Shown: in pieces, positions 1 through 64,000 of the stretch | Position numbering within the stretch: position 1 is the stretch's first letter | Layout: each line of letters begins with the position of its first letter | Assembly (NCBI GenBank): GCA_026982695.1 | Contig: JALSGS010000034.1 | Coordinates: 62,001-126,000 of the forward strand | Reading direction: 5' to 3' | Length of the DNA: 64,000 nt | DNA from: Saprospiraceae bacterium | Lineage (GTDB): Bacteria; Bacteroidota; Bacteroidia; Chitinophagales; Saprospiraceae | Program-made: the position numbers and the translations under genes | Notes under the pieces: generated by a model | The model's database searches: none | Told to the model about the DNA's origin: nothing | The model's input: the letters and a program-made list of their open reading frames with translations, nothing else

Positions 1-65
1 AAGATGCAGTACATGCCCCACCTGTAAACGATTTTTCTGTTTACAACGTACACAGCTTGATCTGA
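1..65 (+). CDS. Possible 3' end of an unidentified gene entering from the left edge
   Basis: Reading frame 3 is open from the left edge to a TGA at 63-65, giving about 20 residues that end in FSVYNVHSLI. It would converge on the next gene with a 35 bp gap. Frame 2 is also open (to about 211) but runs deep into the opposite-strand gene, so frame 3 is preferred. Nothing in the fragment identifies a family. The call rests only on the open frame and the spacing. Confidence 0.25.
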   Translation, partial: DAVHAPPVNDFSVYNVHSLI

Positions 66-100
66 AAGAATCACAAGGGACAGCGCAGTTGGCCCTTAAC

Positions 101-1300
101 CTAAGCAAAAAAAGCAATCAAAAAAGTGAGCACCGTAAGTATGAAGCCCACCATAAACACATTGTAGGATATGGACAGATATCGGTACTTCTGATCGAGC
201 ACTCGCCCTAAATGGTACAGATCACGCACCATATTTCCATATAGCAATTCTCCATGGCGTAGCACTGAGTCCATCATTCGCTCAAACTCGCATTCCTCCA
301 ATGAGGCAAAGTTGCCAAAAAATATCAGATGCCGTTTGAGCTCGTCAGGACTTACAGACTTTTCAGCCAAACGCGTCACTTTAGGCCTAGCCGAAAGGAT
401 GGCGAAAGTAAGTGAGACAAGCCCTGTCACTAAAAATATGACTGCTGGCATCAACACCATAGGATTAGTCTCTGTAATATTTCGATAGCTAAGCACCGAT
501 ATGATGATCGATATTAGAATCGCATTGACACTGATCATAATATGTGCCTTATTGTCGGCAATAGCACTGAGGTTGATCTGCGTGCGATATGCACTGCGCA
601 GGTAAGTCTGCACCGCACTATTGGGCACATTGCGTTCAATTCCTTGAAATAGTTGATCAGCATGCGCTTGTACGGGAGGCTCGTATTTATCGCGTGCAAT
701 GCGGCTTTTCAATACCTGAATGCGATGAGCCACTTCATCAGCAAAGAGCTGATGACCCGACGCCGTGTACCAGCGTACTTCCATGAGCTCTTGCCACAAT
801 TGCTGGCGCCACACATGTGGCGGTACTGAAGCATTAGTCATCAGCTCGTATTCCGCCAGCCGCCATGCACTGCGCGTTTTAAACTCCCCATTGGCACAGT
901 ATAATGCCTGAAGTGCATCGGCAAAGACGCGAACTGCTGCAGGTGCATTTATCTCAGGATAACGCTGCTGCCTTAGGCACTGGTGCACAAGCGGAAGCCG
1001 CATAGATGCTTCCTTTTCCAAAGCCTCCAAGGCCTGCTCACTGGCGTTTATCCCTTCAGGATAATCGATAGCGTAGCCCGTAAAAACAAGCCACGCAGCA
1101 ACCACCACTGCGCGCTGATGCGCATCAGTCAACTGTTCAGCTACCGCCAACCGCTCGACCAAAGTGACCAACTCAGCACTCCGTTGATAATTGTGGAAAA
1201 GCAAACGGCTATCTCCATGGCGAATAAACCACGCTAAAGCAAAGCGCTGAGCAAGCTGCGGAGCACTATCAGGTGTAACTGGCAAATGACGGTTTTGCAT
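101..1300 (-). CDS. Membrane protein: degenerate HD domain + Pycsar-effector TM domain (DUF5706)
   Basis: The C-terminal third carries hallmarks of the Pycsar effector transmembrane domain (DUF5706/PycTM): NLSAIADNKAHIMISVNAIL, two hydrophobic helices, a LYGNMVRDLYHLG stretch and a last membrane helix at the extreme C terminus. The N-terminal ~200 residues align by eye with the HD-phosphohydrolase module usually fused to this domain. The first His survives (FHNYQ), but the HD dyad expected in AAWFHDTGY reads AAWLVFTGY, so metal binding and hydrolysis should be lost. Family knowledge: such effectors sit in the inner membrane and damage it on cyclic-pyrimidine binding. No cyclase lies nearby. 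The start is set at the internal ATG at 1300 (about 399 aa) because the 22 residues before it look like upstream sequence. A one-mismatch -7 box (CATCTTTG on the minus strand) lies at 1311-1318. Family call firm; function unknown. Confidence 0.8.
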   Translation of the reverse strand: MQNRHLPVTPDSAPQLAQRFALAWFIRHGDSRLLFHNYQRSAELVTLVERLAVAEQLTDAHQRAVVVAAWLVFTGYAIDYPEGINASEQALEALEKEASMRLPLVHQCLRQQRYPEINAPAAVRVFADALQALYCANGEFKTRSAWRLAEYELMTNASVPPHVWRQQLWQELMEVRWYTASGHQLFADEVAHRIQVLKSRIARDKYEPPVQAHADQLFQGIERNVPNSAVQTYLRSAYRTQINLSAIADNKAHIMISVNAILISIIISVLSYRNITETNPMVLMPAVIFLVTGLVSLTFAILSARPKVTRLAEKSVSPDELKRHLIFFGNFASLEECEFERMMDSVLRHGELLYGNMVRDLYHLGRVLDQKYRYLSISYNVFMVGFILTVLTFLIAFFA

Positions 1301-1506
1301 GGATTCGGTATCAAAGATGCAAGAAGCACTACAACAAAGAATGTGCTTTTTACTCGAAAAAAACAAAATCCCTGTAAAAAATGATTACCTTTACCATCAT
1401 GCAAGCCTTCGCATTTCTAGCTGCACATACCTGAAGTGCATTAATCTGGATACCCAGCTACTTAAAACCTAAGTCAATTTGTTCACTCTTTTCACATTTA
1501 TTTATT

Positions 1507-2136
1507 ATGGGTACTCATCTTATGGATTTCCTACAGCAGCAATTGTTGCAAAACGACCAATTGGTTGATTCAATAAGGCAGCAACTTGGCGGTGTAGAAA
1601 AAGAACAAGCCACTACTGCTGCTCAAACAGCGCTGACGGCCTTAGTCACTACCTTGGCCAAAAATGCTCAACAACCCGAACAAGCTCAAAATATGCTCCG
1701 TGCTATTGATCGCGATCATGATGGTAGCCTTTTGGACTATGCCCAAGAATTCCTCTCTGGCCAGTTCCAACCCGAAAACCCCAAATCCACAGATGGTGCA
1801 GGTATCCTCCGTCATTTGCTAGGCAAACGACAAGACGCCATTGCACAAGTTGTGGCACAAACCAGCGGAATTTCTCTCGAGCAAGGATCTTCTTTACTGA
1901 AAATGCTGGCCCCACTTGTAATGGGTGCCGTAGGCAAAGTACGACGAGAATCAGGCCTTGGCTTAGACGATATAGTACAAATGCTTTCTGGCTCAGTTCA
2001 GAAACAACAGAGCAGCAATCCAGTTTTAGGAATGATTACTCAACTCTTAGACCAAGACGGCGACGGTAGTGCTGTAGACGATATTGCGAAAATGGGCATG
2101 CGCATGTTAGGTAATTGGTTTGGCAAAAGCAAGTAA
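1507..2136 (+). CDS. DUF937 domain protein
   Basis: A 209-residue soluble protein. The N terminus MDFLQQQLLQNDQLVDSIRQ, the central APLVMGAVGK segment and the repeated Asp-rich loops (DRDHDGSLLDY near residue 65 and DQDGDGSAVDDI near 180) are typical of Bacteroidota DUF937 proteins. The loops resemble calcium-binding DxDxDG motifs, but I do not claim binding. No signal peptide is visible. Translation could start at the second Met (1522). The gene is monocistronic and is followed by a strong hairpin shared with convergent meaB. Function is unknown for the family. Confidence 0.75.
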   Translation: MGTHLMDFLQQQLLQNDQLVDSIRQQLGGVEKEQATTAAQTALTALVTTLAKNAQQPEQAQNMLRAIDRDHDGSLLDYAQEFLSGQFQPENPKSTDGAGILRHLLGKRQDAIAQVVAQTSGISLEQGSSLLKMLAPLVMGAVGKVRRESGLGLDDIVQMLSGSVQKQQSSNPVLGMITQLLDQDGDGSAVDDIAKMGMRMLGNWFGKSK

Positions 2137-2180
2137 TACACTTCGAGTACATGTGAGCATGTTGTGATGGCTCATACCTT

Positions 2181-2216
2181 AAAAGCCCTCCGTGTGATTG
2201 GTGCCAGAGGGCTTTT
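2181..2216. terminator. Bidirectional terminator between DUF937 gene and meaB
   Basis: AAAAGCCCTC (2181-2190) pairs perfectly with GAGGGCTTTT (2207-2216) around a 16 nt loop. The stem is GC-rich with a U-tract on each strand, 44 bp after the DUF937 stop and 9 bp before the meaB stop. Confidence 0.85.
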
Positions 2217-2224
2217 GCATTGTT

Positions 2225-3271
2225 TTACTCCTCCTCGCTATTAAATTGCCCTTCAAACGCGGCCACCAACCTCTGCGCCGCACGTAAGGCTGACATGCGA
2301 CCATGAACTACCTTGTGTTCGTATTGCGGCCACAACCGAGCCACCTTAGGGTGGCTCATAAAGAGCTGATGCAGTTCATGATTCACCTGCTCGTACAACC
2401 ACTGCTGAGCTTGCGCTCGCCGATGTCGATCCAGATAACCCGAAGCACGCGCTTGCGCAAAAAAAGCTGCTACAGCATGCCATACCTCTGAAATCCCTTT
2501 TCCCGTGTGAGCTGAGCACAACAACACCTGAGGCTTCCATCCTGCCGGATGGGGAGGCATAAGGCGTAGTGCATTTTGATAGGCGCGTTGGGCCTCACGT
2601 GCTAAAGGCAGCCTAGGGCCATCAGCTTTATTGACAGCAATGATATCTGCCATCTCCACTATGCCCCGCTTAATGCCTTGTAACTCATCGCCACCGCCAG
2701 GCAACAACAATAACAAAAAGCAATCCACCATCGAATGCACTGCTGTTTCTGATTGCCCCACACCCACCGTTTCTACCCATACCAAATCAAATCCTGCTGC
2801 CTCACACAAAATAATGGACTCTCGCGTATGAGCAGCTACTCCCCCCAAGTGGCTACCTGCAGGTGATGGCCGAATAAACGCATAAGGATGGGCTGCCAAT
2901 TGGCCCATGCGCGTTTTATCTCCTAATATGCTACCCCCACTGAGCTGACTAGTGGGATCTATGGCCAATACAGCTACTTTGTGCCCTTGCTCAATTACGT
3001 GCTGCCCCAAAACCTCAATAAAGGTACTCTTTCCCACACCCGGCACACCCGTTATCCCCAAGCGCTGTGCACGTCCGGCATAGGGCAAACAAGCTTCTAC
3101 AACTTCTGCTGCCAGTTGGCGGTGTTCAGGGCGAGTACTCTCTACTAAAGTAATAGCTTGAGCCAAGCGAATTCTGTCGCCACTCAAGATACCTTCTACA
3201 AGTATAGGCGGACTGGGCAACTGACGACGCGTCAGCTTTTTGCGCAAATGAGGATTGAGCTCTCGAGGCAT
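2225..3271 (-). CDS. meaB: Methylmalonyl-CoA mutase-associated GTPase MeaB
   Basis: G3E-family GTPase that protects and reactivates the B12-dependent methylmalonyl-CoA mutase. Visible motifs are Walker A GVPGVGKST (about residues 75-83), the Mg site in LAIDPTS, switch region ETVGVGQSE and the base-specificity motif NKAD. The start is placed at Met20 of the open frame (348 aa), where the conserved RKKLTRRQLP-type N terminus begins. The mutase itself is not in this window. The neighbouring enoyl-CoA hydratase suggests a shared acyl-CoA degradation context, but the 121 bp between the two genes leaves operon membership open. Confidence 0.93.
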   Translation of the reverse strand: MPRELNPHLRKKLTRRQLPSPPILVEGILSGDRIRLAQAITLVESTRPEHRQLAAEVVEACLPYAGRAQRLGITGVPGVGKSTFIEVLGQHVIEQGHKVAVLAIDPTSQLSGGSILGDKTRMGQLAAHPYAFIRPSPAGSHLGGVAAHTRESIILCEAAGFDLVWVETVGVGQSETAVHSMVDCFLLLLLPGGGDELQGIKRGIVEMADIIAVNKADGPRLPLAREAQRAYQNALRLMPPHPAGWKPQVLLCSAHTGKGISEVWHAVAAFFAQARASGYLDRHRRAQAQQWLYEQVNHELHQLFMSHPKVARLWPQYEHKVVHGRMSALRAAQRLVAAFEGQFNSEEE

Positions 3272-3392
3272 ATGCACGCTTAAAATAGTGGATAGGGATA
3301 AAACCACCTTATAAGCCCATTCCTCCACACAAACACCTATTCGACTGATGCATAATCACGGCGGCTATAGTTATCCCATCCATACCTGAGTC

Positions 3393-4175
3393 TTACTGCC
3401 CTTTGAATGTAGGCTTGCGTTTTTCCAAAAATGCTCGCACACCTTCCTTGTAGTCATATGTCTGGCCAGCAGCTGTCTGCAACTCCTGCTCCATAAGCAG
3501 CTGATCTTTCAAAGTCTGATGTGCCGAAGCCTGCAACAATTGCTTAGTCCACGCTAAAGCTTGCGTGGGCATATGTGCCAATTGTTCAGCCAAAGCCCAA
3601 GCATTCTCAGCAAAGGTTTCATCGTCAAACACTTTGTAAATCATGCCCATTCGACAAGCTTCCTCAGCACCTACTCGATCTGCCAACATCATTAGTGCAC
3701 TGGCGCGCTGCCAGCCGATCAGACGGGGCAACACCCACGTACCACCACTATCGGGAATCAGACCAATCTTGCTAAAGGCTTGAATAAAAGAAGCAGATGT
3801 ACAGGCCACTACCACATCACAAGCCAAAGCAATATTTGCACCGGCACCAGCCGCTACACCATTTACTGCACACACCACCGGCTTGGGCAACTGGCGCAAA
3901 CGCAAAACTATGGGATTGTAATGCTCTTCCAAGATCTTGGTAAGATCCGGCCCATTTGGATCCACTACTTCTTGCAAATCCTGACCCGCACAAAATGCCT
4001 TGCCAGATCCAGTTAAATAAACAGCTCGAATTTCAGGCGTAGCATTACATTGATCGAGGCGCTGCTGTAAGGCCAAAGCCATCTCCCTATTGAATGCGTT
4101 GTACACACGCGGCCTATTGAGCGTAATGCGTGCTATTGGACCTACTTGCTCAAAAAGAATACTTGAGGTTTCCAT
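3393..4175 (-). CDS. Enoyl-CoA hydratase/isomerase, PaaG-like
   Basis: A 260-residue crotonase-fold protein. Oxyanion-hole segments are present (FCAGQDL near residue 62 and AAGAGANIALACD near 108), and the FSKIGLIPDSGGTW stretch resembles PaaG (2-(1,2-epoxy-1,2-dihydrophenyl)acetyl-CoA isomerase), whose catalytic Asp lies there. HYNPIVLRLR also fits the PaaG group. A general enoyl-CoA hydratase or delta-isomerase remains possible because no other paa genes are present. It is divergent from lgt across a 148 bp gap and upstream of meaB on the same strand. Confidence 0.82.
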   Translation of the reverse strand: METSSILFEQVGPIARITLNRPRVYNAFNREMALALQQRLDQCNATPEIRAVYLTGSGKAFCAGQDLQEVVDPNGPDLTKILEEHYNPIVLRLRQLPKPVVCAVNGVAAGAGANIALACDVVVACTSASFIQAFSKIGLIPDSGGTWVLPRLIGWQRASALMMLADRVGAEEACRMGMIYKVFDDETFAENAWALAEQLAHMPTQALAWTKQLLQASAHQTLKDQLLMEQELQTAAGQTYDYKEGVRAFLEKRKPTFKGQ

Positions 4176-4323
4176 AATTAAGTTCGTTTTTGGTTAAGGC
4201 AAGCTGCACTGGTGGCCGTAAAAATGCAAATTATCATCAGGACCTCGCGCGCTCATATAGCACCACATACCTGCCCAAGCAGTTTTTATTGTGTTACTTT
4301 GCCTGCGTAAAAATTGCCAGAAG

Positions 4324-5481
4324 ATGTATCCCGACCTTTCTTACTTGTTTCACGACTTGTTCGGCACCCAACCCGACAACTGGCTATCTATCTTTAAGAC
4401 TTTCGGCTTGATGCTGGTCATTGCCATATTGACCGCAGCTTGGTTCCTCTACCTAGAGCTCAAACGTAAAGCGGAAGAAGGAATCTTCAAGCCTGAAACT
4501 GTCAAGGAAGTAGTAGGGGCACCAGCTACTCCTTCGGAAATTCTGTCCAATGCCTTTTTTGGCTTTGTCCTGGGCTTTAAGTTGCCATATATGTTTACGC
4601 ATATGGCCCAGATGCAAGCTGATGCTGCATCCGTTGTGTTCTCTTTAAAAGGGAACTGGCCCCTCGGACTACTAGCTGCTGTACTTTTTGGTGCACTCAA
4701 GTGGTGGGAAAAAGCACAACAGCAACTGCCTAATCCCAAGATAGTCAAACGAAAAGTTTGGCCCCATGATCGCATCGGCGATATCACCATCGTAGCAGCT
4801 ATCACAGGTTTGATCGGCTCAAAAGTATTTACCGTAATTGAAGACATTCCGTCTTTTCTAGCAGATCCCCTAGGTCAGTTCTTTTCCGGAGCTGGACTCA
4901 CCATGTATGGTAGTTTAGTAGGTGGGTTCTTAGGTGTCGTGTGGTATTTGCGCAAACACTACATTCCCTTCTGGCCCTTTGCCGACGCAATTGCTCCCGC
5001 ACTCATGATTGCATATGGCGTGGGACGCATTGGCTGCCAGCTGGCCGGCGATGGCGACTGGGGTATAGTTGCAGCCCCACAGCCCGAGTGGTGGTTCTTA
5101 CCCGAATGGCTATGGTCGTTCGACTACCCGCACAACGTCAACAATGCAGGCGTGCCCATAGAAGGCTGTACTTGGCGCTACTGCCACCACTTACCCCAAC
5201 CCGTTTATCCTACACCTATCTACGAAACCATCGCTGCTTTGCTTATTGGCGGGTTGCTATGGGCTTGGCGCAAACGCTTTAAAGTGTCAGGCTCGCTGTT
5301 TTTCATCTATCTCATACTTAATGGAATTGAGCGTTTTCTTATCGAGCTGATTCGCGTCAATAAAAAGTACGAGATACTAGGCATGCATCCCTCCCAAGCA
5401 CAAATCATAGCTGTATTGCTCGTACTGACAGGCATAGGAGGACTATGGTGGCTGTATCGCCAACAACCTCACAAGGCCTAA
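4324..5481 (+). CDS. lgt: Prolipoprotein diacylglyceryl transferase
   Basis: Inner-membrane enzyme that transfers diacylglyceryl from phosphatidylglycerol to the lipobox Cys of prolipoproteins. It is a polytopic protein with about seven hydrophobic helices and the family signature GRIGCQLAGDGDWG, the Bacteroidota variant of the GRIGNF..GE motif. A C-terminal region contains NGIERFLIELIRVN. The start is at MYPDLSYLFHD (385 aa), since the 11 preceding residues are unlike the family. At least two window proteins carry lipobox-like signals (17533 and 41060 genes). It converges on the next gene with only 24 bp between and no terminator seen. Confidence 0.93.
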   Translation: MYPDLSYLFHDLFGTQPDNWLSIFKTFGLMLVIAILTAAWFLYLELKRKAEEGIFKPETVKEVVGAPATPSEILSNAFFGFVLGFKLPYMFTHMAQMQADAASVVFSLKGNWPLGLLAAVLFGALKWWEKAQQQLPNPKIVKRKVWPHDRIGDITIVAAITGLIGSKVFTVIEDIPSFLADPLGQFFSGAGLTMYGSLVGGFLGVVWYLRKHYIPFWPFADAIAPALMIAYGVGRIGCQLAGDGDWGIVAAPQPEWWFLPEWLWSFDYPHNVNNAGVPIEGCTWRYCHHLPQPVYPTPIYETIAALLIGGLLWAWRKRFKVSGSLFFIYLILNGIERFLIELIRVNKKYEILGMHPSQAQIIAVLLVLTGIGGLWWLYRQQPHKA

Positions 5482-5505
5482 GACCAATACACGCATAAGC
5501 AGCAC

Positions 5506-6594
5506 TCATGGCAGTTGAGCCAACAATGCCGCTATCGCCTGATCGAGTAAAGAAGCATCACCTTTTGAGAGGGCACCCAGACCAGGCAGCTGGCGCGCTC
5601 GTTGCCATCCTTCTGCCAAGTTGAAGGTGGCTTGCGACTGCACGACACATATCTCCTTTTGGGCTAACTGAGCCGCCAAATACTCCTGTTCCGTTTGTCC
5701 AGGCGTAGGTACTAGCAAAGCCTTAGCACCTGTAGCTGCCAAGTCCATCAGCGAGCTGTATCCCGAGCGGCACACCACTACTTCACTTTCACAAATGAGC
5801 CGATTGAGCGGGCCTTTCGGCAAAAAAGGCACCTGCAGTAATCCGGGACGGAGCATACAAGGCCGCACTTGTCGCTCGGGAAGCCCCTGTACCAAGACGC
5901 CACGCAACGGCAAGTCAAACCACTGAGCTATCAACTGCTGTTCAAGGTAGGTGCGCTGTGGCTCCGGACCCGAAAGTATAGCTGCCACCTCATAGCGCTT
6001 ATTGGGCACTCGACATGCCTGCATACGTGAGAGCGGCCCAACATACCGCAATGGGAAAGACACCTGCCCATGCCCCAACGCTCCCGACAGGCCAGGTGCG
6101 TTAGGCCAGTCTGGTACCCAACAGGCACTGAAACGCCTTATCCACGCATGTAAGTACTTATGCACCCACGGATCGCTCCAGCGCCAAGGACTGCGTATAA
6201 AAAGCTGATGAGTCAGTAATATGGAAGGGCACTCATTCAGATAACACCCATAACGATTATCTGAAATCACCGCATCGAAGCACTGCTGGCGATGTATTTT
6301 CTGGATCGCCCGCCGATCGGCATACATGCTGTGCACAAAATGGGGGAGCAAACGCAGCATGTTCCACGCCATCGACCTCCGCGGGTAGCTCACATGCCAT
6401 GCAGGCAGCTCAAAAATAGGCAATTGGGGCCACTCAGTGTGCAACAACTTCAGTGCTGCTCCATCTGCCCCCACCGACACGCGCACCCCTGCACGCAATA
6501 ATGCCTCTATAAGCACACAACTGCGCGTAGCATGTCCCAATCCCCAATTGAGCACCGCCATAAACACATGTGGCGCAGATCGTTTCCCCTGCAT
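5506..6594 (-). CDS. GT28-like glycosyltransferase (MurG-type GT-B fold)
   Basis: A 362-residue protein beginning with a hydrophobic strand and a glycine-rich loop (NWGLGHATRS), as in GT-B enzymes of the MurG/MGDG group. The C-terminal half has the donor-binding stretch CRSGYSSLMDLAATGAKAL followed by PTPGQTEQEYLA, equivalent to the UDP-sugar site of Glyco_tran_28_C. No signal peptide, so cytoplasmic or peripheral at the inner membrane. The acceptor cannot be read from sequence. It is not MurG itself, because no mur genes adjoin and the N-terminal motif differs. It lies 32 bp downstream of metF on the same strand and may be co-transcribed. Confidence 0.75.
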   Translation of the reverse strand: MQGKRSAPHVFMAVLNWGLGHATRSCVLIEALLRAGVRVSVGADGAALKLLHTEWPQLPIFELPAWHVSYPRRSMAWNMLRLLPHFVHSMYADRRAIQKIHRQQCFDAVISDNRYGCYLNECPSILLTHQLFIRSPWRWSDPWVHKYLHAWIRRFSACWVPDWPNAPGLSGALGHGQVSFPLRYVGPLSRMQACRVPNKRYEVAAILSGPEPQRTYLEQQLIAQWFDLPLRGVLVQGLPERQVRPCMLRPGLLQVPFLPKGPLNRLICESEVVVCRSGYSSLMDLAATGAKALLVPTPGQTEQEYLAAQLAQKEICVVQSQATFNLAEGWQRARQLPGLGALSKGDASLLDQAIAALLAQLP

Positions 6595-6626
6595 AGCAGT
6601 TTATCCCTGAGCGCTAAGCACTCAAC

Positions 6627-7583
6627 TTAAAATACAGCAGCAGCAATGCGCTTGATGGTTGCTACATCCCCCATCGTGTAGTAGTGCAAGCAAGGCACAC
6701 CTGCTGCTTTGAGTTCCTTGCTCTGTGCAATACACCACTCAATCCCTACTTCCTGCTGCGCCTCTGGCGTCTTTGCCTTGCGAAACTCCTGAACCAATGC
6801 TACGGGTATATCCACGTGAAACATGCGAGGAATGGAAGTGAGTTGATAAGCCTTTGTGATGGGCTTAAGCCCCGGTACAATGGGCACCTCAATACCGATT
6901 TTGCGACAACGCGCTACATAATCAAAATATTTCTCGTTGTCGAAAAACATTTGCGTGACGATATAGTTGGCTCCTACCTCTATCTTTTGCTTGGTGTAGT
7001 AAAGATCCAATTCCATGTTGGGTGCTTCAAAGTGTTTCTCAGGATACCCCGCCACACCTATGCAAAAATTAGTCTTTACGCCATTCTCAATATTGGGATC
7101 CAGATACTTGCCGTGATTCATGTCCACGATTTGACGTACCAAGTCGATCGCATAGGCATGACCACCAGGTTCTGGAATAAAGCGGCCATCAAACTTGCGC
7201 GCATCACCACGTATAGCCAGGACATTCTGAATGTTGAGAAAGTTCAAGTCTATAAGTGCATTCTCCGTCTCCTCCTTTGTGAAGCCACCGCAAATCAGGT
7301 GTGGTACAGCGTCTACACCATAACGATGCATGATTGCTGCACAGATACCTACCGTACCAGGCCGTTTGCGGATAGCTACCTTTTCGTAGTAGCCACTTGG
7401 CATTTTCTTGTAAAGAAATTCCTCCCGATGATACGTCACATCGACAAAAGGTGGCTTAAACTCCATGAGTGGGTCCAACACATCAAATATATGCTGGACG
7501 CTCCCACCCTTAAGTGGAGGTAGTATCTCAAAAGAAATTAATGTTTGCCCCTGCGATTGTTCAAAATACTCCGTCACTTTCAT
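6627..7583 (-). CDS. metF: 5,10-methylenetetrahydrofolate reductase
   Basis: FAD-dependent TIM-barrel enzyme making 5-methyl-THF for methionine synthesis. The 318-residue length is normal. Family features are SFEILPPLKGG at the N terminus, the flavin-pocket segments AIRGD and FCIGVAGYPEKH, and FNDNEKYF-type sequence (TQMFFDNEKYF) before PGLKPI. No methionine gene adjoins. A stem-loop lies in its 5' region (7609-7647), so leader control is possible but could equally be the ferritin terminator. Confidence 0.95.
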   Translation of the reverse strand: MKVTEYFEQSQGQTLISFEILPPLKGGSVQHIFDVLDPLMEFKPPFVDVTYHREEFLYKKMPSGYYEKVAIRKRPGTVGICAAIMHRYGVDAVPHLICGGFTKEETENALIDLNFLNIQNVLAIRGDARKFDGRFIPEPGGHAYAIDLVRQIVDMNHGKYLDPNIENGVKTNFCIGVAGYPEKHFEAPNMELDLYYTKQKIEVGANYIVTQMFFDNEKYFDYVARCRKIGIEVPIVPGLKPITKAYQLTSIPRMFHVDIPVALVQEFRKAKTPEAQQEVGIEWCIAQSKELKAAGVPCLHYYTMGDVATIKRIAAAVF

Positions 7584-7608
7584 AGTCTGCGACTAATTTT
7601 CACAACAA

Positions 7609-7647
7609 ATCCCGAGCAACAAACCCTCGCGGCCTGGTACTCGGGAT
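7609..7647 (-). terminator. Stem-loop between ferritin stop and metF start
   Basis: ATCCCGAG (7609-7616) pairs with CTCGGGAT (7640-7647). On the minus strand the 23 nt interior contains CCGCGAGG, a possible inner stem with a GCGA tetraloop, and the 3' side continues ATTTGTTGTG. It sits 66 bp after the ferritin stop and 26 bp before the metF start. A weak-tailed ferritin terminator is the simplest reading; a structured metF leader is the alternative. Confidence 0.5.
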
Positions 7648-7713
7648 GACATCGCGCAAAGCTACCGTACTACGTACAGAAAAAGACAATCAAAAGACAT
7701 CTACCTACAACAC

Positions 7714-8238
7714 TCAAGCCTCTTGCTCCTGTTCATTAGCCTGCACAGCAGCATTGATTGCTTCCACCTCTTTATCGATAAAATACAAACTCTGAGGGCC
7801 TTCACCAATGAGTTTAATGCGATCGAGAATCATACGCATCAGCCCTTCTTCCTCACGCTGCTCCTCTACATACCATTGTAAAAAATGCTCTGTGGCATGA
7901 TCCTTTTCTGCACGTGCCAACTCGACCAAATCGTAGATAGCTTGCGTTACCTCCATTTCATGGGCCAAAGTACGTTCAAAAACCTGGCGCACTGATTCAT
8001 ATTCATGAGGTGGTTGTGCAACTGCTGGCGTAAGGGCAAATCGGTCCATCTCGTTTACGTAGTGAAATATCTTGAGCATATGCATGCGCTCTTCATCCGA
8101 CTGCCGAAAGAAAAACTGTGCACATCCACTTAGCCCTTGTTGTTCACACCAAGAAGCCATAGCCAAATAAAGAAACGAGGCATAAGCTTCCTTTTCTATC
8201 TGTTGGTTGAGTGCCTGCTCCATCTTGTCCGAAATCAT
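7714..8238 (-). CDS. ftnA: Ferritin (ferroxidase type)
   Basis: A non-haem ferritin of 174 residues that oxidises and stores iron in a 24-mer shell. The full ferroxidase centre can be read at the same numbering as E. coli FtnA: Glu17, Glu50, His53, Glu94, Gln127 and Glu130. The C terminus is acidic and Glu/Gln-rich. It lies 21 bp downstream of the HD-domain gene on the same strand, so the two are likely co-transcribed. No Fur-like site was recognised. Confidence 0.95.
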   Translation of the reverse strand: MISDKMEQALNQQIEKEAYASFLYLAMASWCEQQGLSGCAQFFFRQSDEERMHMLKIFHYVNEMDRFALTPAVAQPPHEYESVRQVFERTLAHEMEVTQAIYDLVELARAEKDHATEHFLQWYVEEQREEEGLMRMILDRIKLIGEGPQSLYFIDKEVEAINAAVQANEQEQEA

Positions 8239-8259
8239 AAGTAATAAGTTTTGACCTGC

Positions 8260-9294
8260 TTACAATTGAGTAGGAATCACAGCCCACGCTATTACCATAA
8301 CAGCTACAGCACAAGCCAATGCAAAAATTAGCCATAGCTGCCACTTATCCAAAGGAATAGTCCGCTTACCTCGGGCCCTCGCCACGCTGATATAGCCCAC
8401 CCCTAAAGAAACACTACCCAACACAACCGAAGCTATTTCCACATGTACAATCCCAGAAAACGCACCAACCCCTCCAATCAATAGACCTAAAAAAGCCGCT
8501 CCCTGTAGGGTCCACAAATGCTTGGTCGGCATTTCGTCCGAAATGAGCAATTGCATTTGTGTCCAATCCAAACTTTGCGCCTCTGAAACAGCAGCTTCCC
8601 CTGGTTGGTTCAACTGTGCATTAGTCGATAGCCTTTTTTTCTTTTTCTTTTGCGCTTGGGCCAGTTCATCTACCGTCTCCCAAACAGGCTTAGCAATTGC
8701 GCAATATTGACTTTCAAGCTGATATAGATGAGATCGCTTACACGGACCAAACAACAGTTCTGCCACAGACGTGAAGAAAGTGTGCGACTTGATCAGATGC
8801 ATTTCAAACGCCAACCACTCTGCTTCCTCACTGAGTACCCCTCGCGTCATAAGCAGTTCCTGCCTCAAGCGCCTACTGCGATCAGCATATACATCCAGGC
8901 CTAAGTAACACATATCGGCATCGCATATTACGCGCTCCAAAAAAGTGTGAGGAGCATGGGGCAGACGGGTAGCCAAAATACACGACAATACCAATGCCAA
9001 TCTATCCTCTGGATATCCTCTTTGACGCAACCATTGCGCAGCATACCGACACGAACGTTCCTCGTGCAACTCAGCCCCCCGGTCAAAACCCGTGTCGTGA
9101 AAAATAGCAGCCAGCTCTAGTACTTCCAAAGTAACCGACGACAAACGATAACCTTTAGCTATTTTGCGCACTGCAGCCCACACCTGTACCGTATGTTCAA
9201 AGTCATGAAATACGTATTCAGCAGCTATCTGTGTGCGGAAAAATTGACGAACCCAGGAAAGTGCTTCTTCAACAAGTCCTTCTGGTCGTGACAT
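8260..9294 (-). CDS. HD-domain phosphohydrolase with C-terminal membrane helices
   Basis: A 344-residue protein. Residues ~20-205 form a complete HD domain: His30/His34 in FHDFEHTVQV, the HD dyad at 66-67 in AAIFHDTGF and Asp125/Asp127 in ICDADM. A basic linker (KKKKKR, 216-221) leads to about three membrane helices (roughly 261-282, 284-305, 319-341). The HD module resembles that of the DUF5706 protein at the left of the window, including its helical C-terminal part, but the membrane part lacks the DUF5706 signature. HD enzymes hydrolyse phosphoesters, often signalling nucleotides; the substrate here is unknown. It is upstream of ferritin in a probable two-gene operon. The linker is encoded by A-rich runs, including A7 on the coding strand. 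Confidence 0.8.
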   Translation of the reverse strand: MSRPEGLVEEALSWVRQFFRTQIAAEYVFHDFEHTVQVWAAVRKIAKGYRLSSVTLEVLELAAIFHDTGFDRGAELHEERSCRYAAQWLRQRGYPEDRLALVLSCILATRLPHAPHTFLERVICDADMCYLGLDVYADRSRRLRQELLMTRGVLSEEAEWLAFEMHLIKSHTFFTSVAELLFGPCKRSHLYQLESQYCAIAKPVWETVDELAQAQKKKKKRLSTNAQLNQPGEAAVSEAQSLDWTQMQLLISDEMPTKHLWTLQGAAFLGLLIGGVGAFSGIVHVEIASVVLGSVSLGVGYISVARARGKRTIPLDKWQLWLIFALACAVAVMVIAWAVIPTQL

Positions 9295-9388
9295 GGGGCT
9301 TTATTAGTAAACGGGGTTATACAAAACAGGCTCCAAAATATTAAAAAACAGCATCATAAAAAATTCCTCTATAGATACACCCCACTAT

Positions 9389-9396
9389 TATATTTG
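9389..9396 (+). promoter_or_regulatory. Candidate -7 box for the T9SS-sorted protein
   Basis: TATATTTG matches the Bacteroidota TAnnTTTG consensus exactly. It is 212 bp before the start codon, so the leader would be long. No clear TTG at the -33 position. Confidence 0.35.
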
Positions 9397-9521
9397 CCAA
9401 TATGCCATGCAAGCTATCACCAAATGCAATTTGACAGACCAAAAGGGTACACACCCCTGATGCACCACATCTCAAGGTAATACTCTTAGCTATTTTTCTA
9501 TAATTTTAGCCGGTATCAAAT

Positions 9522-9534
9522 ACGATAATATCGT
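9522..9534. promoter_or_regulatory. 13 bp palindrome, possible operator
   Basis: ACGATA-A-TATCGT is a perfect inverted repeat 73 bp before the start codon of the T9SS-sorted protein. An operator is inferred only from symmetry and position. Confidence 0.25.
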
Positions 9535-9607
9535 TTGTAACCTTGGCAACCCCAAATAGCTATTTCGTTATTCTCAGCCCCTTTGACATTTTTCAAAATA
9601 TCCAGTT

Positions 9608-12600
9608 ATGCGCTTGAATTCTACTATTGGTGTCGTGCCCCACAATTGCCTCTTTTCCTGGATGGGGACTATCGCCTTTACCATCCTATGGGCTATACCA
9701 TATTCTTATGGCCAAATTGTACCACAAGCAGATAGTGTACAGTGCTTTTTCGCAGGTTCTGGTGGTTTATTTTCCGATCCAGGAGGGCCAGGCGGTGATC
9801 CAACTATTGACGGCGCTTCTGGGAATTATCCCAATTGTGATTGCGTGACGACGACTACTATTTGCTCAGTAGATGGCACGCCCATTACCTTAGAGCTTCA
9901 AGACTTCGGTGTTTTTTCTCCTTTCGATTGGCTCGTCATCCTCGACACGGACAACCCCAATGGCGAAGTATTTCCTGCTTCAATCCTCGACGACCCCAAC
10001 AATAGTAGCCTGCAACTTTTCAACAATAGTGATGGAGTAGGGGACGGTGGCGCCGAAAATTATGGTGCCGGTGCCCAAGAAGGTGCAAGTACTTTAAGCG
10101 AACTCCCCACTACCTCTTTCACTTCATCCAACCCATCGGGCTGCCTTACTTTTGTGTTTCGAGCATCCGGTGTAGTCGATGATCCAGGGTGGGATGCACT
10201 GATCAGTACGGTAGGTGGCACCCCACACCCTGGCGACAACCTCGATTGTAATGCCAACATTTCCTGTTTTCCGCCCGCCAATCTGTCTTTTTCTGATCTA
10301 ACACCTACTTCACTGATACTCCATTGGGAGCCCATCGATACGGCTATAGGCTATATCGTCGAATATGGTCCCTCTGGATTTGCGTTAGGTAGCGGTTCAT
10401 CAATACTCTTGCCCGATACAACTTCCGCGCTGATCACCAATCTCATGGAAAACACTTTTTACGACTTCTATGTCATAACTGATTGTGGCGATCCCAATGG
10501 AATCAGTGCAGCTGCAGGGCCCCTTACCGTTCAAACGCCTTTTATCAACCCCCCTGCACAATGCACCTATACCCTCGTACTTTACGACAATCTTGGCAAC
10601 GGATGGGCAAATAATTCCGTATCCGTCACAGTCAACGGGGTGACTACTCAATACACACTTGATGGTGTCAATGACAACGGCTCCGAAGCATCTTTCCCCA
10701 TCACAGTACTAGATGGCTATCCCATCGAAGTGACTTTCAACTTCAACTCTTTCAACACAGGCACAATTGAACTGTACGATTCTGATGGGCTTCTACTAAC
10801 ATCTGCTATTACTACGCCGGGGCTGACGGAAGTGTACAACGACATAGCTACGTGCCCTGTGTGTCCAGCCCCTAACTTTTTCGATGTGTCAATCACAAAT
10901 GTGACAGATACCACAGCTCTTATATCCTGGTCTACCAGTCCCGAACACCTGTACTATCAAATCGAGTGGGGCCCGTCGGGCTTCCCTTTGGGTGCAGGAC
11001 CAACTGATACCACCACAACTTCCCCTTACCTTCTGGACAGCCTCAATGCTTGTGTCACCTATGACGTGTATGTCCAATCGGTATGCGGCCAAGACAGTGT
11101 CAGTACCAGTGTAGGGCCTTTTACATTCACCACCTCTTTCACTCCGCCCAGTCCCACTGGCGACTCTTGTACCTATACCCTTGAATTGTTTGATTCGTTT
11201 GGCGATGGGTGGAATGGTGCGGTACTGACTATCACGATCGGCAATCAGAGTGCCGACTATACTTTTACCTCTGGCAACGAAGCTACTTTTACTTTTGTCG
11301 CTTTGCAAAACGTGCCTTTCATCGTATCGTATTCACCTGGCATATTCGAAAATGAAGTGAGCTACAACATCATTGATCCCACCGGCAATATCGTCTTCTC
11401 TGATGGCCCTAACCCTCAAACAGGAGAAGTAGCCACCATTATTGCTTGCCCCAGTTGTCCATCTCCTTTAGAGGTCACCATGTACGACATCAATGCCGAC
11501 AATGCCATAGTGACCTGGCAAGCTGCAGATGAAACTGTACCCCATATCGTCGAATGGGGCCCTCTAGGCTTCACATTGGGCACTGCCCAAAGCTATATGG
11601 CCTCTCCGGGGCAAAATATGGTTACACTCACAGGATTACAACCCAGCTATTGGTACGATGTGTACGTATACGCCGTATGTGATTCTACCGAACAAAGCAA
11701 ACACTATGGCCCCATCTCTTTCCAAACCATTTGGATGAACGATGTAGGCGTATTTGATTTGGTAACCCCTAATCCTGATGGAGCTTGTAACCTAGGATTA
11801 GAAACCATTGGTATCTTACTGGCCAATTACGGCCAAACACCTCAATCTCTCTTTCCCTTCAAATACAGTGTAAATGGTGTAGTGGCAGGTATCCCCTTCC
11901 CCACTGACGGCTTTTTCACTGGCGTGTTGGGCAATGACTCGCTCATTTATGTAGAGTTCGATACCAAGTGGGATTTCTCCCAGCCTGGTCCTTATCATAT
12001 CGAAATATGGACAGAACTAGACACCGACAACGACCGAAGTAATGACACCTTTGCTATCGATATTATCACAGCTTACTATTTACCTCTGATAGAAGACTTT
12101 GAATCACTGACTTTCCCAGAAACGTGGACTCATAGTGAATTTGGCAACCCTGTTTTTGCTCCCAATGCGCACAACAATCCTACTGCTGTAGTAGCAGACA
12201 ACCTATACAATGGTGATCAATCTTTTGAGCTCACCACCCATCGTGTAGCCCTCATTAATGAGGGCGATTCGCTCACCTTTGACTATCGCTATGTGGATTG
12301 GCTTAACGGTACAGCACCCACTATGTTGGGCAACAACGATTCACTCTTGGTACTCATCAGTACGGACTGCGGCGAAACCTGGGAAACTGTATATACCCTT
12401 GTAGGTACCGACCACACACCTACTACCGACTTCACAACTATAGCTATCGACCTATCTCCATGGGCAGGCATGGCCATCAATGTGCGCATCCAGGCCATTT
12501 GGGGACAAGGCAACTATTGGTTAGATCTAGACAATATCAATATACTTGGGTGTCCTCCCACTCTTGGTCTTTCGGCCAACATACAAAATGCTCAAACAGC

Positions 12601-13060
12601 TAGCTCCAACGATGGAAGCATTACCCTCAACCAGCCCCTATATGGTGTGCCTCCCTACACCTACGAATGGGATACAGGTGCATCCACAGTGAACATAGTT
12701 AATTTGCCGCCGGGTGTATATACCGTTACTGTAACTGACAGCCTCGGATGCACCGAAACCGCACAATTCACTGTAAGTACCTTGGTCAGTAGCCAAGAGG
12801 TCATCACAGTTTCAGATGTAGTACTGGCACCCAATCCCACCGATGGGCTCGCTACTTTGCGCTTCCGCTTGCCACAACGCAGTGATGCGCACATCGACAT
12901 CTTCTCTATGCAGGGTATACAGATGTGGCAACGAAGCTATCGCAACATCCTTGACCAAGAGGAGGTGCTCGATATTCGCGACTGGGCTCCAGGAATGTAT
13001 ATCATTCGCATTCAAGTAGGTGATCGACCACACTTTGAAAAGCTCATATTGGCTAAGTAA
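9608..13060 (+). CDS. Secreted multidomain FN3 protein with type IX secretion sorting domain
   Basis: A 1150-residue cell-surface or released protein. Order of modules: signal peptide (1-36, ending YSYGQ); a cysteine-containing CUB-like domain (~45-210); three fibronectin type III domains (starting ~221, ~418, ~616), the first two each followed by a ~95-residue beta module beginning CTYTLxLxDxxGxGW (~318 and ~520); a CARDB-like segment (~709-820); a jelly-roll-like segment opening LIEDFESLTFPETW (~822-980); a SprB-type repeat with PPYTYEWDTG (~981-1055); and a T9SS type A sorting domain from VLAPNPTDG (~1070) to the C terminus. No catalytic motif seen, so adhesion or structural display is likely. 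Monocistronic, with a strong terminator. Confidence 0.88.
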   Translation: MRLNSTIGVVPHNCLFSWMGTIAFTILWAIPYSYGQIVPQADSVQCFFAGSGGLFSDPGGPGGDPTIDGASGNYPNCDCVTTTTICSVDGTPITLELQDFGVFSPFDWLVILDTDNPNGEVFPASILDDPNNSSLQLFNNSDGVGDGGAENYGAGAQEGASTLSELPTTSFTSSNPSGCLTFVFRASGVVDDPGWDALISTVGGTPHPGDNLDCNANISCFPPANLSFSDLTPTSLILHWEPIDTAIGYIVEYGPSGFALGSGSSILLPDTTSALITNLMENTFYDFYVITDCGDPNGISAAAGPLTVQTPFINPPAQCTYTLVLYDNLGNGWANNSVSVTVNGVTTQYTLDGVNDNGSEASFPITVLDGYPIEVTFNFNSFNTGTIELYDSDGLLLTSAITTPGLTEVYNDIATCPVCPAPNFFDVSITNVTDTTALISWSTSPEHLYYQIEWGPSGFPLGAGPTDTTTTSPYLLDSLNACVTYDVYVQSVCGQDSVSTSVGPFTFTTSFTPPSPTGDSCTYTLELFDSFGDGWNGAVLTITIGNQSADYTFTSGNEATFTFVALQNVPFIVSYSPGIFENEVSYNIIDPTGNIVFSDGPNPQTGEVATIIACPSCPSPLEVTMYDINADNAIVTWQAADETVPHIVEWGPLGFTLGTAQSYMASPGQNMVTLTGLQPSYWYDVYVYAVCDSTEQSKHYGPISFQTIWMNDVGVFDLVTPNPDGACNLGLETIGILLANYGQTPQSLFPFKYSVNGVVAGIPFPTDGFFTGVLGNDSLIYVEFDTKWDFSQPGPYHIEIWTELDTDNDRSNDTFAIDIITAYYLPLIEDFESLTFPETWTHSEFGNPVFAPNAHNNPTAVVADNLYNGDQSFELTTHRVALINEGDSLTFDYRYVDWLNGTAPTMLGNNDSLLVLISTDCGETWETVYTLVGTDHTPTTDFTTIAIDLSPWAGMAINVRIQAIWGQGNYWLDLDNINILGCPPTLGLSANIQNAQTASSNDGSITLNQPLYGVPPYTYEWDTGASTVNIVNLPPGVYTVTVTDSLGCTETAQFTVSTLVSSQEVITVSDVVLAPNPTDGLATLRFRLPQRSDAHIDIFSMQGIQMWQRSYRNILDQEEVLDIRDWAPGMYIIRIQVGDRPHFEKLILAK

Positions 13061-13080
13061 AACACGCGATCATTAGCACC

Positions 13081-13118
13081 ACAGCCGGCTCAAACTAATC
13101 TTGGGCCGGCTGTTTTGT
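13081..13118 (+). terminator. Intrinsic terminator after the T9SS-sorted protein
   Basis: ACAGCCGGCTCAA (13081-13093) pairs with TTGGGCCGGCTGT (13101-13113), a 13 bp stem with one G-U pair and a 7 nt loop, followed by TTTGTT. It starts 20 bp after the stop codon. The rest of the gap up to bshA (13119-13308) shows no gene. Confidence 0.9.
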
Positions 13119-13308
13119 TAAAGTACGACGTGTTGTTGGCATGGAGTATTACTTGATGTATTTTTTGGCCAATATTATCGCTGAAAACATGTATAATACT
13201 TTGTTAAGTTAATGAGTTGATTGCATCAATCATTTCATAATCTGGACAAGTAGGCTACTTCTACATGCCTGTTCCTTATTTAGGTCACGCTTACCTCAAA
13301 TCGGCACT

Positions 13309-14472
13309 ATGAAAATTGGTATCATTTGTTATCCCACCTATGGAGGAAGTGGCATGGTAGCCACAGAGTTGGGCTTAGCCTTAGCTCGAAAAGGACATCA
13401 AGTGCATTTTATCACTTACAGGCGCCCCCCTCGATTGTCTGGTTTCCATGAAAATATTTCTTTCCACGAGGTAACTGACGATGACTATCCACTATTCGAA
13501 TACCCACCCTACGACACCACTTTAGCCAGTAAGCTCGTTGAGGTAGTGCACTTTGAGCAGCTCGACCTGTTACATGTACACTATGCCATTCCTCACGCCA
13601 CTGTGGCCTATCTGGCCAAAAAGGTACTACTTCAGCGCGGCAGATATATTCCCGTGATCACCACCCTTCATGGCACGGACATTACAGTTGTGGGCAATAA
13701 CCCTTCCTTTGCTCCGGTAGTAGAGTTTTCCATCAACAAGTCGGACGGTGTTACCGCCGTATCCCAAAGCTTGCGCCAGCAAACATTTGAATATTTCCAC
13801 ATACAGAAAGATATTCAAGTCATCTACAACTTTGTCGACCTCAATCGATTTCGGCGCACGAACAAAGAACATTTCAAAAAAGCCATTGCCCCACAAGGCG
13901 AACGCATCTTGATACATGTATCCAACTTTCGAAAGGTAAAGCGAGTAGAAGATGTGTTGCACATGTTTCAAATCATACACCAACAGATTCCTGCCAAGCT
14001 ATTACTCGTAGGCGACGGCCCTGAACGACGCAAATTAGAAGACCTGTGCCGCCGGCTCAAACTATGTGACGACATTCGGTTTTTGGGCAAGCAAGATGCT
14101 ATCGAAGAAATTTTAGCTGTTGCTGACCTATTTGTCATGCCCTCAGAAAACGAAAGCTTCGGCTTAGCCGCTCTCGAGGCCATGGCTTGCCAAGTACCTG
14201 TCATCAGCACCAATACTGGTGGGCTACCCGAAATCAACATTCATGGCAAAACGGGTTTTCTCAGCCCTATAGGTGACGTACAAGACATGGCACACAATGC
14301 TCTTAAACTACTTGCCAACGAAACACTGCTGGATCAGTTTCGAAAAAATGCCCTTGAACAAGCCCGTAAATTTGACATCAATCGCATCGTACCCCAATAT
14401 GAAGCGTATTACCAACACATATTAGACACTGCTGTACATACACATAACATGCCGCCAGCAGATGCGTGGTAA
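13309..14472 (+). CDS. bshA: N-acetyl-alpha-D-glucosaminyl L-malate synthase BshA
   Basis: GT4 glycosyltransferase that joins UDP-GlcNAc and L-malate, the first step of bacillithiol synthesis in the cytoplasm. Diagnostic N terminus MKIGIICYPTYGGSGMVATE, then HVHYAIPHA, TTLHGTDIT and the retaining-GT4 EX7E motif in MPSENESFGLAALEAMA. The 387 residues match the family. bshB and bshC are not adjacent, so the pathway is dispersed. It converges on porZ with an 8 bp gap and no obvious terminator. Confidence 0.95.
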   Translation: MKIGIICYPTYGGSGMVATELGLALARKGHQVHFITYRRPPRLSGFHENISFHEVTDDDYPLFEYPPYDTTLASKLVEVVHFEQLDLLHVHYAIPHATVAYLAKKVLLQRGRYIPVITTLHGTDITVVGNNPSFAPVVEFSINKSDGVTAVSQSLRQQTFEYFHIQKDIQVIYNFVDLNRFRRTNKEHFKKAIAPQGERILIHVSNFRKVKRVEDVLHMFQIIHQQIPAKLLLVGDGPERRKLEDLCRRLKLCDDIRFLGKQDAIEEILAVADLFVMPSENESFGLAALEAMACQVPVISTNTGGLPEINIHGKTGFLSPIGDVQDMAHNALKLLANETLLDQFRKNALEQARKFDINRIVPQYEAYYQHILDTAVHTHNMPPADAW

Positions 14473-14480
14473 GAAGCTGC

Positions 14481-16790
14481 TCAATGAATAAGCACAATGC
14501 GCCCTACAGCAGTGTCTGGATTGAGCTCATTGGTAGAAGTACTGAATATGAGATATACCCCTGTCTGCACTTTACGGCCATTGTAATCGCGCCCATCCCA
14601 AATGGCTTGTCCCCCTAAGGCCTTTGTCTCGTATACCAATTGGCCATGCATATCGGTAATCTTGACCAACGCATCGCGTGCCAATCCTTTTATGGCAATA
14701 GGGCCTTCATAATCGGGAGAGACGGGATTGGGGTACACTAATATATTGCGCTCATGCACTACCCCACCAGCTACTGCCTCTGCTCGATAACTTAGCATGC
14801 CTTTGCCCGTACCGATATACACTTCCCCAGTCTGATCATTAATGGCAATATCTGTAATGAGATCGTCAAATAATGGGCTATTATCCTCATCAAAACGGGC
14901 TTCTTCATTTAGGCCATCAGGCGAAAGTACAAACACGCCATTAGTAGTGCCCACCCATTTTCTGTTGGCTCCATCTACAGCAATAGTGCGTACATCTTCA
15001 TCTTCCAATAGGTAGGCACCAAAATTGTCAAGCTGTACAATAGGCCGCGTACCTTTACAATACGATTCAAATGGATCACATTCAAAAATAACTACCCCTT
15101 CATTAGTACCTACCCATACAGCGCCATCTAAATCTACAGCTAAACAATTCACCTTATTGGTAGGGAGCTCGCTATTAAAAGTACTTATTAGCTGACATCG
15201 ATCATCAGAAGTGTCGTCCAAAGTTCCGCCATCATCATATACCAATATACCAGCATTATTATTAGTGACGACAAACCACTTATATCCAAAGGGATCAATA
15301 GCTATTTGCGCCAGCTCAAGCGCTACACAAGATGGTGCAAAGCTCAACCACGTACCATCTGGACGCAATACCGAAATGGGGCGCTCGGCACTGTGATTGG
15401 CCACCCACAAATTGCCCTCAGCATCAAAGGCTAATCCCGATACTCGGGTGCGCTGAAGATCACCCAAAGCATTATTTAGAGTAGAATTAGTGTCATTATA
15501 CACTTGAAACTGTTGTCGATCATACACGACTAAGCCATCGAGAAAAGATCCGGCATACACCACTCCCTTTTCTGGATGGATGCGTAGAGATAGAAAATCT
15601 TCCAATCCAGCTAGCTCATCACGTGTAAACTTATTATAAGCACGCCATTGCCCATCGACATAAGCTAAAATACCATCTGGACGAAACAGATATCCAAATA
15701 TGCTACTCACACCACCTGCAGCAATCCACACCTCATCTTGCCAAAGCTCAATATCATAAGTATTGGCCGACCACGGAGTGTTGGTGTCAAACAAGTTACA
15801 GGAGGTATTGCCCTCATCGACGCGAAAGCGCCTCCACTCATCAGCTATCCACACTCTGCCTTGTTCATCCTCAATGGCATACAGTGGTCTATTGACACAT
15901 TGTGCAGCAGAAGGCTTAAAAGAACCATCGGCTTGAAAGTAGAGCAACCGACCGTTGCAATCATCTACACATCGAAACCCTGCCAACAGACGTTGCCCTT
16001 CTGCAGTTAGAAAATGGAGATACATGCCATTTTCTTGGTATACATTCACTACTTGCCCATTACCATCATAATAGGCAAGTGCACCATCTATCGACAGATA
16101 CAGCCTATCGGAAAACACCGTCATAGCCCCTGCAGCATAGTCGGCAGGAAAGCCCGCTTCAGGCCCCAACCATCTCCAATTGCTGAAATCATCGAGATTC
16201 ACCCCGGAAAGAGGTGCCGCATACACACCTTCCTGCGTAGCCACCCATACTGAGTCGCGCCAAATGGTAAGTGATCTTGCCTCTATTGGCATACGCGTTG
16301 TACCCTCAAACAGGCCCGTAATCACATCCAATCGGCTAATACCAAAATTGCCTGCTAACCACGCACGCGAGCCCCCTTGCTCACAGTATACATCATTGAC
16401 GCGCTTGTCACCAATAATAACATTGCTTTCTTCAAGGCTGGATACAGTAAGAATCTGCGTATCACTTAGCAGGTCGATGCTCCCGCCTTCATATACTACA
16501 ATAAGTACCTGCGCTCCCTTATGATATTTGACCAAATGCACTCCAACCTGGCTCAGTCCCTCTACTTTGCTCAAATAGTTGATGGATTTATCAATCTTGT
16601 TTACACTCATTAGTGATAGTTCTGTGGCAAACCACACTTTTTGTTCGCTCTGTGTTACATATCGAGCCGATTGATAGGGTAGCCATGAACGCCATTGGCC
16701 AATAGCAAGTGGTACATCTTGGCCCATTGCATTTGCCATAAAAATGGCTAATACTCCAAAACATATCACATAACGCCCAAGCTCGTTCAT
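14481..16790 (-). CDS. porZ: T9SS protein PorZ-like, two beta-propellers plus C-terminal sorting-type domain
   Basis: About 769 residues. A signal peptide (MNELGRYVICFGVLAIF..AMGQ) is followed by IGQWRSWLPYQSA, the opening typical of PorZ, then many propeller blades (VWFATELSL, AWLAGNFGISRLD, VWVGTNEGVVIF, KWVGTTNGVFVLS). The C-terminal sandwich (VYPNPVSPDYEGPI to the end) is of T9SS sorting-domain type. Known role in Porphyromonas: surface member of the attachment complex that delivers anionic LPS for anchoring T9SS cargo. Here that role is inferred from architecture. A generic two-component-regulator-type propeller protein is the alternative. The start at 16790 is chosen for the signal peptide. 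A near -7 box (one mismatch) is at 16854-16861. Confidence 0.78.
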   Translation of the reverse strand: MNELGRYVICFGVLAIFMANAMGQDVPLAIGQWRSWLPYQSARYVTQSEQKVWFATELSLMSVNKIDKSINYLSKVEGLSQVGVHLVKYHKGAQVLIVVYEGGSIDLLSDTQILTVSSLEESNVIIGDKRVNDVYCEQGGSRAWLAGNFGISRLDVITGLFEGTTRMPIEARSLTIWRDSVWVATQEGVYAAPLSGVNLDDFSNWRWLGPEAGFPADYAAGAMTVFSDRLYLSIDGALAYYDGNGQVVNVYQENGMYLHFLTAEGQRLLAGFRCVDDCNGRLLYFQADGSFKPSAAQCVNRPLYAIEDEQGRVWIADEWRRFRVDEGNTSCNLFDTNTPWSANTYDIELWQDEVWIAAGGVSSIFGYLFRPDGILAYVDGQWRAYNKFTRDELAGLEDFLSLRIHPEKGVVYAGSFLDGLVVYDRQQFQVYNDTNSTLNNALGDLQRTRVSGLAFDAEGNLWVANHSAERPISVLRPDGTWLSFAPSCVALELAQIAIDPFGYKWFVVTNNNAGILVYDDGGTLDDTSDDRCQLISTFNSELPTNKVNCLAVDLDGAVWVGTNEGVVIFECDPFESYCKGTRPIVQLDNFGAYLLEDEDVRTIAVDGANRKWVGTTNGVFVLSPDGLNEEARFDEDNSPLFDDLITDIAINDQTGEVYIGTGKGMLSYRAEAVAGGVVHERNILVYPNPVSPDYEGPIAIKGLARDALVKITDMHGQLVYETKALGGQAIWDGRDYNGRKVQTGVYLIFSTSTNELNPDTAVGRIVLIH

Positions 16791-16894
16791 AGCTGCAGTA
16801 CATTGATTTGCTATCCAAAAAGAAAGTAGCTCGTACTTATTGCCAATACTTGGCAAATTAATCGAAATAACTCACCCAAGTGATGTTGCCTTGA

Positions 16895-17482
16895 CTACCG
16901 ATACAACCTACTTGCTTCTAAGTACCTAAACACTGCATCAGGTACCATGTACTGCACCGAATATCCCTGACGAATGCACTGCCGGATATAGCTCGCTGAG
17001 AGTTGCAACAATGGCACCCGTTCCACAAAATGCACATGAGGATGCTGCGCCAAGATGCCAAGCTCATGGCCAGGCCTTCGATATACATACAGATGATAGT
17101 CACGCAATATGAGTTCGTAGTTTTTCCATTTGGGCAAAGAGGCTAGATTGTCACTCCCCATAATAAGCGAAAACTCATGTTGAGGGTACTTTTCATTCAG
17201 ATACACCAGTGTATCAATGGTATATGACGGGCGTGGCAACCCAAATTCTACATCACAAGCCCGCAAGTGGGGATTATCCCCAATGGCTAAATGTACCAAA
17301 TGTAGGCGATCATAATCCCGTGCCAAGGTACGTCGAGGTTTCAAAGGGTTTTGAGGTGATACCACCAACCACACCTCGTCCAATACTGTCTGAGTTGCCA
17401 TGACATTGGCAATAATCATGTGCCCATTGTGTACAGGGTTGAACGAACCGAAAAACAACCCAATCTTACGTCTAATGGTCAT
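16895..17482 (-). CDS. nadD: Nicotinate-nucleotide adenylyltransferase
   Basis: Cytoplasmic NAD biosynthesis enzyme (NaMN + ATP to NaAD). The nucleotidyltransferase signature GSFNPVHNGHM sits at the N terminus, with MGSDNLASLPKWK in the middle and the C-terminal SASYIRQCI, equivalent to the ISSTxIR motif. The start at MTIRRKIGLFFG gives 195 aa, the usual length; the longer frame would overlap the upstream lipoprotein gene. It follows that gene by 50 bp, with porZ 104 bp downstream. nadC is elsewhere in the window. Confidence 0.94.
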   Translation of the reverse strand: MTIRRKIGLFFGSFNPVHNGHMIIANVMATQTVLDEVWLVVSPQNPLKPRRTLARDYDRLHLVHLAIGDNPHLRACDVEFGLPRPSYTIDTLVYLNEKYPQHEFSLIMGSDNLASLPKWKNYELILRDYHLYVYRRPGHELGILAQHPHVHFVERVPLLQLSASYIRQCIRQGYSVQYMVPDAVFRYLEASRLYR

Positions 17483-17532
17483 TCCACTTTCTGCTATTGA
17501 GCTAAACCAAAGCCACGCATGCATACGCATGC

Positions 17533-17973
17533 TCAATCCAGGGTAGTATCAGAAGGATGGGGCATAACAGATGGAAAAATCTCCTGGATCCACTGATCAC
17601 TCATGTCAATCGAAGCTTCCCGAAAGTCTATAAGCCATCCACGTGGTCTGCGCACCAACCAAAAAGTATCTTGGATGATCTCTCTTTCCTCCCGAACTTT
17701 ATAGATACAATAGGCAACAGAATCCAGAGTAGTACAGTAGAGCTGCTCAAAGACCGTATGTGTCACAGAGGCCGTGTCGCCCTCACCAATCAGTTCACTC
17801 ATTAGATCAAGCCATCTTTGTGTAGCAGGTGTACTCCACTTTTTCGCTTGCGCAAAATGATTTTCATCCACCAAATGCTGCCAGATGCGCACTGTATATT
17901 CCGGAGTGTTTGTTTGTGGTGCTGGCACACATCCTGTGCAACAGGTCAGTACCAAAGCGAGCAAAAACCTCAT
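17533..17973 (-). CDS. Small lipoprotein of unknown function
   Basis: 146 residues from the ATG at 17973. The N terminus MRFLLALVLTCCTGCVPAPQ is a lipoprotein-type signal with Cys residues at 11, 12 and 15; Cys15 after CTG, or Cys12, could be the lipidated one. The mature part has alternating short strands (FWLVRRPRGWLIDFREA), resembling NTF2-like DUF4878-type periplasmic domains, but I cannot assign a family. It lies between dnaN and nadD on the same strand. A longer frame to 18063 is open but would read through the hairpin at 18034-18071, so the shorter start is preferred. Confidence 0.65.
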   Translation of the reverse strand: MRFLLALVLTCCTGCVPAPQTNTPEYTVRIWQHLVDENHFAQAKKWSTPATQRWLDLMSELIGEGDTASVTHTVFEQLYCTTLDSVAYCIYKVREEREIIQDTFWLVRRPRGWLIDFREASIDMSDQWIQEIFPSVMPHPSDTTLD

Positions 17974-18033
17974 AGTACGTAGTGTTGTGTGAAGTGCAAA
18001 ATTCGCAATTCCCAGCGAGCTATGCCTCATATA

Positions 18034-18071
18034 AGTGAGGCTTGGTGTTTTAACCCACACCAAGCCTCACT
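18034..18071 (-). terminator. Perfect 15 bp hairpin downstream of dnaN
   Basis: AGTGAGGCTTGGTGT (18034-18048) and ACACCAAGCCTCACT (18057-18071) form a mismatch-free stem around an 8 nt loop, 22 bp after the dnaN stop. No U-tract follows on the minus strand. GCCTC at 18024-18028 could compete for the GAGGC of the left arm. Terminator or mRNA 3' stabiliser. Confidence 0.6.
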
Positions 18072-18093
18072 ATGCGTCATCAAAAACCACACC

Positions 18094-19212
18094 TCACACA
18101 CCCAACATCACAGGCATGACTAACATGAGAATGGACTCATTTTCAGGCTGGGCAATAGGCACCAAAATACCTGCTCGAGTAGGGTTTGACAACTCCATGC
18201 GCACTTCCTCACTGTCCAACACACTTAGCATCTCAATCAAAAACTTGGCATTAAACCCAATTTCTAATGGCTCACCTTCATAAGTACAGGGAAGCTGTTC
18301 CGTAGCTTCATTGGAAAAGTCCAAATCTTGTGTAGAAATGGTAAGGCTATCGTTGGCAATGCTGAACATCACCTGATTGGTTGTCTTGTTGGCATAAATG
18401 GCAATGCGCTTGAGTGAACTTAGCAAGTCTTGCCTGTTTACAGTAAGCTTATTTGGATTATCGATAGGAATAACAGCTTGATAGTCGGGATATCGAGCAT
18501 CAATTAGGCGAACCGAAAAATAAGTATTATCAAAAGAGAAAAAAGCATTGGTGCGGTTGAATTGTATACGTACTTCTGTATCTGCAGGTAAATCATTTTT
18601 AAGCAGGCTCAATGATTTTTTGGGCACAATGAACGAGGCAGATACCTGACTTTCCATCTGCTCAAAGGTATATTTCACCAATTTGTGCGCATCTGTAGCC
18701 ACGAAGGTGATACTGTTAAAATCAATCTCAAAAAACACCCCATTCATAGCTGGACGAAGCTCATCATTGCTAGTAGCAAAAAGCGTACGACTTATCCCAC
18801 GTAAAAGCACATCCGACGGCATGACCACCTCATCTACTTCCGTGGGCTCAGGTACTTGTGGATAGTCGGCTCCATCTTCACCAGCTAAACGGTACTTGCC
18901 AAACGACGAGGTGATTTCCACACCCAAATGCTCTGGATGTACGGAAATAGTAATGGGTTGCTCGGGAAGCGCTTTCAAAGTGTCGAGTAAAATTTTGGCA
19001 GGAATGGCGACTGTACCTGCTTGATCTGCAGCTTGTACACTGAGTACAGCGCGAATGGTGGTTTCCAGATCACTTGCTGTAATGCGCAATTCGTTTCCTT
19101 CAAGCTCAAAGAGAAAATCTTCAAGTATGGGCATCGACGCATTGGACGCTATGGCACCCGCAGCCTTTTGAAGCTCGCGCAAAAGCGCCACAGAAGAAAC
19201 AGTAAACTTCAT
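18094..19212 (-). CDS. dnaN: DNA polymerase III sliding clamp, beta subunit
   Basis: The ring-shaped processivity factor, 372 residues from MKFTVSSVALLRELQ. Three repeated clamp domains can be followed (starting near residues 1, ~125 and ~245), with the conserved AMNGVFFEI, ARYPDYQAVIP and C-terminal lipophilic peptide-binding segments (ESILMLVMPVML). The position is unusual relative to model organisms: dnaA and recF are not adjacent, and the putative origin lies about 40 kb away. Two exact minus-strand TAnnTTTG boxes lie 65-91 bp upstream. Confidence 0.96.
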   Translation of the reverse strand: MKFTVSSVALLRELQKAAGAIASNASMPILEDFLFELEGNELRITASDLETTIRAVLSVQAADQAGTVAIPAKILLDTLKALPEQPITISVHPEHLGVEITSSFGKYRLAGEDGADYPQVPEPTEVDEVVMPSDVLLRGISRTLFATSNDELRPAMNGVFFEIDFNSITFVATDAHKLVKYTFEQMESQVSASFIVPKKSLSLLKNDLPADTEVRIQFNRTNAFFSFDNTYFSVRLIDARYPDYQAVIPIDNPNKLTVNRQDLLSSLKRIAIYANKTTNQVMFSIANDSLTISTQDLDFSNEATEQLPCTYEGEPLEIGFNAKFLIEMLSVLDSEEVRMELSNPTRAGILVPIAQPENESILMLVMPVMLGV

Positions 19213-19276
19213 AATCACCTTTCTATTCTAATGGGTTTCCTTAACATGCGCATCCCATGCACACTTTTTCTCATCG

Positions 19277-19303
19277 CAAAAATATACTTAAAGGACAAAC
19301 CTA
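19277..19303 (-). promoter_or_regulatory. Tandem candidate -7 boxes for dnaN
   Basis: On the minus strand TATTTTTG (19277-19284) and TAGGTTTG (19296-19303) both match TAnnTTTG exactly, giving leaders of roughly 60-80 nt. No convincing -33 TTG with normal spacing. Confidence 0.5.
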
Positions 19304-19437
19304 TACATACTTTGTTTCCACATCATGCAAATTAGTATAGACGCCTGGTATGGCAAATGCCTTAGTAACATCTCTACATCCCACTGACTAGTACCTCTTT
19401 GCCGCTCTCCATCTCTTATTATCGCTGCTGAATGCAG

Positions 19438-19445
19438 TACCTTTG
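19438..19445 (+). promoter_or_regulatory. Candidate -7 box for the M16-like gene
   Basis: TACCTTTG is an exact TAnnTTTG match 20 bp before the start codon, predicting a leader of about 15 nt. Confidence 0.5.
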
Positions 19446-19465
19446 CACATCTTTTACAGCTATCA

Positions 19466-20794
19466 ATGTTTCTCCCCATGCCCGACCGAAAGCACATGCC
19501 ATCACTACGGCTACCTGAACGCGTGCGTGCTCCTCGCCCTCAACGAATTATCCTACCCAATGGGCTACCTCTATACTGTATCAATCAAGGACAACTGGAA
19601 GTGGCACGACTCGATTTAGTTTTCCGGGGTGGGCGATGGACTGAGCAAAAACCACTTGTGGCCACTGGCGTGGCAGGATTACTCATGGAAGGCACCCACA
19701 GGCATTCAGCCGCGTGGATTGCCGAACAAACGGACTTTTACGGCAGCAGCTTGGGTGCCAGTTTTTCTATGGACAGTGTGGAAGTATCCTTATTCGGCCT
19801 TACTCGCCACTATGCACATCTACTTCCCATCATGATGGAGGTTGTATGTGCAGCTGCTTTTCCCAAAGAGGAACTACAATCTTTTATTGCTTATCATCAA
19901 GCGCGTTTGCTCATTGATTTGGAACAAATCGATGTAGTCGCTTTTCGCGTACTTACCGAAAAAATATTTGGCACCCATCACCCTTATGGGTACAACAGCA
20001 CCCCTGAAGCATACGCTCAATTGACTCAAGAAGACTTGCTACAGTACGTACATCACCATTTCCACGCCGCCAATGCCTATGCCGTACTCAGCGGCCGATT
20101 CCATCTCAAGCTAATCGATCACGTATGCGAACAACTCGCTCAACTACCCAGTCAAATAGCCCAACATCCACCTCAAATTGATCCACCACCAGCTCCTACA
20201 GGAGTCTATCAGCACGTGTATATGCCCCATACTTCCCAAACGGCTATTTATCTCGGCCGACGGCTGTGGCCACGCCATCATCCGGATTTTCCCGCTTTTT
20301 ACATATTGGTTACATTGCTGGGCGGATTTTTTGGTTCACGACTGATCAAACGTATCCGAGAAAAGCTCGGATATACCTATAACATATATGCAGAAATGGA
20401 AACCATGGCACATGATGGTTACTTGCTCATCGCCACTGAAACAGCTACAGAGCGAGCCGCTGAAACGCTGAGTGAAATCTTTGCCGCTATCCGACGTCTA
20501 CAACTCGAACCACCCGATGAGGAAGAACTGCGTATGTTGCGCAGTTATTTGTTAGGCAATCTATTGGCCCAACTCGATGGCCCATTCAATCAAGCGGATT
20601 ACGTACGTACTCATTTGACCGAACAAGCTCCTCTTGATATGGTAGAACGCATTATACATACCTTACACCACATCAAGCCACACACCCTGCAAGAGTTGGC
20701 ATGCAAATGGCTAGACCCACAAGTGCTCACCGTCATTACGGTAGGTCCCAAAAAAATTCCTCATAGAAAAAAACCTAAACCCTATGCCTATTAG
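19466..20794 (+). CDS. M16-family protein lacking the zinc motif (non-catalytic subunit)
   Basis: 442 residues with the two-lobed M16B layout. Where active members have HxxEH, this protein has ATGVAGLLMEGTHRHS (about residues 66-81), with no His/Glu ligands. The C-terminal lobe keeps the R/Y-type substrate region (RIREKLGYTYNIYA). This is the pattern of the inactive partner in heterodimeric M16 peptidases. A catalytic partner is usually adjacent, but here the neighbours are dnaN and mreB. No signal peptide is evident. The start is uncertain: Met1, Met5 or Met11 are all possible. Role in peptide turnover is inferred from family only. Confidence 0.8.
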   Translation: MFLPMPDRKHMPSLRLPERVRAPRPQRIILPNGLPLYCINQGQLEVARLDLVFRGGRWTEQKPLVATGVAGLLMEGTHRHSAAWIAEQTDFYGSSLGASFSMDSVEVSLFGLTRHYAHLLPIMMEVVCAAAFPKEELQSFIAYHQARLLIDLEQIDVVAFRVLTEKIFGTHHPYGYNSTPEAYAQLTQEDLLQYVHHHFHAANAYAVLSGRFHLKLIDHVCEQLAQLPSQIAQHPPQIDPPPAPTGVYQHVYMPHTSQTAIYLGRRLWPRHHPDFPAFYILVTLLGGFFGSRLIKRIREKLGYTYNIYAEMETMAHDGYLLIATETATERAAETLSEIFAAIRRLQLEPPDEEELRMLRSYLLGNLLAQLDGPFNQADYVRTHLTEQAPLDMVERIIHTLHHIKPHTLQELACKWLDPQVLTVITVGPKKIPHRKKPKPYAY

Positions 20795-20887
20795 TGCATT
20801 TTTCATTTCAGAAGAAATTTGCGTTGTTTTGTAGCTTGGTAAGGAAAAGGACTTCATTTTAGATCATTCCACTAAAATCTCAAGGAA

Positions 20888-21913
20888 TTGTTCAGCCTGT
20901 TTAAACAAGAACTCGCCATCGACTTGGGCACAGCTAATACACTCATAATTCAAGATGATAAAGTTGTAGTCGACGAGCCTTCCATTGTGGCCATCGACCG
21001 CAGCACAGGTCAGACTATTGCTGTGGGAAAAAAGGCCATGATGATGCACGAAAAAACACATGAGAACGTAAAAACTGTGCGCCCACTAAAAGACGGTGTC
21101 ATTGCTGACTTTCAGGCTGCCGAAAGCATGATCAAAGGGTTTATCAATATGCTCGGCACGCGACGGAGGTTTTTCACCCATTTGAAAATGGTCATTTGTA
21201 TTCCTTCCGGGATTACGGAAGTGGAAAAACGAGCTGTATTCGAATCGGCCGACCACGTAGATAGTAAAGAAACTTACCTGATTCACGAGCCTATGGCAGC
21301 AGCCTTAGGTATTGGGCTGGACGTGGAAGAACCCATAGGGCATATGGTAATCGACATTGGTGGGGGAACTACTGAGATTGCAGTAATTGCCTTATCGGGT
21401 ATCGTATGCGACCAATCGATCCGCACTGCTGGAGATGAGCTTACAGCTGACATCATCGCCTATATGAGACGTGAACACAACCTACTCATTGGCGAACGCA
21501 CTGCTGAACAAATCAAAATCCATGTGGGGTCTGCCTTACCCCAAATAGACAATCCACCAGAAGACTTTCCTGTCAATGGCAGAGACATGATGACAGGCAT
21601 CCCCAAGCAGACAATGATCAATTATTCCGAAATAGCCCATGCCCTGGACAAATCCATTGCCAAGATTGAAGATGCCATACTCAAGGCATTGGAACAAACC
21701 CCACCAGAACTAGCATCCGATATTTATAAGACAGGGTTGCATTTAACTGGTGGAGGGGCTTTATTGCGTGGGCTCGACAAACGCATCTCAGCCAAAACCA
21801 AATTACCTGTACATGTGGCCGATGACCCTCTTCGCGCCGTAGTACGAGGCACAGGTATCGCCCTAAAAAACACTGATCGATATACGTTTCTCATCGATCG
21901 GCAAAATGTGTAA
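20888..21913 (+). CDS. mreB: Rod shape-determining protein MreB
   Basis: Actin-like cytoskeletal protein that positions the elongation machinery. Phosphate-1 loop IDLGTANT at the N terminus, VIDIGGGTTEIAV as phosphate-2 and LTGGGALLRGLD near the C terminus. 341 residues. The first codon consistent with the family N terminus (FSLFKQELAIDLGTA) is TTG at 20888; no in-frame ATG lies upstream at a plausible place. It heads the mreB-mreC-mreD-mrdA-folA cluster. No exact TAnnTTTG box was found upstream. Confidence 0.95.
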   Translation: MFSLFKQELAIDLGTANTLIIQDDKVVVDEPSIVAIDRSTGQTIAVGKKAMMMHEKTHENVKTVRPLKDGVIADFQAAESMIKGFINMLGTRRRFFTHLKMVICIPSGITEVEKRAVFESADHVDSKETYLIHEPMAAALGIGLDVEEPIGHMVIDIGGGTTEIAVIALSGIVCDQSIRTAGDELTADIIAYMRREHNLLIGERTAEQIKIHVGSALPQIDNPPEDFPVNGRDMMTGIPKQTMINYSEIAHALDKSIAKIEDAILKALEQTPPELASDIYKTGLHLTGGGALLRGLDKRISAKTKLPVHVADDPLRAVVRGTGIALKNTDRYTFLIDRQNV

Positions 21914-21946
21914 GTAAATTATTTTCCTTGCTCGTAAAGCCTTATA

Positions 21947-21970
21947 CAATTGAATTGGGCAATTCAATTG
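21947..21970 (+). repeat. Perfect inverted repeat between mreB and mreC
   Basis: CAATTGAATT (21947-21956) and AATTCAATTG (21961-21970) form a 10 bp stem with a GGGC loop, 33 bp after the mreB stop. AT-rich with no U-tract, so more likely an mRNA processing or attenuation structure than a full terminator. Confidence 0.55.
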
Positions 21971-22037
21971 CCGGAAGAGAAAGTACTGTAAAGGCGAAAG
22001 AGCATTGCTATGAGGAACTGCCCAAAGTTCATTATAC

Positions 22038-22874
22038 ATGCGCGACTTGTTACTTCTGTTTTTGCGCTATGGTGGCTTTTTGCTATTCCTACTGCTGGAA
22101 TCCATCAGCTTCTGGCTCATCGTACGCTACAACAAAAATCAACGCGCTATTTTGGACAATACAATTCACCTTGCCATTCAGCGTATTGATGAGCGGATTC
22201 AAAACATTACTGACTATCTAAGTCTCAGCAAAATCAATGAAGAAGTCGTCACTCATAATGCGCAACTGCTCGACTCCCTTGTAGAGCAAAAAGTGTGGAT
22301 CCAGAAAGTGTTATCCGAATGCACCTCAGACTCCTTGCGTATCGATTCTACCACCTTTTTACACGTATATCCCGCGCGTGTGATCAGCAATACGATCAAC
22401 TCGTCCAATAACCTCTTCATCATCGATAAAGGCCAAAAGGATGGCATACGTCCTCGTATGGGCGTATTAAGTATGCAGGGAGTTGCGGGCATCGTCAAGG
22501 CAACTAATGCCCACTACAGCTTGGTGATTCCTTTGATCAATCGGCAAGCTAGACTCAGTGCAATGCTTGCTCGTTCAGGCTATTTCGGCTCACTATTGTG
22601 GGAAGGTCCACAGCCCAATACAGCATGGTTGGAAGATATCCCAAATTACGCCGACGTCACGCTTGGCGATCTAGTCATCACTAGTGGGTATTCAGCCATT
22701 TTTCCTCCAGGCATACCTGTAGGCAAAGTAATAGGCAAAGAAACTCCACCAGGCGGTGGCTTCGTACGACTCAAAGTGGCGCTCAATACCGACTTTGCCC
22801 GCTTGCATTATGTCTATGTGCTTAAAATGACACCCCCATTCGACTTTTCCTCTCTTCAAACCGCCACGCAATAA
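22038..22874 (+). CDS. mreC: Rod shape-determining protein MreC
   Basis: 278 residues: one N-terminal membrane helix (LLLLFLRYGGFLLFLLL), a coiled-coil-prone stretch (~40-85) and the periplasmic beta domain with NNLFIIDKGQKDGIRPRMGV and GDLVITSGYSAIFPPGIPVG, both characteristic. It links MreB and PBP2 in the elongasome. The 124 bp gap after mreB holds an inverted repeat and no gene. Its TAA stop overlaps the ATG of mreD by one base. Confidence 0.93.
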   Translation: MRDLLLLFLRYGGFLLFLLLESISFWLIVRYNKNQRAILDNTIHLAIQRIDERIQNITDYLSLSKINEEVVTHNAQLLDSLVEQKVWIQKVLSECTSDSLRIDSTTFLHVYPARVISNTINSSNNLFIIDKGQKDGIRPRMGVLSMQGVAGIVKATNAHYSLVIPLINRQARLSAMLARSGYFGSLLWEGPQPNTAWLEDIPNYADVTLGDLVITSGYSAIFPPGIPVGKVIGKETPPGGGFVRLKVALNTDFARLHYVYVLKMTPPFDFSSLQTATQ

Positions 22875-23389
22875 TGAATAGTACCATCTTCCATAATGCA
22901 GTGCGGCTTATTGCCTTGGTCCTCTTACAGGGGTTGCTGCTGCGCCGCATTGCTATGGAATGGCCTTACTTTCACATCGTACTCTATCCTCTGGCTATCA
23001 TGCTATTGCCCCTGCGCATGCCCAATACCCTGGTGATCACATTGGGTTTTGCATGCGGGCTACTGGTAGATATTTTTTACCAAACACCTGGCTTACACGC
23101 CAGTGCTGGTACTTGGACGGCTTTTGTACGTGCCTTCGTGTTGCGTTATTTGGAGCCTCGTGGTGCTGGCTACAACGTCAATTACAGCCCTACAGCCTGG
23201 CGCATGGGCTTGGGGTGGTTTTTGCGTTATGCCGCTATCTTGATGTGGCTACATCTGTTCTTTCTCTTTTCAGTTGAAGCTTTTACTTTCGTATTCATTG
23301 GGGAAATTTTGCTCAAAACGACACTGAGTTTCACCCTTTCCATGTTGTTCGTCTTCATCTATACTGTGGTCTTTAACCCCATCGAATAA
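22874..23389 (+). CDS. mreD: Rod shape-determining protein MreD
   Basis: 171 residues with about five hydrophobic helices and no soluble domain, as expected for the small integral-membrane elongasome subunit. The segment LGFACGLLVDIFYQTPGLHASAGTW fits the family (given here as a region near residues 55-80). Identified mainly by position between mreC and mrdA and by translational coupling (TAATG overlap with mreC). Confidence 0.88.
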   Translation: MNSTIFHNAVRLIALVLLQGLLLRRIAMEWPYFHIVLYPLAIMLLPLRMPNTLVITLGFACGLLVDIFYQTPGLHASAGTWTAFVRAFVLRYLEPRGAGYNVNYSPTAWRMGLGWFLRYAAILMWLHLFFLFSVEAFTFVFIGEILLKTTLSFTLSMLFVFIYTVVFNPIE

Positions 23390-23402
23390 CAACATAGGAA
23401 TT

Positions 23403-25259
23403 GTGGCAACTAATGATCCATACCGAAATAGGTTATACGTCATTCGCCTCATCTTTATGATGAGTACATTGTTGTTAGTAGCCAAAGCTTTTCAACTGCA
23501 AATCCTCGACCAGACTTATACCGTTCGCGCCGAAGCAACTGCTATCGATAAAGTCGTATTGTATCCAGCGCGCGGTCTGATCTTGGACCGAAATCATAAA
23601 CTACTCGTAGGCAATCAGCCCGTATATGATCTAATGGTCACCTACAACAAAATTGATCCCAAAATGGACACTACGCTGTTTTGCCAACTTCTGGGGATCG
23701 AAAAAAGTGAATTTGAACGAAGGCTCGACAAAGACTGGTCCAATCCCATATACAGTAAGAGAAAGCCTTTTGTATTTTACGACAAGCTAGACCCACAAAC
23801 TTGGGCCCGCTTCCAAGAAGTGCTGCACGAGTTTCCAGGTTTTTTCATCCAAAAGCGAAACGTGCGCGTCTATCCTTACCCGCATGGGGCCCATGTATTT
23901 GGTTATTTGCGAGAAGTCACCTACGAAGAACTCCATAAAAATAAAGGCTATGTAATGGGCGACTATATAGGCGCCAATGGTCTGGAGTGGGTGTATGAAA
24001 AATCACTACGTGGTAAAAAGGGGGCGCGTTATGTGCTGCGCGACAATCTAGGACGAGAAATTGGGTCTTACCGCAATCACGAATTGGACACCATGCCTCA
24101 AGCAGGACAAAACCTCCTCACTACTATTGATATCGATCTGCAAGCCTATGCCGAAAAATTGCTACAGAACAAAAAAGGTGCAGTTGTAGCTATTGAACCA
24201 ACTAGTGGCGAAATTTTAGCTTTCGTCTCTGCCCCCTCCTACGATCCCAACCTGATGACTATCAGCAGACAGCGAGGCAAAGCCTACCGCCAACTGTTGA
24301 CCGATTCGCTCAAGCCGCTCTTCAACCGAGCCATCATGGCTCAGTACCCACCTGGGTCTATATTCAAAACAGTAGTGGCATTATCTGCCTTGCACAATCA
24401 GGTAATCGAACCGCATACCTACATACCCTGCCCAGGTTATTATTCCTACGGCAAAGACACGCGTAAATGTCGACAACATCCTGCACCATTCGGCATACAC
24501 ATCGCATTGCAATGGTCTTGCAATACTTATTTCTTTACAGCCTTTCGCCGCATCGTAGATAAGTTTGGCTTTTACAATCCCAAACCAGGCTATCAAGCTT
24601 TTTTGAAAGACGTATATGCCTTTGGCTTGGGACAACCATTGGGCATTGATTTTCCCAGCGAAAAGGAAGGCAATGTGCCCGATATATCCTACTACGACAA
24701 GTTATACCCTGCTCAATTAGGTGGCTGGAAGTCGCCCACCATCATGTCCATAGGCATAGGACAAGGAGAAATTGAACTCACCACCTTGCAAATGGCCAAC
24801 CTGGCCGCTATCATCGCCAACAAAGGATGGTATATCACTCCCCATTTAGGCAAAGCACTTATCGCTCCCGATAGTACCCAAACTCTATTAGGGCCTTTTG
24901 CGTATCACCATACTGGTATAGATAGCACGCTATTCCAAATTATTCATCAAGGTATGCAACGCGTAGTGGAAGCTGGTACCGCGCGCTCTGCCTGGGTACC
25001 AGATTTGCCTATTGCCGGCAAGACAGGTACCGTACAAAACCCACATGGAAAAAACCATTCGACCTTTATCGCTTTTGCCCCTATCGATAAGCCCCAAATT
25101 GCCATTGCCGTATATGTGGAAAACGCAGGTGGTGGTAGTGCTTTTGCGGCACCTATGGCTGGCTTACTTATCGAGTACTATCTGAAAGGCAGCATTCATC
25201 CTTCCCGAAAATTTTGGGAAAATCACATCCTTCAGACCAACCTCGTAATGGCGCCTTGA
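23403..25259 (+). CDS. mrdA: Penicillin-binding protein 2 (elongation transpeptidase)
   Basis: 618-residue class B PBP that cross-links lateral-wall peptidoglycan. One N-terminal membrane helix (~12-30), the pedestal dimerisation region with PARGLILDRN, then the transpeptidase triad: SxxK at Ser319 (PPGSIFK), SCN at 372-374 and KTG at 540-542. It starts with GTG, 13 bp after mreD. In many Bacteroidota rodA follows directly; here folA does, so the glycosyltransferase partner must be encoded elsewhere. Confidence 0.95.
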   Translation: MATNDPYRNRLYVIRLIFMMSTLLLVAKAFQLQILDQTYTVRAEATAIDKVVLYPARGLILDRNHKLLVGNQPVYDLMVTYNKIDPKMDTTLFCQLLGIEKSEFERRLDKDWSNPIYSKRKPFVFYDKLDPQTWARFQEVLHEFPGFFIQKRNVRVYPYPHGAHVFGYLREVTYEELHKNKGYVMGDYIGANGLEWVYEKSLRGKKGARYVLRDNLGREIGSYRNHELDTMPQAGQNLLTTIDIDLQAYAEKLLQNKKGAVVAIEPTSGEILAFVSAPSYDPNLMTISRQRGKAYRQLLTDSLKPLFNRAIMAQYPPGSIFKTVVALSALHNQVIEPHTYIPCPGYYSYGKDTRKCRQHPAPFGIHIALQWSCNTYFFTAFRRIVDKFGFYNPKPGYQAFLKDVYAFGLGQPLGIDFPSEKEGNVPDISYYDKLYPAQLGGWKSPTIMSIGIGQGEIELTTLQMANLAAIIANKGWYITPHLGKALIAPDSTQTLLGPFAYHHTGIDSTLFQIIHQGMQRVVEAGTARSAWVPDLPIAGKTGTVQNPHGKNHSTFIAFAPIDKPQIAIAVYVENAGGGSAFAAPMAGLLIEYYLKGSIHPSRKFWENHILQTNLVMAP

Positions 25260-25296
25260 CATCACTAGGGGGGTAATATATTGAAAAAAGAGCTCT

Positions 25297-25824
25297 ATGA
25301 TTGTTTCAGCGATAGTGGCCGTGGCCGAAAACCACGTGATTGGGTACAACAATCGAATACCATGGCATTTGCCAGCCGACCTCAAGTTTTTTAAGCGCAC
25401 CACATTGCATCATCACATCATCATGGGCCGCAAAACCTTCCTTTCAATTGGCAAGCCACTACCTCAGCGAACCAACATTATAGTTACGAGCAACCCCGCT
25501 TTCTCTGCCGCTGGCATATGGATAGCTCACTCTATAGCACAAGCCCTCAACATGGCTAAAGCCCATGGAGAAACTGAAGCCTTCATCATTGGTGGCAGCC
25601 AAATCTTCCAGCAAAGCATGCATTGGTGGCATCGCTTATACCTTACCGAGGTGAAAGCCAACCCACAAGGTGATATATGGTTACCCCCTATCGACTTCAG
25701 TCAGTGGCACTTAATTCAATCAGAAGCACACAAAGCCGACGAAAAAAACCAATACGACTATTGTTTCAAAATTTTCGAGCGCCGTCAGCCACCACTTTCC
25801 GACTGGGAGGAAACGCCAAGCTGA
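25297..25824 (+). CDS. folA: Dihydrofolate reductase
   Basis: 175 residues. The N-terminal core MIVSAIVAVAENHVIGYNN is followed by PWHLPADLKFFKRTT with the substrate-binding Asp, MGRKTFLSIGKPLP and FIIGGSQIF. It makes tetrahydrofolate for dTMP and one-carbon metabolism; metF in this window uses the same cofactor pool. It lies 37 bp after mrdA and probably belongs to that transcript. thyA, its usual partner, is absent. It converges on nagB with 4 bp between the stops. Confidence 0.95.
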   Translation: MIVSAIVAVAENHVIGYNNRIPWHLPADLKFFKRTTLHHHIIMGRKTFLSIGKPLPQRTNIIVTSNPAFSAAGIWIAHSIAQALNMAKAHGETEAFIIGGSQIFQQSMHWWHRLYLTEVKANPQGDIWLPPIDFSQWHLIQSEAHKADEKNQYDYCFKIFERRQPPLSDWEETPS

Positions 25825-25828
25825 GCTA

Positions 25829-27751
25829 TTATTCAAAATAGTATCGCTTGAAGGCTTCTAGCGCCTCGTATTCTGGCAGACCTAACAAATCATATAAACG
25901 AGCTGTCTCCCTATTGCGCGCTTCAGCCCGTTGCCAAAACTCGCGCGAGTCATGGCCAGGAAATAACGGACGGTCCTTTTGCGACTGGTGCTTGAAAATG
26001 GCTCGACGCTTGCGCATGAGCTCATCTGGACTAAGTGGCACAGCCATATCAATCTGCTCTATTTCCCACTCTTGCCATGCCCCCCGATAAAGCCACACAT
26101 AACACTGCTTCATCCACACTTGCTCCTTTAGCTGTTCGATAGCTCTGAAAATAGCATCCAGGCACACACGATGTGTCCCATGAGGGTCTGATAAATCGCC
26201 AGCTGCATAAATCTGATGGGGCTTGATCTGTTCGATTAATTGGCGTACAATGCGCACATCTTCCTTATCGATAGGCTTCTTTTTCACCCGCCCTGTTTCG
26301 TAAAAGGGCATATCGAGAAAGTGAATGTGGCCATCCGGTATCCCAACATATCGACAAGCAGCTTTTGCCTCACCACGCCGGATTAACCCTTTAATGGCTT
26401 GTACCTCCGGGCTATCTACTTCACCGGGTTTTTTGCGCGCCAACTGCTGCCTAATGGTTTGAAAAAGCGAACGCGTCACTTCTTGTTTCAGCTCAAAGGC
26501 TTCGTGATAATCATTGACAAAGTCGGCAAATCGAATTACATCGTCGTCAAATACAGCAATATTGCCCGAAGTTTGGTAGGCTACGTGTACTTCGTGTCCC
26601 TGATCAACTAGCCGGATGAAAGTCCCCCCCATGGAAATTACATCGTCATCAGGATGTGGACTGAAGATAATGACACGCTTACGCGGTGGATCTTGCGCTA
26701 CAGGCTTGTCGTAAAATTTTGCACCAGGCTTGCCACCTGGCCAGCCTGTTATCGTACGTTGTAAGTCGTTGAATATGCGAATATTGATATTGTAGGCTGT
26801 ATCGTATTCAGTCACCAAATCACTCATGCCATTGTCCATGTAGTCGCGATTGGTAAGCTTGAGAATGGGTTTTTCCAGGCGCGTACCCAACCAAATAACA
26901 GCCTTTTTCACTAAAAAATCATCCCATTGCACCTCGCCCACTAACCAAGGCGTCTTCACACGCGTCAACTCTGCCGCGGCTGCCAAATCCAACACGACCG
27001 TCGTATGCGGATGCTCTTGCAGATAGGTAGCAGGCACATGATCGGATACTGGCCCTTCCACTGCTTGACGTATAATGGGCGCTTTGCCTTCCCCCCATGC
27101 CATCAGTACGATCTCACGTGCCTCCAGGATGGTGCCTACGCCCATTGTAATGGCCTTTCTCGGTACGTTTTCTTCGCCAAAAAAGTCACTAGCTGCATCT
27201 ACAATAGTGATGTGGTCCAAGGTAATTAGGCGCGTACGCGAATCTCGTCCCGATCCTGGTTCATTGAAGCCAATGTGACCAGTACGCCCTATACCCAACA
27301 ACTGCAAATCTATCCCCCCCGCACGTCTGATCTCTTCCTCATACCACGCACAGTATTCCGATACCTGTTCGCGAGGGATGGTACCATCGGGAATGTGCAC
27401 TTGGTCTGGAGGAATATCCACATGGTCGAAAAGGTGTTCGTGCATGAAGCGCACATAACTCTGCAAAGCATTGGGCGCCATAGGGTAGTACTCGTCCAAG
27501 TTGAAGGTAATGACATTGGCAAAGCTCAAACCCTCTTCCTTGTGCAAACGAACCAACTCTGCGTATACCGATACAGGTGTAGAACCTGTGGCCAACCCCA
27601 ATACACAATGTTTGCCTTGGGCCTGTCGCTCACGTATGAGCCTAGCAATACGCGCAGCTACATTCTGACTGGCTTGCTGCGCATCAGGAAATATGCGGGT
27701 GGGAGTTTTTTCAAACCGAGTTGATGAATGGACATATCGGATCGGATCCAT
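25829..27751 (-). CDS. nagB: Glucosamine-6-phosphate deaminase fused to a PIG-L/LmbE-type domain
   Basis: 640 residues. The N-terminal ~270 are NagB (VLGLATGSTP, NLDEYYP, LGIGRTGHIGFNEPGS with the catalytic Asp/His/Glu set), converting GlcN-6-P to fructose-6-P and ammonia. The C-terminal half (~365-640) has the zinc motif of N-acetylglucosaminyl deacetylase-like LmbE proteins (SPHPDDDVISMGG) and a later DPHGTH. The fusion is known across Bacteroidota; the substrate of the second domain is not established. No other amino-sugar gene adjoins. The upstream region 27752-27918 has no recognised promoter. Confidence 0.95.
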   Translation of the reverse strand: MDPIRYVHSSTRFEKTPTRIFPDAQQASQNVAARIARLIRERQAQGKHCVLGLATGSTPVSVYAELVRLHKEEGLSFANVITFNLDEYYPMAPNALQSYVRFMHEHLFDHVDIPPDQVHIPDGTIPREQVSEYCAWYEEEIRRAGGIDLQLLGIGRTGHIGFNEPGSGRDSRTRLITLDHITIVDAASDFFGEENVPRKAITMGVGTILEAREIVLMAWGEGKAPIIRQAVEGPVSDHVPATYLQEHPHTTVVLDLAAAAELTRVKTPWLVGEVQWDDFLVKKAVIWLGTRLEKPILKLTNRDYMDNGMSDLVTEYDTAYNINIRIFNDLQRTITGWPGGKPGAKFYDKPVAQDPPRKRVIIFSPHPDDDVISMGGTFIRLVDQGHEVHVAYQTSGNIAVFDDDVIRFADFVNDYHEAFELKQEVTRSLFQTIRQQLARKKPGEVDSPEVQAIKGLIRRGEAKAACRYVGIPDGHIHFLDMPFYETGRVKKKPIDKEDVRIVRQLIEQIKPHQIYAAGDLSDPHGTHRVCLDAIFRAIEQLKEQVWMKQCYVWLYRGAWQEWEIEQIDMAVPLSPDELMRKRRAIFKHQSQKDRPLFPGHDSREFWQRAEARNRETARLYDLLGLPEYEALEAFKRYYFE

Positions 27752-27918
27752 AAGCGTTGGAAGTATTGTGGCGTTAGTCTTCGGCTAAAATGGAGTTTTA
27801 ACTCGATATCAAAAAAGATTTTATCTCATAACTTTTGGTTGATTTTACGACCTCTGGCCCATATTTTTCTCCAACCCAATGGACTATGACCCATTTTTCG
27901 CAAATCAGATAACCATCT

Positions 27919-30216
27919 ATGAGGCAGGTGATGCGCAATATATGGTATTCCTTTCCTGTACAGCTCACGATAGTTCATCTGCGCAATCACTTACTACTAT
28001 TAGGTATTTGGATTTTTCTCTTATTACTTGTCAGTGGCAAAGTGGGAGGGAGCCTGGGAATCAACTTCCTATTTTGGGCACCTGAGTATTTGGGCAAAGT
28101 AGGGTTTTGGAGCTTCTTTATCGTGGGCATGGCATTTGGTGCCTTGGTCATGTCCTGGAATCTGAGCACCTACTTGCTCAGTGCTTACCTCTTTCCCTTT
28201 TTGGCCACTTTGGCACGACCCTTTACCAAGTTTTGTATCAACAACGCGCTTATACCTTTGGCGTTTGTGATACTCTATTTAAGCCTGCACATTTGGTACG
28301 AATGTGCATATGAATCGCACGGCGCACTCTACATTCTGGCCAATTGCATGGGATTTTTAGTGGGAGTGATCACTTTAATCGGATTGATCGCGCTATATCT
28401 GCAATTTGCCAACAAAGACATTCTCAGTTTTCTAAAAATCACATCCCAGCCATCATCAAATCAGTATACTGCCTATATAGGGGCAGGCCAGCACAAAATC
28501 TCTATCGAAGATGTGCGTCTACATCGAACTGCTTGGTTGGTCACCAATTACCTGACCGAAAAGTTGCGGGTACGCCCTGTACGCAGTGTATATCACTACG
28601 ACATCAGCTTGTTATTGCGCGTGTTCCGGCAAAACCACCTAAACGCACTACGCGTGCAGCTCTATACGATTGTTATCATTGTATTGTTAGGATTGCTTAT
28701 TGACAATCCCTACTTCCGCATTCCTGCAGCTGCTTCAATTTTTGTACTAGCCAGTATTGTCATGGGCTTGCTAGGCGCACTTGTTTACTGGTTGCACAGA
28801 TGGGCATTCACGGGTTTTGTCCTGATTATGATCGCGATCAATTTATTGACACGCCTGGAGTTTTTTCATCCGAAAAACCAAGCTTATGGACTTAATTATC
28901 AAAAAATTGGACGGCCCGAATATTCATACGCTTCACTTAGCGCCTTGTGCCAACCCAAAAATGCCCAATCAGACAAACAACAAATTGAAGCTATCCTCGA
29001 CAAGTGGCTCCAACGCCACCAAGCAGCAGGAGATTCCCTACCGCATATGATTGTATTAGGTACCAGTGGTGGTGGCCTGAAAGCTGCACTATGGGCTATG
29101 CATGTACTTCAACAACTAGATAGCATATCGAAGGGTGAGTTCATGAAACATACAGTGCTCATCGGAGGGGCTTCGGGTGGAATGATCGGTGCAGCTTACT
29201 TTCGAGAGTTGTACTTGCGACAACTACAAGGGCAAGCCGTCAATCCCTATGACAAAAAATATCTAGATTTTATTTCCAAAGACCTACTCAATTCCGTTTC
29301 ATTCACTATTGTGTCTAATGATTTATTTCTTCCCTGGGTTCAGTTTGAAGAAGCCGGTTATACTTACCGAAAAGATAGAGGATACGTCTTTGAGATGCAG
29401 CTAAATGAAAACACAGGCTATGTACTCGACAAAGCGTTGACCGAGTATTGGCTGCCGGAAAAAGAAGCACTCATCCCTTTGCTCTTCGTCACACCCAGTA
29501 TTGTCAATGATGGACGACGGCTCATCATCTCACCTCACAGCGTATCCTACATGATGGCTCCTCCTGTAGCACTAGAAAAGCCCCAAGCAGTAGAAATAGA
29601 CGCAGTGGACTTCATGCGACTACTCGAAAAACAAGATGCAGCCAATTTGCGATTTACTACTGCCTTGCGCATGAATGCCACTTATCCCTACGTCTTACCC
29701 GATGTGTTCCTTCCCACTGAACCGATGGTTGAAGTACTAGATGCAGGCTTTCGCGACAACTTTGGTATCAAAACAGCAGTGCGATTTTTACATGCTCATA
29801 AAGACTGGATACAGACACATGCCAGTGGAGTAACACTGGTGGTTATCAGAGCATACGGACGGCACCGGCAAATCGCTTCAAGTGAACATCGAGGTGTAAT
29901 CGAGACAATGTTCAACCCCCTGGGCATTGCCTTTAATATCATGAAACTTCAAGAATTCGAACACGATACCAATGTGGGCCTACTCTACGACTTGCTTGGC
30001 CGCGACCACTTTGATGTGTTGCGATTTGTCTATATCCCCGGACAACTTAACAAAGAGTCCCCCATCTCTTTCCACCTCACCCGCCGAGAGAAACGAGATA
30101 TTTTGACAGCACTTCAGCGCCCCCCTAACCAGCAGACGTTACAAAAGCTACTCAAAAGGCTCCACGCCTATCCTATGATCACACAACAGCAGGAAGTGAC
30201 GCCATCGCACCAATAA
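27919..30216 (+). CDS. Polytopic membrane protein with C-terminal patatin-like lipase domain
   Basis: 765 residues. About eight hydrophobic helices fill the first 310 (roughly 24-40, 60-80, 82-98, 110-127, 136-162, 246-262, 268-290, 294-311). The rest is a patatin-like phospholipase domain: glycine-rich oxyanion loop GTSGGGLKAA (381-390), nucleophile Ser419 in GGASGG and dyad Asp608 in LDAG. It should hydrolyse acyl esters at the membrane, with lipid substrate unknown. The catalytic side is probably cytoplasmic, judged from the absence of a signal peptide. Start could be Met5. It converges on the acyl-CoA ligase with a hairpin between; a lipid-recycling link is speculative. Confidence 0.82.
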   Translation: MRQVMRNIWYSFPVQLTIVHLRNHLLLLGIWIFLLLLVSGKVGGSLGINFLFWAPEYLGKVGFWSFFIVGMAFGALVMSWNLSTYLLSAYLFPFLATLARPFTKFCINNALIPLAFVILYLSLHIWYECAYESHGALYILANCMGFLVGVITLIGLIALYLQFANKDILSFLKITSQPSSNQYTAYIGAGQHKISIEDVRLHRTAWLVTNYLTEKLRVRPVRSVYHYDISLLLRVFRQNHLNALRVQLYTIVIIVLLGLLIDNPYFRIPAAASIFVLASIVMGLLGALVYWLHRWAFTGFVLIMIAINLLTRLEFFHPKNQAYGLNYQKIGRPEYSYASLSALCQPKNAQSDKQQIEAILDKWLQRHQAAGDSLPHMIVLGTSGGGLKAALWAMHVLQQLDSISKGEFMKHTVLIGGASGGMIGAAYFRELYLRQLQGQAVNPYDKKYLDFISKDLLNSVSFTIVSNDLFLPWVQFEEAGYTYRKDRGYVFEMQLNENTGYVLDKALTEYWLPEKEALIPLLFVTPSIVNDGRRLIISPHSVSYMMAPPVALEKPQAVEIDAVDFMRLLEKQDAANLRFTTALRMNATYPYVLPDVFLPTEPMVEVLDAGFRDNFGIKTAVRFLHAHKDWIQTHASGVTLVVIRAYGRHRQIASSEHRGVIETMFNPLGIAFNIMKLQEFEHDTNVGLLYDLLGRDHFDVLRFVYIPGQLNKESPISFHLTRREKRDILTALQRPPNQQTLQKLLKRLHAYPMITQQQEVTPSHQ

Positions 30217-30261
30217 CTATTTCGTGTCGGTACTCACAAAGTAGTGGCACCAGAATAAACG

Positions 30262-30299
30262 ATACAGGCATTTCTGGTACGTGCCAAAAATGCCTGTAT
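30262..30299. terminator. Bidirectional hairpin between patatin and acyl-CoA ligase genes
   Basis: ATACAGGCATTT (30262-30273) pairs perfectly with AAATGCCTGTAT (30288-30299) around a 14 nt loop, midway between the two convergent stop codons. Short A/T runs lie on the stem bases rather than a long U-tract. Confidence 0.75.
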
Positions 30300-30325
30300 A
30301 TCACATTACTTCAGAAAGTATCTAT

Positions 30326-32146
30326 CTATTCAGCATACATTTGCTCAATGAGGTCATCATACTTTTTCAGAATCACGCGCCGTTTCAGTTTCATGGTAGG
30401 TGTGAGCTCTGCAGGCGATCCATCTGACTTGATGGGCTCCCATACATCGGCCACTAAGACAAATTTTTTGATTTGTTCGATATGACTGAACTCAGGATTG
30501 ACCTCATCAATAATGCGTTGATATTTATCGATTACCGCAGGATTCCGAATCATTTCCTCCAGATTGGTCCATTCGAGTTGGTTATGCATGCACCAATTGC
30601 GCAAAGCTTCTTCCGCTGCCACAATAATGGCAGAGACAAACTTGCGCTTTTCACCCACCACCATTGCTTGCTCTATGAGGAAGTTCTCCTTCAATTTGTT
30701 TTCGATAGGTGCCGGCGCTACGTATTTTCCTCCTGAAGTTTTGAGCAATTCCTTTTTTCGGTCGGTAATCTTGAGAAATTGTCGATCACAGTGCGTGATG
30801 AACGTGCCTATATCCCCTGTACGGAAAAACTGCTTCCCCTCGATCTCTACAAACACAGCGGCTGTTTCTTCGGGCTTATTGTAGTAGCCCTTCATTACGT
30901 TAGGACCATGTGCCAGAATTTCGCCTTCACCAGGCCCGTACAAATCCGATTCTTCTATGCGTAGCTCTACGCCATCTACTGCAGGGCCTACCGTTCCCAG
31001 CAGAGCACCACAAGGTTCAAAACGGTTTATTGTCAGTGCTGGCGAGGTTTCTGTCAGCCCATATCCCTCTCGCACGGGTATACCTGCAGCGGAAAACACC
31101 TGAGCTATGCGGCGAGGGCAAGCTGCTGCACCTGTAATAATACCCTTTACGCGCCCACCTAAGGCCGCTCGCCATTTGCTAAAAATGAGCTTATCGGCAA
31201 TGGCTACCTTGAGTTTTTTCAATCCTTTATATTCGACATCGTATTCGTAACCCTCAGTTTGGCGCAGAGCCCAAAAGAACAAGGTACGCTTGATTCCACT
31301 CAGTTCTAATCCCTTTTGATAAATTTTTTCATACACCTTCTCCAAAAGACGTGGCACTGTAGTGAAAAAGTGAGGTCGTATAGTACGCAAGTCACCCGAC
31401 TCACCCCCCAAATTGTCAGTCCCCGTAAACACTACATTGACACCTGCATAGGAGTAGGCATACATCACTGCACGCTCGAAAATGTGGCACAGAGGTAAAA
31501 AGCTAAGTGCCACCTCGCCTGCCTCTATAGGGATACAGGGTAATACCGAGCACACATTGCTGACGATATTGTGATGTGTCAGCATGACCCCTTTAGGATT
31601 ACCCGTTGTGCCCGAAGTATATATAAGTGTAGCCAAATCCTGAGGCTGTACTTGGGCCATGCGTGCATCTACTTCTTCCGAACGGTCCGTGGCAAAAAGC
31701 GATTTCCAATAAGGTACATCATCTCTATGGTCGAAGGAATAAATACCCTTTAAAGATGGCACTTGCTCCATAGTGCCCTGTACCTTGTCCACTAAATCAC
31801 CTGAGCCACAAAAGCAATACTTTACTTGGGCATCATTGAAAATATATTCGTACTCACGTGAACTAATCGTGGGGTAAACAGGTACATTGATAACGCCAAT
31901 CTGCAACATAGCCAAATCAGTCACCACCCATTCCGGTCGGTTTTTGTACGTCACCATAGCCACTTTATCCCCCGGTTGAAGCCCCAATTGCAAAAAGCCC
32001 TGACTTAGTTGGTGCGCTTGGTTGATAAGTTCTTCTGTACTAAAATAACGCCATGCTCCTTGATAAAACCCTCCAAATGCCCGCTGCTGAGGGTAATGTG
32101 CTTGTTGGTAATAGATAAAGTCAAACAGCCTGGTTGGTTTTTCCAT
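30326..32146 (-). CDS. Long-chain acyl-CoA synthetase (AMP-forming)
   Basis: 606-residue ANL-superfamily enzyme. AMP-binding P-loop YTSGTTGNPKG near residue 185, A5-type GYGLTETSP, FRTGDIG and the C-terminal hinge KITDRKKELLKTSGGK. The YKNRPEWV N terminus and overall length fit the long-chain (Faa1/FadD15-like) group rather than acetyl-CoA synthetase. It activates fatty acids for beta-oxidation or lipid synthesis; PaaG-like and MeaB proteins in the window belong to the same broad metabolism. A 14 bp palindrome overlaps its likely promoter. Confidence 0.93.
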   Translation of the reverse strand: MEKPTRLFDFIYYQQAHYPQQRAFGGFYQGAWRYFSTEELINQAHQLSQGFLQLGLQPGDKVAMVTYKNRPEWVVTDLAMLQIGVINVPVYPTISSREYEYIFNDAQVKYCFCGSGDLVDKVQGTMEQVPSLKGIYSFDHRDDVPYWKSLFATDRSEEVDARMAQVQPQDLATLIYTSGTTGNPKGVMLTHHNIVSNVCSVLPCIPIEAGEVALSFLPLCHIFERAVMYAYSYAGVNVVFTGTDNLGGESGDLRTIRPHFFTTVPRLLEKVYEKIYQKGLELSGIKRTLFFWALRQTEGYEYDVEYKGLKKLKVAIADKLIFSKWRAALGGRVKGIITGAAACPRRIAQVFSAAGIPVREGYGLTETSPALTINRFEPCGALLGTVGPAVDGVELRIEESDLYGPGEGEILAHGPNVMKGYYNKPEETAAVFVEIEGKQFFRTGDIGTFITHCDRQFLKITDRKKELLKTSGGKYVAPAPIENKLKENFLIEQAMVVGEKRKFVSAIIVAAEEALRNWCMHNQLEWTNLEEMIRNPAVIDKYQRIIDEVNPEFSHIEQIKKFVLVADVWEPIKSDGSPAELTPTMKLKRRVILKKYDDLIEQMYAE

Positions 32147-32177
32147 ATTGCTTTTTTTGAATGCAAAAAACTACTAT

Positions 32178-32191
32178 CACAAATATTTGTG
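32178..32191. promoter_or_regulatory. 14 bp palindrome, possible operator
   Basis: CACAAATATTTGTG is a perfect palindrome 32 bp upstream of the acyl-CoA ligase start and 146 bp before divergent nadC. Position and symmetry suggest a repressor site; the regulator is unknown. Confidence 0.4.
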
Positions 32192-32336
32192 GCAAAATAA
32201 TCAATACACAAAAAATGATTTCACACACACCCTATCCATTGGAAAAGTGCAAAAGCAATAGCTTTGCTCTTGTCGTAGTACACATAGTAACTGATACGCA
32301 ATACCTCCAAGCCAAAATGTTGTAAACCACCCGTAC

Positions 32337-33209
32337 ATGAAGCCCAGCATGCAACAAATTGACAATTTCATCAAAAAGGCAATTGAAGAAGACGTAGGCC
32401 CTGGTGACTACACTTCACTAGCATGCATATCCGAAGATATGCGTAGCAGTGCCCAGTTGTTGGTCAAGGACGTAGGAGTTATCGCTGGTATTGAAGTAGC
32501 GCAACGCGCCTTTGAGCTTGTTGATCCTGAGTTCCAATTTGAAGCATATATAAAAGACGGCAGTGCAGTGCGTCCCGGCGACGTGGCATTTACAGTATAT
32601 GCCAACACACGTGCCCTTCTCAAAATAGAACGCGTCGTGCTTAACACAATGCAACACATGAGTGGTATTGCTACGCTGAGCAATCAGTTTCTTTTTGAAG
32701 TAGAAGACTTAGACGTCACAGTGCTAGATACACGTAAGACAACACCTTTGCTGCGCTTCTTGGAGAAGTGGGCCGTCCAATTAGGTGGATGCAGTAATTA
32801 CCGATTTGGTCTGTACGACCGCTTTATGATCAAGGACAATCACATAGATGCATGTGGTGGCATCGCACCAGCCCTTGATAGTGTATGGGCCTTTAGACAG
32901 TCACATCAACTCGATCTTCCTTTAACTGTGGAAGTGCGCAACTTGGAAGAAGTTTGGCAAGTATTGGAATGTGGCGTAGGGAAAGTATCACGTCTCATGT
33001 TCGACAACTTTGAATTGCCCTTATTACGCGAAGCGGTGGCGATTGTAGGAGACACTTTCGAAACCGAAGCCAGTGGAGGCATTACCCTGCACAATATTCG
33101 AAAGGTGGCCCAAACAGGAGTACAATTCATTTCTGTGGGTGCACTCACCCATTCTGCTACTCATCTAGATATGAGTCTTAAAATTTTACCCTCATCACGC
33201 AAATACTAA
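32337..33209 (+). CDS. nadC: Nicotinate-nucleotide pyrophosphorylase (carboxylating)
   Basis: Quinolinate phosphoribosyltransferase, making NaMN from quinolinate and PRPP. 290 residues; characteristic EEDVGPGDYT at the N terminus, DTRKTTPLLR with the substrate-binding Arg/Lys/Thr cluster, KDNHIDACGG, VEVRNLEE and ASGGITLHNI. NadD, encoded at 16.9 kb, takes its product. Monocistronic and divergent from the acyl-CoA ligase. Confidence 0.96.
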   Translation: MKPSMQQIDNFIKKAIEEDVGPGDYTSLACISEDMRSSAQLLVKDVGVIAGIEVAQRAFELVDPEFQFEAYIKDGSAVRPGDVAFTVYANTRALLKIERVVLNTMQHMSGIATLSNQFLFEVEDLDVTVLDTRKTTPLLRFLEKWAVQLGGCSNYRFGLYDRFMIKDNHIDACGGIAPALDSVWAFRQSHQLDLPLTVEVRNLEEVWQVLECGVGKVSRLMFDNFELPLLREAVAIVGDTFETEASGGITLHNIRKVAQTGVQFISVGALTHSATHLDMSLKILPSSRKY

Positions 33210-33576
33210 CAAGATCAAAATCAGTATCGAAGCACACAATATCCAAAATCTCATGTCCTTCAACAACACAGGAGTTTCACGTTCTTTCACCTTTGTGTTT
33301 TATTTCCATATCAAACCATAATACCTACATTCGAACCACTTCATGTATACACATGAAATAGCCCTCTATACAAGCAATTCTGCCAGTAGATTCCCTTCAG
33401 GGAGTATCCTTAGAGATTTACTTGAAGGAAATGGTGGTAAGGCCCAAGGTGTACGGTGTTGTACATCTTGTCAGCATAGTGGTGGGGGGAGATATACGCG
33501 GGTAGATGTTAAGGCCCCAAGGACACTCAAGGTGAGTCAAAAAAAATGCCAGATTGGCCAAACAATGCAGCAAACT
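33210..33576. other. Gene-free gap between nadC and pyrD
   Basis: 367 bp between convergent genes without a credible ORF. It holds a small hairpin TTCATGT-ATAC-ACATGAA (33340-33357) and a near-identical direct repeat TAAGGCCCAAGG (33438-33449) / TAAGGCCCCAAGG (33510-33522). The local plus strand from about 33420 to 33535 is G-rich, unlike its surroundings. No tRNA fold or known RNA was recognised. Confidence 0.5.
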
Positions 33577-34617
33577 TTACAAATTCGTTTCTAGTATATA
33601 CTTCAACAACTTCTTCACTAAAGGAGGCCCTTCGTATATCAAGCCGGTATATAGCTGAACTAAAGTGGCTCCTGCTTCCAATTTTTCTCGCACATCTCCA
33701 TATGAAGCAATACCGCCTACCCCAATAATGGGTACTTTTCCTTGCGTACGTCGATGTAGATACCTGATCACTTCCGTAGATCTATGACGCAAAGGTGCAC
33801 CACTCAGCCCACCATCCCCAATCTGTTGGATACGAGCTTGTTTGGTACGTAGGCCCTCTCGGGAAATAGTTGTATTTGTAGCAATAATACCTGCCAACTT
33901 CGTACGCAATACAATATCTACGATATCATCGAGCTGAGCCCAATTCAGATCGGGTGCAATTTTGAGTAAGATGGGTTTCGGCTTGGGTTTTTGCGAATTG
34001 AGGTACTGCAAGTGGTTCAACAAGTGCTCAAGTGGCTCGCGATCTTGTAATGCACGCAATCCAGGGGTATTAGGTGAACTGACATTAACGACAAAGTAAT
34101 CAACCCAAGGATAAAGCTTTTCAAAACAGATGGCATAGTCTTCGAAAGCACGCTCATTGGGCGTGTCCTTGTGCTTCCCAATATTGCCGCCTATAATCAG
34201 TCCTTTAGGCTTCCCCTTTTTGAGGCGCGTTACCATCCGATCTACCCCTTCATTGTTGAACCCCATTCTATTGATCAAAGCCTTATCGGCAGGTAGCCGA
34301 AAAAGCCGAGGTTGGGAGTTTCCTCGTTGAGGTCGGGGAGTGACCGTGCCAATTTCTATAAAACCAAACCCCAACGTAGATAGATCGCGAAAATACTTGC
34401 CATCCTTGTCAAACCCTGCTGCCAAACCAATCGGATTGCGAAAATGCAACCCGAACACCTCTCTTGCCAAGTTGGGATGCGAAACTTCATACCACCAACT
34501 CAACAGCTTACGCATACCTGGCAAAGACAGAAGTCCACTCCACAACCGCATGGCTAAGTGATGTGCCTGCTCAGCCGGCAAAAGAAAGAGCACTTTGCGC
34601 ACTACGAAATAAAACAT
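33577..34617 (-). CDS. pyrD: Dihydroorotate dehydrogenase (quinone), class 2
   Basis: 346 residues from [20 protein letters not shown]-barrel enzyme bound to the inner membrane by its N-terminal helices and coupled to the quinone pool. [25 protein letters not shown] and [11 protein letters not shown], with the class-2 catalytic Ser in that last motif, are visible, plus IIATNTT and GVGGI near the C terminus. The longer open frame overlaps the upstream amidohydrolase and has no family similarity. It is 112 bp downstream of that gene on the same strand. Confidence 0.95.
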
Positions 34618-34729
34618 GCCACTCGTTTTAGCCCCAAAGGTCTTCGATTTTATCCACTTCTCGACAATAAGGGCGAATGGATACGCTCCACTCGCCCTCA
34701 ATACTTTGGTGGGAAAATGCGCTCTCTGA

Positions 34730-36025
34730 TCACTGTTGTGACAACTGCTCGTACTTGGCCTTAAACTTTCGATACAGCATCTTGTGTTTGTTGTCCAAAC
34801 TAACGGAGCGCCCCTGTATAAAGGCATGTGTCACTTGATTGGTGCGTATGTCTAAAGCATCGCCCTGGCTGAGAAACAACGTAGCATCTTTACCCACTTC
34901 TATCGTTCCTGTCTGATCTGCAATACCTAAGATCTCAGCTGTAGCCCCTGTAAGTGCACGTACGGCTTCTTCATATGGCAACCCATACGCCACAGCCTGC
35001 CCTGCTACAAAAGGGAGGTTAAACTGTTGCCAAAAGCCCTTTTGCGAAAAGCAAAACTGCACTCCCTTTTCATAAAGTATTGCTGGGGTGCGAAAGGGCA
35101 AGTCAATGGGTTCGTCGGGTCTACGGGGCAAGTTGAAAGTAGTGCGCAAGATCACCGGCACACGATGTGCCTTGAGAAAATCCGCGACTACCCAAGCATC
35201 TGTAGCTCCTACAATTACAGGAGTAATGCCATAGTCTTCTGCAAACAGGACGGCCTCTTGGATGTTGGCAGCCAACTCCGCATGGATGTATAAACGGCGC
35301 GTGCCATCGAATACAGGCTTCATTGCTTCAAAGCGCAAGTTTTTTTCTTCGACTTCGGGTCGTTGGTAATAGGCATAGGCCTCGTCAAAAAACGCTCGCA
35401 GGGCATTAACTTGCTTATCATATTGCTTGTTTTTCTCTACTTTAAATTGGCGCCAGCCAAAAGAATAGGGGGAAGGCCAATTGAGATGTACGCCATCATC
35501 GGCTTTGAGCACAGCATCCTCCCAGTTCCAACCATCGGTCATCATGATGCTAGACATGCCGGGAATGCGCCCCCCCGAGGGTGTAGTCTGCACTAACAGC
35601 ACGCCATTGGCTCGTACGGTAGGAATAATTTCCGAATCTGTATTGTAGGCAATAAGTGCACGTACATTGGGATTGAAAGAGCCCACTTCCTGATAGTCCA
35701 CTGTAGCACGTACGGCGCCTATTTCCACTAGTCCTAATGGCGTATTAGTAGCAATAAATCCAGGATAAAGATGCTTACCCTTAACGTCAATAACCTGATA
35801 ACCAGACAAGTCCGGTTGATCTTTTCCATCGCTCACAATGGTAATTTTCCCCTTGTCAAATGCGACAATTCCCCCCTCAATCAATTGGCCGTTGCCTACG
35901 TGAATTGTAGCATTTACAATGGCTATGGGTTCGCTTTGAGGTGGTGCTGGTACAGGTACATACTGTGCTTGCAGTACATTTTGTATGAAGAAAAATACGA
36001 GTATGGATATTGATATGTGTTTCAT
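34730..36025 (-). CDS. Secreted amidohydrolase-like protein without the HxH metal motif
   Basis: 431 residues from [21 protein letters not shown], a signal peptide, so periplasmic. The fold follows imidazolonepropionase-type amidohydrolases: N-terminal [17 protein letters not shown] beta sandwich, [13 protein letters not shown] at the end of strand 1, and the C-terminal [17 protein letters not shown]. The canonical PGFIDxHxH is replaced by PGFIATNTP, so the first two metal ligands are lost. It is probably non-catalytic or a partner of the preceding gene's product, which ends 53 bp upstream on the same strand. Confidence 0.8.
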
Positions 36026-36078
36026 TTTCCTATTGTTTTTGCAAAATAAACCGGATAGGAGACCCAACTGGCTCATCC

Positions 36079-39000
36079 TCATTCTATACCTCCAATTTCG
36101 TCAGTAATGTCTTCGCAATGATACAGGTGTGGCATCTTGCCCGAAGGTTTTTGCGTACGCGCTCCGTGTTTTTTAGCCAACAGCATTTTCTGAATCAACC
36201 TATTGCGCTCTTTTTGCGCGCGTGTGTGCAGTACAGCTGCTTCTTCACGATCAAAAAACTTGATACCATCTACAAAAGTCATTTGTGCACGCGCATATAC
36301 CGAGAGAGGATGGTCCGACCACAACACCACATCGGCATCCTTACCTACCTTAATGCTACCTACTCGATCGTCTATGTGGAGCAATTTTGCAGGATTGAGC
36401 GTCACAAGCTTCAGGGCCTCTTCCTCTGAAAGCCTACCGTATTTAATCGCTTTTGCAGCCTCCTGGTTTAAGCGACGTGCCATCTCTGCATCATCGGAGT
36501 TGTAGGCTACCGTCACGCCTTGTTCATGCATGAGTGCGCCGTTATATGGAATGGCTTCGTACACTTCAAATTTGTAGGCCCACCAGTCACTGAAGGTAGA
36601 GGCACCAGCACCATGTGCTGCCATCTTATCAGCCACTTTATAACCTTCAAGGATGTGGGTAAATGTATTGACTCGAAAACCAAAGCGCTCAGCAACCTTC
36701 ATCAGCATATTAATTTCGCTTTGGCGATAGGAGTGGCACGTAATAAAGCGCTTGCCCTCCAAGATTTCGAGTAGTGCTTCCAACTCCAAGTCCACGCGAT
36801 AGGGCTTTCCCGAACGTTTCAATTCGCCATATGCACGTGCACGCGTAAAGTAATCGACATATATCTGTTCTACCCCCATGCGTGTTTGCGGAAAGCGCGA
36901 GCGGAAATTGTCTCCCCAATTGGATTGTTTGACATTTTCTCCCAAGGCAAACTTGATGAAGCCGTCGGCTCCTTCCAGTTTCATGCCTGCATCGTCGTAC
37001 CCCCACCTAAATTTAATGATTGAAGATTGCCCGCCAATGGGATTGGCTGAGCCATGGAGTTGTTGCGCAGTCGTCACTCCACCTGACAGCTGCCTATAAA
37101 CATTGATATCTTCCGGATTGATCACATCACCTACGCGCACTTCAGCCGAGCTTGCTTGCGTACTTTCATTTACCCCTCGCGTAATGGCAATATGCGTGTG
37201 CTCATCGATGATACCTGGTGTGAGGTGCATACCAGTGGCATCAATTTCTATAGCATCGGCAGCAGTGATACCTTGGCCCACTTCGGCAATCTTGCCATCG
37301 CGAATCAGTACATCGGTATGAGGCAATATGCCTTGAGCTTCGTTAGTCCAGACTGTAGCATTCTTGATCAGGTAAGTCTTTTGCGTAGGGCGCTCAGTCC
37401 AGCCATAGGCATTAAAAGGGTACCACACTTGGCCTATATCGGCCAAAGGATCTTTTTGCTCTTTTTTCTCTTGCGTTGTAGAAGACGCTTCTGTTGGCTG
37501 ATCTGATGAAACTTCGGGTACTGCCTCCCAGATGACCCAGCTACCATCGGCTAACTGCCCTTTTCCCCACCACTTGTTTTTTTCTACTACACCAGAAAGG
37601 CGCACTTTTCCCTTCGTATCAGGTGGTGTATAGCTCAGCGTAATCAATTGACGCTCGAAGCGGTGCTTGACGACAACTTTAGTAGAATCATCGAGCTGGA
37701 GATGCATTTTAGGTTTTGATGGATCTCCTTCTACGCGGAGATCCCACGTTTGGGAGTCCACTTTTAATTTGTAGTTACCTGTCAAATCTGTCTTGGGCAG
37801 CTCTTCCAATACAAATCGCTGGCCTTGCACCCAGTTCTCGTATAGTTTGGTTTCTGAATCAAACAGATCGCCAGAGGTAATTATAAAGTTGGCTAGTTTG
37901 CCTACGTCTAAGCTACCCAACTTATCAGTAGTTTTGATGAGTAGGGCAGGTGTCCACGTAATTGCTTTCAAAGCATCCTCTTTGCTGAGGCCATATTGTA
38001 CTGCTTTACGCAAATTGCGCAAAAAGTCGGTAGGCTTTTTCAACCCGTGTGCTGTAAGTGCAAAAGGAATACCTGCTTGTGCCAAACGTGCAGGATTGAG
38101 TGGTGCCATCTCCCAATGTTTCATTTGTGCAAGGGTGACTTGCATGGCATCCAACGGATCTTCTACATCATATGCATCGGGAAAGGTTAGGGGCACTATA
38201 AAGGCAGCTCCCGTAAGTTTTAATTCTTCCAATCGCTGGTACTCATCTCCTGCGCCCTTAATGATATAACGCACACCAAACTCTTGGCCCAAGCGCACTG
38301 CACGCAGTGCTTCCCACTTATCGCGCACTTCAAAAATTTGGGGCAATAGTTGTACTTCATTCCAGGCTTCAAGAGAGTTGTTCACTTCCTCTCTTCGCCC
38401 TGTTGCTGCATACCAACGCGCATCGTAATAAGTCTGACGCAGTAGGGCAATGGCACCCATCAACGAACTGGGATAACTCTGAGTTGAACTGCCTTTATTA
38501 AAGGAAAAGTGGTTAGAAGCCTTCTCCTTTATAATGAGCTCATGGGCTCGCCCTTTACCCAGATTGACTAGCACTCCCGTGCCTCTCGCAATACCGTCCA
38601 TTTGGTGGCTTAGCACTGCTCCAAAGCCTGCTTTATGAAGCGATTGACTCTTAGATTCATCCGGAGTGAAGTGGGTATGTGCGCGAAAGTCCACTTTCAA
38701 GGCTTCATTCCACGCCCAAGCGCCTTTACGAGTTGTTAGTGGCTGTGGGCGGCGGTTAAAGCGCCCATGTGTCATGCCGCTTTTATCTTGGCGCTTTTTC
38801 TTAGGCATACCATAATCCGAATACAGATCGATAAAGGAAGGATAGATGGTCTTTCCCTGAAGGTCATGTATTACAGCACCTTTCGGGATGGGAATATCTA
38901 CTCCTACAGCCTCTACTTTTCCCTTTCTGATAATGAGGGTCGCGTCATCAAGCCGACGGTCATAACGCGTATAAATCGTGGCATGAGTAAAGGCATGCAA

Positions 39001-39114
39001 GCCCTCACGAGGATCACTTACCCCATTGAAGGGAAAAGTCTTTTGGGCGTACGACAACGGCATAGCCCATAGCAGCCCCACTAGCGCTGCTACAAATCCG
39101 ATGAGTTTTTTCAT
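36079..39114 (-). CDS. Secreted tandem amidohydrolase: degenerate N half, intact C half
   Basis: About 1011 residues from MKKLIGFVAALVGLLWAM.LSYAQ, a signal peptide. Two amidohydrolase units are fused. The first (~25-430) has IYPSFIDLYSDYG where HxH is expected (~91-103), so it lacks ligands. A beta-rich linker (~440-555) and a low-complexity SSTTQEKKEQKD stretch follow. The second unit (~580-1011) is complete: GIIDEHTHIA (HTH at ~639-641), FITCHSYRQ, FTHILEGYK and VAYNSDDAEMARR, ending in GSIKVGKDADVVLWSDHP. Periplasmic hydrolysis of a cyclic amide or dipeptide is plausible; substrate unknown. It lies 16 bp after the GGGPS-like gene. Confidence 0.85.
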   Translation of the reverse strand: MKKLIGFVAALVGLLWAMPLSYAQKTFPFNGVSDPREGLHAFTHATIYTRYDRRLDDATLIIRKGKVEAVGVDIPIPKGAVIHDLQGKTIYPSFIDLYSDYGMPKKKRQDKSGMTHGRFNRRPQPLTTRKGAWAWNEALKVDFRAHTHFTPDESKSQSLHKAGFGAVLSHQMDGIARGTGVLVNLGKGRAHELIIKEKASNHFSFNKGSSTQSYPSSLMGAIALLRQTYYDARWYAATGRREEVNNSLEAWNEVQLLPQIFEVRDKWEALRAVRLGQEFGVRYIIKGAGDEYQRLEELKLTGAAFIVPLTFPDAYDVEDPLDAMQVTLAQMKHWEMAPLNPARLAQAGIPFALTAHGLKKPTDFLRNLRKAVQYGLSKEDALKAITWTPALLIKTTDKLGSLDVGKLANFIITSGDLFDSETKLYENWVQGQRFVLEELPKTDLTGNYKLKVDSQTWDLRVEGDPSKPKMHLQLDDSTKVVVKHRFERQLITLSYTPPDTKGKVRLSGVVEKNKWWGKGQLADGSWVIWEAVPEVSSDQPTEASSTTQEKKEQKDPLADIGQVWYPFNAYGWTERPTQKTYLIKNATVWTNEAQGILPHTDVLIRDGKIAEVGQGITAADAIEIDATGMHLTPGIIDEHTHIAITRGVNESTQASSAEVRVGDVINPEDINVYRQLSGGVTTAQQLHGSANPIGGQSSIIKFRWGYDDAGMKLEGADGFIKFALGENVKQSNWGDNFRSRFPQTRMGVEQIYVDYFTRARAYGELKRSGKPYRVDLELEALLEILEGKRFITCHSYRQSEINMLMKVAERFGFRVNTFTHILEGYKVADKMAAHGAGASTFSDWWAYKFEVYEAIPYNGALMHEQGVTVAYNSDDAEMARRLNQEAAKAIKYGRLSEEEALKLVTLNPAKLLHIDDRVGSIKVGKDADVVLWSDHPLSVYARAQMTFVDGIKFFDREEAAVLHTRAQKERNRLIQKMLLAKKHGARTQKPSGKMPHLYHCEDITDEIGGIE

Positions 39115-39130
39115 AGTCGAGTGATTTCTT

Positions 39131-39895
39131 TTATGAATTTGACAGATTAAAACCATGAATTGCATCTGCAATTTCCAAAAGCAATGAAGGTTCTTTTTCA
39201 ATGGCATTGCCTACCACAATTACATCGGCTCCAGCCACCACATTGGCAGCTGCCTTTTCCGGAGTGCGAATACCTCCCCCTACAATCAGAGGCACCTGTA
39301 CTGCTCCACTCACTGCCTCGATCATGCGTTCGCTCACTGGGTTAACCGCTCCACTTCCCGCATCCATAAAGATGAGTTTGAGCCCTAGCATCTCTCCTGC
39401 CATAGCTGTGCATACTGCAATATCATCTTTCACAGCAGGTATAGGCTTGGTATTACTCATGTACAAAACTGTAGTCATGGTACCTCCATCGATGAGCATG
39501 TAACCCGTAGGCAATACTTCTAAAGGGCTGAGCCGAATGTAAGGTGCCGCAATGACATGATTACCGATGAGCAGTTCGGGATTGCGTCCAGAAATGAGCG
39601 AAAGAAATAAAATGGCATCCGCGCGATAGCTAAGTTGGAAAGAATTACCAGGAAAGAGAATAAGGGGCACATCGCAATGTGCCTTCATCTGGCTCAAGCA
39701 CTCGTCCAACATGTTATTGACAATAAGACTTCCCCCAATGAAAAAGTAATCTACCCTTCCCTGAGCCGCCATGTCCAATACAGCATCCAGATGTCCCATG
39801 CGCAGTTTATCGGGGTCCACCAATACTGCAAACTTTTTTTGGCCATTTGCTTTAGCTGCCACCAAATTCTGGTAGATGTGATCGCGAGGAGGCAT
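39131..39895 (-). CDS. Geranylgeranylglyceryl/heptaprenylglyceryl phosphate synthase family protein
   Basis: 254-residue TIM-barrel prenyltransferase of the GGGPS/PcrB family. Visible: FAVLVDPDK at the N terminus, YFFIGGSL, PLILFPGNSFQLS, AAPYIRLSPLEVLPTGYMLI, FMDAGSGA and the phosphate-binding PLIVGGGIRTPE. Family knowledge: it joins a polyprenyl diphosphate to sn-glycerol-1-phosphate through an ether bond, the first step of archaeal lipids; Bacteroidota carry group II homologues whose physiological role is unclear. Chain length cannot be read here. Same strand as, and 16 bp before, the tandem amidohydrolase. Confidence 0.9.
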   Translation of the reverse strand: MPPRDHIYQNLVAAKANGQKKFAVLVDPDKLRMGHLDAVLDMAAQGRVDYFFIGGSLIVNNMLDECLSQMKAHCDVPLILFPGNSFQLSYRADAILFLSLISGRNPELLIGNHVIAAPYIRLSPLEVLPTGYMLIDGGTMTTVLYMSNTKPIPAVKDDIAVCTAMAGEMLGLKLIFMDAGSGAVNPVSERMIEAVSGAVQVPLIVGGGIRTPEKAAANVVAGADVIVVGNAIEKEPSLLLEIADAIHGFNLSNS

Positions 39896-39978
39896 GGAGT
39901 GGTTGAGTTTCCAGCCAAGGTAGAAAAAAGCCTTAAATGATCCTGACCTCTCAGACTCGCTTATGTAGCAGCTGCATA

Positions 39979-40758
39979 TTAGGCTGGAACATCAGTAGCC
40001 AATACATCATTGAGAAAAACCTCCAGGTGTTGATTGAACTCTTCGGGGCGCTCCATCATCGGTGCATGACCACATTTATCTATAAATACTAATCGGGATT
40101 GGGGCAAAAGTTCGTGAAATTTTTCTGCTACAAAGGGCGGTGTGACATTGTCTTGCTTGCCCCAAATCAGCAAGGCAGGAATATCGACCTGATGCAACTT
40201 CTCTCCCAAATTGTGGCGCACAGCTGATTTAGCAGTAGCAATAATGCGAATGCCTTTATTTCGATCATTAACAATATCAAACACTTCATCGATCAATTCT
40301 TTGGTGGCCACTTTGGGGTCGTAAAAAGTCGCTTCTGTTTTGCGCTTGATAAATTCGTAGTCGCCTCGCTTTGGAAAGGTGCTTCCCATTGCACTCTCAA
40401 ACAGCCCAGAACTACCTGTGAGAATAATAGAGCGCACTTTTTCAGGATGCTCCATGGCATACAATAAGGCAATATGCCCCCCCAGTGAGTTGCCCAATAC
40501 ATGTACTTTCTCGTAGCCTTTGTGTACGACAAATTGCGCCACATGCTCTACTAGCCCTTTTACAGATACTTTGCGCAATGGCATCTCAAAAATTGGCAAA
40601 ATAGGAATGACCACATTGTACTTGTTACCAAAGTAATTTAAAATCCCCTGAAAGTTACTAAGCGCACCAAACAAACCATGCAACAGCAACAAGTGCTCTT
40701 TTCCTCCTTTTGTCTCGATGTATTTGTAATTGCCTTCTTCAATTACTGAATAGCCCAT
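39979..40758 (-). CDS. Alpha/beta hydrolase
   Basis: 259 residues. Oxyanion region LLHGLFGALSNF, nucleophile Ser91 in LGNSLGGH, acid in IWGKQDNVTPP and His in DKCGHAPMMERPEEF complete the triad. No signal peptide, so cytoplasmic. Substrate not predictable; many close relatives are esterases or C-C hydrolases. An exact -7 box lies 35-42 bp upstream. GGGPS follows 83 bp downstream on the same strand. Confidence 0.85.
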   Translation of the reverse strand: MGYSVIEEGNYKYIETKGGKEHLLLLHGLFGALSNFQGILNYFGNKYNVVIPILPIFEMPLRKVSVKGLVEHVAQFVVHKGYEKVHVLGNSLGGHIALLYAMEHPEKVRSIILTGSSGLFESAMGSTFPKRGDYEFIKRKTEATFYDPKVATKELIDEVFDIVNDRNKGIRIIATAKSAVRHNLGEKLHQVDIPALLIWGKQDNVTPPFVAEKFHELLPQSRLVFIDKCGHAPMMERPEEFNQHLEVFLNDVLATDVPA

Positions 40759-40792
40759 AACATTGGCCCTTTGTCCCCGATAATTTGAATTG

Positions 40793-40800
40793 CAAAAATA
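40793..40800 (-). promoter_or_regulatory. Candidate -7 box for the alpha/beta hydrolase
   Basis: Minus-strand TATTTTTG matches TAnnTTTG exactly, predicting a leader of about 30 nt. Confidence 0.5.
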
Positions 40801-41059
40801 GGACTTTAATCAAAGGTAATAAGCATATCTGTGCATCTCAATATTACTACAAGCATCCATTTAGTCCTATTTGCATCCTATTATTCAAAGCTTTTACACC
40901 AAAAATGACAAGTTGCGCATCCTTACCCATACAAATAAAGTCAGCGGATTACATATTACAGGACTGCAAGCACAACGGCTTTGTATTTTTGCTGGCAAAA
41001 AACGCCTCACAACATTTCAACTTGATGCTACGATGTACCTGCCATTCAAAAAACCGCCC

Positions 41060-42151
41060 ATGAGACTACCTATTCCTCATCTGCTGGCGATTATCTCTTT
41101 GCTACTGGGAAGCTGCACAGAGCAGCATGCTCCCCATATACCCAATATGTTGAAAAAGCTGCCTGTTGCATATGGCAAAATTAACCAGGTAGTAGTCGTG
41201 GCCGACAACGAACTATGGGATAGCGCCGTGGGTGATTCATTAGACTATCATCTGGCAGGTCCATTTTTGCTATTGCCTCGACCCGAACCCATTTTTGACC
41301 TTATCCATTACACTCCTAAAGAACTGGAAGCCGATCCAGTGCGCAAACAAATGCGCAACTACATATTTTTAGCCGATTTAAATGATCAGCGCTCACCTAC
41401 TACTCAATTGGTGATCGAGCAGCTGGGCCCCGAACGCATTCGGAAAATACAAGAAGGCAAGGGATATGGCATCGCTGCCTGGGAAGGAGATAAATGGGCA
41501 AAAGATCAACTGTTCATATTCATGTACGGCTTAGGCTCAGACAAGCTCATCCAAAACATTCAGCAAAACAGCGAAGCGGTTATCCATCGAATTAAAAAGC
41601 ACGAGCTGCCACGAGTAATTGCAACCACTTACCAAGCGGGGGAACACGAAGCGCTCATCACAGAGGTACAGGACAAGTTTGGCATTTACCTGCGCATTCC
41701 TAAGGAATATTTCAAGGCGGTGTATGATCCCGATAACTACTTTATGTGGATTCGGAAAGAAACCAAGGAGCTTAGCAGTAATTTGCTCATTCACAAGCGT
41801 CCTTATACTAACCAGCAGCAATTTTCAAAGGAAGGACTTAAAAAAATTCGCGATGAATTGGGGCGCCAATACATCTCCACACGCATAGAAAACACCTTCA
41901 TGCGCATCGACGATGTGCACTTGCCGCTCATTGTGACCAATAAACGCATCAATAATGTACCTGTACTTGAAGGCAGAGGTATATGGGAAATCGTCAATGA
42001 TTACATGGCAGGACCTTTCATCAGCTTGCTAATGATCAATCCAAAAACCAATGAACTCATTTTCCTGGATGGGTTCATCTTCGCTCCCGGCGAAGCCCAA
42101 CGCGACTACATGGAGCAACTGGAAGTTATACTCAACAGTGTCAAGTTTTAG
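41060..42151 (+). CDS. DUF4837 family lipoprotein
   Basis: 363 residues from MRLPIPHLLAIISLLLGSCTE, a clear lipoprotein signal (lipobox LLGSC). The mature protein matches Bacteroidota DUF4837: VVVVADNELWDSAVGD, FLADLNDQRSPT, KDQLFIFMYG, FGIYLRIPKEYF and a C-terminal GRGIWEIVNDYMAGPF. Likely in the envelope; function unknown. The 63 residues before the chosen ATG carry no family features. No exact TAnnTTTG box was found for it. Confidence 0.85.
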   Translation: MRLPIPHLLAIISLLLGSCTEQHAPHIPNMLKKLPVAYGKINQVVVVADNELWDSAVGDSLDYHLAGPFLLLPRPEPIFDLIHYTPKELEADPVRKQMRNYIFLADLNDQRSPTTQLVIEQLGPERIRKIQEGKGYGIAAWEGDKWAKDQLFIFMYGLGSDKLIQNIQQNSEAVIHRIKKHELPRVIATTYQAGEHEALITEVQDKFGIYLRIPKEYFKAVYDPDNYFMWIRKETKELSSNLLIHKRPYTNQQQFSKEGLKKIRDELGRQYISTRIENTFMRIDDVHLPLIVTNKRINNVPVLEGRGIWEIVNDYMAGPFISLLMINPKTNELIFLDGFIFAPGEAQRDYMEQLEVILNSVKF

Positions 42152-42172
42152 CTAAGCATCAAAGCATACGGC

Positions 42173-43708
42173 CTATTCGGCCGAGGGCACCTTTTTAAGC
42201 CATGCCAACAACTCATCTAAATATCGCCGATCATTAGCTAAACGAGGTACTTTGTGTTGCCCCCCGTATTGACCTCTGGCTTTGAGCCAATGGAAGAAGG
42301 TACCAGGAGGTGCTACATGCATGCGCAACATAGTCATGGCCATATCGTTAAATCGCTTGGCTTCATAATCCGAGTTGACGCGTTGGAGGTTACGGTCCAG
42401 TAGGTGTCTAAACACCTCCAAATCGGAAGGAAGCTTGTCGAACTCGATAATCCACTCATGTCCACCTTTTTCATGGCCTTCTAAGTATACAGGGCCCACC
42501 GTATACTCCAATACAACCGCACCGGTCTGCGTACACGTTAGCTCTAGCGCTTTGTCAGTATTTTCCACCATCACCTCCTCGCCAAACACATTGATAAACT
42601 GCCGAGTTCGCCCCGTAACTTTTATGCGATAAGGGTGCAAGGAAGTAAACATAACCGTATCGCCTATTGCATAGCGCCACAAACCTGCATTAGTAGAAAT
42701 GACTAATGCGTAGTTTTTGCCTAGCTCTACTTCTTCAAGGGTACAGGTTTGGGGTTGAGCGGCATTCCACTCACTCATAGGCACGAACTCGTAGTATACG
42801 CCATTTTGCAGCAACAAAGCCATACCCTCCTCTTCCAAACAATCCTGTGCGGCAAAATATCCTTCAGAAGCATTGTATACTTCTTGATAACTCACTTGAT
42901 CGGAAGGAAAAAAAGTGCGGAATTGCCGTTTGTAAGGTGCAAAGCTCACGCCACCATGTACATATACTTGAAACTCAGGCCACACTTCAAGCATATGCCT
43001 CTTACCTGTCAGCTCCAGTATCCGACGAAACAATACGACAGACCAAGTAGGCACACCGCCCACCATCACCACGCGTTTTTCCTTACTGGTAATGTGGGCT
43101 ATGCGTTCAATTTTCACATCGAAATCGGGCAAAAGAGCCGTTTCAAAATCGGGTGTGAAAAAGGGCCGAGCAAACCAAGGCATGTGATGAATCATAATAG
43201 CCGATATGTCGCCCCTTATGATTTTGGGATAGACTTCGTAGGGGGCCAGACTTCCCCCCATCAACAAAGTCTTACAAGCAAACTGCTTGGCATCGGGCCG
43301 CTGGTGATAAAAAAAAGTCATTGTATCCCATCCACCCTTTATGTGGCATTGCCTCAGATTCTCATAGGACACGGGGATAAATTTGCTCCTACCTGAAGTA
43401 GTGCCCGAAGACTTACTAAACCACTTTACTTGCCCTGGCCACAGCACATTGCGTGTCCCCATCATCATGCGGTCTATCCAGGGCTTTAGATCTTCATAAT
43501 GCTGAATGGGTACTCGAGCAGCATACTCCTTAGGCGAGCGAATCGCCCCATAGCCAAATTGCTGTCCCCACTCTGTATACTTTGCTCGATACAGCAACTG
43601 CCGAAGTAGCTCGCGCTGCACTTCGTGCGGGCGTGCCATTACTTGGCAAAGATGCCTATAACGATGTTTATAAATCTTTGAAAAAGCCTTGTTGATCCAT
43701 TTTCTCAT
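42173..43708 (-). CDS. GH3 family acyl-adenylate-forming protein
   Basis: 511 residues of the GH3 (auxin-responsive promoter) family: KSSGTTSGRSKFIPVS is the ATP-binding P-loop motif (about 92-107), followed by GGVPTWSVVLFRRI, YNASEGYFA and a C-terminal EFDKLPSDLEVF region. Plant GH3 enzymes join carboxylic hormones to amino acids via an acyl adenylate; the bacterial substrate is unknown. It begins 11 bp after dapD on the same strand, so the pair is almost certainly co-transcribed, hinting at an amino-acid or diamine acceptor. Confidence 0.9.
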   Translation of the reverse strand: MRKWINKAFSKIYKHRYRHLCQVMARPHEVQRELLRQLLYRAKYTEWGQQFGYGAIRSPKEYAARVPIQHYEDLKPWIDRMMMGTRNVLWPGQVKWFSKSSGTTSGRSKFIPVSYENLRQCHIKGGWDTMTFFYHQRPDAKQFACKTLLMGGSLAPYEVYPKIIRGDISAIMIHHMPWFARPFFTPDFETALLPDFDVKIERIAHITSKEKRVVMVGGVPTWSVVLFRRILELTGKRHMLEVWPEFQVYVHGGVSFAPYKRQFRTFFPSDQVSYQEVYNASEGYFAAQDCLEEEGMALLLQNGVYYEFVPMSEWNAAQPQTCTLEEVELGKNYALVISTNAGLWRYAIGDTVMFTSLHPYRIKVTGRTRQFINVFGEEVMVENTDKALELTCTQTGAVVLEYTVGPVYLEGHEKGGHEWIIEFDKLPSDLEVFRHLLDRNLQRVNSDYEAKRFNDMAMTMLRMHVAPPGTFFHWLKARGQYGGQHKVPRLANDRRYLDELLAWLKKVPSAE

Positions 43709-43719
43709 AAAAGCCCTGA

Positions 43720-44538
43720 TCAGACAGATACGCCATATTCGCGCAGTGCTTGGTTGAGAGAGACTTTTTTATCTGTGCTTTCCTTGCGCTTGCCAATAAT
43801 CAGTGCACAACTCACTTGGTAGGTACCTGCCGGAAACTCCTTGGCATATGCACCAGGAATCACTACTGACCGCGCCGGCACCCGACCTCGATGGGTAATG
43901 GGTTCAGGGCCCGTTACATCAATGATGCGCGTGGACTGGGTCAGCACCACATTAGCTCCCAATACCGCTTCTTTCTCCACATGCACGCCCTCTACAACAA
44001 TACAGCGAGAACCTATAAAACAATCATCCTCTATAATGACAGGTGCAGCCTGGAGGGGTTCCAACACGCCTCCTATACCTACTCCGCCACTGAGATGTAC
44101 ATTGCGACCAATCTGAGCACACGAGCCCACCGTAGCCCATGTATCGATCATGGTGCCACTGCCCACCCACGCCCCAATATTGACGTAGCTAGGCATCATA
44201 ATAACCCCTTTTTCCAAGTAGGAACCATATCGAGCTATGGCATGTGGCACAACACGCACACCCTGGGCCTGATAGTTGCTTTTTAACGGAATCTTGTCGT
44301 AAAATTCAAAAGGTGGCAATTCAATCGTTTCCATCTTCTGAATGGGAAAGTAAAGTACTACAGCTTTTTTTACCCAGGTATTCACAACCCACATTCCCTC
44401 GTCTGTAGGTGTGGCCACACGCAACTGACCTTTATCCAACAAATCGATCACTTGACGCACAGCACTCTGTACACGTGGATCGTGTAAAAGCGAGCGATCT
44501 TCCCACGCCTTTTCTACAACATGCTTCAAATCTGTCAT
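43720..44538 (-). CDS. dapD: Tetrahydrodipicolinate N-succinyltransferase
   Basis: Transfers succinyl from succinyl-CoA in the succinylase branch of meso-DAP/lysine synthesis. 272 residues with an N-terminal helical domain (DLLDKGQLRVATP) and a left-handed beta-helix of hexapeptide repeats from ~100 (ARYGSYLEKGVIMMPSYVNI, GTMIDTWATVGS, ECFIGSR-type DDCFIGSRCIVVEG). thrA in this window provides the shared aspartate kinase step. First gene of a dapD-GH3 operon. Confidence 0.95.
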   Translation of the reverse strand: MTDLKHVVEKAWEDRSLLHDPRVQSAVRQVIDLLDKGQLRVATPTDEGMWVVNTWVKKAVVLYFPIQKMETIELPPFEFYDKIPLKSNYQAQGVRVVPHAIARYGSYLEKGVIMMPSYVNIGAWVGSGTMIDTWATVGSCAQIGRNVHLSGGVGIGGVLEPLQAAPVIIEDDCFIGSRCIVVEGVHVEKEAVLGANVVLTQSTRIIDVTGPEPITHRGRVPARSVVIPGAYAKEFPAGTYQVSCALIIGKRKESTDKKVSLNQALREYGVSV

Positions 44539-44632
44539 TTACAATCATTTTTCACCATACTACTAATTAAAAAGTAATACACCAAAAAGGAAAAAAATAA
44601 GTGCCCAACAGCCTGGATAAAAAGCAAAACCT

Positions 44633-45064
44633 TTAATTTAATAACTCCTCCGGACGAATGGAATCGTCACGAGCAGGAAATGCATTGGGATAATCCTGCC
44701 GAATGATGTATAGATAGCGATAGGCCTCTTTGCGCGATTCAAATGCTCCCACTACTAATTTGTAATAGGGGCTTTGATGTATCCAATCGGCAGGAATAGC
44801 CGGATAGAGCGTGCGAAAACGCACTAACTCTCGCTCCACCCGCATGCGATCAGTGGAAGCCAACAACTGAATACGCCAACCTGATAAAGTGCCCTTACTT
44901 TTGTTGAGGTGAACAAACTTTTCAAACAATGCAGCCACTTCAGGTTCTACTATCCATAGCGGTACAGGCTCATGAGAAACATCTTGGCCCACACACTGCC
45001 CTCCAATCAAAAAGACAAAAAAGATAAGCAAAAGGAAACGCATAAACACACGAGAGTTGATCAT
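44633..45064 (-). CDS. Secreted SPOR-domain protein
   Basis: 143 residues from MINSRVFMRFLLL; a start at Met13 of the longer frame (45043) is equally possible. The signal peptide runs MRFLLLIFFVFLIGGQCVGQ. The C-terminal ~75 residues have the SPOR fold pattern: GWRIQLLASTDRMRVERELV, YKLVVGAFESRKEAYRYL and a final PNAFPARDD. SPOR domains bind denuded peptidoglycan at division sites. A textbook -7 box (TATCTTTG) lies 38-45 bp upstream. Confidence 0.82.
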   Translation of the reverse strand: MINSRVFMRFLLLIFFVFLIGGQCVGQDVSHEPVPLWIVEPEVAALFEKFVHLNKSKGTLSGWRIQLLASTDRMRVERELVRFRTLYPAIPADWIHQSPYYKLVVGAFESRKEAYRYLYIIRQDYPNAFPARDDSIRPEELLN

Positions 45065-45101
45065 GGTAAACTGGAGCAATTCTTCCTGTTTTTGTCACAC
45101 A

Positions 45102-45109
45102 CAAAGATA
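45102..45109 (-). promoter_or_regulatory. Candidate -7 box for the SPOR gene
   Basis: Minus-strand TATCTTTG is an exact TAnnTTTG match. Its first two bases lie at the foot of the deoC terminator stem, so terminator and promoter abut. Confidence 0.6.
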
Positions 45110-45140
45110 GCCCGATTCTTCTGTCGAAAGAATCGGGCTA
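45108..45140 (-). terminator. Intrinsic terminator after deoC
   Basis: TAGCCCGATTCTT (45108-45120) and AAGAATCGGGCTA (45128-45140) form a perfect 13 bp stem with a 7 nt loop, 47 bp after the deoC stop. TCTTTG follows on the minus strand. Confidence 0.85.
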
Positions 45141-45187
45141 TAAGCACTAGCCTGAGCCACTCTATTCACATTAAATCTCTACAATTA

Positions 45188-45844
45188 CTATTGCAATTCC
45201 TTAGCAATTGCAATACCAGAAGAGGTTCCTATCCGGGTAGCACCCGCTTCAATTAGCTGTTGCATAGTTTGTGCCGATCGAATGCCTCCCGATGCTTTGA
45301 TCTCAATATGACTTGGCAATAATTCGCGCAATTGACGCACCACGTCTACTGTAGCTCCACCACCATTGAACCCCGTAGAAGTCTTGACAAAATCGGGTTG
45401 TACCTCAGTGCAGATGCGCACCAACTCTTCCAACTCATCTTCAGAAAGCAGGGCTGTCTCTAAAATGACTTTGATAATCCGCCCATGCAAATGGGCAGCA
45501 CGCGTCATGCTATCAATATCATTGCGCACAAAATTCCAGTTGCCACTTTTGACTGCACAAAGATTAATGACTACATCCAATTCATCTGCTCCTTCATCAA
45601 TAGCTCGTTTAATTTCCTCTACTTTGGCTGCCGTCGCCGAATACCCCATGGGAAATCCAATCGCTGTAGCTACACTAATGTCTTCTTCCGCAGATAAATA
45701 CTCTACTGCATGTTTCACATAAAAAGGAGGAATACACACAGCTGCGAAACCAAACTGCTGGGCCTCTTTGCACAATCTTTTGACATCATTTAATGAAGTA
45801 TCTGGTCTTAAAAGCGTGTGGTCTATCTGCTTAAGTGGGGCCAT
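45188..45844 (-). CDS. deoC: Deoxyribose-phosphate aldolase
   Basis: 218-residue class I aldolase splitting deoxyribose-5-P into acetaldehyde and glyceraldehyde-3-P in nucleoside salvage. IDHTLLRPD at the N terminus, DVVINLCAVKSGNW with the catalytic Asp, the Schiff-base Lys in FVKTSTGF and IKASGGIR are present. Monocistronic: a terminator follows, and it is divergent from the thr operon. Confidence 0.95.
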   Translation of the reverse strand: MAPLKQIDHTLLRPDTSLNDVKRLCKEAQQFGFAAVCIPPFYVKHAVEYLSAEEDISVATAIGFPMGYSATAAKVEEIKRAIDEGADELDVVINLCAVKSGNWNFVRNDIDSMTRAAHLHGRIIKVILETALLSEDELEELVRICTEVQPDFVKTSTGFNGGGATVDVVRQLRELLPSHIEIKASGGIRSAQTMQQLIEAGATRIGTSSGIAIAKELQ

Positions 45845-46033
45845 GAGTTACGCAAAGTTTCTTAGGGCAATGTTCTGGGAGTTGATAAAGAAAGCAGCGC
45901 GCAAGATAGAGCAAAAAAGGGATAGGAAAAACGATATTTTTTCCACAAATCACACATACGCCTACAGGGATTTAAAACACAAAAAACTAAATATCAAATT
46001 ATTATAATGTTTAATAAAAAATTTTAAAATTGC

Positions 46034-46066
46034 TTTATTCTCCTTTCTCTAAGCACCATATTTTTG
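46034..46066 (+). promoter_or_regulatory. Candidate thr operon promoter
   Basis: TATTTTTG (46059-46066) matches TAnnTTTG. TTTA at 46034-46037, 21 nt upstream, could serve as the -33 element. The predicted transcript would start near 46073 and include the downstream terminator hairpin. Confidence 0.5.
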
Positions 46067-46123
46067 GCCCTCGTACCTAAGTGCCCGAAAAGCAATTGCT
46101 TAAACCCAAATAGGCGTTTGTTT

Positions 46124-46155
46124 TGCTCTCTTAAATGGGTAAGGGAGCATTTTTT
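46124..46155 (+). terminator. Attenuator-like terminator in the thrA leader
   Basis: TGCTCTCTT (46124-46132) pairs with AAGGGAGCA (46141-46149) with one G-U pair and an 8 nt loop, followed at once by TTTTTT (46150-46155). It points toward thrA, and no plus-strand gene precedes it, so it most likely terminates thr leader transcripts. ACCCA at 46104-46108 is complementary to TGGGT in the loop (46136-46140), a possible competing pairing. Confidence 0.7.
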
Positions 46156-46214
46156 CCTCACATGCCACCAAGAAAAATACAAGTAGATACTTTTCTATTC
46201 CAAAGTCGTTATCG

Positions 46215-48671
46215 ATGAAAGTTCTCAAGTTTGGAGGCTCCTCTATAGCTAATGCCGAGCGTATTAAAGGCGTACTGGATATATTGAAACAGTACTATTC
46301 AGCGGGTGAGCAATTTACAGTAGTGTTTTCTGCTTTTGGCGGGTATACTGATAAGCTCATACGAATGAGCCGTTTAGCTGAAAGAGGAGACGAAGCATGG
46401 CAAAAAGCTTTTGAAGAGTTGAAAAAGGGACACCTTCAAGCAGCTGAAACACTGTTAGACGCATCAATTAAAGAAGAGATCTGGCCCCAATTGCTGCATA
46501 GCCACGAAGTCCTGCGCAATTTGCTGCACGGCATTTTTCTGGTTAGGGAAGCCTCACCGCGAACGATGGACTATGTACTCAGCTTTGGCGAACGCACTTC
46601 TGCTTTCATCATTACCCACGCACTGCGCAGCGAAGGTGTACCTGCTCATTATGTAGATGCACGCAAAATCATCAAGACTGACAAAAACTTTGGAGCTGCT
46701 CGCGTATTGACTGAGCTGACTTATCCACTCATACGCGCCCACTACGAAAGCCAGCCTGGCGTACAAGTAGTAACTGGCTTTATCGGCTCTACCAAAGGTG
46801 GACTAACCACCACTCTGGGGCGTGGTGGATCTGATTATACAGCAGCACTATTAGCCGCAGGGATAGATGCCGAGCTCATCGAAATCTGGACCGACGTAGA
46901 TGGCGTACTTACAGCTGATCCGCGCAAAGTGAAAAAGGCCTTTACCATCCCAGCATTGACCTATGCCGAAGCAATGGAAATGTCGCATTTTGGTGCTAAA
47001 GTAATTTACCCTCCTACCATACAGCCCGCTTTGCACAAACAAATACCTATCGTCATAAAAAATACATTTAACCCTAGCTTTCCAGGAACGCGCATCGCAA
47101 AGGATGCACCGCCATCTCCTGGTGCCGTCAAGGGTATTAGCTCCATCTCTGATATTGCACTACTTACCCTTTCGGGCAGTGGCATGGTAGGTGTACCAGG
47201 TACTGCAGCCCGACTATTCAATACGCTGGCACAAGCCAATATCAATATAATCCTCATCACGCAAGGTTCTTCAGAACAGTCAATTAGTTTCGCTGTACAA
47301 CCCTCCGATGCCAAAAAGGCCAAACGACGCGTGGAAAAAGCCTTTGCCTTCGAAATTGAAAAAGGCGCCATCGAATCCGTGCGCCTTGAAGAAGATCTGG
47401 CCGCAGTAGCCATTATTGGAGAAAATATGCGCTATCGCCCAGGCATTGCAGGTCGACTGTTTCAAGCATTGGGCAAAAACGGTATCAATGCCATAGCCAT
47501 TGCTCAAGGTTCTTCAGAGCTCAACATATCGGTGGTCATCTCGCAAGAGGACGAACGTAAGGCACTCAATGCGCTCCACGAAGCCTTTTTCCTCAGCCAC
47601 ACTAAAGAGCTGCATCTTTTCATGGTGGGAGTAGGGCTTATTGGCAGTACACTGATCAAACAAATCCAAGCCCAGGCACAACATCTTCTCGAAAAAAATG
47701 GGCTGGAAATCAAGATCATAGGATTGGCCAACAGCAAAAAGATGCTCTTTCACCCTGAAGGCATTGATCTAAGCCAGTGGAAGGAACTGCTACACACACA
47801 AGGCCAACCCATGAGTATTGCTCGCTTTGTAGAACAGATGAAACAACTCAATTTAAGCAACTCAATTTTTGTAGACAATACTGCCTCGGAAAAAGTAGCC
47901 TCCTTTTACGAAACAATACTCGATGCCAGCATCTCTATTTCCACTCCTAACAAAATAGCTACGTCATCTTCATATATTCATTATCAGCGACTTAAAAAAA
48001 TATCAGCCAAACGGGGCGTACCTTTTGTATATGAAACCAATGTAGGCGCTGGTTTACCCGTCATCTCTACACTTACTGACTTAATCAATAGTGGAGACAA
48101 AATCCTAAAAATAGAGGGAGTCCTCTCAGGGTCTTTGTCGTTTATTTTCAACAACTTCAAAGAAGGTACTCGCTTCAGCGAAATTGTACGCCAAGCGCGC
48201 CAACGCGGCTATACTGAGCCAGACCCACGTACCGACCTCAATGGCATAGACGTGCGCCGAAAGATTATCATTTTGGCTCGCGAAACAGGGCTACCGCTCG
48301 AACAAAAAGATGTAGAAGTTGCTCATATCTTGCCCCAAGAAGTGCAAAAGGCGCCTGATGTGCCCAGTTTCTTCAAAGCGCTGGAAGCAGCCGATGACTA
48401 CTTCGAACAACTGCGAAAAACTGCTGAAGCAGCAGGGAAAGTTTTGCGATTTGCAGCCATACTGGAAAATGATAAAGCAAGCATCCGACTATTGCAAGTA
48501 GGACCCCAACACCCCTTCTACAATCTCAGTGGTAGCGATAATATGATCGTTTTCACCACAGAACGCTATAAGGAGCGACCACTCGTCGTGCGCGGCCCGG
48601 GGGCTGGTGCTGAAGTAACTGCTGCAGGCGTATTTGCCGAAATCATCCGAATTGGACATTTCCTATCATAA
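46215..48671 (+). CDS. thrA: Bifunctional aspartate kinase / homoserine dehydrogenase I
   Basis: 818 residues. The kinase (1-~300) opens KFGGSSIANAERI and has TTLGRGGSDYTAALLA; two ACT-type regulatory segments follow (ITQGSSEQSISF ~350 and IAQGSSELNISV ~430). The dehydrogenase (~465-818) has VGVGLIGSTLIKQI, VDNTASE, ETNVGAGLPVI and EPDPRTDLNGIDVRRK. It catalyses the first and third committed steps to threonine; the aspartyl-phosphate it makes also feeds DapD's pathway. Threonine feedback through the ACT domains is family knowledge. First gene of the thr operon. Confidence 0.96.
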   Translation: MKVLKFGGSSIANAERIKGVLDILKQYYSAGEQFTVVFSAFGGYTDKLIRMSRLAERGDEAWQKAFEELKKGHLQAAETLLDASIKEEIWPQLLHSHEVLRNLLHGIFLVREASPRTMDYVLSFGERTSAFIITHALRSEGVPAHYVDARKIIKTDKNFGAARVLTELTYPLIRAHYESQPGVQVVTGFIGSTKGGLTTTLGRGGSDYTAALLAAGIDAELIEIWTDVDGVLTADPRKVKKAFTIPALTYAEAMEMSHFGAKVIYPPTIQPALHKQIPIVIKNTFNPSFPGTRIAKDAPPSPGAVKGISSISDIALLTLSGSGMVGVPGTAARLFNTLAQANINIILITQGSSEQSISFAVQPSDAKKAKRRVEKAFAFEIEKGAIESVRLEEDLAAVAIIGENMRYRPGIAGRLFQALGKNGINAIAIAQGSSELNISVVISQEDERKALNALHEAFFLSHTKELHLFMVGVGLIGSTLIKQIQAQAQHLLEKNGLEIKIIGLANSKKMLFHPEGIDLSQWKELLHTQGQPMSIARFVEQMKQLNLSNSIFVDNTASEKVASFYETILDASISISTPNKIATSSSYIHYQRLKKISAKRGVPFVYETNVGAGLPVISTLTDLINSGDKILKIEGVLSGSLSFIFNNFKEGTRFSEIVRQARQRGYTEPDPRTDLNGIDVRRKIIILARETGLPLEQKDVEVAHILPQEVQKAPDVPSFFKALEAADDYFEQLRKTAEAAGKVLRFAAILENDKASIRLLQVGPQHPFYNLSGSDNMIVFTTERYKERPLVVRGPGAGAEVTAAGVFAEIIRIGHFLS

Positions 48672-48680
48672 ACACAATCC

Positions 48681-49619
48681 ATGAATCGAGCAGGAATTAA
48701 AGTATTTGCGCCAGCTTCTATTGGTAATGTAGGCATTGGATTCGACCTGATGGGCATCGCATTGACACATCCCGGCGACGAAATTATAGCGCGTTTGGCC
48801 GCTTCCCCAGGCGTACGCATTACTGCGATCAAAGGGGCAAAAGGCCAGCTACCCTTCGAAGCAGTACGCAATACTGCAGGTAAAGCCGCACTTAGTCTGC
48901 TACAATACTTGGGTAAGGACAAAGAAATTGGCATTGAGCTCGAACTACATAAAAAAATGCCCTTTGGCAGTGGCTTGGGCTCAAGTGCTGCCAGTGCTGT
49001 AGCAGGAGCCATGGCAGTCAATGAATTGTTACAACGACCACTGGAAAAAAGAGACTTGCTGCGTTTTGCCTTAGCAGGTGAAACAATAGCCTCAGGTAGT
49101 CCACATGCCGACAATGTAGCCCCTTCTCTATTGGGAGGTATCATACTGGTACGCGATCACCAAAGTTTGGACTTTGTAAGATTACCCGTACCACCTGGTC
49201 TTTTTCTCGCTGTGGTCTATCCACACATTTCTATACGCACGCAAGAAGCTCGTGCTATACTGAAGCGCGAAATCCCCCTATCGCTACACACACGGCAAGC
49301 GGGCAATTTAGCTGCTTTTGTAGCTGCACTCTACCGAGGCGACTTAGAGCTACTGGCGCGTAGTCTCGACGATCAGCTCATCGAACCACAACGAGCTCAA
49401 CTTATTCCACACTTCTATGAAGCGAAGCGAGCTGCATTGCAGGCCGGCGCACTCGGATGCAGCATATCAGGTAGTGGGCCATCCATTTTCGCGCTCTGTC
49501 CCAATAGCCTAATCGCCGAACAAGCAGCTCATGCCATGCAAACTATTTTCACCGAAGCAAAAATCCAATCAGATAGCTATTGTTCACGCGTCAATATGCA
49601 AGGCGCATTCAAATACTGA
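48681..49619 (+). CDS. thrB: Homoserine kinase
   Basis: 312-residue GHMP kinase phosphorylating homoserine. FAPASIGNVGIGFDLMG at the N terminus, ATP loop PFGSGLGSSAASA (about 94-106) and the C-terminal GCSISGSGPSIFAL. It begins 9 bp after thrA and ends 8 bp before thrC. Confidence 0.96.
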   Translation: MNRAGIKVFAPASIGNVGIGFDLMGIALTHPGDEIIARLAASPGVRITAIKGAKGQLPFEAVRNTAGKAALSLLQYLGKDKEIGIELELHKKMPFGSGLGSSAASAVAGAMAVNELLQRPLEKRDLLRFALAGETIASGSPHADNVAPSLLGGIILVRDHQSLDFVRLPVPPGLFLAVVYPHISIRTQEARAILKREIPLSLHTRQAGNLAAFVAALYRGDLELLARSLDDQLIEPQRAQLIPHFYEAKRAALQAGALGCSISGSGPSIFALCPNSLIAEQAAHAMQTIFTEAKIQSDSYCSRVNMQGAFKY

Positions 49620-49627
49620 ATACCCAA

Positions 49628-50944
49628 ATGAAGCTATACAGCACGAACAATTGCAAGCACATCGCCTCTTTAGAAGAAGCGATTTTCCGCGGGCTTCCGC
49701 CCGACAACGGCCTGTATATGCCCCAGCATATTCCTCAGTTGCCCACAGATTTCTTCGAACACCTGCCCGAACAGTCATTCCAGCAAATTGCCGTGACGGT
49801 TAGTCATGCACTCTTCGGAAAAGCTATTCCGCTGCCCGATATCGAGCGCATTGTCAATCGCGCACTCAACTTTCCCGCTCCCGTAATTTCACTCAATTCC
49901 GACACTCATGTACTGGAATTGTGGCACGGCCCTTCCTTAGCGTTTAAAGACTTTGGCGCGCGCTACATGGCTGCGCTGATGAGTTGGTTTTTGCAACGAC
50001 GCGCTGCACAAACCGTCATTTTAGTCGCTACATCTGGCGATACAGGGGGAGCTGTAGCTGCAGGTTTTTACGATACACCCGGTATTCACGTAGTCATACT
50101 CTACCCTTCGGGCAAGGTCAGCCCACTTCAAGAAAAACAACTCACCACATTGGGGAAAAACATCAGCGCGTTAGAAATCGAAGGTACCTTTGACGATTGC
50201 CAAGCACTGGTCAAGCAAGCATTCTTAGATGAAGAGTTGCGCCAATACATTTCCCTCAGTTCGGCCAACTCGATCAATATCGCCCGACTCATTCCACAAT
50301 CTTTCTATTACTTCGAGGCATACAAACAGCTTATGCCCACACATAAGCCCGTGATATTCGTCGTGCCTTCAGGCAACTTTGGCAATCTCACTGCAGGCTT
50401 GATCGCGCAAAAAATGGGCCTACCTGTGGCCCATTTCGTGGCTGCGACCAACGCTAACGATGTAGTGCCTCAATACTTACACAGTGGGGTATTTACACCT
50501 CGCCCATCTATTCCCACCATATCCAACGCGATGGATGTGGGTAACCCATCAAACTTCTACCGCATGCTCGACTTATTTGGTTCCACGTGGAACAATTTGC
50601 GCAAGACAGTTTCGGGCTTTGCCTTCAACGACGAGCAAACTCTTCAGGCGATCCGAGAAATTTACAGACAATACGGTTACCTCATGGATCCTCACGGTGC
50701 TGTGGGGTATTTGGCGTGGAAGGCCTACCAAAGCCGAAATCCCGGAACCCAAGGAGTCGTTTTAGCTACCGCGCACCCAGCCAAATTTTTAGAAACCATG
50801 ACTCAAACTCTGGGTAAAGCCATAGAAATTCCTGACAGATTAGCCCAATTAGCATGTAAAGAGAAAAAATCCACCGTCCTACCTGCAGCATACGACGCTT
50901 TTAGGCAATGGCTCGAATTGAAATTCAAAAAAAACAAGACATGA
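49628..50944 (+). CDS. thrC: Threonine synthase
   Basis: PLP enzyme converting O-phosphohomoserine to threonine. 438 residues from MKLYSTNNCKHIASLEEAI; conserved PPDNGLYMP, the PLP-lysine region GPSLAFKDFGARYM, LVATSGDTGGAVA, and FVVPSGNFGNLTAG. The internal ATG at 49628 matches the family start. Its TGA stop overlaps the ATG of mvaD (ATGA), implying translational coupling. Confidence 0.96.
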   Translation: MKLYSTNNCKHIASLEEAIFRGLPPDNGLYMPQHIPQLPTDFFEHLPEQSFQQIAVTVSHALFGKAIPLPDIERIVNRALNFPAPVISLNSDTHVLELWHGPSLAFKDFGARYMAALMSWFLQRRAAQTVILVATSGDTGGAVAAGFYDTPGIHVVILYPSGKVSPLQEKQLTTLGKNISALEIEGTFDDCQALVKQAFLDEELRQYISLSSANSINIARLIPQSFYYFEAYKQLMPTHKPVIFVVPSGNFGNLTAGLIAQKMGLPVAHFVAATNANDVVPQYLHSGVFTPRPSIPTISNAMDVGNPSNFYRMLDLFGSTWNNLRKTVSGFAFNDEQTLQAIREIYRQYGYLMDPHGAVGYLAWKAYQSRNPGTQGVVLATAHPAKFLETMTQTLGKAIEIPDRLAQLACKEKKSTVLPAAYDAFRQWLELKFKKNKT

Positions 50945-52026
50945 CCTACGAAAACCCCAAACTCATCTTAGCCCATTCCGCACTCAGAGAAGGGAGCATA
51001 ATGTGGAAAAGCCCTTCCAATTTGGCCATCGTCAAATATTGGGGCAAACACGGCCAACAGTTGCCCAAAAATCCTTCCCTGAGCCTCACACTCGATACTT
51101 CTTTCACGCAGACAAAACTGCACTATGCACCGAGAAAGGTGGCAGGGCAAGACATTTCGCTATCCCTCCTTTTTGAGGGTCAACCTCATGAAGGTTTCGC
51201 ACAGCGCGTGAAGCAGTTTTTTCGTAAAATACTGCCCATTTTTCCTTTTCTCAAGCAACTGGATTTAACGGTCGAAACACAAAACTCCTTTCCCCACTCT
51301 TCGGGCATAGCATCTTCCGCATCAGCCATGAGCGCACTAGCACTTTGTTGTTGTAGCATGGAAGACGAGTTTTTTGGCACGCTAGATGAAGACGAAGTTT
51401 TTGACCGCAAAGCTTCGTATGTAGCTCGACTCGGCTCGGGCAGCGCTTGCCGATCAATCTATCCTTATTGGGCACTTTGGGGCGAAACAGGGGAAGTGCC
51501 GGGCAGCTCTAACTTGTACGCCGTTCCAATGGCAGAAGCGGTACATCCCGTGTTTCACACCTTACACGACGATATTCTCATTATCCGATCAGGAACCAAG
51601 CAAGTGTCAAGCAGTGCGGGGCATTCGTTAATGCAAAACCATCCCTTTGCCGAAGTGCGCTACCAACAAGCGCGTAAAAATCTATATGAATTGATCAACG
51701 CCCTGCGCACTGGTGATTTGGAAGCATTTGGAAAAGTTGCAGAAAAAGAAGCTCTGATGCTCCACAGCCTCATGATGAGTGCTCCCTCTCCATATATTTT
51801 AATGGCACCACATACCATTACCGCTATAGAACGCGTTTGGGCTTTCCGAAAGGAAACGGGACACCCCGTGTTTTTCAGCCTCGATGCTGGGCCCAATCTC
51901 CATGTGCTTTATCCCGAAACAATTATTCACGAAGTGCGACCCTTTGTCGACACACAACTCGCCCCACTCTGTGAAGAAAGCATATACCTGCAAGATTGGG
52001 CCGGCGAAGGCCCCGAACAACTCTAA
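50941..52026 (+). CDS. mvaD: Diphosphomevalonate decarboxylase
   Basis: 361-residue GHMP enzyme, last step of the mevalonate route to isopentenyl diphosphate. KSPSNLAIVKYWGKHG, NPSLSLTLD, ATP loop FPHSSGIASSASAMSALAL and RLGSGSACRSIYPYWALW are diagnostic. The start at the ATGA overlap with thrC is preferred over the upstream ATG at 50908. No other mevalonate gene is in the window. Placement behind thrC is unusual; GGGPS at 39 kb is a possible downstream user of the isoprenoid. Confidence 0.95.
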   Translation: MTYENPKLILAHSALREGSIMWKSPSNLAIVKYWGKHGQQLPKNPSLSLTLDTSFTQTKLHYAPRKVAGQDISLSLLFEGQPHEGFAQRVKQFFRKILPIFPFLKQLDLTVETQNSFPHSSGIASSASAMSALALCCCSMEDEFFGTLDEDEVFDRKASYVARLGSGSACRSIYPYWALWGETGEVPGSSNLYAVPMAEAVHPVFHTLHDDILIIRSGTKQVSSSAGHSLMQNHPFAEVRYQQARKNLYELINALRTGDLEAFGKVAEKEALMLHSLMMSAPSPYILMAPHTITAIERVWAFRKETGHPVFFSLDAGPNLHVLYPETIIHEVRPFVDTQLAPLCEESIYLQDWAGEGPEQL

Positions 52027-52049
52027 AAACTGCACACGATTCTACTACC

Positions 52050-52583
52050 ATGAGATCACACAGCATCTTTATCTTTCTCAGCCTTGCCTTTTTGCTCACT
52101 CAGTGTTATGCGCAGAATTCTCCTAACAATTTGCCGCAAGTGCAAAACGAAGCTTTTAATCAAGAACTAAAACGCCTACTTAGCTTTTCAGTACCCCTCG
52201 TGGGTGTAGACGAGTTAGCCACTATCCAAAAAAAGGCTGTTCTGCTCGATGCCCGAGCAGAAGAAGAATACCAAACAGCACACATTCCAGGTGCCCGATT
52301 TGTCGGTTACGAGCAATTGCAACTCGACGAGGTATTCAAGCTGCCCAAAGACACGACCATCGTGGTATACTGCTCAGTAGGTTATCGAAGTGAGCGAGTA
52401 GCCGAAAAGCTAAAAGCAGCTGGCTTTCAAAAAGTGTACAACCTCTACGGCGGCATCTTTGAATGGGCTAACAAAGGGTTTCCCCTTGAAGACGCTGCCA
52501 AACGTCCTACAAACCAACTGCACACCTACAATAAACGGTGGAGCAAGTGGGTCGAAAATCCACAAATAAAAAAGCAATGGTAA
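52050..52583 (+). CDS. Secreted rhodanese-like protein
   Basis: 177 residues with a signal peptide (MRSHSIFIFLSLAFLLTQCYAQ) and one rhodanese domain: LLDARAEEEYQTAHIPGA and the active-site loop VYCSVGYRSERVA with the catalytic Cys. The Cys in LTQC is not in a good lipobox. Periplasmic sulfur transfer or redox binding is possible; substrate unknown. It starts 23 bp after mvaD and may be the last gene of the thr transcript. Confidence 0.85.
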   Translation: MRSHSIFIFLSLAFLLTQCYAQNSPNNLPQVQNEAFNQELKRLLSFSVPLVGVDELATIQKKAVLLDARAEEEYQTAHIPGARFVGYEQLQLDEVFKLPKDTTIVVYCSVGYRSERVAEKLKAAGFQKVYNLYGGIFEWANKGFPLEDAAKRPTNQLHTYNKRWSKWVENPQIKKQW

Positions 52584-52654
52584 CTCAGTACAGCAAAGGC
52601 GACAGCTTGACCTTGCTGGCTGCTCCGAAAATCATTTTCAGCCATCGTGCCACC

Positions 52655-52676
52655 TGAGAAAATCCAAAATTTCTCA
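52655..52676. terminator. Weak hairpin between convergent rhodanese and GT2 genes
   Basis: TGAGAAA (52655-52661) and TTTCTCA (52670-52676) form a 7 bp stem with an 8 nt loop, 72 bp after the rhodanese stop. It is AT-rich without a clear U-tract. Confidence 0.35.
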
Positions 52677-52738
52677 CCCCCCTTCTACCTACTATCCGAA
52701 TTGATCCGCACTCAAAGACGGGCACAAGTTGCACAGAC

Positions 52739-53701
52739 TTATGATGAGTGATGCGAGCCGCCATAAACACGGCGCACGCGGTAAGGACGCTTATCCTGAG
52801 ATTCGAAATAAGTCCGCATCTGGATTTCCACTATAATGCCGAAAGTGACTAACTGTATACCCGCCACCACCAACATGAGAGCAAGTATGAGCAAGGGCTT
52901 ACCCCAGATGTCTTGCCCCATCAACTTCAAGACTCCTAAATACAAGTTGATCAATACTCCTACACTAAAAAGCACAATTCCCCATATGCCAAATAGATGC
53001 ATGGGACGCTGCATATACTTTTTAAAAAAGAGCATTAGCAACAAATCACTTACTACTTTGAATGTGCGTCCCAAGCCATATTTCGATTGCCCAGCTACTC
53101 GCGGATGATGACGCACAGGCACTTGTGTAATTCGCGCGCCTTCAAGGTAGGCCAATACGGGAATGAAGCGATGCAATTCGCCATATAGGCCCATGCTCTT
53201 GGCTATTTCAGCGCGAAATACTTTGAGTGCACAGCCGTAATCCTTCATGTGTACACCACTGAGCTTTCGAATAATCCAATTGGCAATGCGACTTGGAAGC
53301 TTGCGCAGCAATACATCATCCTGCCTATTAATGCGGATGCCTGCCACCAAATCCCAGTCGCCCTTCTTAGCAATATCTAACATCATGGGAATATCAAAAG
53401 GATCATTCTGTAAGTCCCCATCCAATGTCACAATATAAGTGCCAGTGGCATAGTCAATGCCAGCCATGAGCGCAAGACTCTGACCGTAGTTCTTTCTTAG
53501 TTCAATGATTTTCAACCACTTAAAACATAAACTCTTAAGCACATCCAAAGTGCCATCGGTAGAGCCATCATCTACATATATGAGTTCAAAATTGAATGAG
53601 GCCAGGGCTTCTTCAATGCGCGATACGAGGGGGGCCACGTTGGCCTCCTCATTATACACAGCTACCACGACGCTAATTTCAGGGCAAGTACGTTCAGTCA
53701 T
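52739..53701 (-). CDS. Family 2 glycosyltransferase (polyprenyl-phosphate type) with two TM helices
   Basis: 320 residues from MTERTCPEISVVVAVYNEEANV; the Met at 53719 is the alternative. GT-A domain with YVDDGSTDGTLD, TLDGDLQNDP (the DxD-type site) and KDYGCALKVFR, followed by two C-terminal helices (~230-300). This is the GtrB/ArnC/DPM1-like layout, which makes polyprenyl-phosphate sugars on the inner leaflet. It overlaps the 3' end of the GT39-like gene by 8 bp, so the two probably act in sequence: sugar loading, then periplasmic transfer. Confidence 0.9.
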   Translation of the reverse strand: MTERTCPEISVVVAVYNEEANVAPLVSRIEEALASFNFELIYVDDGSTDGTLDVLKSLCFKWLKIIELRKNYGQSLALMAGIDYATGTYIVTLDGDLQNDPFDIPMMLDIAKKGDWDLVAGIRINRQDDVLLRKLPSRIANWIIRKLSGVHMKDYGCALKVFRAEIAKSMGLYGELHRFIPVLAYLEGARITQVPVRHHPRVAGQSKYGLGRTFKVVSDLLLMLFFKKYMQRPMHLFGIWGIVLFSVGVLINLYLGVLKLMGQDIWGKPLLILALMLVVAGIQLVTFGIIVEIQMRTYFESQDKRPYRVRRVYGGSHHSS

Positions 53702-55355
53702 CAACTCTATCTTGGACATTCAGCAAAGGTCCAACGTACATGGTACGCCGGCCATGACGAATTTTAAACTCAGATTGCAGCTGCAAAGGAACGCGATAAA
53801 GAGAAGTATCCACAATATACCAGCCAAATTCTCCCGGCACATCGTTCCGCTTCACTATTTGCCCCGTATGAGCCGACAAATAAAAAGAATTAGTTGCGGG
53901 AATCCAGGTCTGCTTGTAAAGCCATAGAGGCTGCTTAGCGGCCGATGCTTTCTGAGCTGTCTCGATTGTAGTAGCACGCACAACTGTACCCCAATCCTCT
54001 CGCAATCTATCGGGCAAGACAAACCAATCAAACCCCAAACGCACTACCAGTAACAATACCACTAAAGCAGGCACTTGAGTGCGTGCTGGCTTTCGCCAAA
54101 TATGCACCGACACCCACACACAAAGGCCGAACAAGATCAACGATTTGGCTATGCGCCATTCTATTTGTGCCAGTCGTTGAGGCATAAAAAGTGGGAGCAA
54201 GGCACCTACACAAGCAAGTACAGCAAAAAGACGCCACACCGCAGCGACCCCTTTGCCGTAAGGCGAATGTTCAACACGCGTTTGGGTATACAAATGGGCA
54301 AAGGGCAAAAACAACAACGGCAAGAACATGAGCAGGTAGCGCGGATATACCTCTACTGAAGCCCAATAAACCCAGATATTGGCCATAAAAACCACTACAA
54401 AATAGCGCATCAGGCGATGCGCCCAAAGCTGCTGCAATGCACCTGGAGCTAAAAGCAACAAACTCATCAATGACCAAGGAAAAAAGTGATAGACCATCTC
54501 AAAAGGGAAAGTAAAGAGATGAATTAGTGTTTTACCCAGTCCGTATTGCACAGCTGTTCGTTTAGCGGATTCTGCAAAAAGCCGTTCGAGCAAAGGTACT
54601 AAAGGCGCCTGTTGGGCATAGGCATAGTAATAGCTACCCAAAGCAACAACTGCCATAAATAAACCAATTCCGTTGGGCAAAGAAATGCCACGCCGCAGCA
54701 TGGTGCCCCATGCTCCCTTCCACGAAAAAGATTGCTCATAGGCTTGCAGTGCAAGACTGGCAGCTAAGGTAAATACCTGAAAAACCAACGCAGGTAATCC
54801 CTTCAACATAAAAGCAATGACAGTAAGGCTCCACGATCCGATAAACATCCACCACCATTGCTGCCGCTCCGTCCAATGAAAAATCCACAGGAAATTGGCA
54901 AATACGACGAGCGAAAAGCAAATATCGATAAGCCCTAAAAGCGAATCCCAAAACAAAATACGCCCGCAAGTAACCACCATAGCTGCTACCCAAAGGGCCT
55001 GATAGCGCGGTACAAAGCGCTGCAAATACACGACACATAATGCGGCATACAACAGCAAAAATACCAGTGTAGGTACGCGTGCTGCCCACTCATTGGGCTG
55101 GCCAAAAAGCCAAAAGGAAAAGGCCAATATCCAATTGTATAATGGCGGTTTGTTCAAATAAGGCTCGCCATTGATGGTAGGCACCACGTAATCACCCGAG
55201 AGCATCATCTCCAGTGCCACATTGGCTCGTATACCTTCATCGCCAATAAACGTCATTAGCCCCAAGTTGATGACTAAGGCAGGCAGCAACAACAAGCCTG
55301 CTAACCACCATAACTGATGAGGCTTGAGGTACAAATAATGCGCTATATTTTTCAT
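53694..55355 (-). CDS. Family 39 glycosyltransferase (ArnT-like membrane protein)
   Basis: 553 residues, about a dozen hydrophobic helices. The first periplasmic loop holds DEGIRANVALEM and the conserved LNKPPLYNW, as in ArnT/PMT-type transferases that use polyprenyl-phosphate sugars. Target (lipid A, protein or glycan) not determinable, although lpxK and a flippase are a few kb away. First gene of a two-gene operon with the GT2. An exact -7 box lies 21-28 bp upstream. Confidence 0.88.
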   Translation of the reverse strand: MKNIAHYLYLKPHQLWWLAGLLLLPALVINLGLMTFIGDEGIRANVALEMMLSGDYVVPTINGEPYLNKPPLYNWILAFSFWLFGQPNEWAARVPTLVFLLLYAALCVVYLQRFVPRYQALWVAAMVVTCGRILFWDSLLGLIDICFSLVVFANFLWIFHWTERQQWWWMFIGSWSLTVIAFMLKGLPALVFQVFTLAASLALQAYEQSFSWKGAWGTMLRRGISLPNGIGLFMAVVALGSYYYAYAQQAPLVPLLERLFAESAKRTAVQYGLGKTLIHLFTFPFEMVYHFFPWSLMSLLLLAPGALQQLWAHRLMRYFVVVFMANIWVYWASVEVYPRYLLMFLPLLFLPFAHLYTQTRVEHSPYGKGVAAVWRLFAVLACVGALLPLFMPQRLAQIEWRIAKSLILFGLCVWVSVHIWRKPARTQVPALVVLLLVVRLGFDWFVLPDRLREDWGTVVRATTIETAQKASAAKQPLWLYKQTWIPATNSFYLSAHTGQIVKRNDVPGEFGWYIVDTSLYRVPLQLQSEFKIRHGRRTMYVGPLLNVQDRVDD

Positions 55356-55375
55356 AAGATTGTGGAAAATTGGCG

Positions 55376-55383
55376 CAAAAATA
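55376..55383 (-). promoter_or_regulatory. Candidate -7 box for the GT39-GT2 operon
   Basis: Minus-strand TATTTTTG matches TAnnTTTG exactly, predicting a leader of about 15 nt. Confidence 0.55.
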
Positions 55384-55422
55384 GAGAAAGCCCTTTCGAT
55401 CGTTTTCCTAAATCCACATCAT

Positions 55423-56076
55423 ATGCACACTTGCAGCACTGGAAAAGAAAAGCCAATAGCCCTATTTTCAAAGACATTTTTGTTGATATGCAGCTTCTTT
55501 GCAACAAGTGCACATGCACAAATCCACACCGCACCCGATGGGTGGAAAGAATTGCACAATTCGGAGTGTATCCGCCTCGATATTCGCTATGCCACTGCGC
55601 ACAACTTCACCAAAAAGAAAATATACCCTTGTGGCCGATGCTTCCTCAAGGAAGAAGCCGTTACAGCACTCAACCAAGTGGCACGGCAGCTCGAGCAGCA
55701 AGGATACGGCCTGCTGCTATTCGATTGCTATCGCCCTTTGCCTGCACAGTGGAAGCTTTGGGAAATCGTGTCCGATCCCCGCTACGTGGCTGATCCCAGA
55801 AAAGGCTCCATGCACAATCGAGGAATTGCCGTCGATCTCACCCTCTACGATCTGCATACAGGCAAAGCTATAGATATGGGCACACCATACGATTTCTTTG
55901 GTCCACAAGCCCATAGCAACTGTACAGACCTGCCCGAACAGGTACTTCAGCATCGAAAAATTTTGGCACAAGCCATGAAAAGTGCTGGATTTGAAGGTAT
56001 TGCCACAGAATGGTGGCATTTTTCTCTCCGACAAGTGCAAGCCCCTCTTGCACAATGGGAATGGATTTGCCCGTAG
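55423..56076 (+). CDS. D-alanyl-D-alanine dipeptidase, VanX/DdpX type (M15)
   Basis: 217 residues from MHTCSTGKEK, with a possible signal sequence ending ..FFATSAHAQ. Zinc site motif SMHNRGIAVDLTL (SxHxxGxAxD) and the second half EWWHF are both intact, as are FDCYRPLPAQWK and YPCGRCFL. It hydrolyses D-Ala-D-Ala; with a signal peptide it would act in the periplasm on peptidoglycan fragments rather than in vancomycin resistance. No vanH or vanA-like gene is present. The Met at 55360 is less likely because it would overlap the divergent promoter region. Confidence 0.9.
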   Translation: MHTCSTGKEKPIALFSKTFLLICSFFATSAHAQIHTAPDGWKELHNSECIRLDIRYATAHNFTKKKIYPCGRCFLKEEAVTALNQVARQLEQQGYGLLLFDCYRPLPAQWKLWEIVSDPRYVADPRKGSMHNRGIAVDLTLYDLHTGKAIDMGTPYDFFGPQAHSNCTDLPEQVLQHRKILAQAMKSAGFEGIATEWWHFSLRQVQAPLAQWEWICP

Positions 56077-56114
56077 GCCTTTGGGCAAACGCATGGCACA
56101 AATATTGAATCAGC

Positions 56115-56144
56115 TTGGACGCATCCACACAATGCATATATTTG
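56115..56144 (+). promoter_or_regulatory. Candidate promoter of the MoxR gene
   Basis: TTG (56115-56117), 19 nt, then TATATTTG (56137-56144): both halves of the Bacteroidota consensus with good spacing. The predicted leader is about 100 nt and includes a short hairpin CAGATG-CAAAA-CATCTG. Confidence 0.6.
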
Positions 56145-56250
56145 CTCGTTGCACGTACAGATGCAAAACATCTGCACCAACATAGCGTTGGGTCTAAGCA
56201 ATAAGATTCCCCTATAATTTTCTTCAACTACAATCCGAACCCAAAAGACG

Positions 56251-57222
56251 ATGAGTCAGACCACGTTTAAATCAGATGTAGAGGCCGTAGATGCACTGGC
56301 ACAATCGTACAAAGATCTCAAGGCAGAAATAGGCAAAGTAATCGTAGGACAAGATCAGGTGGTCAAAACTGTGATTATCTCGCTATTCAGCAATGGCCAT
56401 AGCTTGCTCGTAGGTGTACCAGGACTAGCCAAGACGCTATTAGTTAGTACAATTGCCGAAGTACTAGATTTGGACTTCAAACGCATTCAATTTACTCCTG
56501 ATCTAATGCCTTCCGACATTACAGGATCGGAGATCCTGGATGAAGACCGTCATTTTCGATTCAATAAAGGGCCACTGTTTGCCAACATCATCCTGGCCGA
56601 TGAGATCAACCGTACTCCACCAAAAACTCAGGCAGCGCTGCTTGAAGCTATGCAAGAACGCGCCGTCACAGTAGCGGGTACACGGCACCCTTTACCCGAA
56701 CCTTTCTTCGTATTAGCTACACAAAACCCCATCGAGCAAGAAGGTACTTATCCACTGCCAGAAGCTCAGCTCGACCGCTTTATGTTCAATATCCCACTGG
56801 ACTACCCCTCTTATAAAGAAGAGGTAGAGATCGTCAAGCAAACCACTGTGCTTAAAACACATACGCTCAAGCACGTACTTACCGGCCCGGAAATTCTCAA
56901 CTTTCAAAAGGTCATTCGCAAGGTACCGGTATCAGATCACGTATTGGAATATGCCGTCTCCTTAGCCGTCAAAACACGTCCCAACACGCCTCAGGCTACC
57001 GAAGTGGTTAATAACTACATCTCTTGGGGTGCAGGACCTCGCGCATCGCAATATTTGGTATTAGGTGCTAAATGCCATGCAGCCATTAATGGAAAATATG
57101 CGCCGGATGAGGAAGATGTACAAGCAATTGCACCCTATGTCCTGCGACATCGCATTGTGCGCAATTACAAGGCTGAGGCAGAAGGTATTAGTGAAGAAGA
57201 TATCATCAAAAGCCTATTTTAA
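56251..57222 (+). CDS. MoxR-family AAA+ ATPase
   Basis: 323 residues. Walker A GVPGLAKT, Walker B ILADEINR, the MoxR-specific QFTPDLMPSDITG, sensor 1 ATQNPIEQEGTYPLPEAQLDRFMF and a helical lid domain. MoxR proteins assist assembly of partner proteins with von Willebrand A domains (DUF58, BatA/BatB). None of those partners follows here; the next gene is convergent ctaA. The 178 bp downstream gap (57223-57400) shows no gene. Confidence 0.93.
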   Translation: MSQTTFKSDVEAVDALAQSYKDLKAEIGKVIVGQDQVVKTVIISLFSNGHSLLVGVPGLAKTLLVSTIAEVLDLDFKRIQFTPDLMPSDITGSEILDEDRHFRFNKGPLFANIILADEINRTPPKTQAALLEAMQERAVTVAGTRHPLPEPFFVLATQNPIEQEGTYPLPEAQLDRFMFNIPLDYPSYKEEVEIVKQTTVLKTHTLKHVLTGPEILNFQKVIRKVPVSDHVLEYAVSLAVKTRPNTPQATEVVNNYISWGAGPRASQYLVLGAKCHAAINGKYAPDEEDVQAIAPYVLRHRIVRNYKAEAEGISEEDIIKSLF

Positions 57223-57400
57223 GCCCATTATTTTCCCTCAGCAGAGAAGCACGGTGAGGTGTCCCTTAGCATCAGGATAGGTGCCAATATCTACAGCTAC
57301 TCGACATGCCACTAGCTACCTTATCTCGCTACCTCGGAGTAGGTTGTGCAGTGCTCATACTGCTCCCTTTTCGAGGGTACCCACACAACTGCCTCAGTCG

Positions 57401-58489
57401 TCACTGCGATTGGTCAGGTACATCGCTAAGTGTGTAACTCAAAAATAGCGCAGCAGCTAAAGTGAGTAGTGCACCACCTTGGTGCACTACCCCCCAAAAC
57501 ACTGGTACGCGACCCACACAATTGATTACCGTAATGATGCCCAAGCTAAACTGTACGATCAACATGCCATATAACCATCGGCTACGCTCCGCTAACAACA
57601 TAGGGGCTTGCAAGCGACGCAACTTTACATGCCAAATAGCTGCAAACACCAACAAGCCCCACGCCATAGCACGGTGCAGCAATTGCACAACAGCTTTTAT
57701 GGCCCTAGCAGGTTCATAATCGACAAAACGCTGCCAGTGTAAGTCAGATGTAGTAGTAAGTGCCTCCCAAAAAGCACTGCCGCGAATGAAAAGGGGGAAA
57801 TGCGGATGGATTAGCCCCGCACGCATGCCTGCCATCAAACCACCTAAAGCAATTTGAGCGCCTATCAAGCTTACCACTAACCACGCCAAACGCCGAAAGT
57901 ATGGCTGCTTTGGGAAACGCACAGCTGGTGGCCTTGCCGCCAATAGCCATGTCCAAAATAGATAGCCAAATAGTATAGTGGCTATCGACAAGTGTATGAC
58001 TAACTTGTAGGCACTGACCCATGTACGCTGATCATTGTGCAGCCCACTTTTGACCATGATCCATCCAAATACAGCAGCCAATGACGCCAACAGAATCACT
58101 ATAGCTAAGCGCTTTAAAAGCCACTTTGGCAACAGATTTTTCCAAAAAAACCACAAAAAAGGCAACATGAATACAACCCCCATTAGGCGTGCCCACAACC
58201 GGTGCACATATTCCCAGAAGTATATGTACTTGAATTCTTGTAAGCTCATACCCCGATGAAGTGTCTCATACTGCTTGCGAGCGGCTTCCTTGTACTTAGC
58301 AAACGCTTCTTCCCATTCAGCTGTGCTTAGAGGTGGCAGTGTCCCCTGAATAACTGCCCATTCTGTAATGGAAAGTCCCGAATCCGTAAGCCGAGTGATA
58401 CCACCAAGCACTACTTGGAAAAAGACCATGATGACGCCAGCCAACAGCCAAATGCGGACAGCACGAGGAAGTGGTTTAAATGTAGACAT
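57401..58489 (-). CDS. ctaA: Heme A synthase (COX15/CtaA)
   Basis: About 362 residues with eight hydrophobic helices in two related four-helix halves. GGITRLTDSGLSITEW in the first half and conserved His in EYVHRLWARLMG and QLLHRAMAWGLL are the haem ligand regions; NCVGRVPVFWGVVHQGGALL is near the end. It oxidises haem O to haem A for cytochrome oxidase, implying aerobic respiration. The start is at MSTFKPL; MAHTMST (58501) is possible. ctaB is not adjacent. An exact -7 box lies 101-108 bp upstream, inside the putative origin region. Confidence 0.93.
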   Translation of the reverse strand: MSTFKPLPRAVRIWLLAGVIMVFFQVVLGGITRLTDSGLSITEWAVIQGTLPPLSTAEWEEAFAKYKEAARKQYETLHRGMSLQEFKYIYFWEYVHRLWARLMGVVFMLPFLWFFWKNLLPKWLLKRLAIVILLASLAAVFGWIMVKSGLHNDQRTWVSAYKLVIHLSIATILFGYLFWTWLLAARPPAVRFPKQPYFRRLAWLVVSLIGAQIALGGLMAGMRAGLIHPHFPLFIRGSAFWEALTTTSDLHWQRFVDYEPARAIKAVVQLLHRAMAWGLLVFAAIWHVKLRRLQAPMLLAERSRWLYGMLIVQFSLGIITVINCVGRVPVFWGVVHQGGALLTLAAALFLSYTLSDVPDQSQ

Positions 58490-58589
58490 CGTATGTGCCA
58501 TTTAAACTATCTATAATTTACGGCAAACGGCACAAGCACGCTTCGCAATATTGCACATCGTTGTGTCGTCTACCTCAAGTTGGGGCTTG

Positions 58590-58597
58590 CAAAGGTA
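58590..58597 (-). promoter_or_regulatory. Candidate -7 box for ctaA
   Basis: Minus-strand TACCTTTG matches TAnnTTTG exactly, predicting a leader of about 95 nt. Confidence 0.45.
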
Positions 58598-58844
58598 TGT
58601 GCTTTGCAATTCTGAATAATGCTACGTTTTTGTTTGTTCCTCATACCACCAAGTTGTGCTTACTCATTCGGCTACATAATGAATGTAGTTTTTTTTAATA
58701 AAAAGATCAACATCGTCACTAAGACTGTGAATTGGTGAGTAAAAAATAGCTGCAACCTTTGCAAAAATGAAACCGTGTATAAATGGGTCCAATTTTCACA
58801 TGACTTACACAGTCTACTCTACTAAAAATCAGACAAATGGCATT

Positions 58845-58853
58845 TTATACACA
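58845..58853 (+). other. DnaA-box match
   Basis: TTATACACA fits the TTATnCACA consensus exactly; it lies near the middle of the putative origin. Confidence 0.6.
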
Positions 58854-58981
58854 CTGGCGAGGATAAGTGTACTTTTGAAAATTTTTTTGTGATCTTACTG
58901 GGCATAACCTTGATCTTTCAAGGTGAAAGAGTGGTAGTAAGTTTGGAAAAATCCCGACTTCTTGTCCAAAAGCTCTTTACT

Positions 58982-58990
58982 TGTGAATAA
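58982..58990 (-). other. DnaA-box match
   Basis: TTATTCACA on the minus strand, an exact TTATnCACA match in opposite orientation to the site at 58845. Confidence 0.6.
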
Positions 58991-59242
58991 GTACACTTTT
59001 TTCCCCGACTACATCCACAACTTGGCGTGAAGATTTTTTGTGTCACATCGCTGATTTTCATCGCACCATTGAGCGAAAAAAATTGGATGTGGAAAGAGAT
59101 GGACGAACCAATTTGTTCCTTTTGAAGAGGTATTTTGTTGTGAGCAGTGGAATTGAAAAATGTGAATACCTTGAAAGACAAATCATTGAGTAGTACACGT
59201 ACAACAAAGTGTACACCTCTAACCAACAAAAGAAGGTAACAA

Positions 59243-59935
59243 ATGTGTGGTAGATTATCCTTTGTAGCAAGTAAAAACCAAATAGAGCAAGCGTTGCCCT
59301 TTGTAGAGATACCTCCTCACTTGCGTATCAGCTACAACATTGCACCTAATCAGCATACTTACGTAGTGGCCAATGATACACCTACTCGCTTGCAAAACAT
59401 TGCATGGGGGTTGGTACCTTCTTGGTGGAACGGAACACATAAGCCAGTACGGCCGATCAATGCACGTGCAGAGGGCATTGCAGCCAAACCTTCCTTTCGC
59501 ATTCCCATACGCAAGCAGCGGTGTGTGGTGTTGGCTGATAGCTTTTACGAATGGCGCAAATCGGGGAGGCGCAAATTGCCTTATCGCGTTTTTGCGCGTG
59601 ATGGCAGATTGCTGCTGATGGGAGGGATCTGGGACATATGGCATCAGGCGGGGAGTAGCTATCCACACAAGAGTTTTGCCATTGTTACGACAAGTGCTAA
59701 TAAGGAACTCTCCTATCTACACGATCGCATGCCTTTTTTGTTGCTCAGTACCGAACAGGTCCAGTTATGGCTATCAGATCTACCACTTGAAGAGGTGCTT
59801 GCCATGTTGCAACCAGCACCTGATGGTTGGTTGCGCATGTATCGAGTCAGTGATCAAGTCAATAACTACCAATTTGATGACCCCACTTGTCATGAACCTG
59901 TACCTGAAGATCGCGACCTGTTTTCACAAACTTAG
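59243..59935 (+). CDS. yedK: SOS response-associated peptidase family (SRAP, YedK/HMCES type)
   Basis: 230 residues. The N terminus MCGRLSF exposes the catalytic Cys2, which forms a thiazolidine link with abasic sites in single-stranded DNA. Supporting motifs are YNIAPNQ, WGLVPSWW, INARAEG, DSFYEW with the conserved Glu and HDRMPFLL. It protects abasic sites at replication forks; its position beside the putative origin is noted without functional claim. G/T-rich coding strand, unlike plus-strand genes to the left. Its stop overlaps that of convergent lpxK by 4 bp. Confidence 0.95.
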   Translation: MCGRLSFVASKNQIEQALPFVEIPPHLRISYNIAPNQHTYVVANDTPTRLQNIAWGLVPSWWNGTHKPVRPINARAEGIAAKPSFRIPIRKQRCVVLADSFYEWRKSGRRKLPYRVFARDGRLLLMGGIWDIWHQAGSSYPHKSFAIVTTSANKELSYLHDRMPFLLLSTEQVQLWLSDLPLEEVLAMLQPAPDGWLRMYRVSDQVNNYQFDDPTCHEPVPEDRDLFSQT

Positions 59936-60999
59936 ACTTTGAAGTCGAGTAGGAATTGTTTAATACGTGCATCAAAATGGGCTCCTTGATCGAATAGAAA
60001 ACTTACCTCTACAGGTAGCACAAAAATGGGTAGCTGCTTTTCAAGTATAAACTGGCGATGCAGCTCGAGGCGTACGGCATCTTTTTCGGTAGTGATTATG
60101 AGGTGGGGTTTTGGAGTGCGTACTCGAAATAGTCGATCGAGTTGCCCCATGTCGTAATTGCTGAAATAGTGGTGGTCGGCAAAGGTGAATGTGATTGCAC
60201 TTTGCACTTGTGCTTCCAAATATTGGAGCAGATAGTCTGTATTGGCTATAGCTGAGAGGAGTACTACGTGAAGATGCGGTTGCAAGCTAATGCGTTGTTG
60301 AGGATTGAATAGGTAATAGGGCGAGCCATAGCGATAAGTACTGAAAAACAGCTGTTGATGAGGGGATAGTTTTAATTCTTTTTCAAAGAATGAGGCATCT
60401 GATGGTGAGAGGGAGGCGGGGCACTTGGTAGCAATTACGATATCTGCACGCTGTGAAGCACATGGCCATTCGCGCAGACGCCCCACAGGCAAAAGCCAAT
60501 CGCGCGTCCAAGGTCGGTTGTATTCGGTGAGCAAAATATTGAGCCCAGGTTTTACAGCTCTGTGCTGATAGGCATCATCCAAGAGGATTACTTGCAATTC
60601 CGGATGTGATTTGAGCAGCTGAGGAATGGCCAACGCGCGTTCTTCTGCTACTGCGACGACCACTTGGGGAAATTTTCGCTTGTATTGAAGCGACTCATCC
60701 CCGACTGTACGCGCATTGTCACGAGCGGAAACAATGCGAAAGCCACGTGTTTGGCGTTTGTATCCTCTGCTCAAGATACCCACTTGAAGGTAAGGATGCA
60801 GCAGGCGAATGAGGTATTCTACATGAGGCGTTTTGCCCGACCCGCCTACTGAGAGGTTGCCCACTGCGATAATGGGCAAGTCGAACTGTACACTTTTTAA
60901 CAATCCGCGATCCCAGGCCAATTGATACAAATAGGATCCCAGGCCATAAAGCAGAGAAAAGGGAAAGAGCAATACGCGCAATAACCAACTCTGTACCAT
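59932..60999 (-). CDS. lpxK: Tetraacyldisaccharide 4'-kinase
   Basis: Phosphorylates the lipid A precursor at the inner membrane. 355 residues from MVQSWLLRVLLFPFSLLYG, the N-terminal membrane helix; P-loop GNLSVGGSGKTPH follows (~47-59), then LSRGYKR, VGDESLQYKRKFP, LLDDAYQHR and TTEKDAVRL. The ATG at 60999 is preferred over 61008 because an exact -7 box (61006-61013) covers the latter. It indicates a lipid A-containing outer membrane. Third gene after the flippase and DUF2851 genes on the same strand. Confidence 0.95.
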   Translation of the reverse strand: MVQSWLLRVLLFPFSLLYGLGSYLYQLAWDRGLLKSVQFDLPIIAVGNLSVGGSGKTPHVEYLIRLLHPYLQVGILSRGYKRQTRGFRIVSARDNARTVGDESLQYKRKFPQVVVAVAEERALAIPQLLKSHPELQVILLDDAYQHRAVKPGLNILLTEYNRPWTRDWLLPVGRLREWPCASQRADIVIATKCPASLSPSDASFFEKELKLSPHQQLFFSTYRYGSPYYLFNPQQRISLQPHLHVVLLSAIANTDYLLQYLEAQVQSAITFTFADHHYFSNYDMGQLDRLFRVRTPKPHLIITTEKDAVRLELHRQFILEKQLPIFVLPVEVSFLFDQGAHFDARIKQFLLDFKV

Positions 61000-61005
61000 A
61001 GTACG

Positions 61006-61013
61006 CAAAGGTA
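61006..61013 (-). promoter_or_regulatory. Candidate -7 box directly before lpxK
   Basis: Minus-strand TACCTTTG matches TAnnTTTG exactly, but only 6 nt separate it from the ATG at 60999. If used, the transcript would be leaderless or nearly so; chance occurrence is possible. Confidence 0.3.
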
Positions 61014-61029
61014 CAAGCTCGCACTTTTA

Positions 61030-62298
61030 TCAGAGCAGATTGGCGCCAATGGCACATTCGAGGCATCGGAAATTTTGGCAGTACTTGTTGTGCAGTTCAA
61101 TAAGGGCTTGAGAGTCGAAGGCTGATTGTGCGTGCATGCCTATCTGATGCCATTGACGTATCAGCCGATTGCGTTCAGCTGGTAGCTCCATGAGCCATTG
61201 TAAAGCCCGTTTTTGCAAACGAGTATCGTCCTTGTACTTTCCATATACGAAAAGAAAGGGTGCAAGCCCGTTGATGATGAGTAAGTGCAGCATGGCTTTG
61301 CCCGGTTTGCCAATTTGTTTTGGGGCAGTAGTATCAAATGTATAATGCGTCTGCCACCATTCGGAGACTTCTACTTGTAGTAGTTGAGCCAAATCAGCTA
61401 TACTTTTCGCTTCTGCAAAGTGGCGAAAAAGAGGATAGACATTTACGACAAGTGCTGCTAGCTGGGCAATGCGCAAGGTGGGAAAGTTGAGTGGGCGCAT
61501 GCGCATAAATTGCCACATGCCAGGGGGCATAGGCTCCAATTGGTGTTTCTTTTGTAGAAACCGGTATTCGCGTTGTAAGTGCAGCGGATAATCTTCATCA
61601 AATCGACGAGTTAACAATCCTGCTTGGCCAAAGAGCAGTGCCTCCACTTGCAAGGGTGCATGTCGGTAATGGGCCAGCAAGCGAAGAGGAGCTACCCGAC
61701 CTAGCCACTCGAATGCAGCTGCATTGTGTTTGGTGCCCCATGCACGCAATAACCACTGGTAAAAGGCTTCTTCCCAATCCGAATGGGTGTAGACAAGCAA
61801 AGATTCAATGTGCGTTGCTCGCGTTTCGAGACGCGCTACAGCCATCCGTTCTATCCATGCAGTGCGTATAAGGGAGGAAACTTGAGGCAATTGTGCAGCA
61901 CAGGGGATCCAACCTTTATGGTGCATTAACTGGTAATACTTGTCAACAAGTGAGTGGTGTAAGCGCCTTTGTAATTCCAAAGTGGGAATGGGCTGGCCAT
62001 GAGGGTCGTAAATGGGTGCATCAGCAGTATGTACTACGTGTAAAATGACGTTTTGGTAGCGCGGATCGTTTTGGTGGTTGTGCTTGAGCCAATCGGAAGC
62101 GCGTACGTGTATTTCCACATTTCCGGCCCATAATGTACGGTCAATTCGAATTCGGGCATTGAAAAAATCGGGACCTTGATGGGTGGTATTGTGCTGCCCA
62201 GGGTGAATGATGTACAATGGCTGACCATCCGTAGTGCATAGCTCGGTATGGTCAAAACGACGCGTCCGCCATGCAAAATGGAGCAGGTCTTCTTTCAT
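61030..62298 (-). CDS. DUF2851 family protein
   Basis: 422 residues, soluble. Starts MKEDLLHFAWRTRRFD and contains GQHNTTHQGPDFFNARI, WAGNVEIHVRASDW and NVILHVVH, the conserved N-terminal block of DUF2851, whose Asp/Glu pattern recalls nuclease-like folds (inference). Four Cys close together at the C terminus (YCQNFRCLECAIG) could bind metal. Function unknown. It lies 28 bp after the flippase and 30 bp before lpxK. Confidence 0.85.
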   Translation of the reverse strand: MKEDLLHFAWRTRRFDHTELCTTDGQPLYIIHPGQHNTTHQGPDFFNARIRIDRTLWAGNVEIHVRASDWLKHNHQNDPRYQNVILHVVHTADAPIYDPHGQPIPTLELQRRLHHSLVDKYYQLMHHKGWIPCAAQLPQVSSLIRTAWIERMAVARLETRATHIESLLVYTHSDWEEAFYQWLLRAWGTKHNAAAFEWLGRVAPLRLLAHYRHAPLQVEALLFGQAGLLTRRFDEDYPLHLQREYRFLQKKHQLEPMPPGMWQFMRMRPLNFPTLRIAQLAALVVNVYPLFRHFAEAKSIADLAQLLQVEVSEWWQTHYTFDTTAPKQIGKPGKAMLHLLIINGLAPFLFVYGKYKDDTRLQKRALQWLMELPAERNRLIRQWHQIGMHAQSAFDSQALIELHNKYCQNFRCLECAIGANLL

Positions 62299-62326
62299 GG
62301 TTTTAGGTGTTGGAAAGGAAATCAGA

Positions 62327-63808
62327 CTAACCGCGCCAGTAGCGCACGAGTACTTGGCGATCGGCTAACCAGGCTATTGCCAAAAATAGCAATAACAACA
62401 AAGAGTGTAAAGCCAAACGAAGCCCCATAGAGATAGCCCATACCTGTCTGAGCCACTGCATCAGGCATACGAGCAATATGGTGAGCAGCAGATAACCACT
62501 CATGCGTGCCCATCGGTAAGGTATAGGATAAAAACGCCGACCCACCAGATAGCAACTACCACTCATAAGAGTATAGCACACCAGCGCTGCCCAGGCCGAA
62601 GCAGCATAACCTATTTGCGGAAGTAAAAACCAATTGGCAGCAAATGTGATAAGGGCACCACCTGTAGCAATTCCTGCTCCATAGGTTGTTTGATCCGTTA
62701 ACTTGTACCAAATAGATAGATTGTAGTAAAGACCTAGCATGAGATAGGCGAATAATAGTATAGGTACTAAGTGGATGGCTTGGCGAAATTGGGCGCCCAA
62801 CAGATGCTGTACGATTTCCATCCATCCTGTAATACCTAATAAGAGCACACAGGCTGCAAGTGTAAAGGCATGGGCAACATCTGCGTAGATCATGCGCGCA
62901 TCTGTGCGCGAAGAATGACTGAAAAAGAAAGGCTCAGCCGCAAAGTTGAAAGCCACTGCAAAGAGGTTCATTAGTAGGGCCAATTTTGCCGCAGCAGCAT
63001 ATACACCAGCTTGCGATAGGTTGTGCCACACATCCCCGCTGAGGCGCCACTTTTGGATCGGGATGGCTATCGACTGATTAACTACCCCAGCAAGCCCTAC
63101 GATCACCAATGGCCAAGCATAAGCAATCATCTGCTTCCACAGCGTGTGGTGGAAGTGAAGTCGTATTTGCCGAAAGGCTGGTAATAGTAAAAGTAACGTG
63201 AAAAGACTCGCCAAAAGGTTGGAAAGAAACACGTAATAAAGCCGCTTAGATGGATCATAAAAATTGGCCCAACTGTATCCGGCTTCTTGAAGACGGGGGC
63301 ACAGCTCAAGGAAAAATATTACCCATCCGATATTTACTACAATATTGATCACCTTGAGCATTGCGAAGCGGCCTGGTCTATTCTCCAACCGAAGGCGAGC
63401 AAAGGGCAACGCCGCCAAAGCATCGCTGGCTAAAATAAGCGCGAATAATTGAACATATACTGCTTTATCAGCATAGGCCAACCAGGAGGCAATGGCATCG
63501 CTATAGTACCATGCTATAGCGACGAATATTGTGGTACTGATCAGAATGGAGATAACAGCTGTGCTAAATACGGCCGTTCGTTGAGCTGTCTTACTCCCAA
63601 ATCGGAAGAAAGCCGTTTCCATGCGATATGTGAGCAAAATGAGTAGTAAGGCTGCCCATGCATAGAGGTCATTGTACACCCCAAACTCTGTTCGGCTTAG
63701 TACGCGCGTTAAGTAGAAGGTGAGCAATACGTAGTGTAAGATCCTCCCTAAGATATGACTGATGCCATATATAGCCGTTTGGCCAGCTAGCTGTTTGACA
63801 AAAGACAT
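62327..63808 (-). CDS. Polysaccharide/lipid-linked oligosaccharide flippase (Wzx-like)
   Basis: 493 residues from MSFVKQLAGQTAIYGISHIL, with 12-14 hydrophobic helices of the MOP superfamily. The N terminus, including LTRVLSRTEFGVYNDLYAW, and the PFARLRLENRPGRFAMLKV loop are typical of the PST/Wzx family. It exports a lipid-linked glycan across the inner membrane; the glycan is not identifiable. It heads the flippase-DUF2851-lpxK transcript. Confidence 0.88.
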   Translation of the reverse strand: MSFVKQLAGQTAIYGISHILGRILHYVLLTFYLTRVLSRTEFGVYNDLYAWAALLLILLTYRMETAFFRFGSKTAQRTAVFSTAVISILISTTIFVAIAWYYSDAIASWLAYADKAVYVQLFALILASDALAALPFARLRLENRPGRFAMLKVINIVVNIGWVIFFLELCPRLQEAGYSWANFYDPSKRLYYVFLSNLLASLFTLLLLLPAFRQIRLHFHHTLWKQMIAYAWPLVIVGLAGVVNQSIAIPIQKWRLSGDVWHNLSQAGVYAAAAKLALLMNLFAVAFNFAAEPFFFSHSSRTDARMIYADVAHAFTLAACVLLLGITGWMEIVQHLLGAQFRQAIHLVPILLFAYLMLGLYYNLSIWYKLTDQTTYGAGIATGGALITFAANWFLLPQIGYAASAWAALVCYTLMSGSCYLVGRRFYPIPYRWARMSGYLLLTILLVCLMQWLRQVWAISMGLRLALHSLLLLLFLAIAWLADRQVLVRYWRG

Positions 63809-63831
63809 GGGCATCCATGTGTTTGAACCCG

Positions 63832-63839
63832 CAAAGCTA
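63832..63839 (-). promoter_or_regulatory. Candidate -7 box of the flippase-DUF2851-lpxK operon
   Basis: Minus-strand TAGCTTTG matches TAnnTTTG exactly, 23-30 bp upstream of the start. Confidence 0.5.
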
Positions 63840-63951
63840 ATCGAAGAATTCGATCAGAGTTAGGAGAAAGAGCTTTTTATCGGGTTGAGAAAAGCTGTAA
63901 TTTGGGCCCTGTTCTTTAGATGTTTTGCTTTTTTACACGGTAACAGGCCAT

Positions 63952-64000
63952 ATGGTTAACCTCGAATTACTCAAGCAAATTTGCGAAACGCCCGGAGCAC
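63952..64000 (+). CDS. Start of an M42-type metallopeptidase (partial)
   Basis: An ATG at 63952 opens a frame running off the right edge. The 16 residues MVNLELLKQICETPGA match the N terminus of M42 aminopeptidases (glutamyl aminopeptidase/endoglucanase M family), where ETPGxPGxE is conserved. Too short for certainty; an M20 peptidase is the alternative. Confidence 0.55.
   Translation, partial: MVNLELLKQICETPGA

Follow-up and report, generated by a model that had tools for sequence, protein, structure and literature searches.

A predicted chromosomal replication origin between divergent ctaA and SRAP genes in a Saprospiraceae bacterium

Bacterial replication origins commonly lie beside dnaA, but this adjacency is not a requirement, and oriC is difficult to place in draft genomes of lineages in which dnaA is not its neighbour. 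The excerpted Ori-Finder and DoriC papers (PMC10225481, PMC6323995) describe origins marked by a minimum of the GC disparity, a cluster of DnaA boxes and an intergenic position; the locus reported here resembles them in all three and differs in having no dnaA neighbour, its usual neighbour in Saprospiraceae being ctaA. For the unwinding element itself, the closest described system is the BUS, whose search definition in the excerpted text combines a box-to-trio spacer of at most 16 bp with a middle adenine, and in which box-bound DnaA seeds an oligomer on the trios of the adjoining 5' tail, opening the duplex (PMC8287927). As far as the excerpts of the BUS papers extend (PMC8287927, PMC6669920, PMC10721633), the core that we describe shares with BUS its tandem boxes, short spacer, at least three middle-A trios 5' of the boxes and an A/T tract, and departs from it in trio type: the commonest BUS trio is 3'-GAT-5', whereas trios 2 and 3 in Saprospiraceae are mostly 3'-TAC-5' or 3'-TAT-5'. 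The titles and abstract beginnings that we covered hold no description of an origin in Saprospiraceae, and the excerpted genome paper of Haliscomenobacter hydrossis (PMC3156403) does not mention oriC; an earlier database prediction, for example in DoriC, is quite possible.

We analysed a 64-kb stretch, hereafter the window (C34:62001-126000), of a 3.84-Mb Saprospiraceae draft genome in 61 contigs, and judge from its sequence that the 741-bp spacer between the divergent genes ctaA and SRAP is very probably the chromosomal replication origin. An earlier note on this DNA had proposed a probable origin at this place, and the proposal is supported by skew, by DnaA boxes, by relatives and by a blind match to a core model. 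The spacer and its flanking genes are as follows.

58502-59242, no strand assigned: predicted oriC region, the spacer between divergent ctaA and SRAP (skew minimum, 2 exact DnaA boxes, homologous spacers)
57401-58501, minus strand: ctaA (COX15-CtaA, heme A synthase family; PF02628, E 3e-77)
59243-59935, plus strand: SRAP (SOS response-associated peptidase family; PF02586, E 8e-61)

For gaps between open reading frames of at least 100 aa, the spacer is indeed the largest gene-free stretch of the window, as the note had stated, and it keeps that rank even when an internal 103-aa reading frame with a TTG start is counted; longer ORF-free stretches exist elsewhere in the genome. The internal frame (58918-59229) has no Pfam match and was rejected as a hidden gene. 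No Rfam match at gathering score was found in 50000-64000 and no tRNA gene in the window, repeats in the spacer comprise only short two-copy families, and a promoter and terminator scan of 58400-59300 was uninformative, with one promoter-like site (1.7 in shuffles) and one terminator-like site (0.6 in shuffles). The note's remarks on replication genes also hold: dnaN lies 40 kb away (18094-19218), and dnaA, whose product matches three DnaA Pfam domains, is on another contig (C33:157533).

Plus-strand GC skew within the window is -0.110 to the left of the spacer and +0.083 to its right, and over the window and the next 20 kb the cumulative skew reaches its minimum at 58854, inside the spacer. 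The negative-to-positive shift that the earlier note had read from four hand counts of 60-base lines is therefore borne out, and the counts themselves are exact on recount. The note was also right that the bias is independent of coding direction, since its sign is the same on each side whatever the strand of the gene: skew is negative in each of the 13 left-hand genes that were checked, which lie on both strands, and positive in the four right-hand ones, if weakly so in SRAP (+0.021) and the last gene (+0.013) and more strongly in LpxK (+0.145) and DUF2851 (+0.136). Along the 406-kb contig C34, three of three samples to the left of the window are negative and eight of eight to its right are positive, so that sample signs are consistent over 120 kb leftward and 285 kb rightward.

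Across the genome, we sampled skew in 117 stretches on 61 contigs, which with the window amount to about a quarter of the genome, and counted as clear a switch from below -0.03 to above +0.03. Of the other contigs, 23 were sampled at more than one place, and none of them has a clear minus-to-plus switch; the skew minimum elsewhere that the note had named as a refutation was thus looked for in these samples and not found. The nearest to a second switch is C2 (-0.011, +0.086, +0.112), and opposite, terminus-like changes occur in C21 (+0.073 to negative) and C44 (+0.043 to -0.076). Two small contigs were read whole. Because 20 contigs were sampled once, at their start (9 of the 20 negative), and 15 short contigs are fully masked with N (C1, C23, C25, C32, C35, C41, C42, C43, C46, C50, C51, C55, C57, C60, C61), a second switch could still lie in one of them or at a contig break.

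The spacer holds two exact matches to the DnaA box TTATNCACA, as claimed in the note, and four sites with one mismatch, more than the two near boxes that it had counted. The following were recognised by sequence match.

58845-58853, plus strand: DnaA box TTATACACA, exact TTATNCACA
58982-58990, minus strand: DnaA box TTATTCACA, exact TTATNCACA
58774-58782, minus strand: near DnaA box TTATACACG
59161-59169, minus strand: near DnaA box GTATTCACA, in a block conserved with the same-genus relative

Compared with 150 intergenic regions of at least 150 bp from the sampled DNA of this genome, the spacer has two exact boxes against an expectation of 0.014, and six sites of at most one mismatch against 1.05. 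The corresponding densities per kb are 2.7 against 0.019 and 8.1 against 1.4, so that the exact-box density, which the note had offered as a way to refute its proposal, is far above that of other sampled intergenic DNA. Genome-wide, TTATNCACA occurs at 109 places and its backward-read control pattern at 145, and the box is therefore not enriched as such. The two spacer boxes lie 137 bp apart, and among the 100 places listed, of the 109, no other pair is as close. Upstream of SRAP, the block TTGAAAAATGTGAATACCTTGAA (59153-59175) differs by one base from that of the same-genus relative, from which most of the remaining spacer has diverged; it may be the promoter of SRAP or a further DnaA site.

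Homologous spacers in relatives carry the same signal. We take the family to be Saprospiraceae, since the best named relatives mostly carry this name or that of Lewinella or Phaeodactylibacter, and the spacer of three genomes of the same family recurs in such records. Among 80 named loci, 35 have a SRAP gene divergent from ctaA and upstream of it (33 of 69 when only loci with over 1.5 kb of upstream sequence are counted), and these 35 loci, together with this genome and 13 further relatives with the pair, yielded 46 distinct spacers of 406-1089 bp after three duplicates were removed. They hold 71 exact TTATNCACA boxes in 31.9 kb, whereas 751 kb of flanks hold 72; the backward-read control pattern occurs 3 times in the spacers and 16 times in the flanks, and 200 Markov simulations of the spacers gave 2.3 boxes on average and at most 7. 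An unbiased ranking of 9-mers in the spacers is headed by TTTTCCACA, TTATCCACA and TCATCATCA. At least one exact box is present in 31 of the 46 spacers, and none in the other 15.

The comparison with relatives that the note had recommended also uncovered a core of about 55 bp common to these spacers, which, read in the orientation of the window, consists of an A/T tract, C-rich bases, TCATCATCAG, a G-rich spacer and TGTTAATATGTGGATAA; in outline, (T/C)AT repeats follow the A/T tract, and tandem DnaA boxes come after the short spacer. A core HMM trained on 43 relatives of the 46, with this genome excluded, scores at least 10 bits in 44 of the 46 spacers, of which the 43 training spacers match by construction, always in one orientation and 21-320 bp from the ctaA end; the relatives L186 and L194 score below 10 bits. 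No match of at least 10 bits was found in 961 kb of flanks.

Local skew in the relatives is less uniform. In 38 of the 46 spacers the SRAP side has the higher skew, and 25 of the 46 loci have their local cumulative minimum no more than 500 bp from the spacer, against about 11% expected. The eight spacers with the wrong sign, G006 being the worst, are evidence against a simple origin picture, and longer-range skew agrees with an origin at this place in G033 and G031 and is ambiguous in G017, G019 and G007. Local skew in relatives was accordingly dropped as sole evidence, being too noisy. In G006 (C22, about 169843-170418) core and spacer are present and the skew is reversed over 10 kb, with +0.030 on the left and -0.077 on the right, which suggests a rearrangement near the origin or a genome with weak skew.

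To find the core in this genome we used R1, a 65-position model built from 32 relatives and excluding both this genome and its genus mate. With 150 of 917 first-look candidates scored, its best match is C34:120692-120747, that is, 58692-58747 of the window (E 8.4e-4, 21.5 bits), and its only other listed match has E 0.35. In the window, a held-out nhmmer match of the core model gives 14.9 bits at 58692-58756. The element reads as follows.

58692-58747, plus strand: core unwinding element, BUS-like, with A/T tract, trio zone, spacer and tandem weak DnaA boxes (best match of R1)
58689-58701, plus strand: A/T tract on the ctaA side of the core (AT content; aligned in relatives)
58702-58722, plus strand: DnaA-trio zone, 3' to 5' AAT CAC TGC TAC AAC TAG AAA (phase and 3-nt spacer shared with relatives)
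58726-58742, minus strand: tandem degenerate DnaA boxes TTACTCACC and CAATTCACA (aligned with TGTTAATATGTGGATAA of relatives)

Read along the plus strand, the parts thus follow each other as 5'-A/T tract, trios, 3 nt, tandem boxes-3', with a middle A in six of the seven trios and a box-to-trio spacer of 3 nt. AT content in the spacer peaks at 0.72, in the bin 58682-58741 beside the tandem boxes; this A/T-rich zone is modest in this genome and clearer in relatives, and the A/T tract at 58689-58701 is likely the start of duplex opening (DUE). The boxes beside the trios are clearly recognisable in relatives; here TTACTCACC and CAATTCACA overlap by one base and are each two mismatches from TTATNCACA, and the same-genus relative retains CATCATCATCATCAG. 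Since the trio phase is the same and the tandem boxes are two mismatches off, we read the core of this genome, from its sequence, as a degenerate copy, worn but in place.

With the reading anchored on a TGT, all 46 spacers could be read. The middle A is present in 96%, 93% and 91% of trios 1 to 3, whereas the two other phases have A in 0-9%; the mean number of in-phase trios is 3.54 of 5, against 0.30 and 0.35 in those phases. The core therefore has at least three in-register 3'-NAN-5' trios within 16 bp of a DnaA box, as in BUS. The consensus is not the 3'-GAT-5' of BUS, however: trio 1 is GAC in 20 and GAT in 10 of the 46 spacers, trios 2 and 3 are mostly TAC or TAT, which gives a family type of 3'-GAY-TAY-TAY-5', and this genome has no GAT trio.

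We then asked how far the core extends across Saprospiraceae. With 26 candidates scored per genome, R1 matches at E <= 0.001 in 133 of 199 genomes and leaves 66 without a match. The positions of both core and ctaA were listed for 117 genomes; in 113 of them, at most 32 of which can be R1 training sequences, the distance from the core to ctaA is 12-555 bp (median 141), with the core upstream and oriented as in the window, and its place is in this sense conserved in related genomes. The other four genomes (G009, G083, G183, G195) have the core on one contig and ctaA on another; in G009 and G195 the ctaA gene sits at the end of its contig. A ctaA match exists in G147, G163, G208, G220 and G232, its place being outside the matches listed, and no ctaA match at E <= 1e-20 was found in 11 core-bearing genomes of the family, where the core therefore has another neighbour. 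Weak cores upstream of ctaA occur in G007 (E 0.005) and G011 (E 0.015); other genomes without an R1 match may have a more diverged core or a different origin. A smaller search had given a match at E <= 0.1 in 34 of 37 family genomes, the best match being upstream of ctaA in 27.

In the relative G104, a single contig of 7.5 Mb, seven of seven samples to the left of the core are negative and seven of seven to the right are positive, and the skew across the core itself passes from -0.055 to +0.051. In G099, five of five left samples are negative and the single right sample is +0.067. R1 also matches, at E <= 0.01, in 17 of 20 genomes of another family of the same order. There, on the 2.85-Mb contig of G055, the match falls at 1330402, where the skew passes gradually from negative to positive, with a local minimum 15 kb from the core and one far sample (1.8 Mb) slightly negative. 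The neighbours of the core outside Saprospiraceae are nadA in G055 (L267), nadA and a cytidylyltransferase-like gene in G056 (L269), a gene of the latter kind nearby in G040 (L268), and neither in G045 (L266). Judged by its start, the cytidylyltransferase-like gene reads as nadD-like, and the origin seems, from these sequences, to have changed neighbours between families of the order.

Observed directly are the switch in skew, the enrichment of boxes and a core whose position, orientation and phase are conserved; on this footing we regard the spacer as an ordinary oriC that lies apart from dnaA, in surroundings not familiar for an origin. Its less usual points are those surroundings, ctaA and often SRAP, and its trio type. 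By analogy with the published BUS, DnaA would bind the spacer's boxes, the tandem pair at 58726-58742 among them, and from there would polymerise onto the plus-strand trio zone at 58702-58722, towards ctaA. It would then open the adjacent A/T tract, helicases would be loaded, and two forks would move away from each other, one passing through ctaA and the other through SRAP. Counting against an origin here are the degenerate core (21.5 bits, mismatched boxes and one trio without a middle A), the presence of only two exact boxes, a reversed or missing switch in some relatives, the 66 of 199 genomes without an R1 match and the 11 without ctaA.

DnaA can regulate transcription, and the spacer lies between divergent genes and has, adjoining SRAP, a block conserved with the same-genus relative; it could thus be a long divergent promoter or regulatory region whose boxes control ctaA or SRAP, with the skew switch a coincidence. 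We consider this very unlikely, given that the core keeps its place upstream of ctaA in genomes whose SRAP match lies at another locus (for example in G012, G013, G003 and G005), lies beside the SRAP gene in G034, where no ctaA match was found, lies away from both genes in other families, for example beside nadA, and coincides with the skew switch in G104.

Clusters of boxes that titrate DnaA, of the datA type, are possible in principle, and since dnaA is not adjacent to the spacer, the true origin might be elsewhere, for example near dnaA, with the spacer as a secondary cluster of this kind. The dnaA contig is positive in four of four samples, however, the dnaA end included, and on this ground we rejected an origin near dnaA. 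Moreover, the exact box nearest to the dnaA reading frame, among the 100 places listed of the 109, is about 4 kb away, and a titration site would not be expected at a skew minimum in particular; we hold this reading to be highly improbable. A draft in 61 contigs, and skew signs that vary among relatives at homologous loci, lend something to the idea that the switch marks a misassembly or the boundary of a recent inversion. This idea would leave the box enrichment, the conserved core and the shared position in relatives unexplained, and it sits poorly with sample signs that hold for 120 kb on the left and 285 kb on the right; we give it next to no weight.

If the spacer is the origin, a core model that finds it blind, together with the ctaA neighbour, provides a marker by which the origin can be located in a family that is known for the most part as draft genomes, with possible uses in estimating replication rates from metagenomes, in genome rotation and in minichromosome vectors, and the BUS layout is extended to a trio type unlike the usual GAT repeat. 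We see an even chance that the trio code 3'-GAY-TAY-TAY-5' is specific to the lineage of Saprospiraceae and neighbouring families and that ctaA has long adjoined the origin. Were this so, the core would be a one-hit marker for placing oriC in fragmented drafts, and the worn copy described here would show how far the trio code can decay while the origin stays put.

Two further observations concern other parts of this genome. An ORF-poor stretch at C44:1306-2180 (L126, G000) holds ten one-mismatch box sites, which are ten copies of the repeat GTGTGATTAAAA, five in each orientation; from its sequence, the array looks like a cluster of binding sites. Within the window, a run of plus-strand genes at 46215-52583 encodes an aspartokinase-homoserine dehydrogenase, a GHMP kinase that is probably a homoserine kinase, a threonine synthase, a mevalonate-diphosphate-decarboxylase-like protein and a rhodanese-domain protein.
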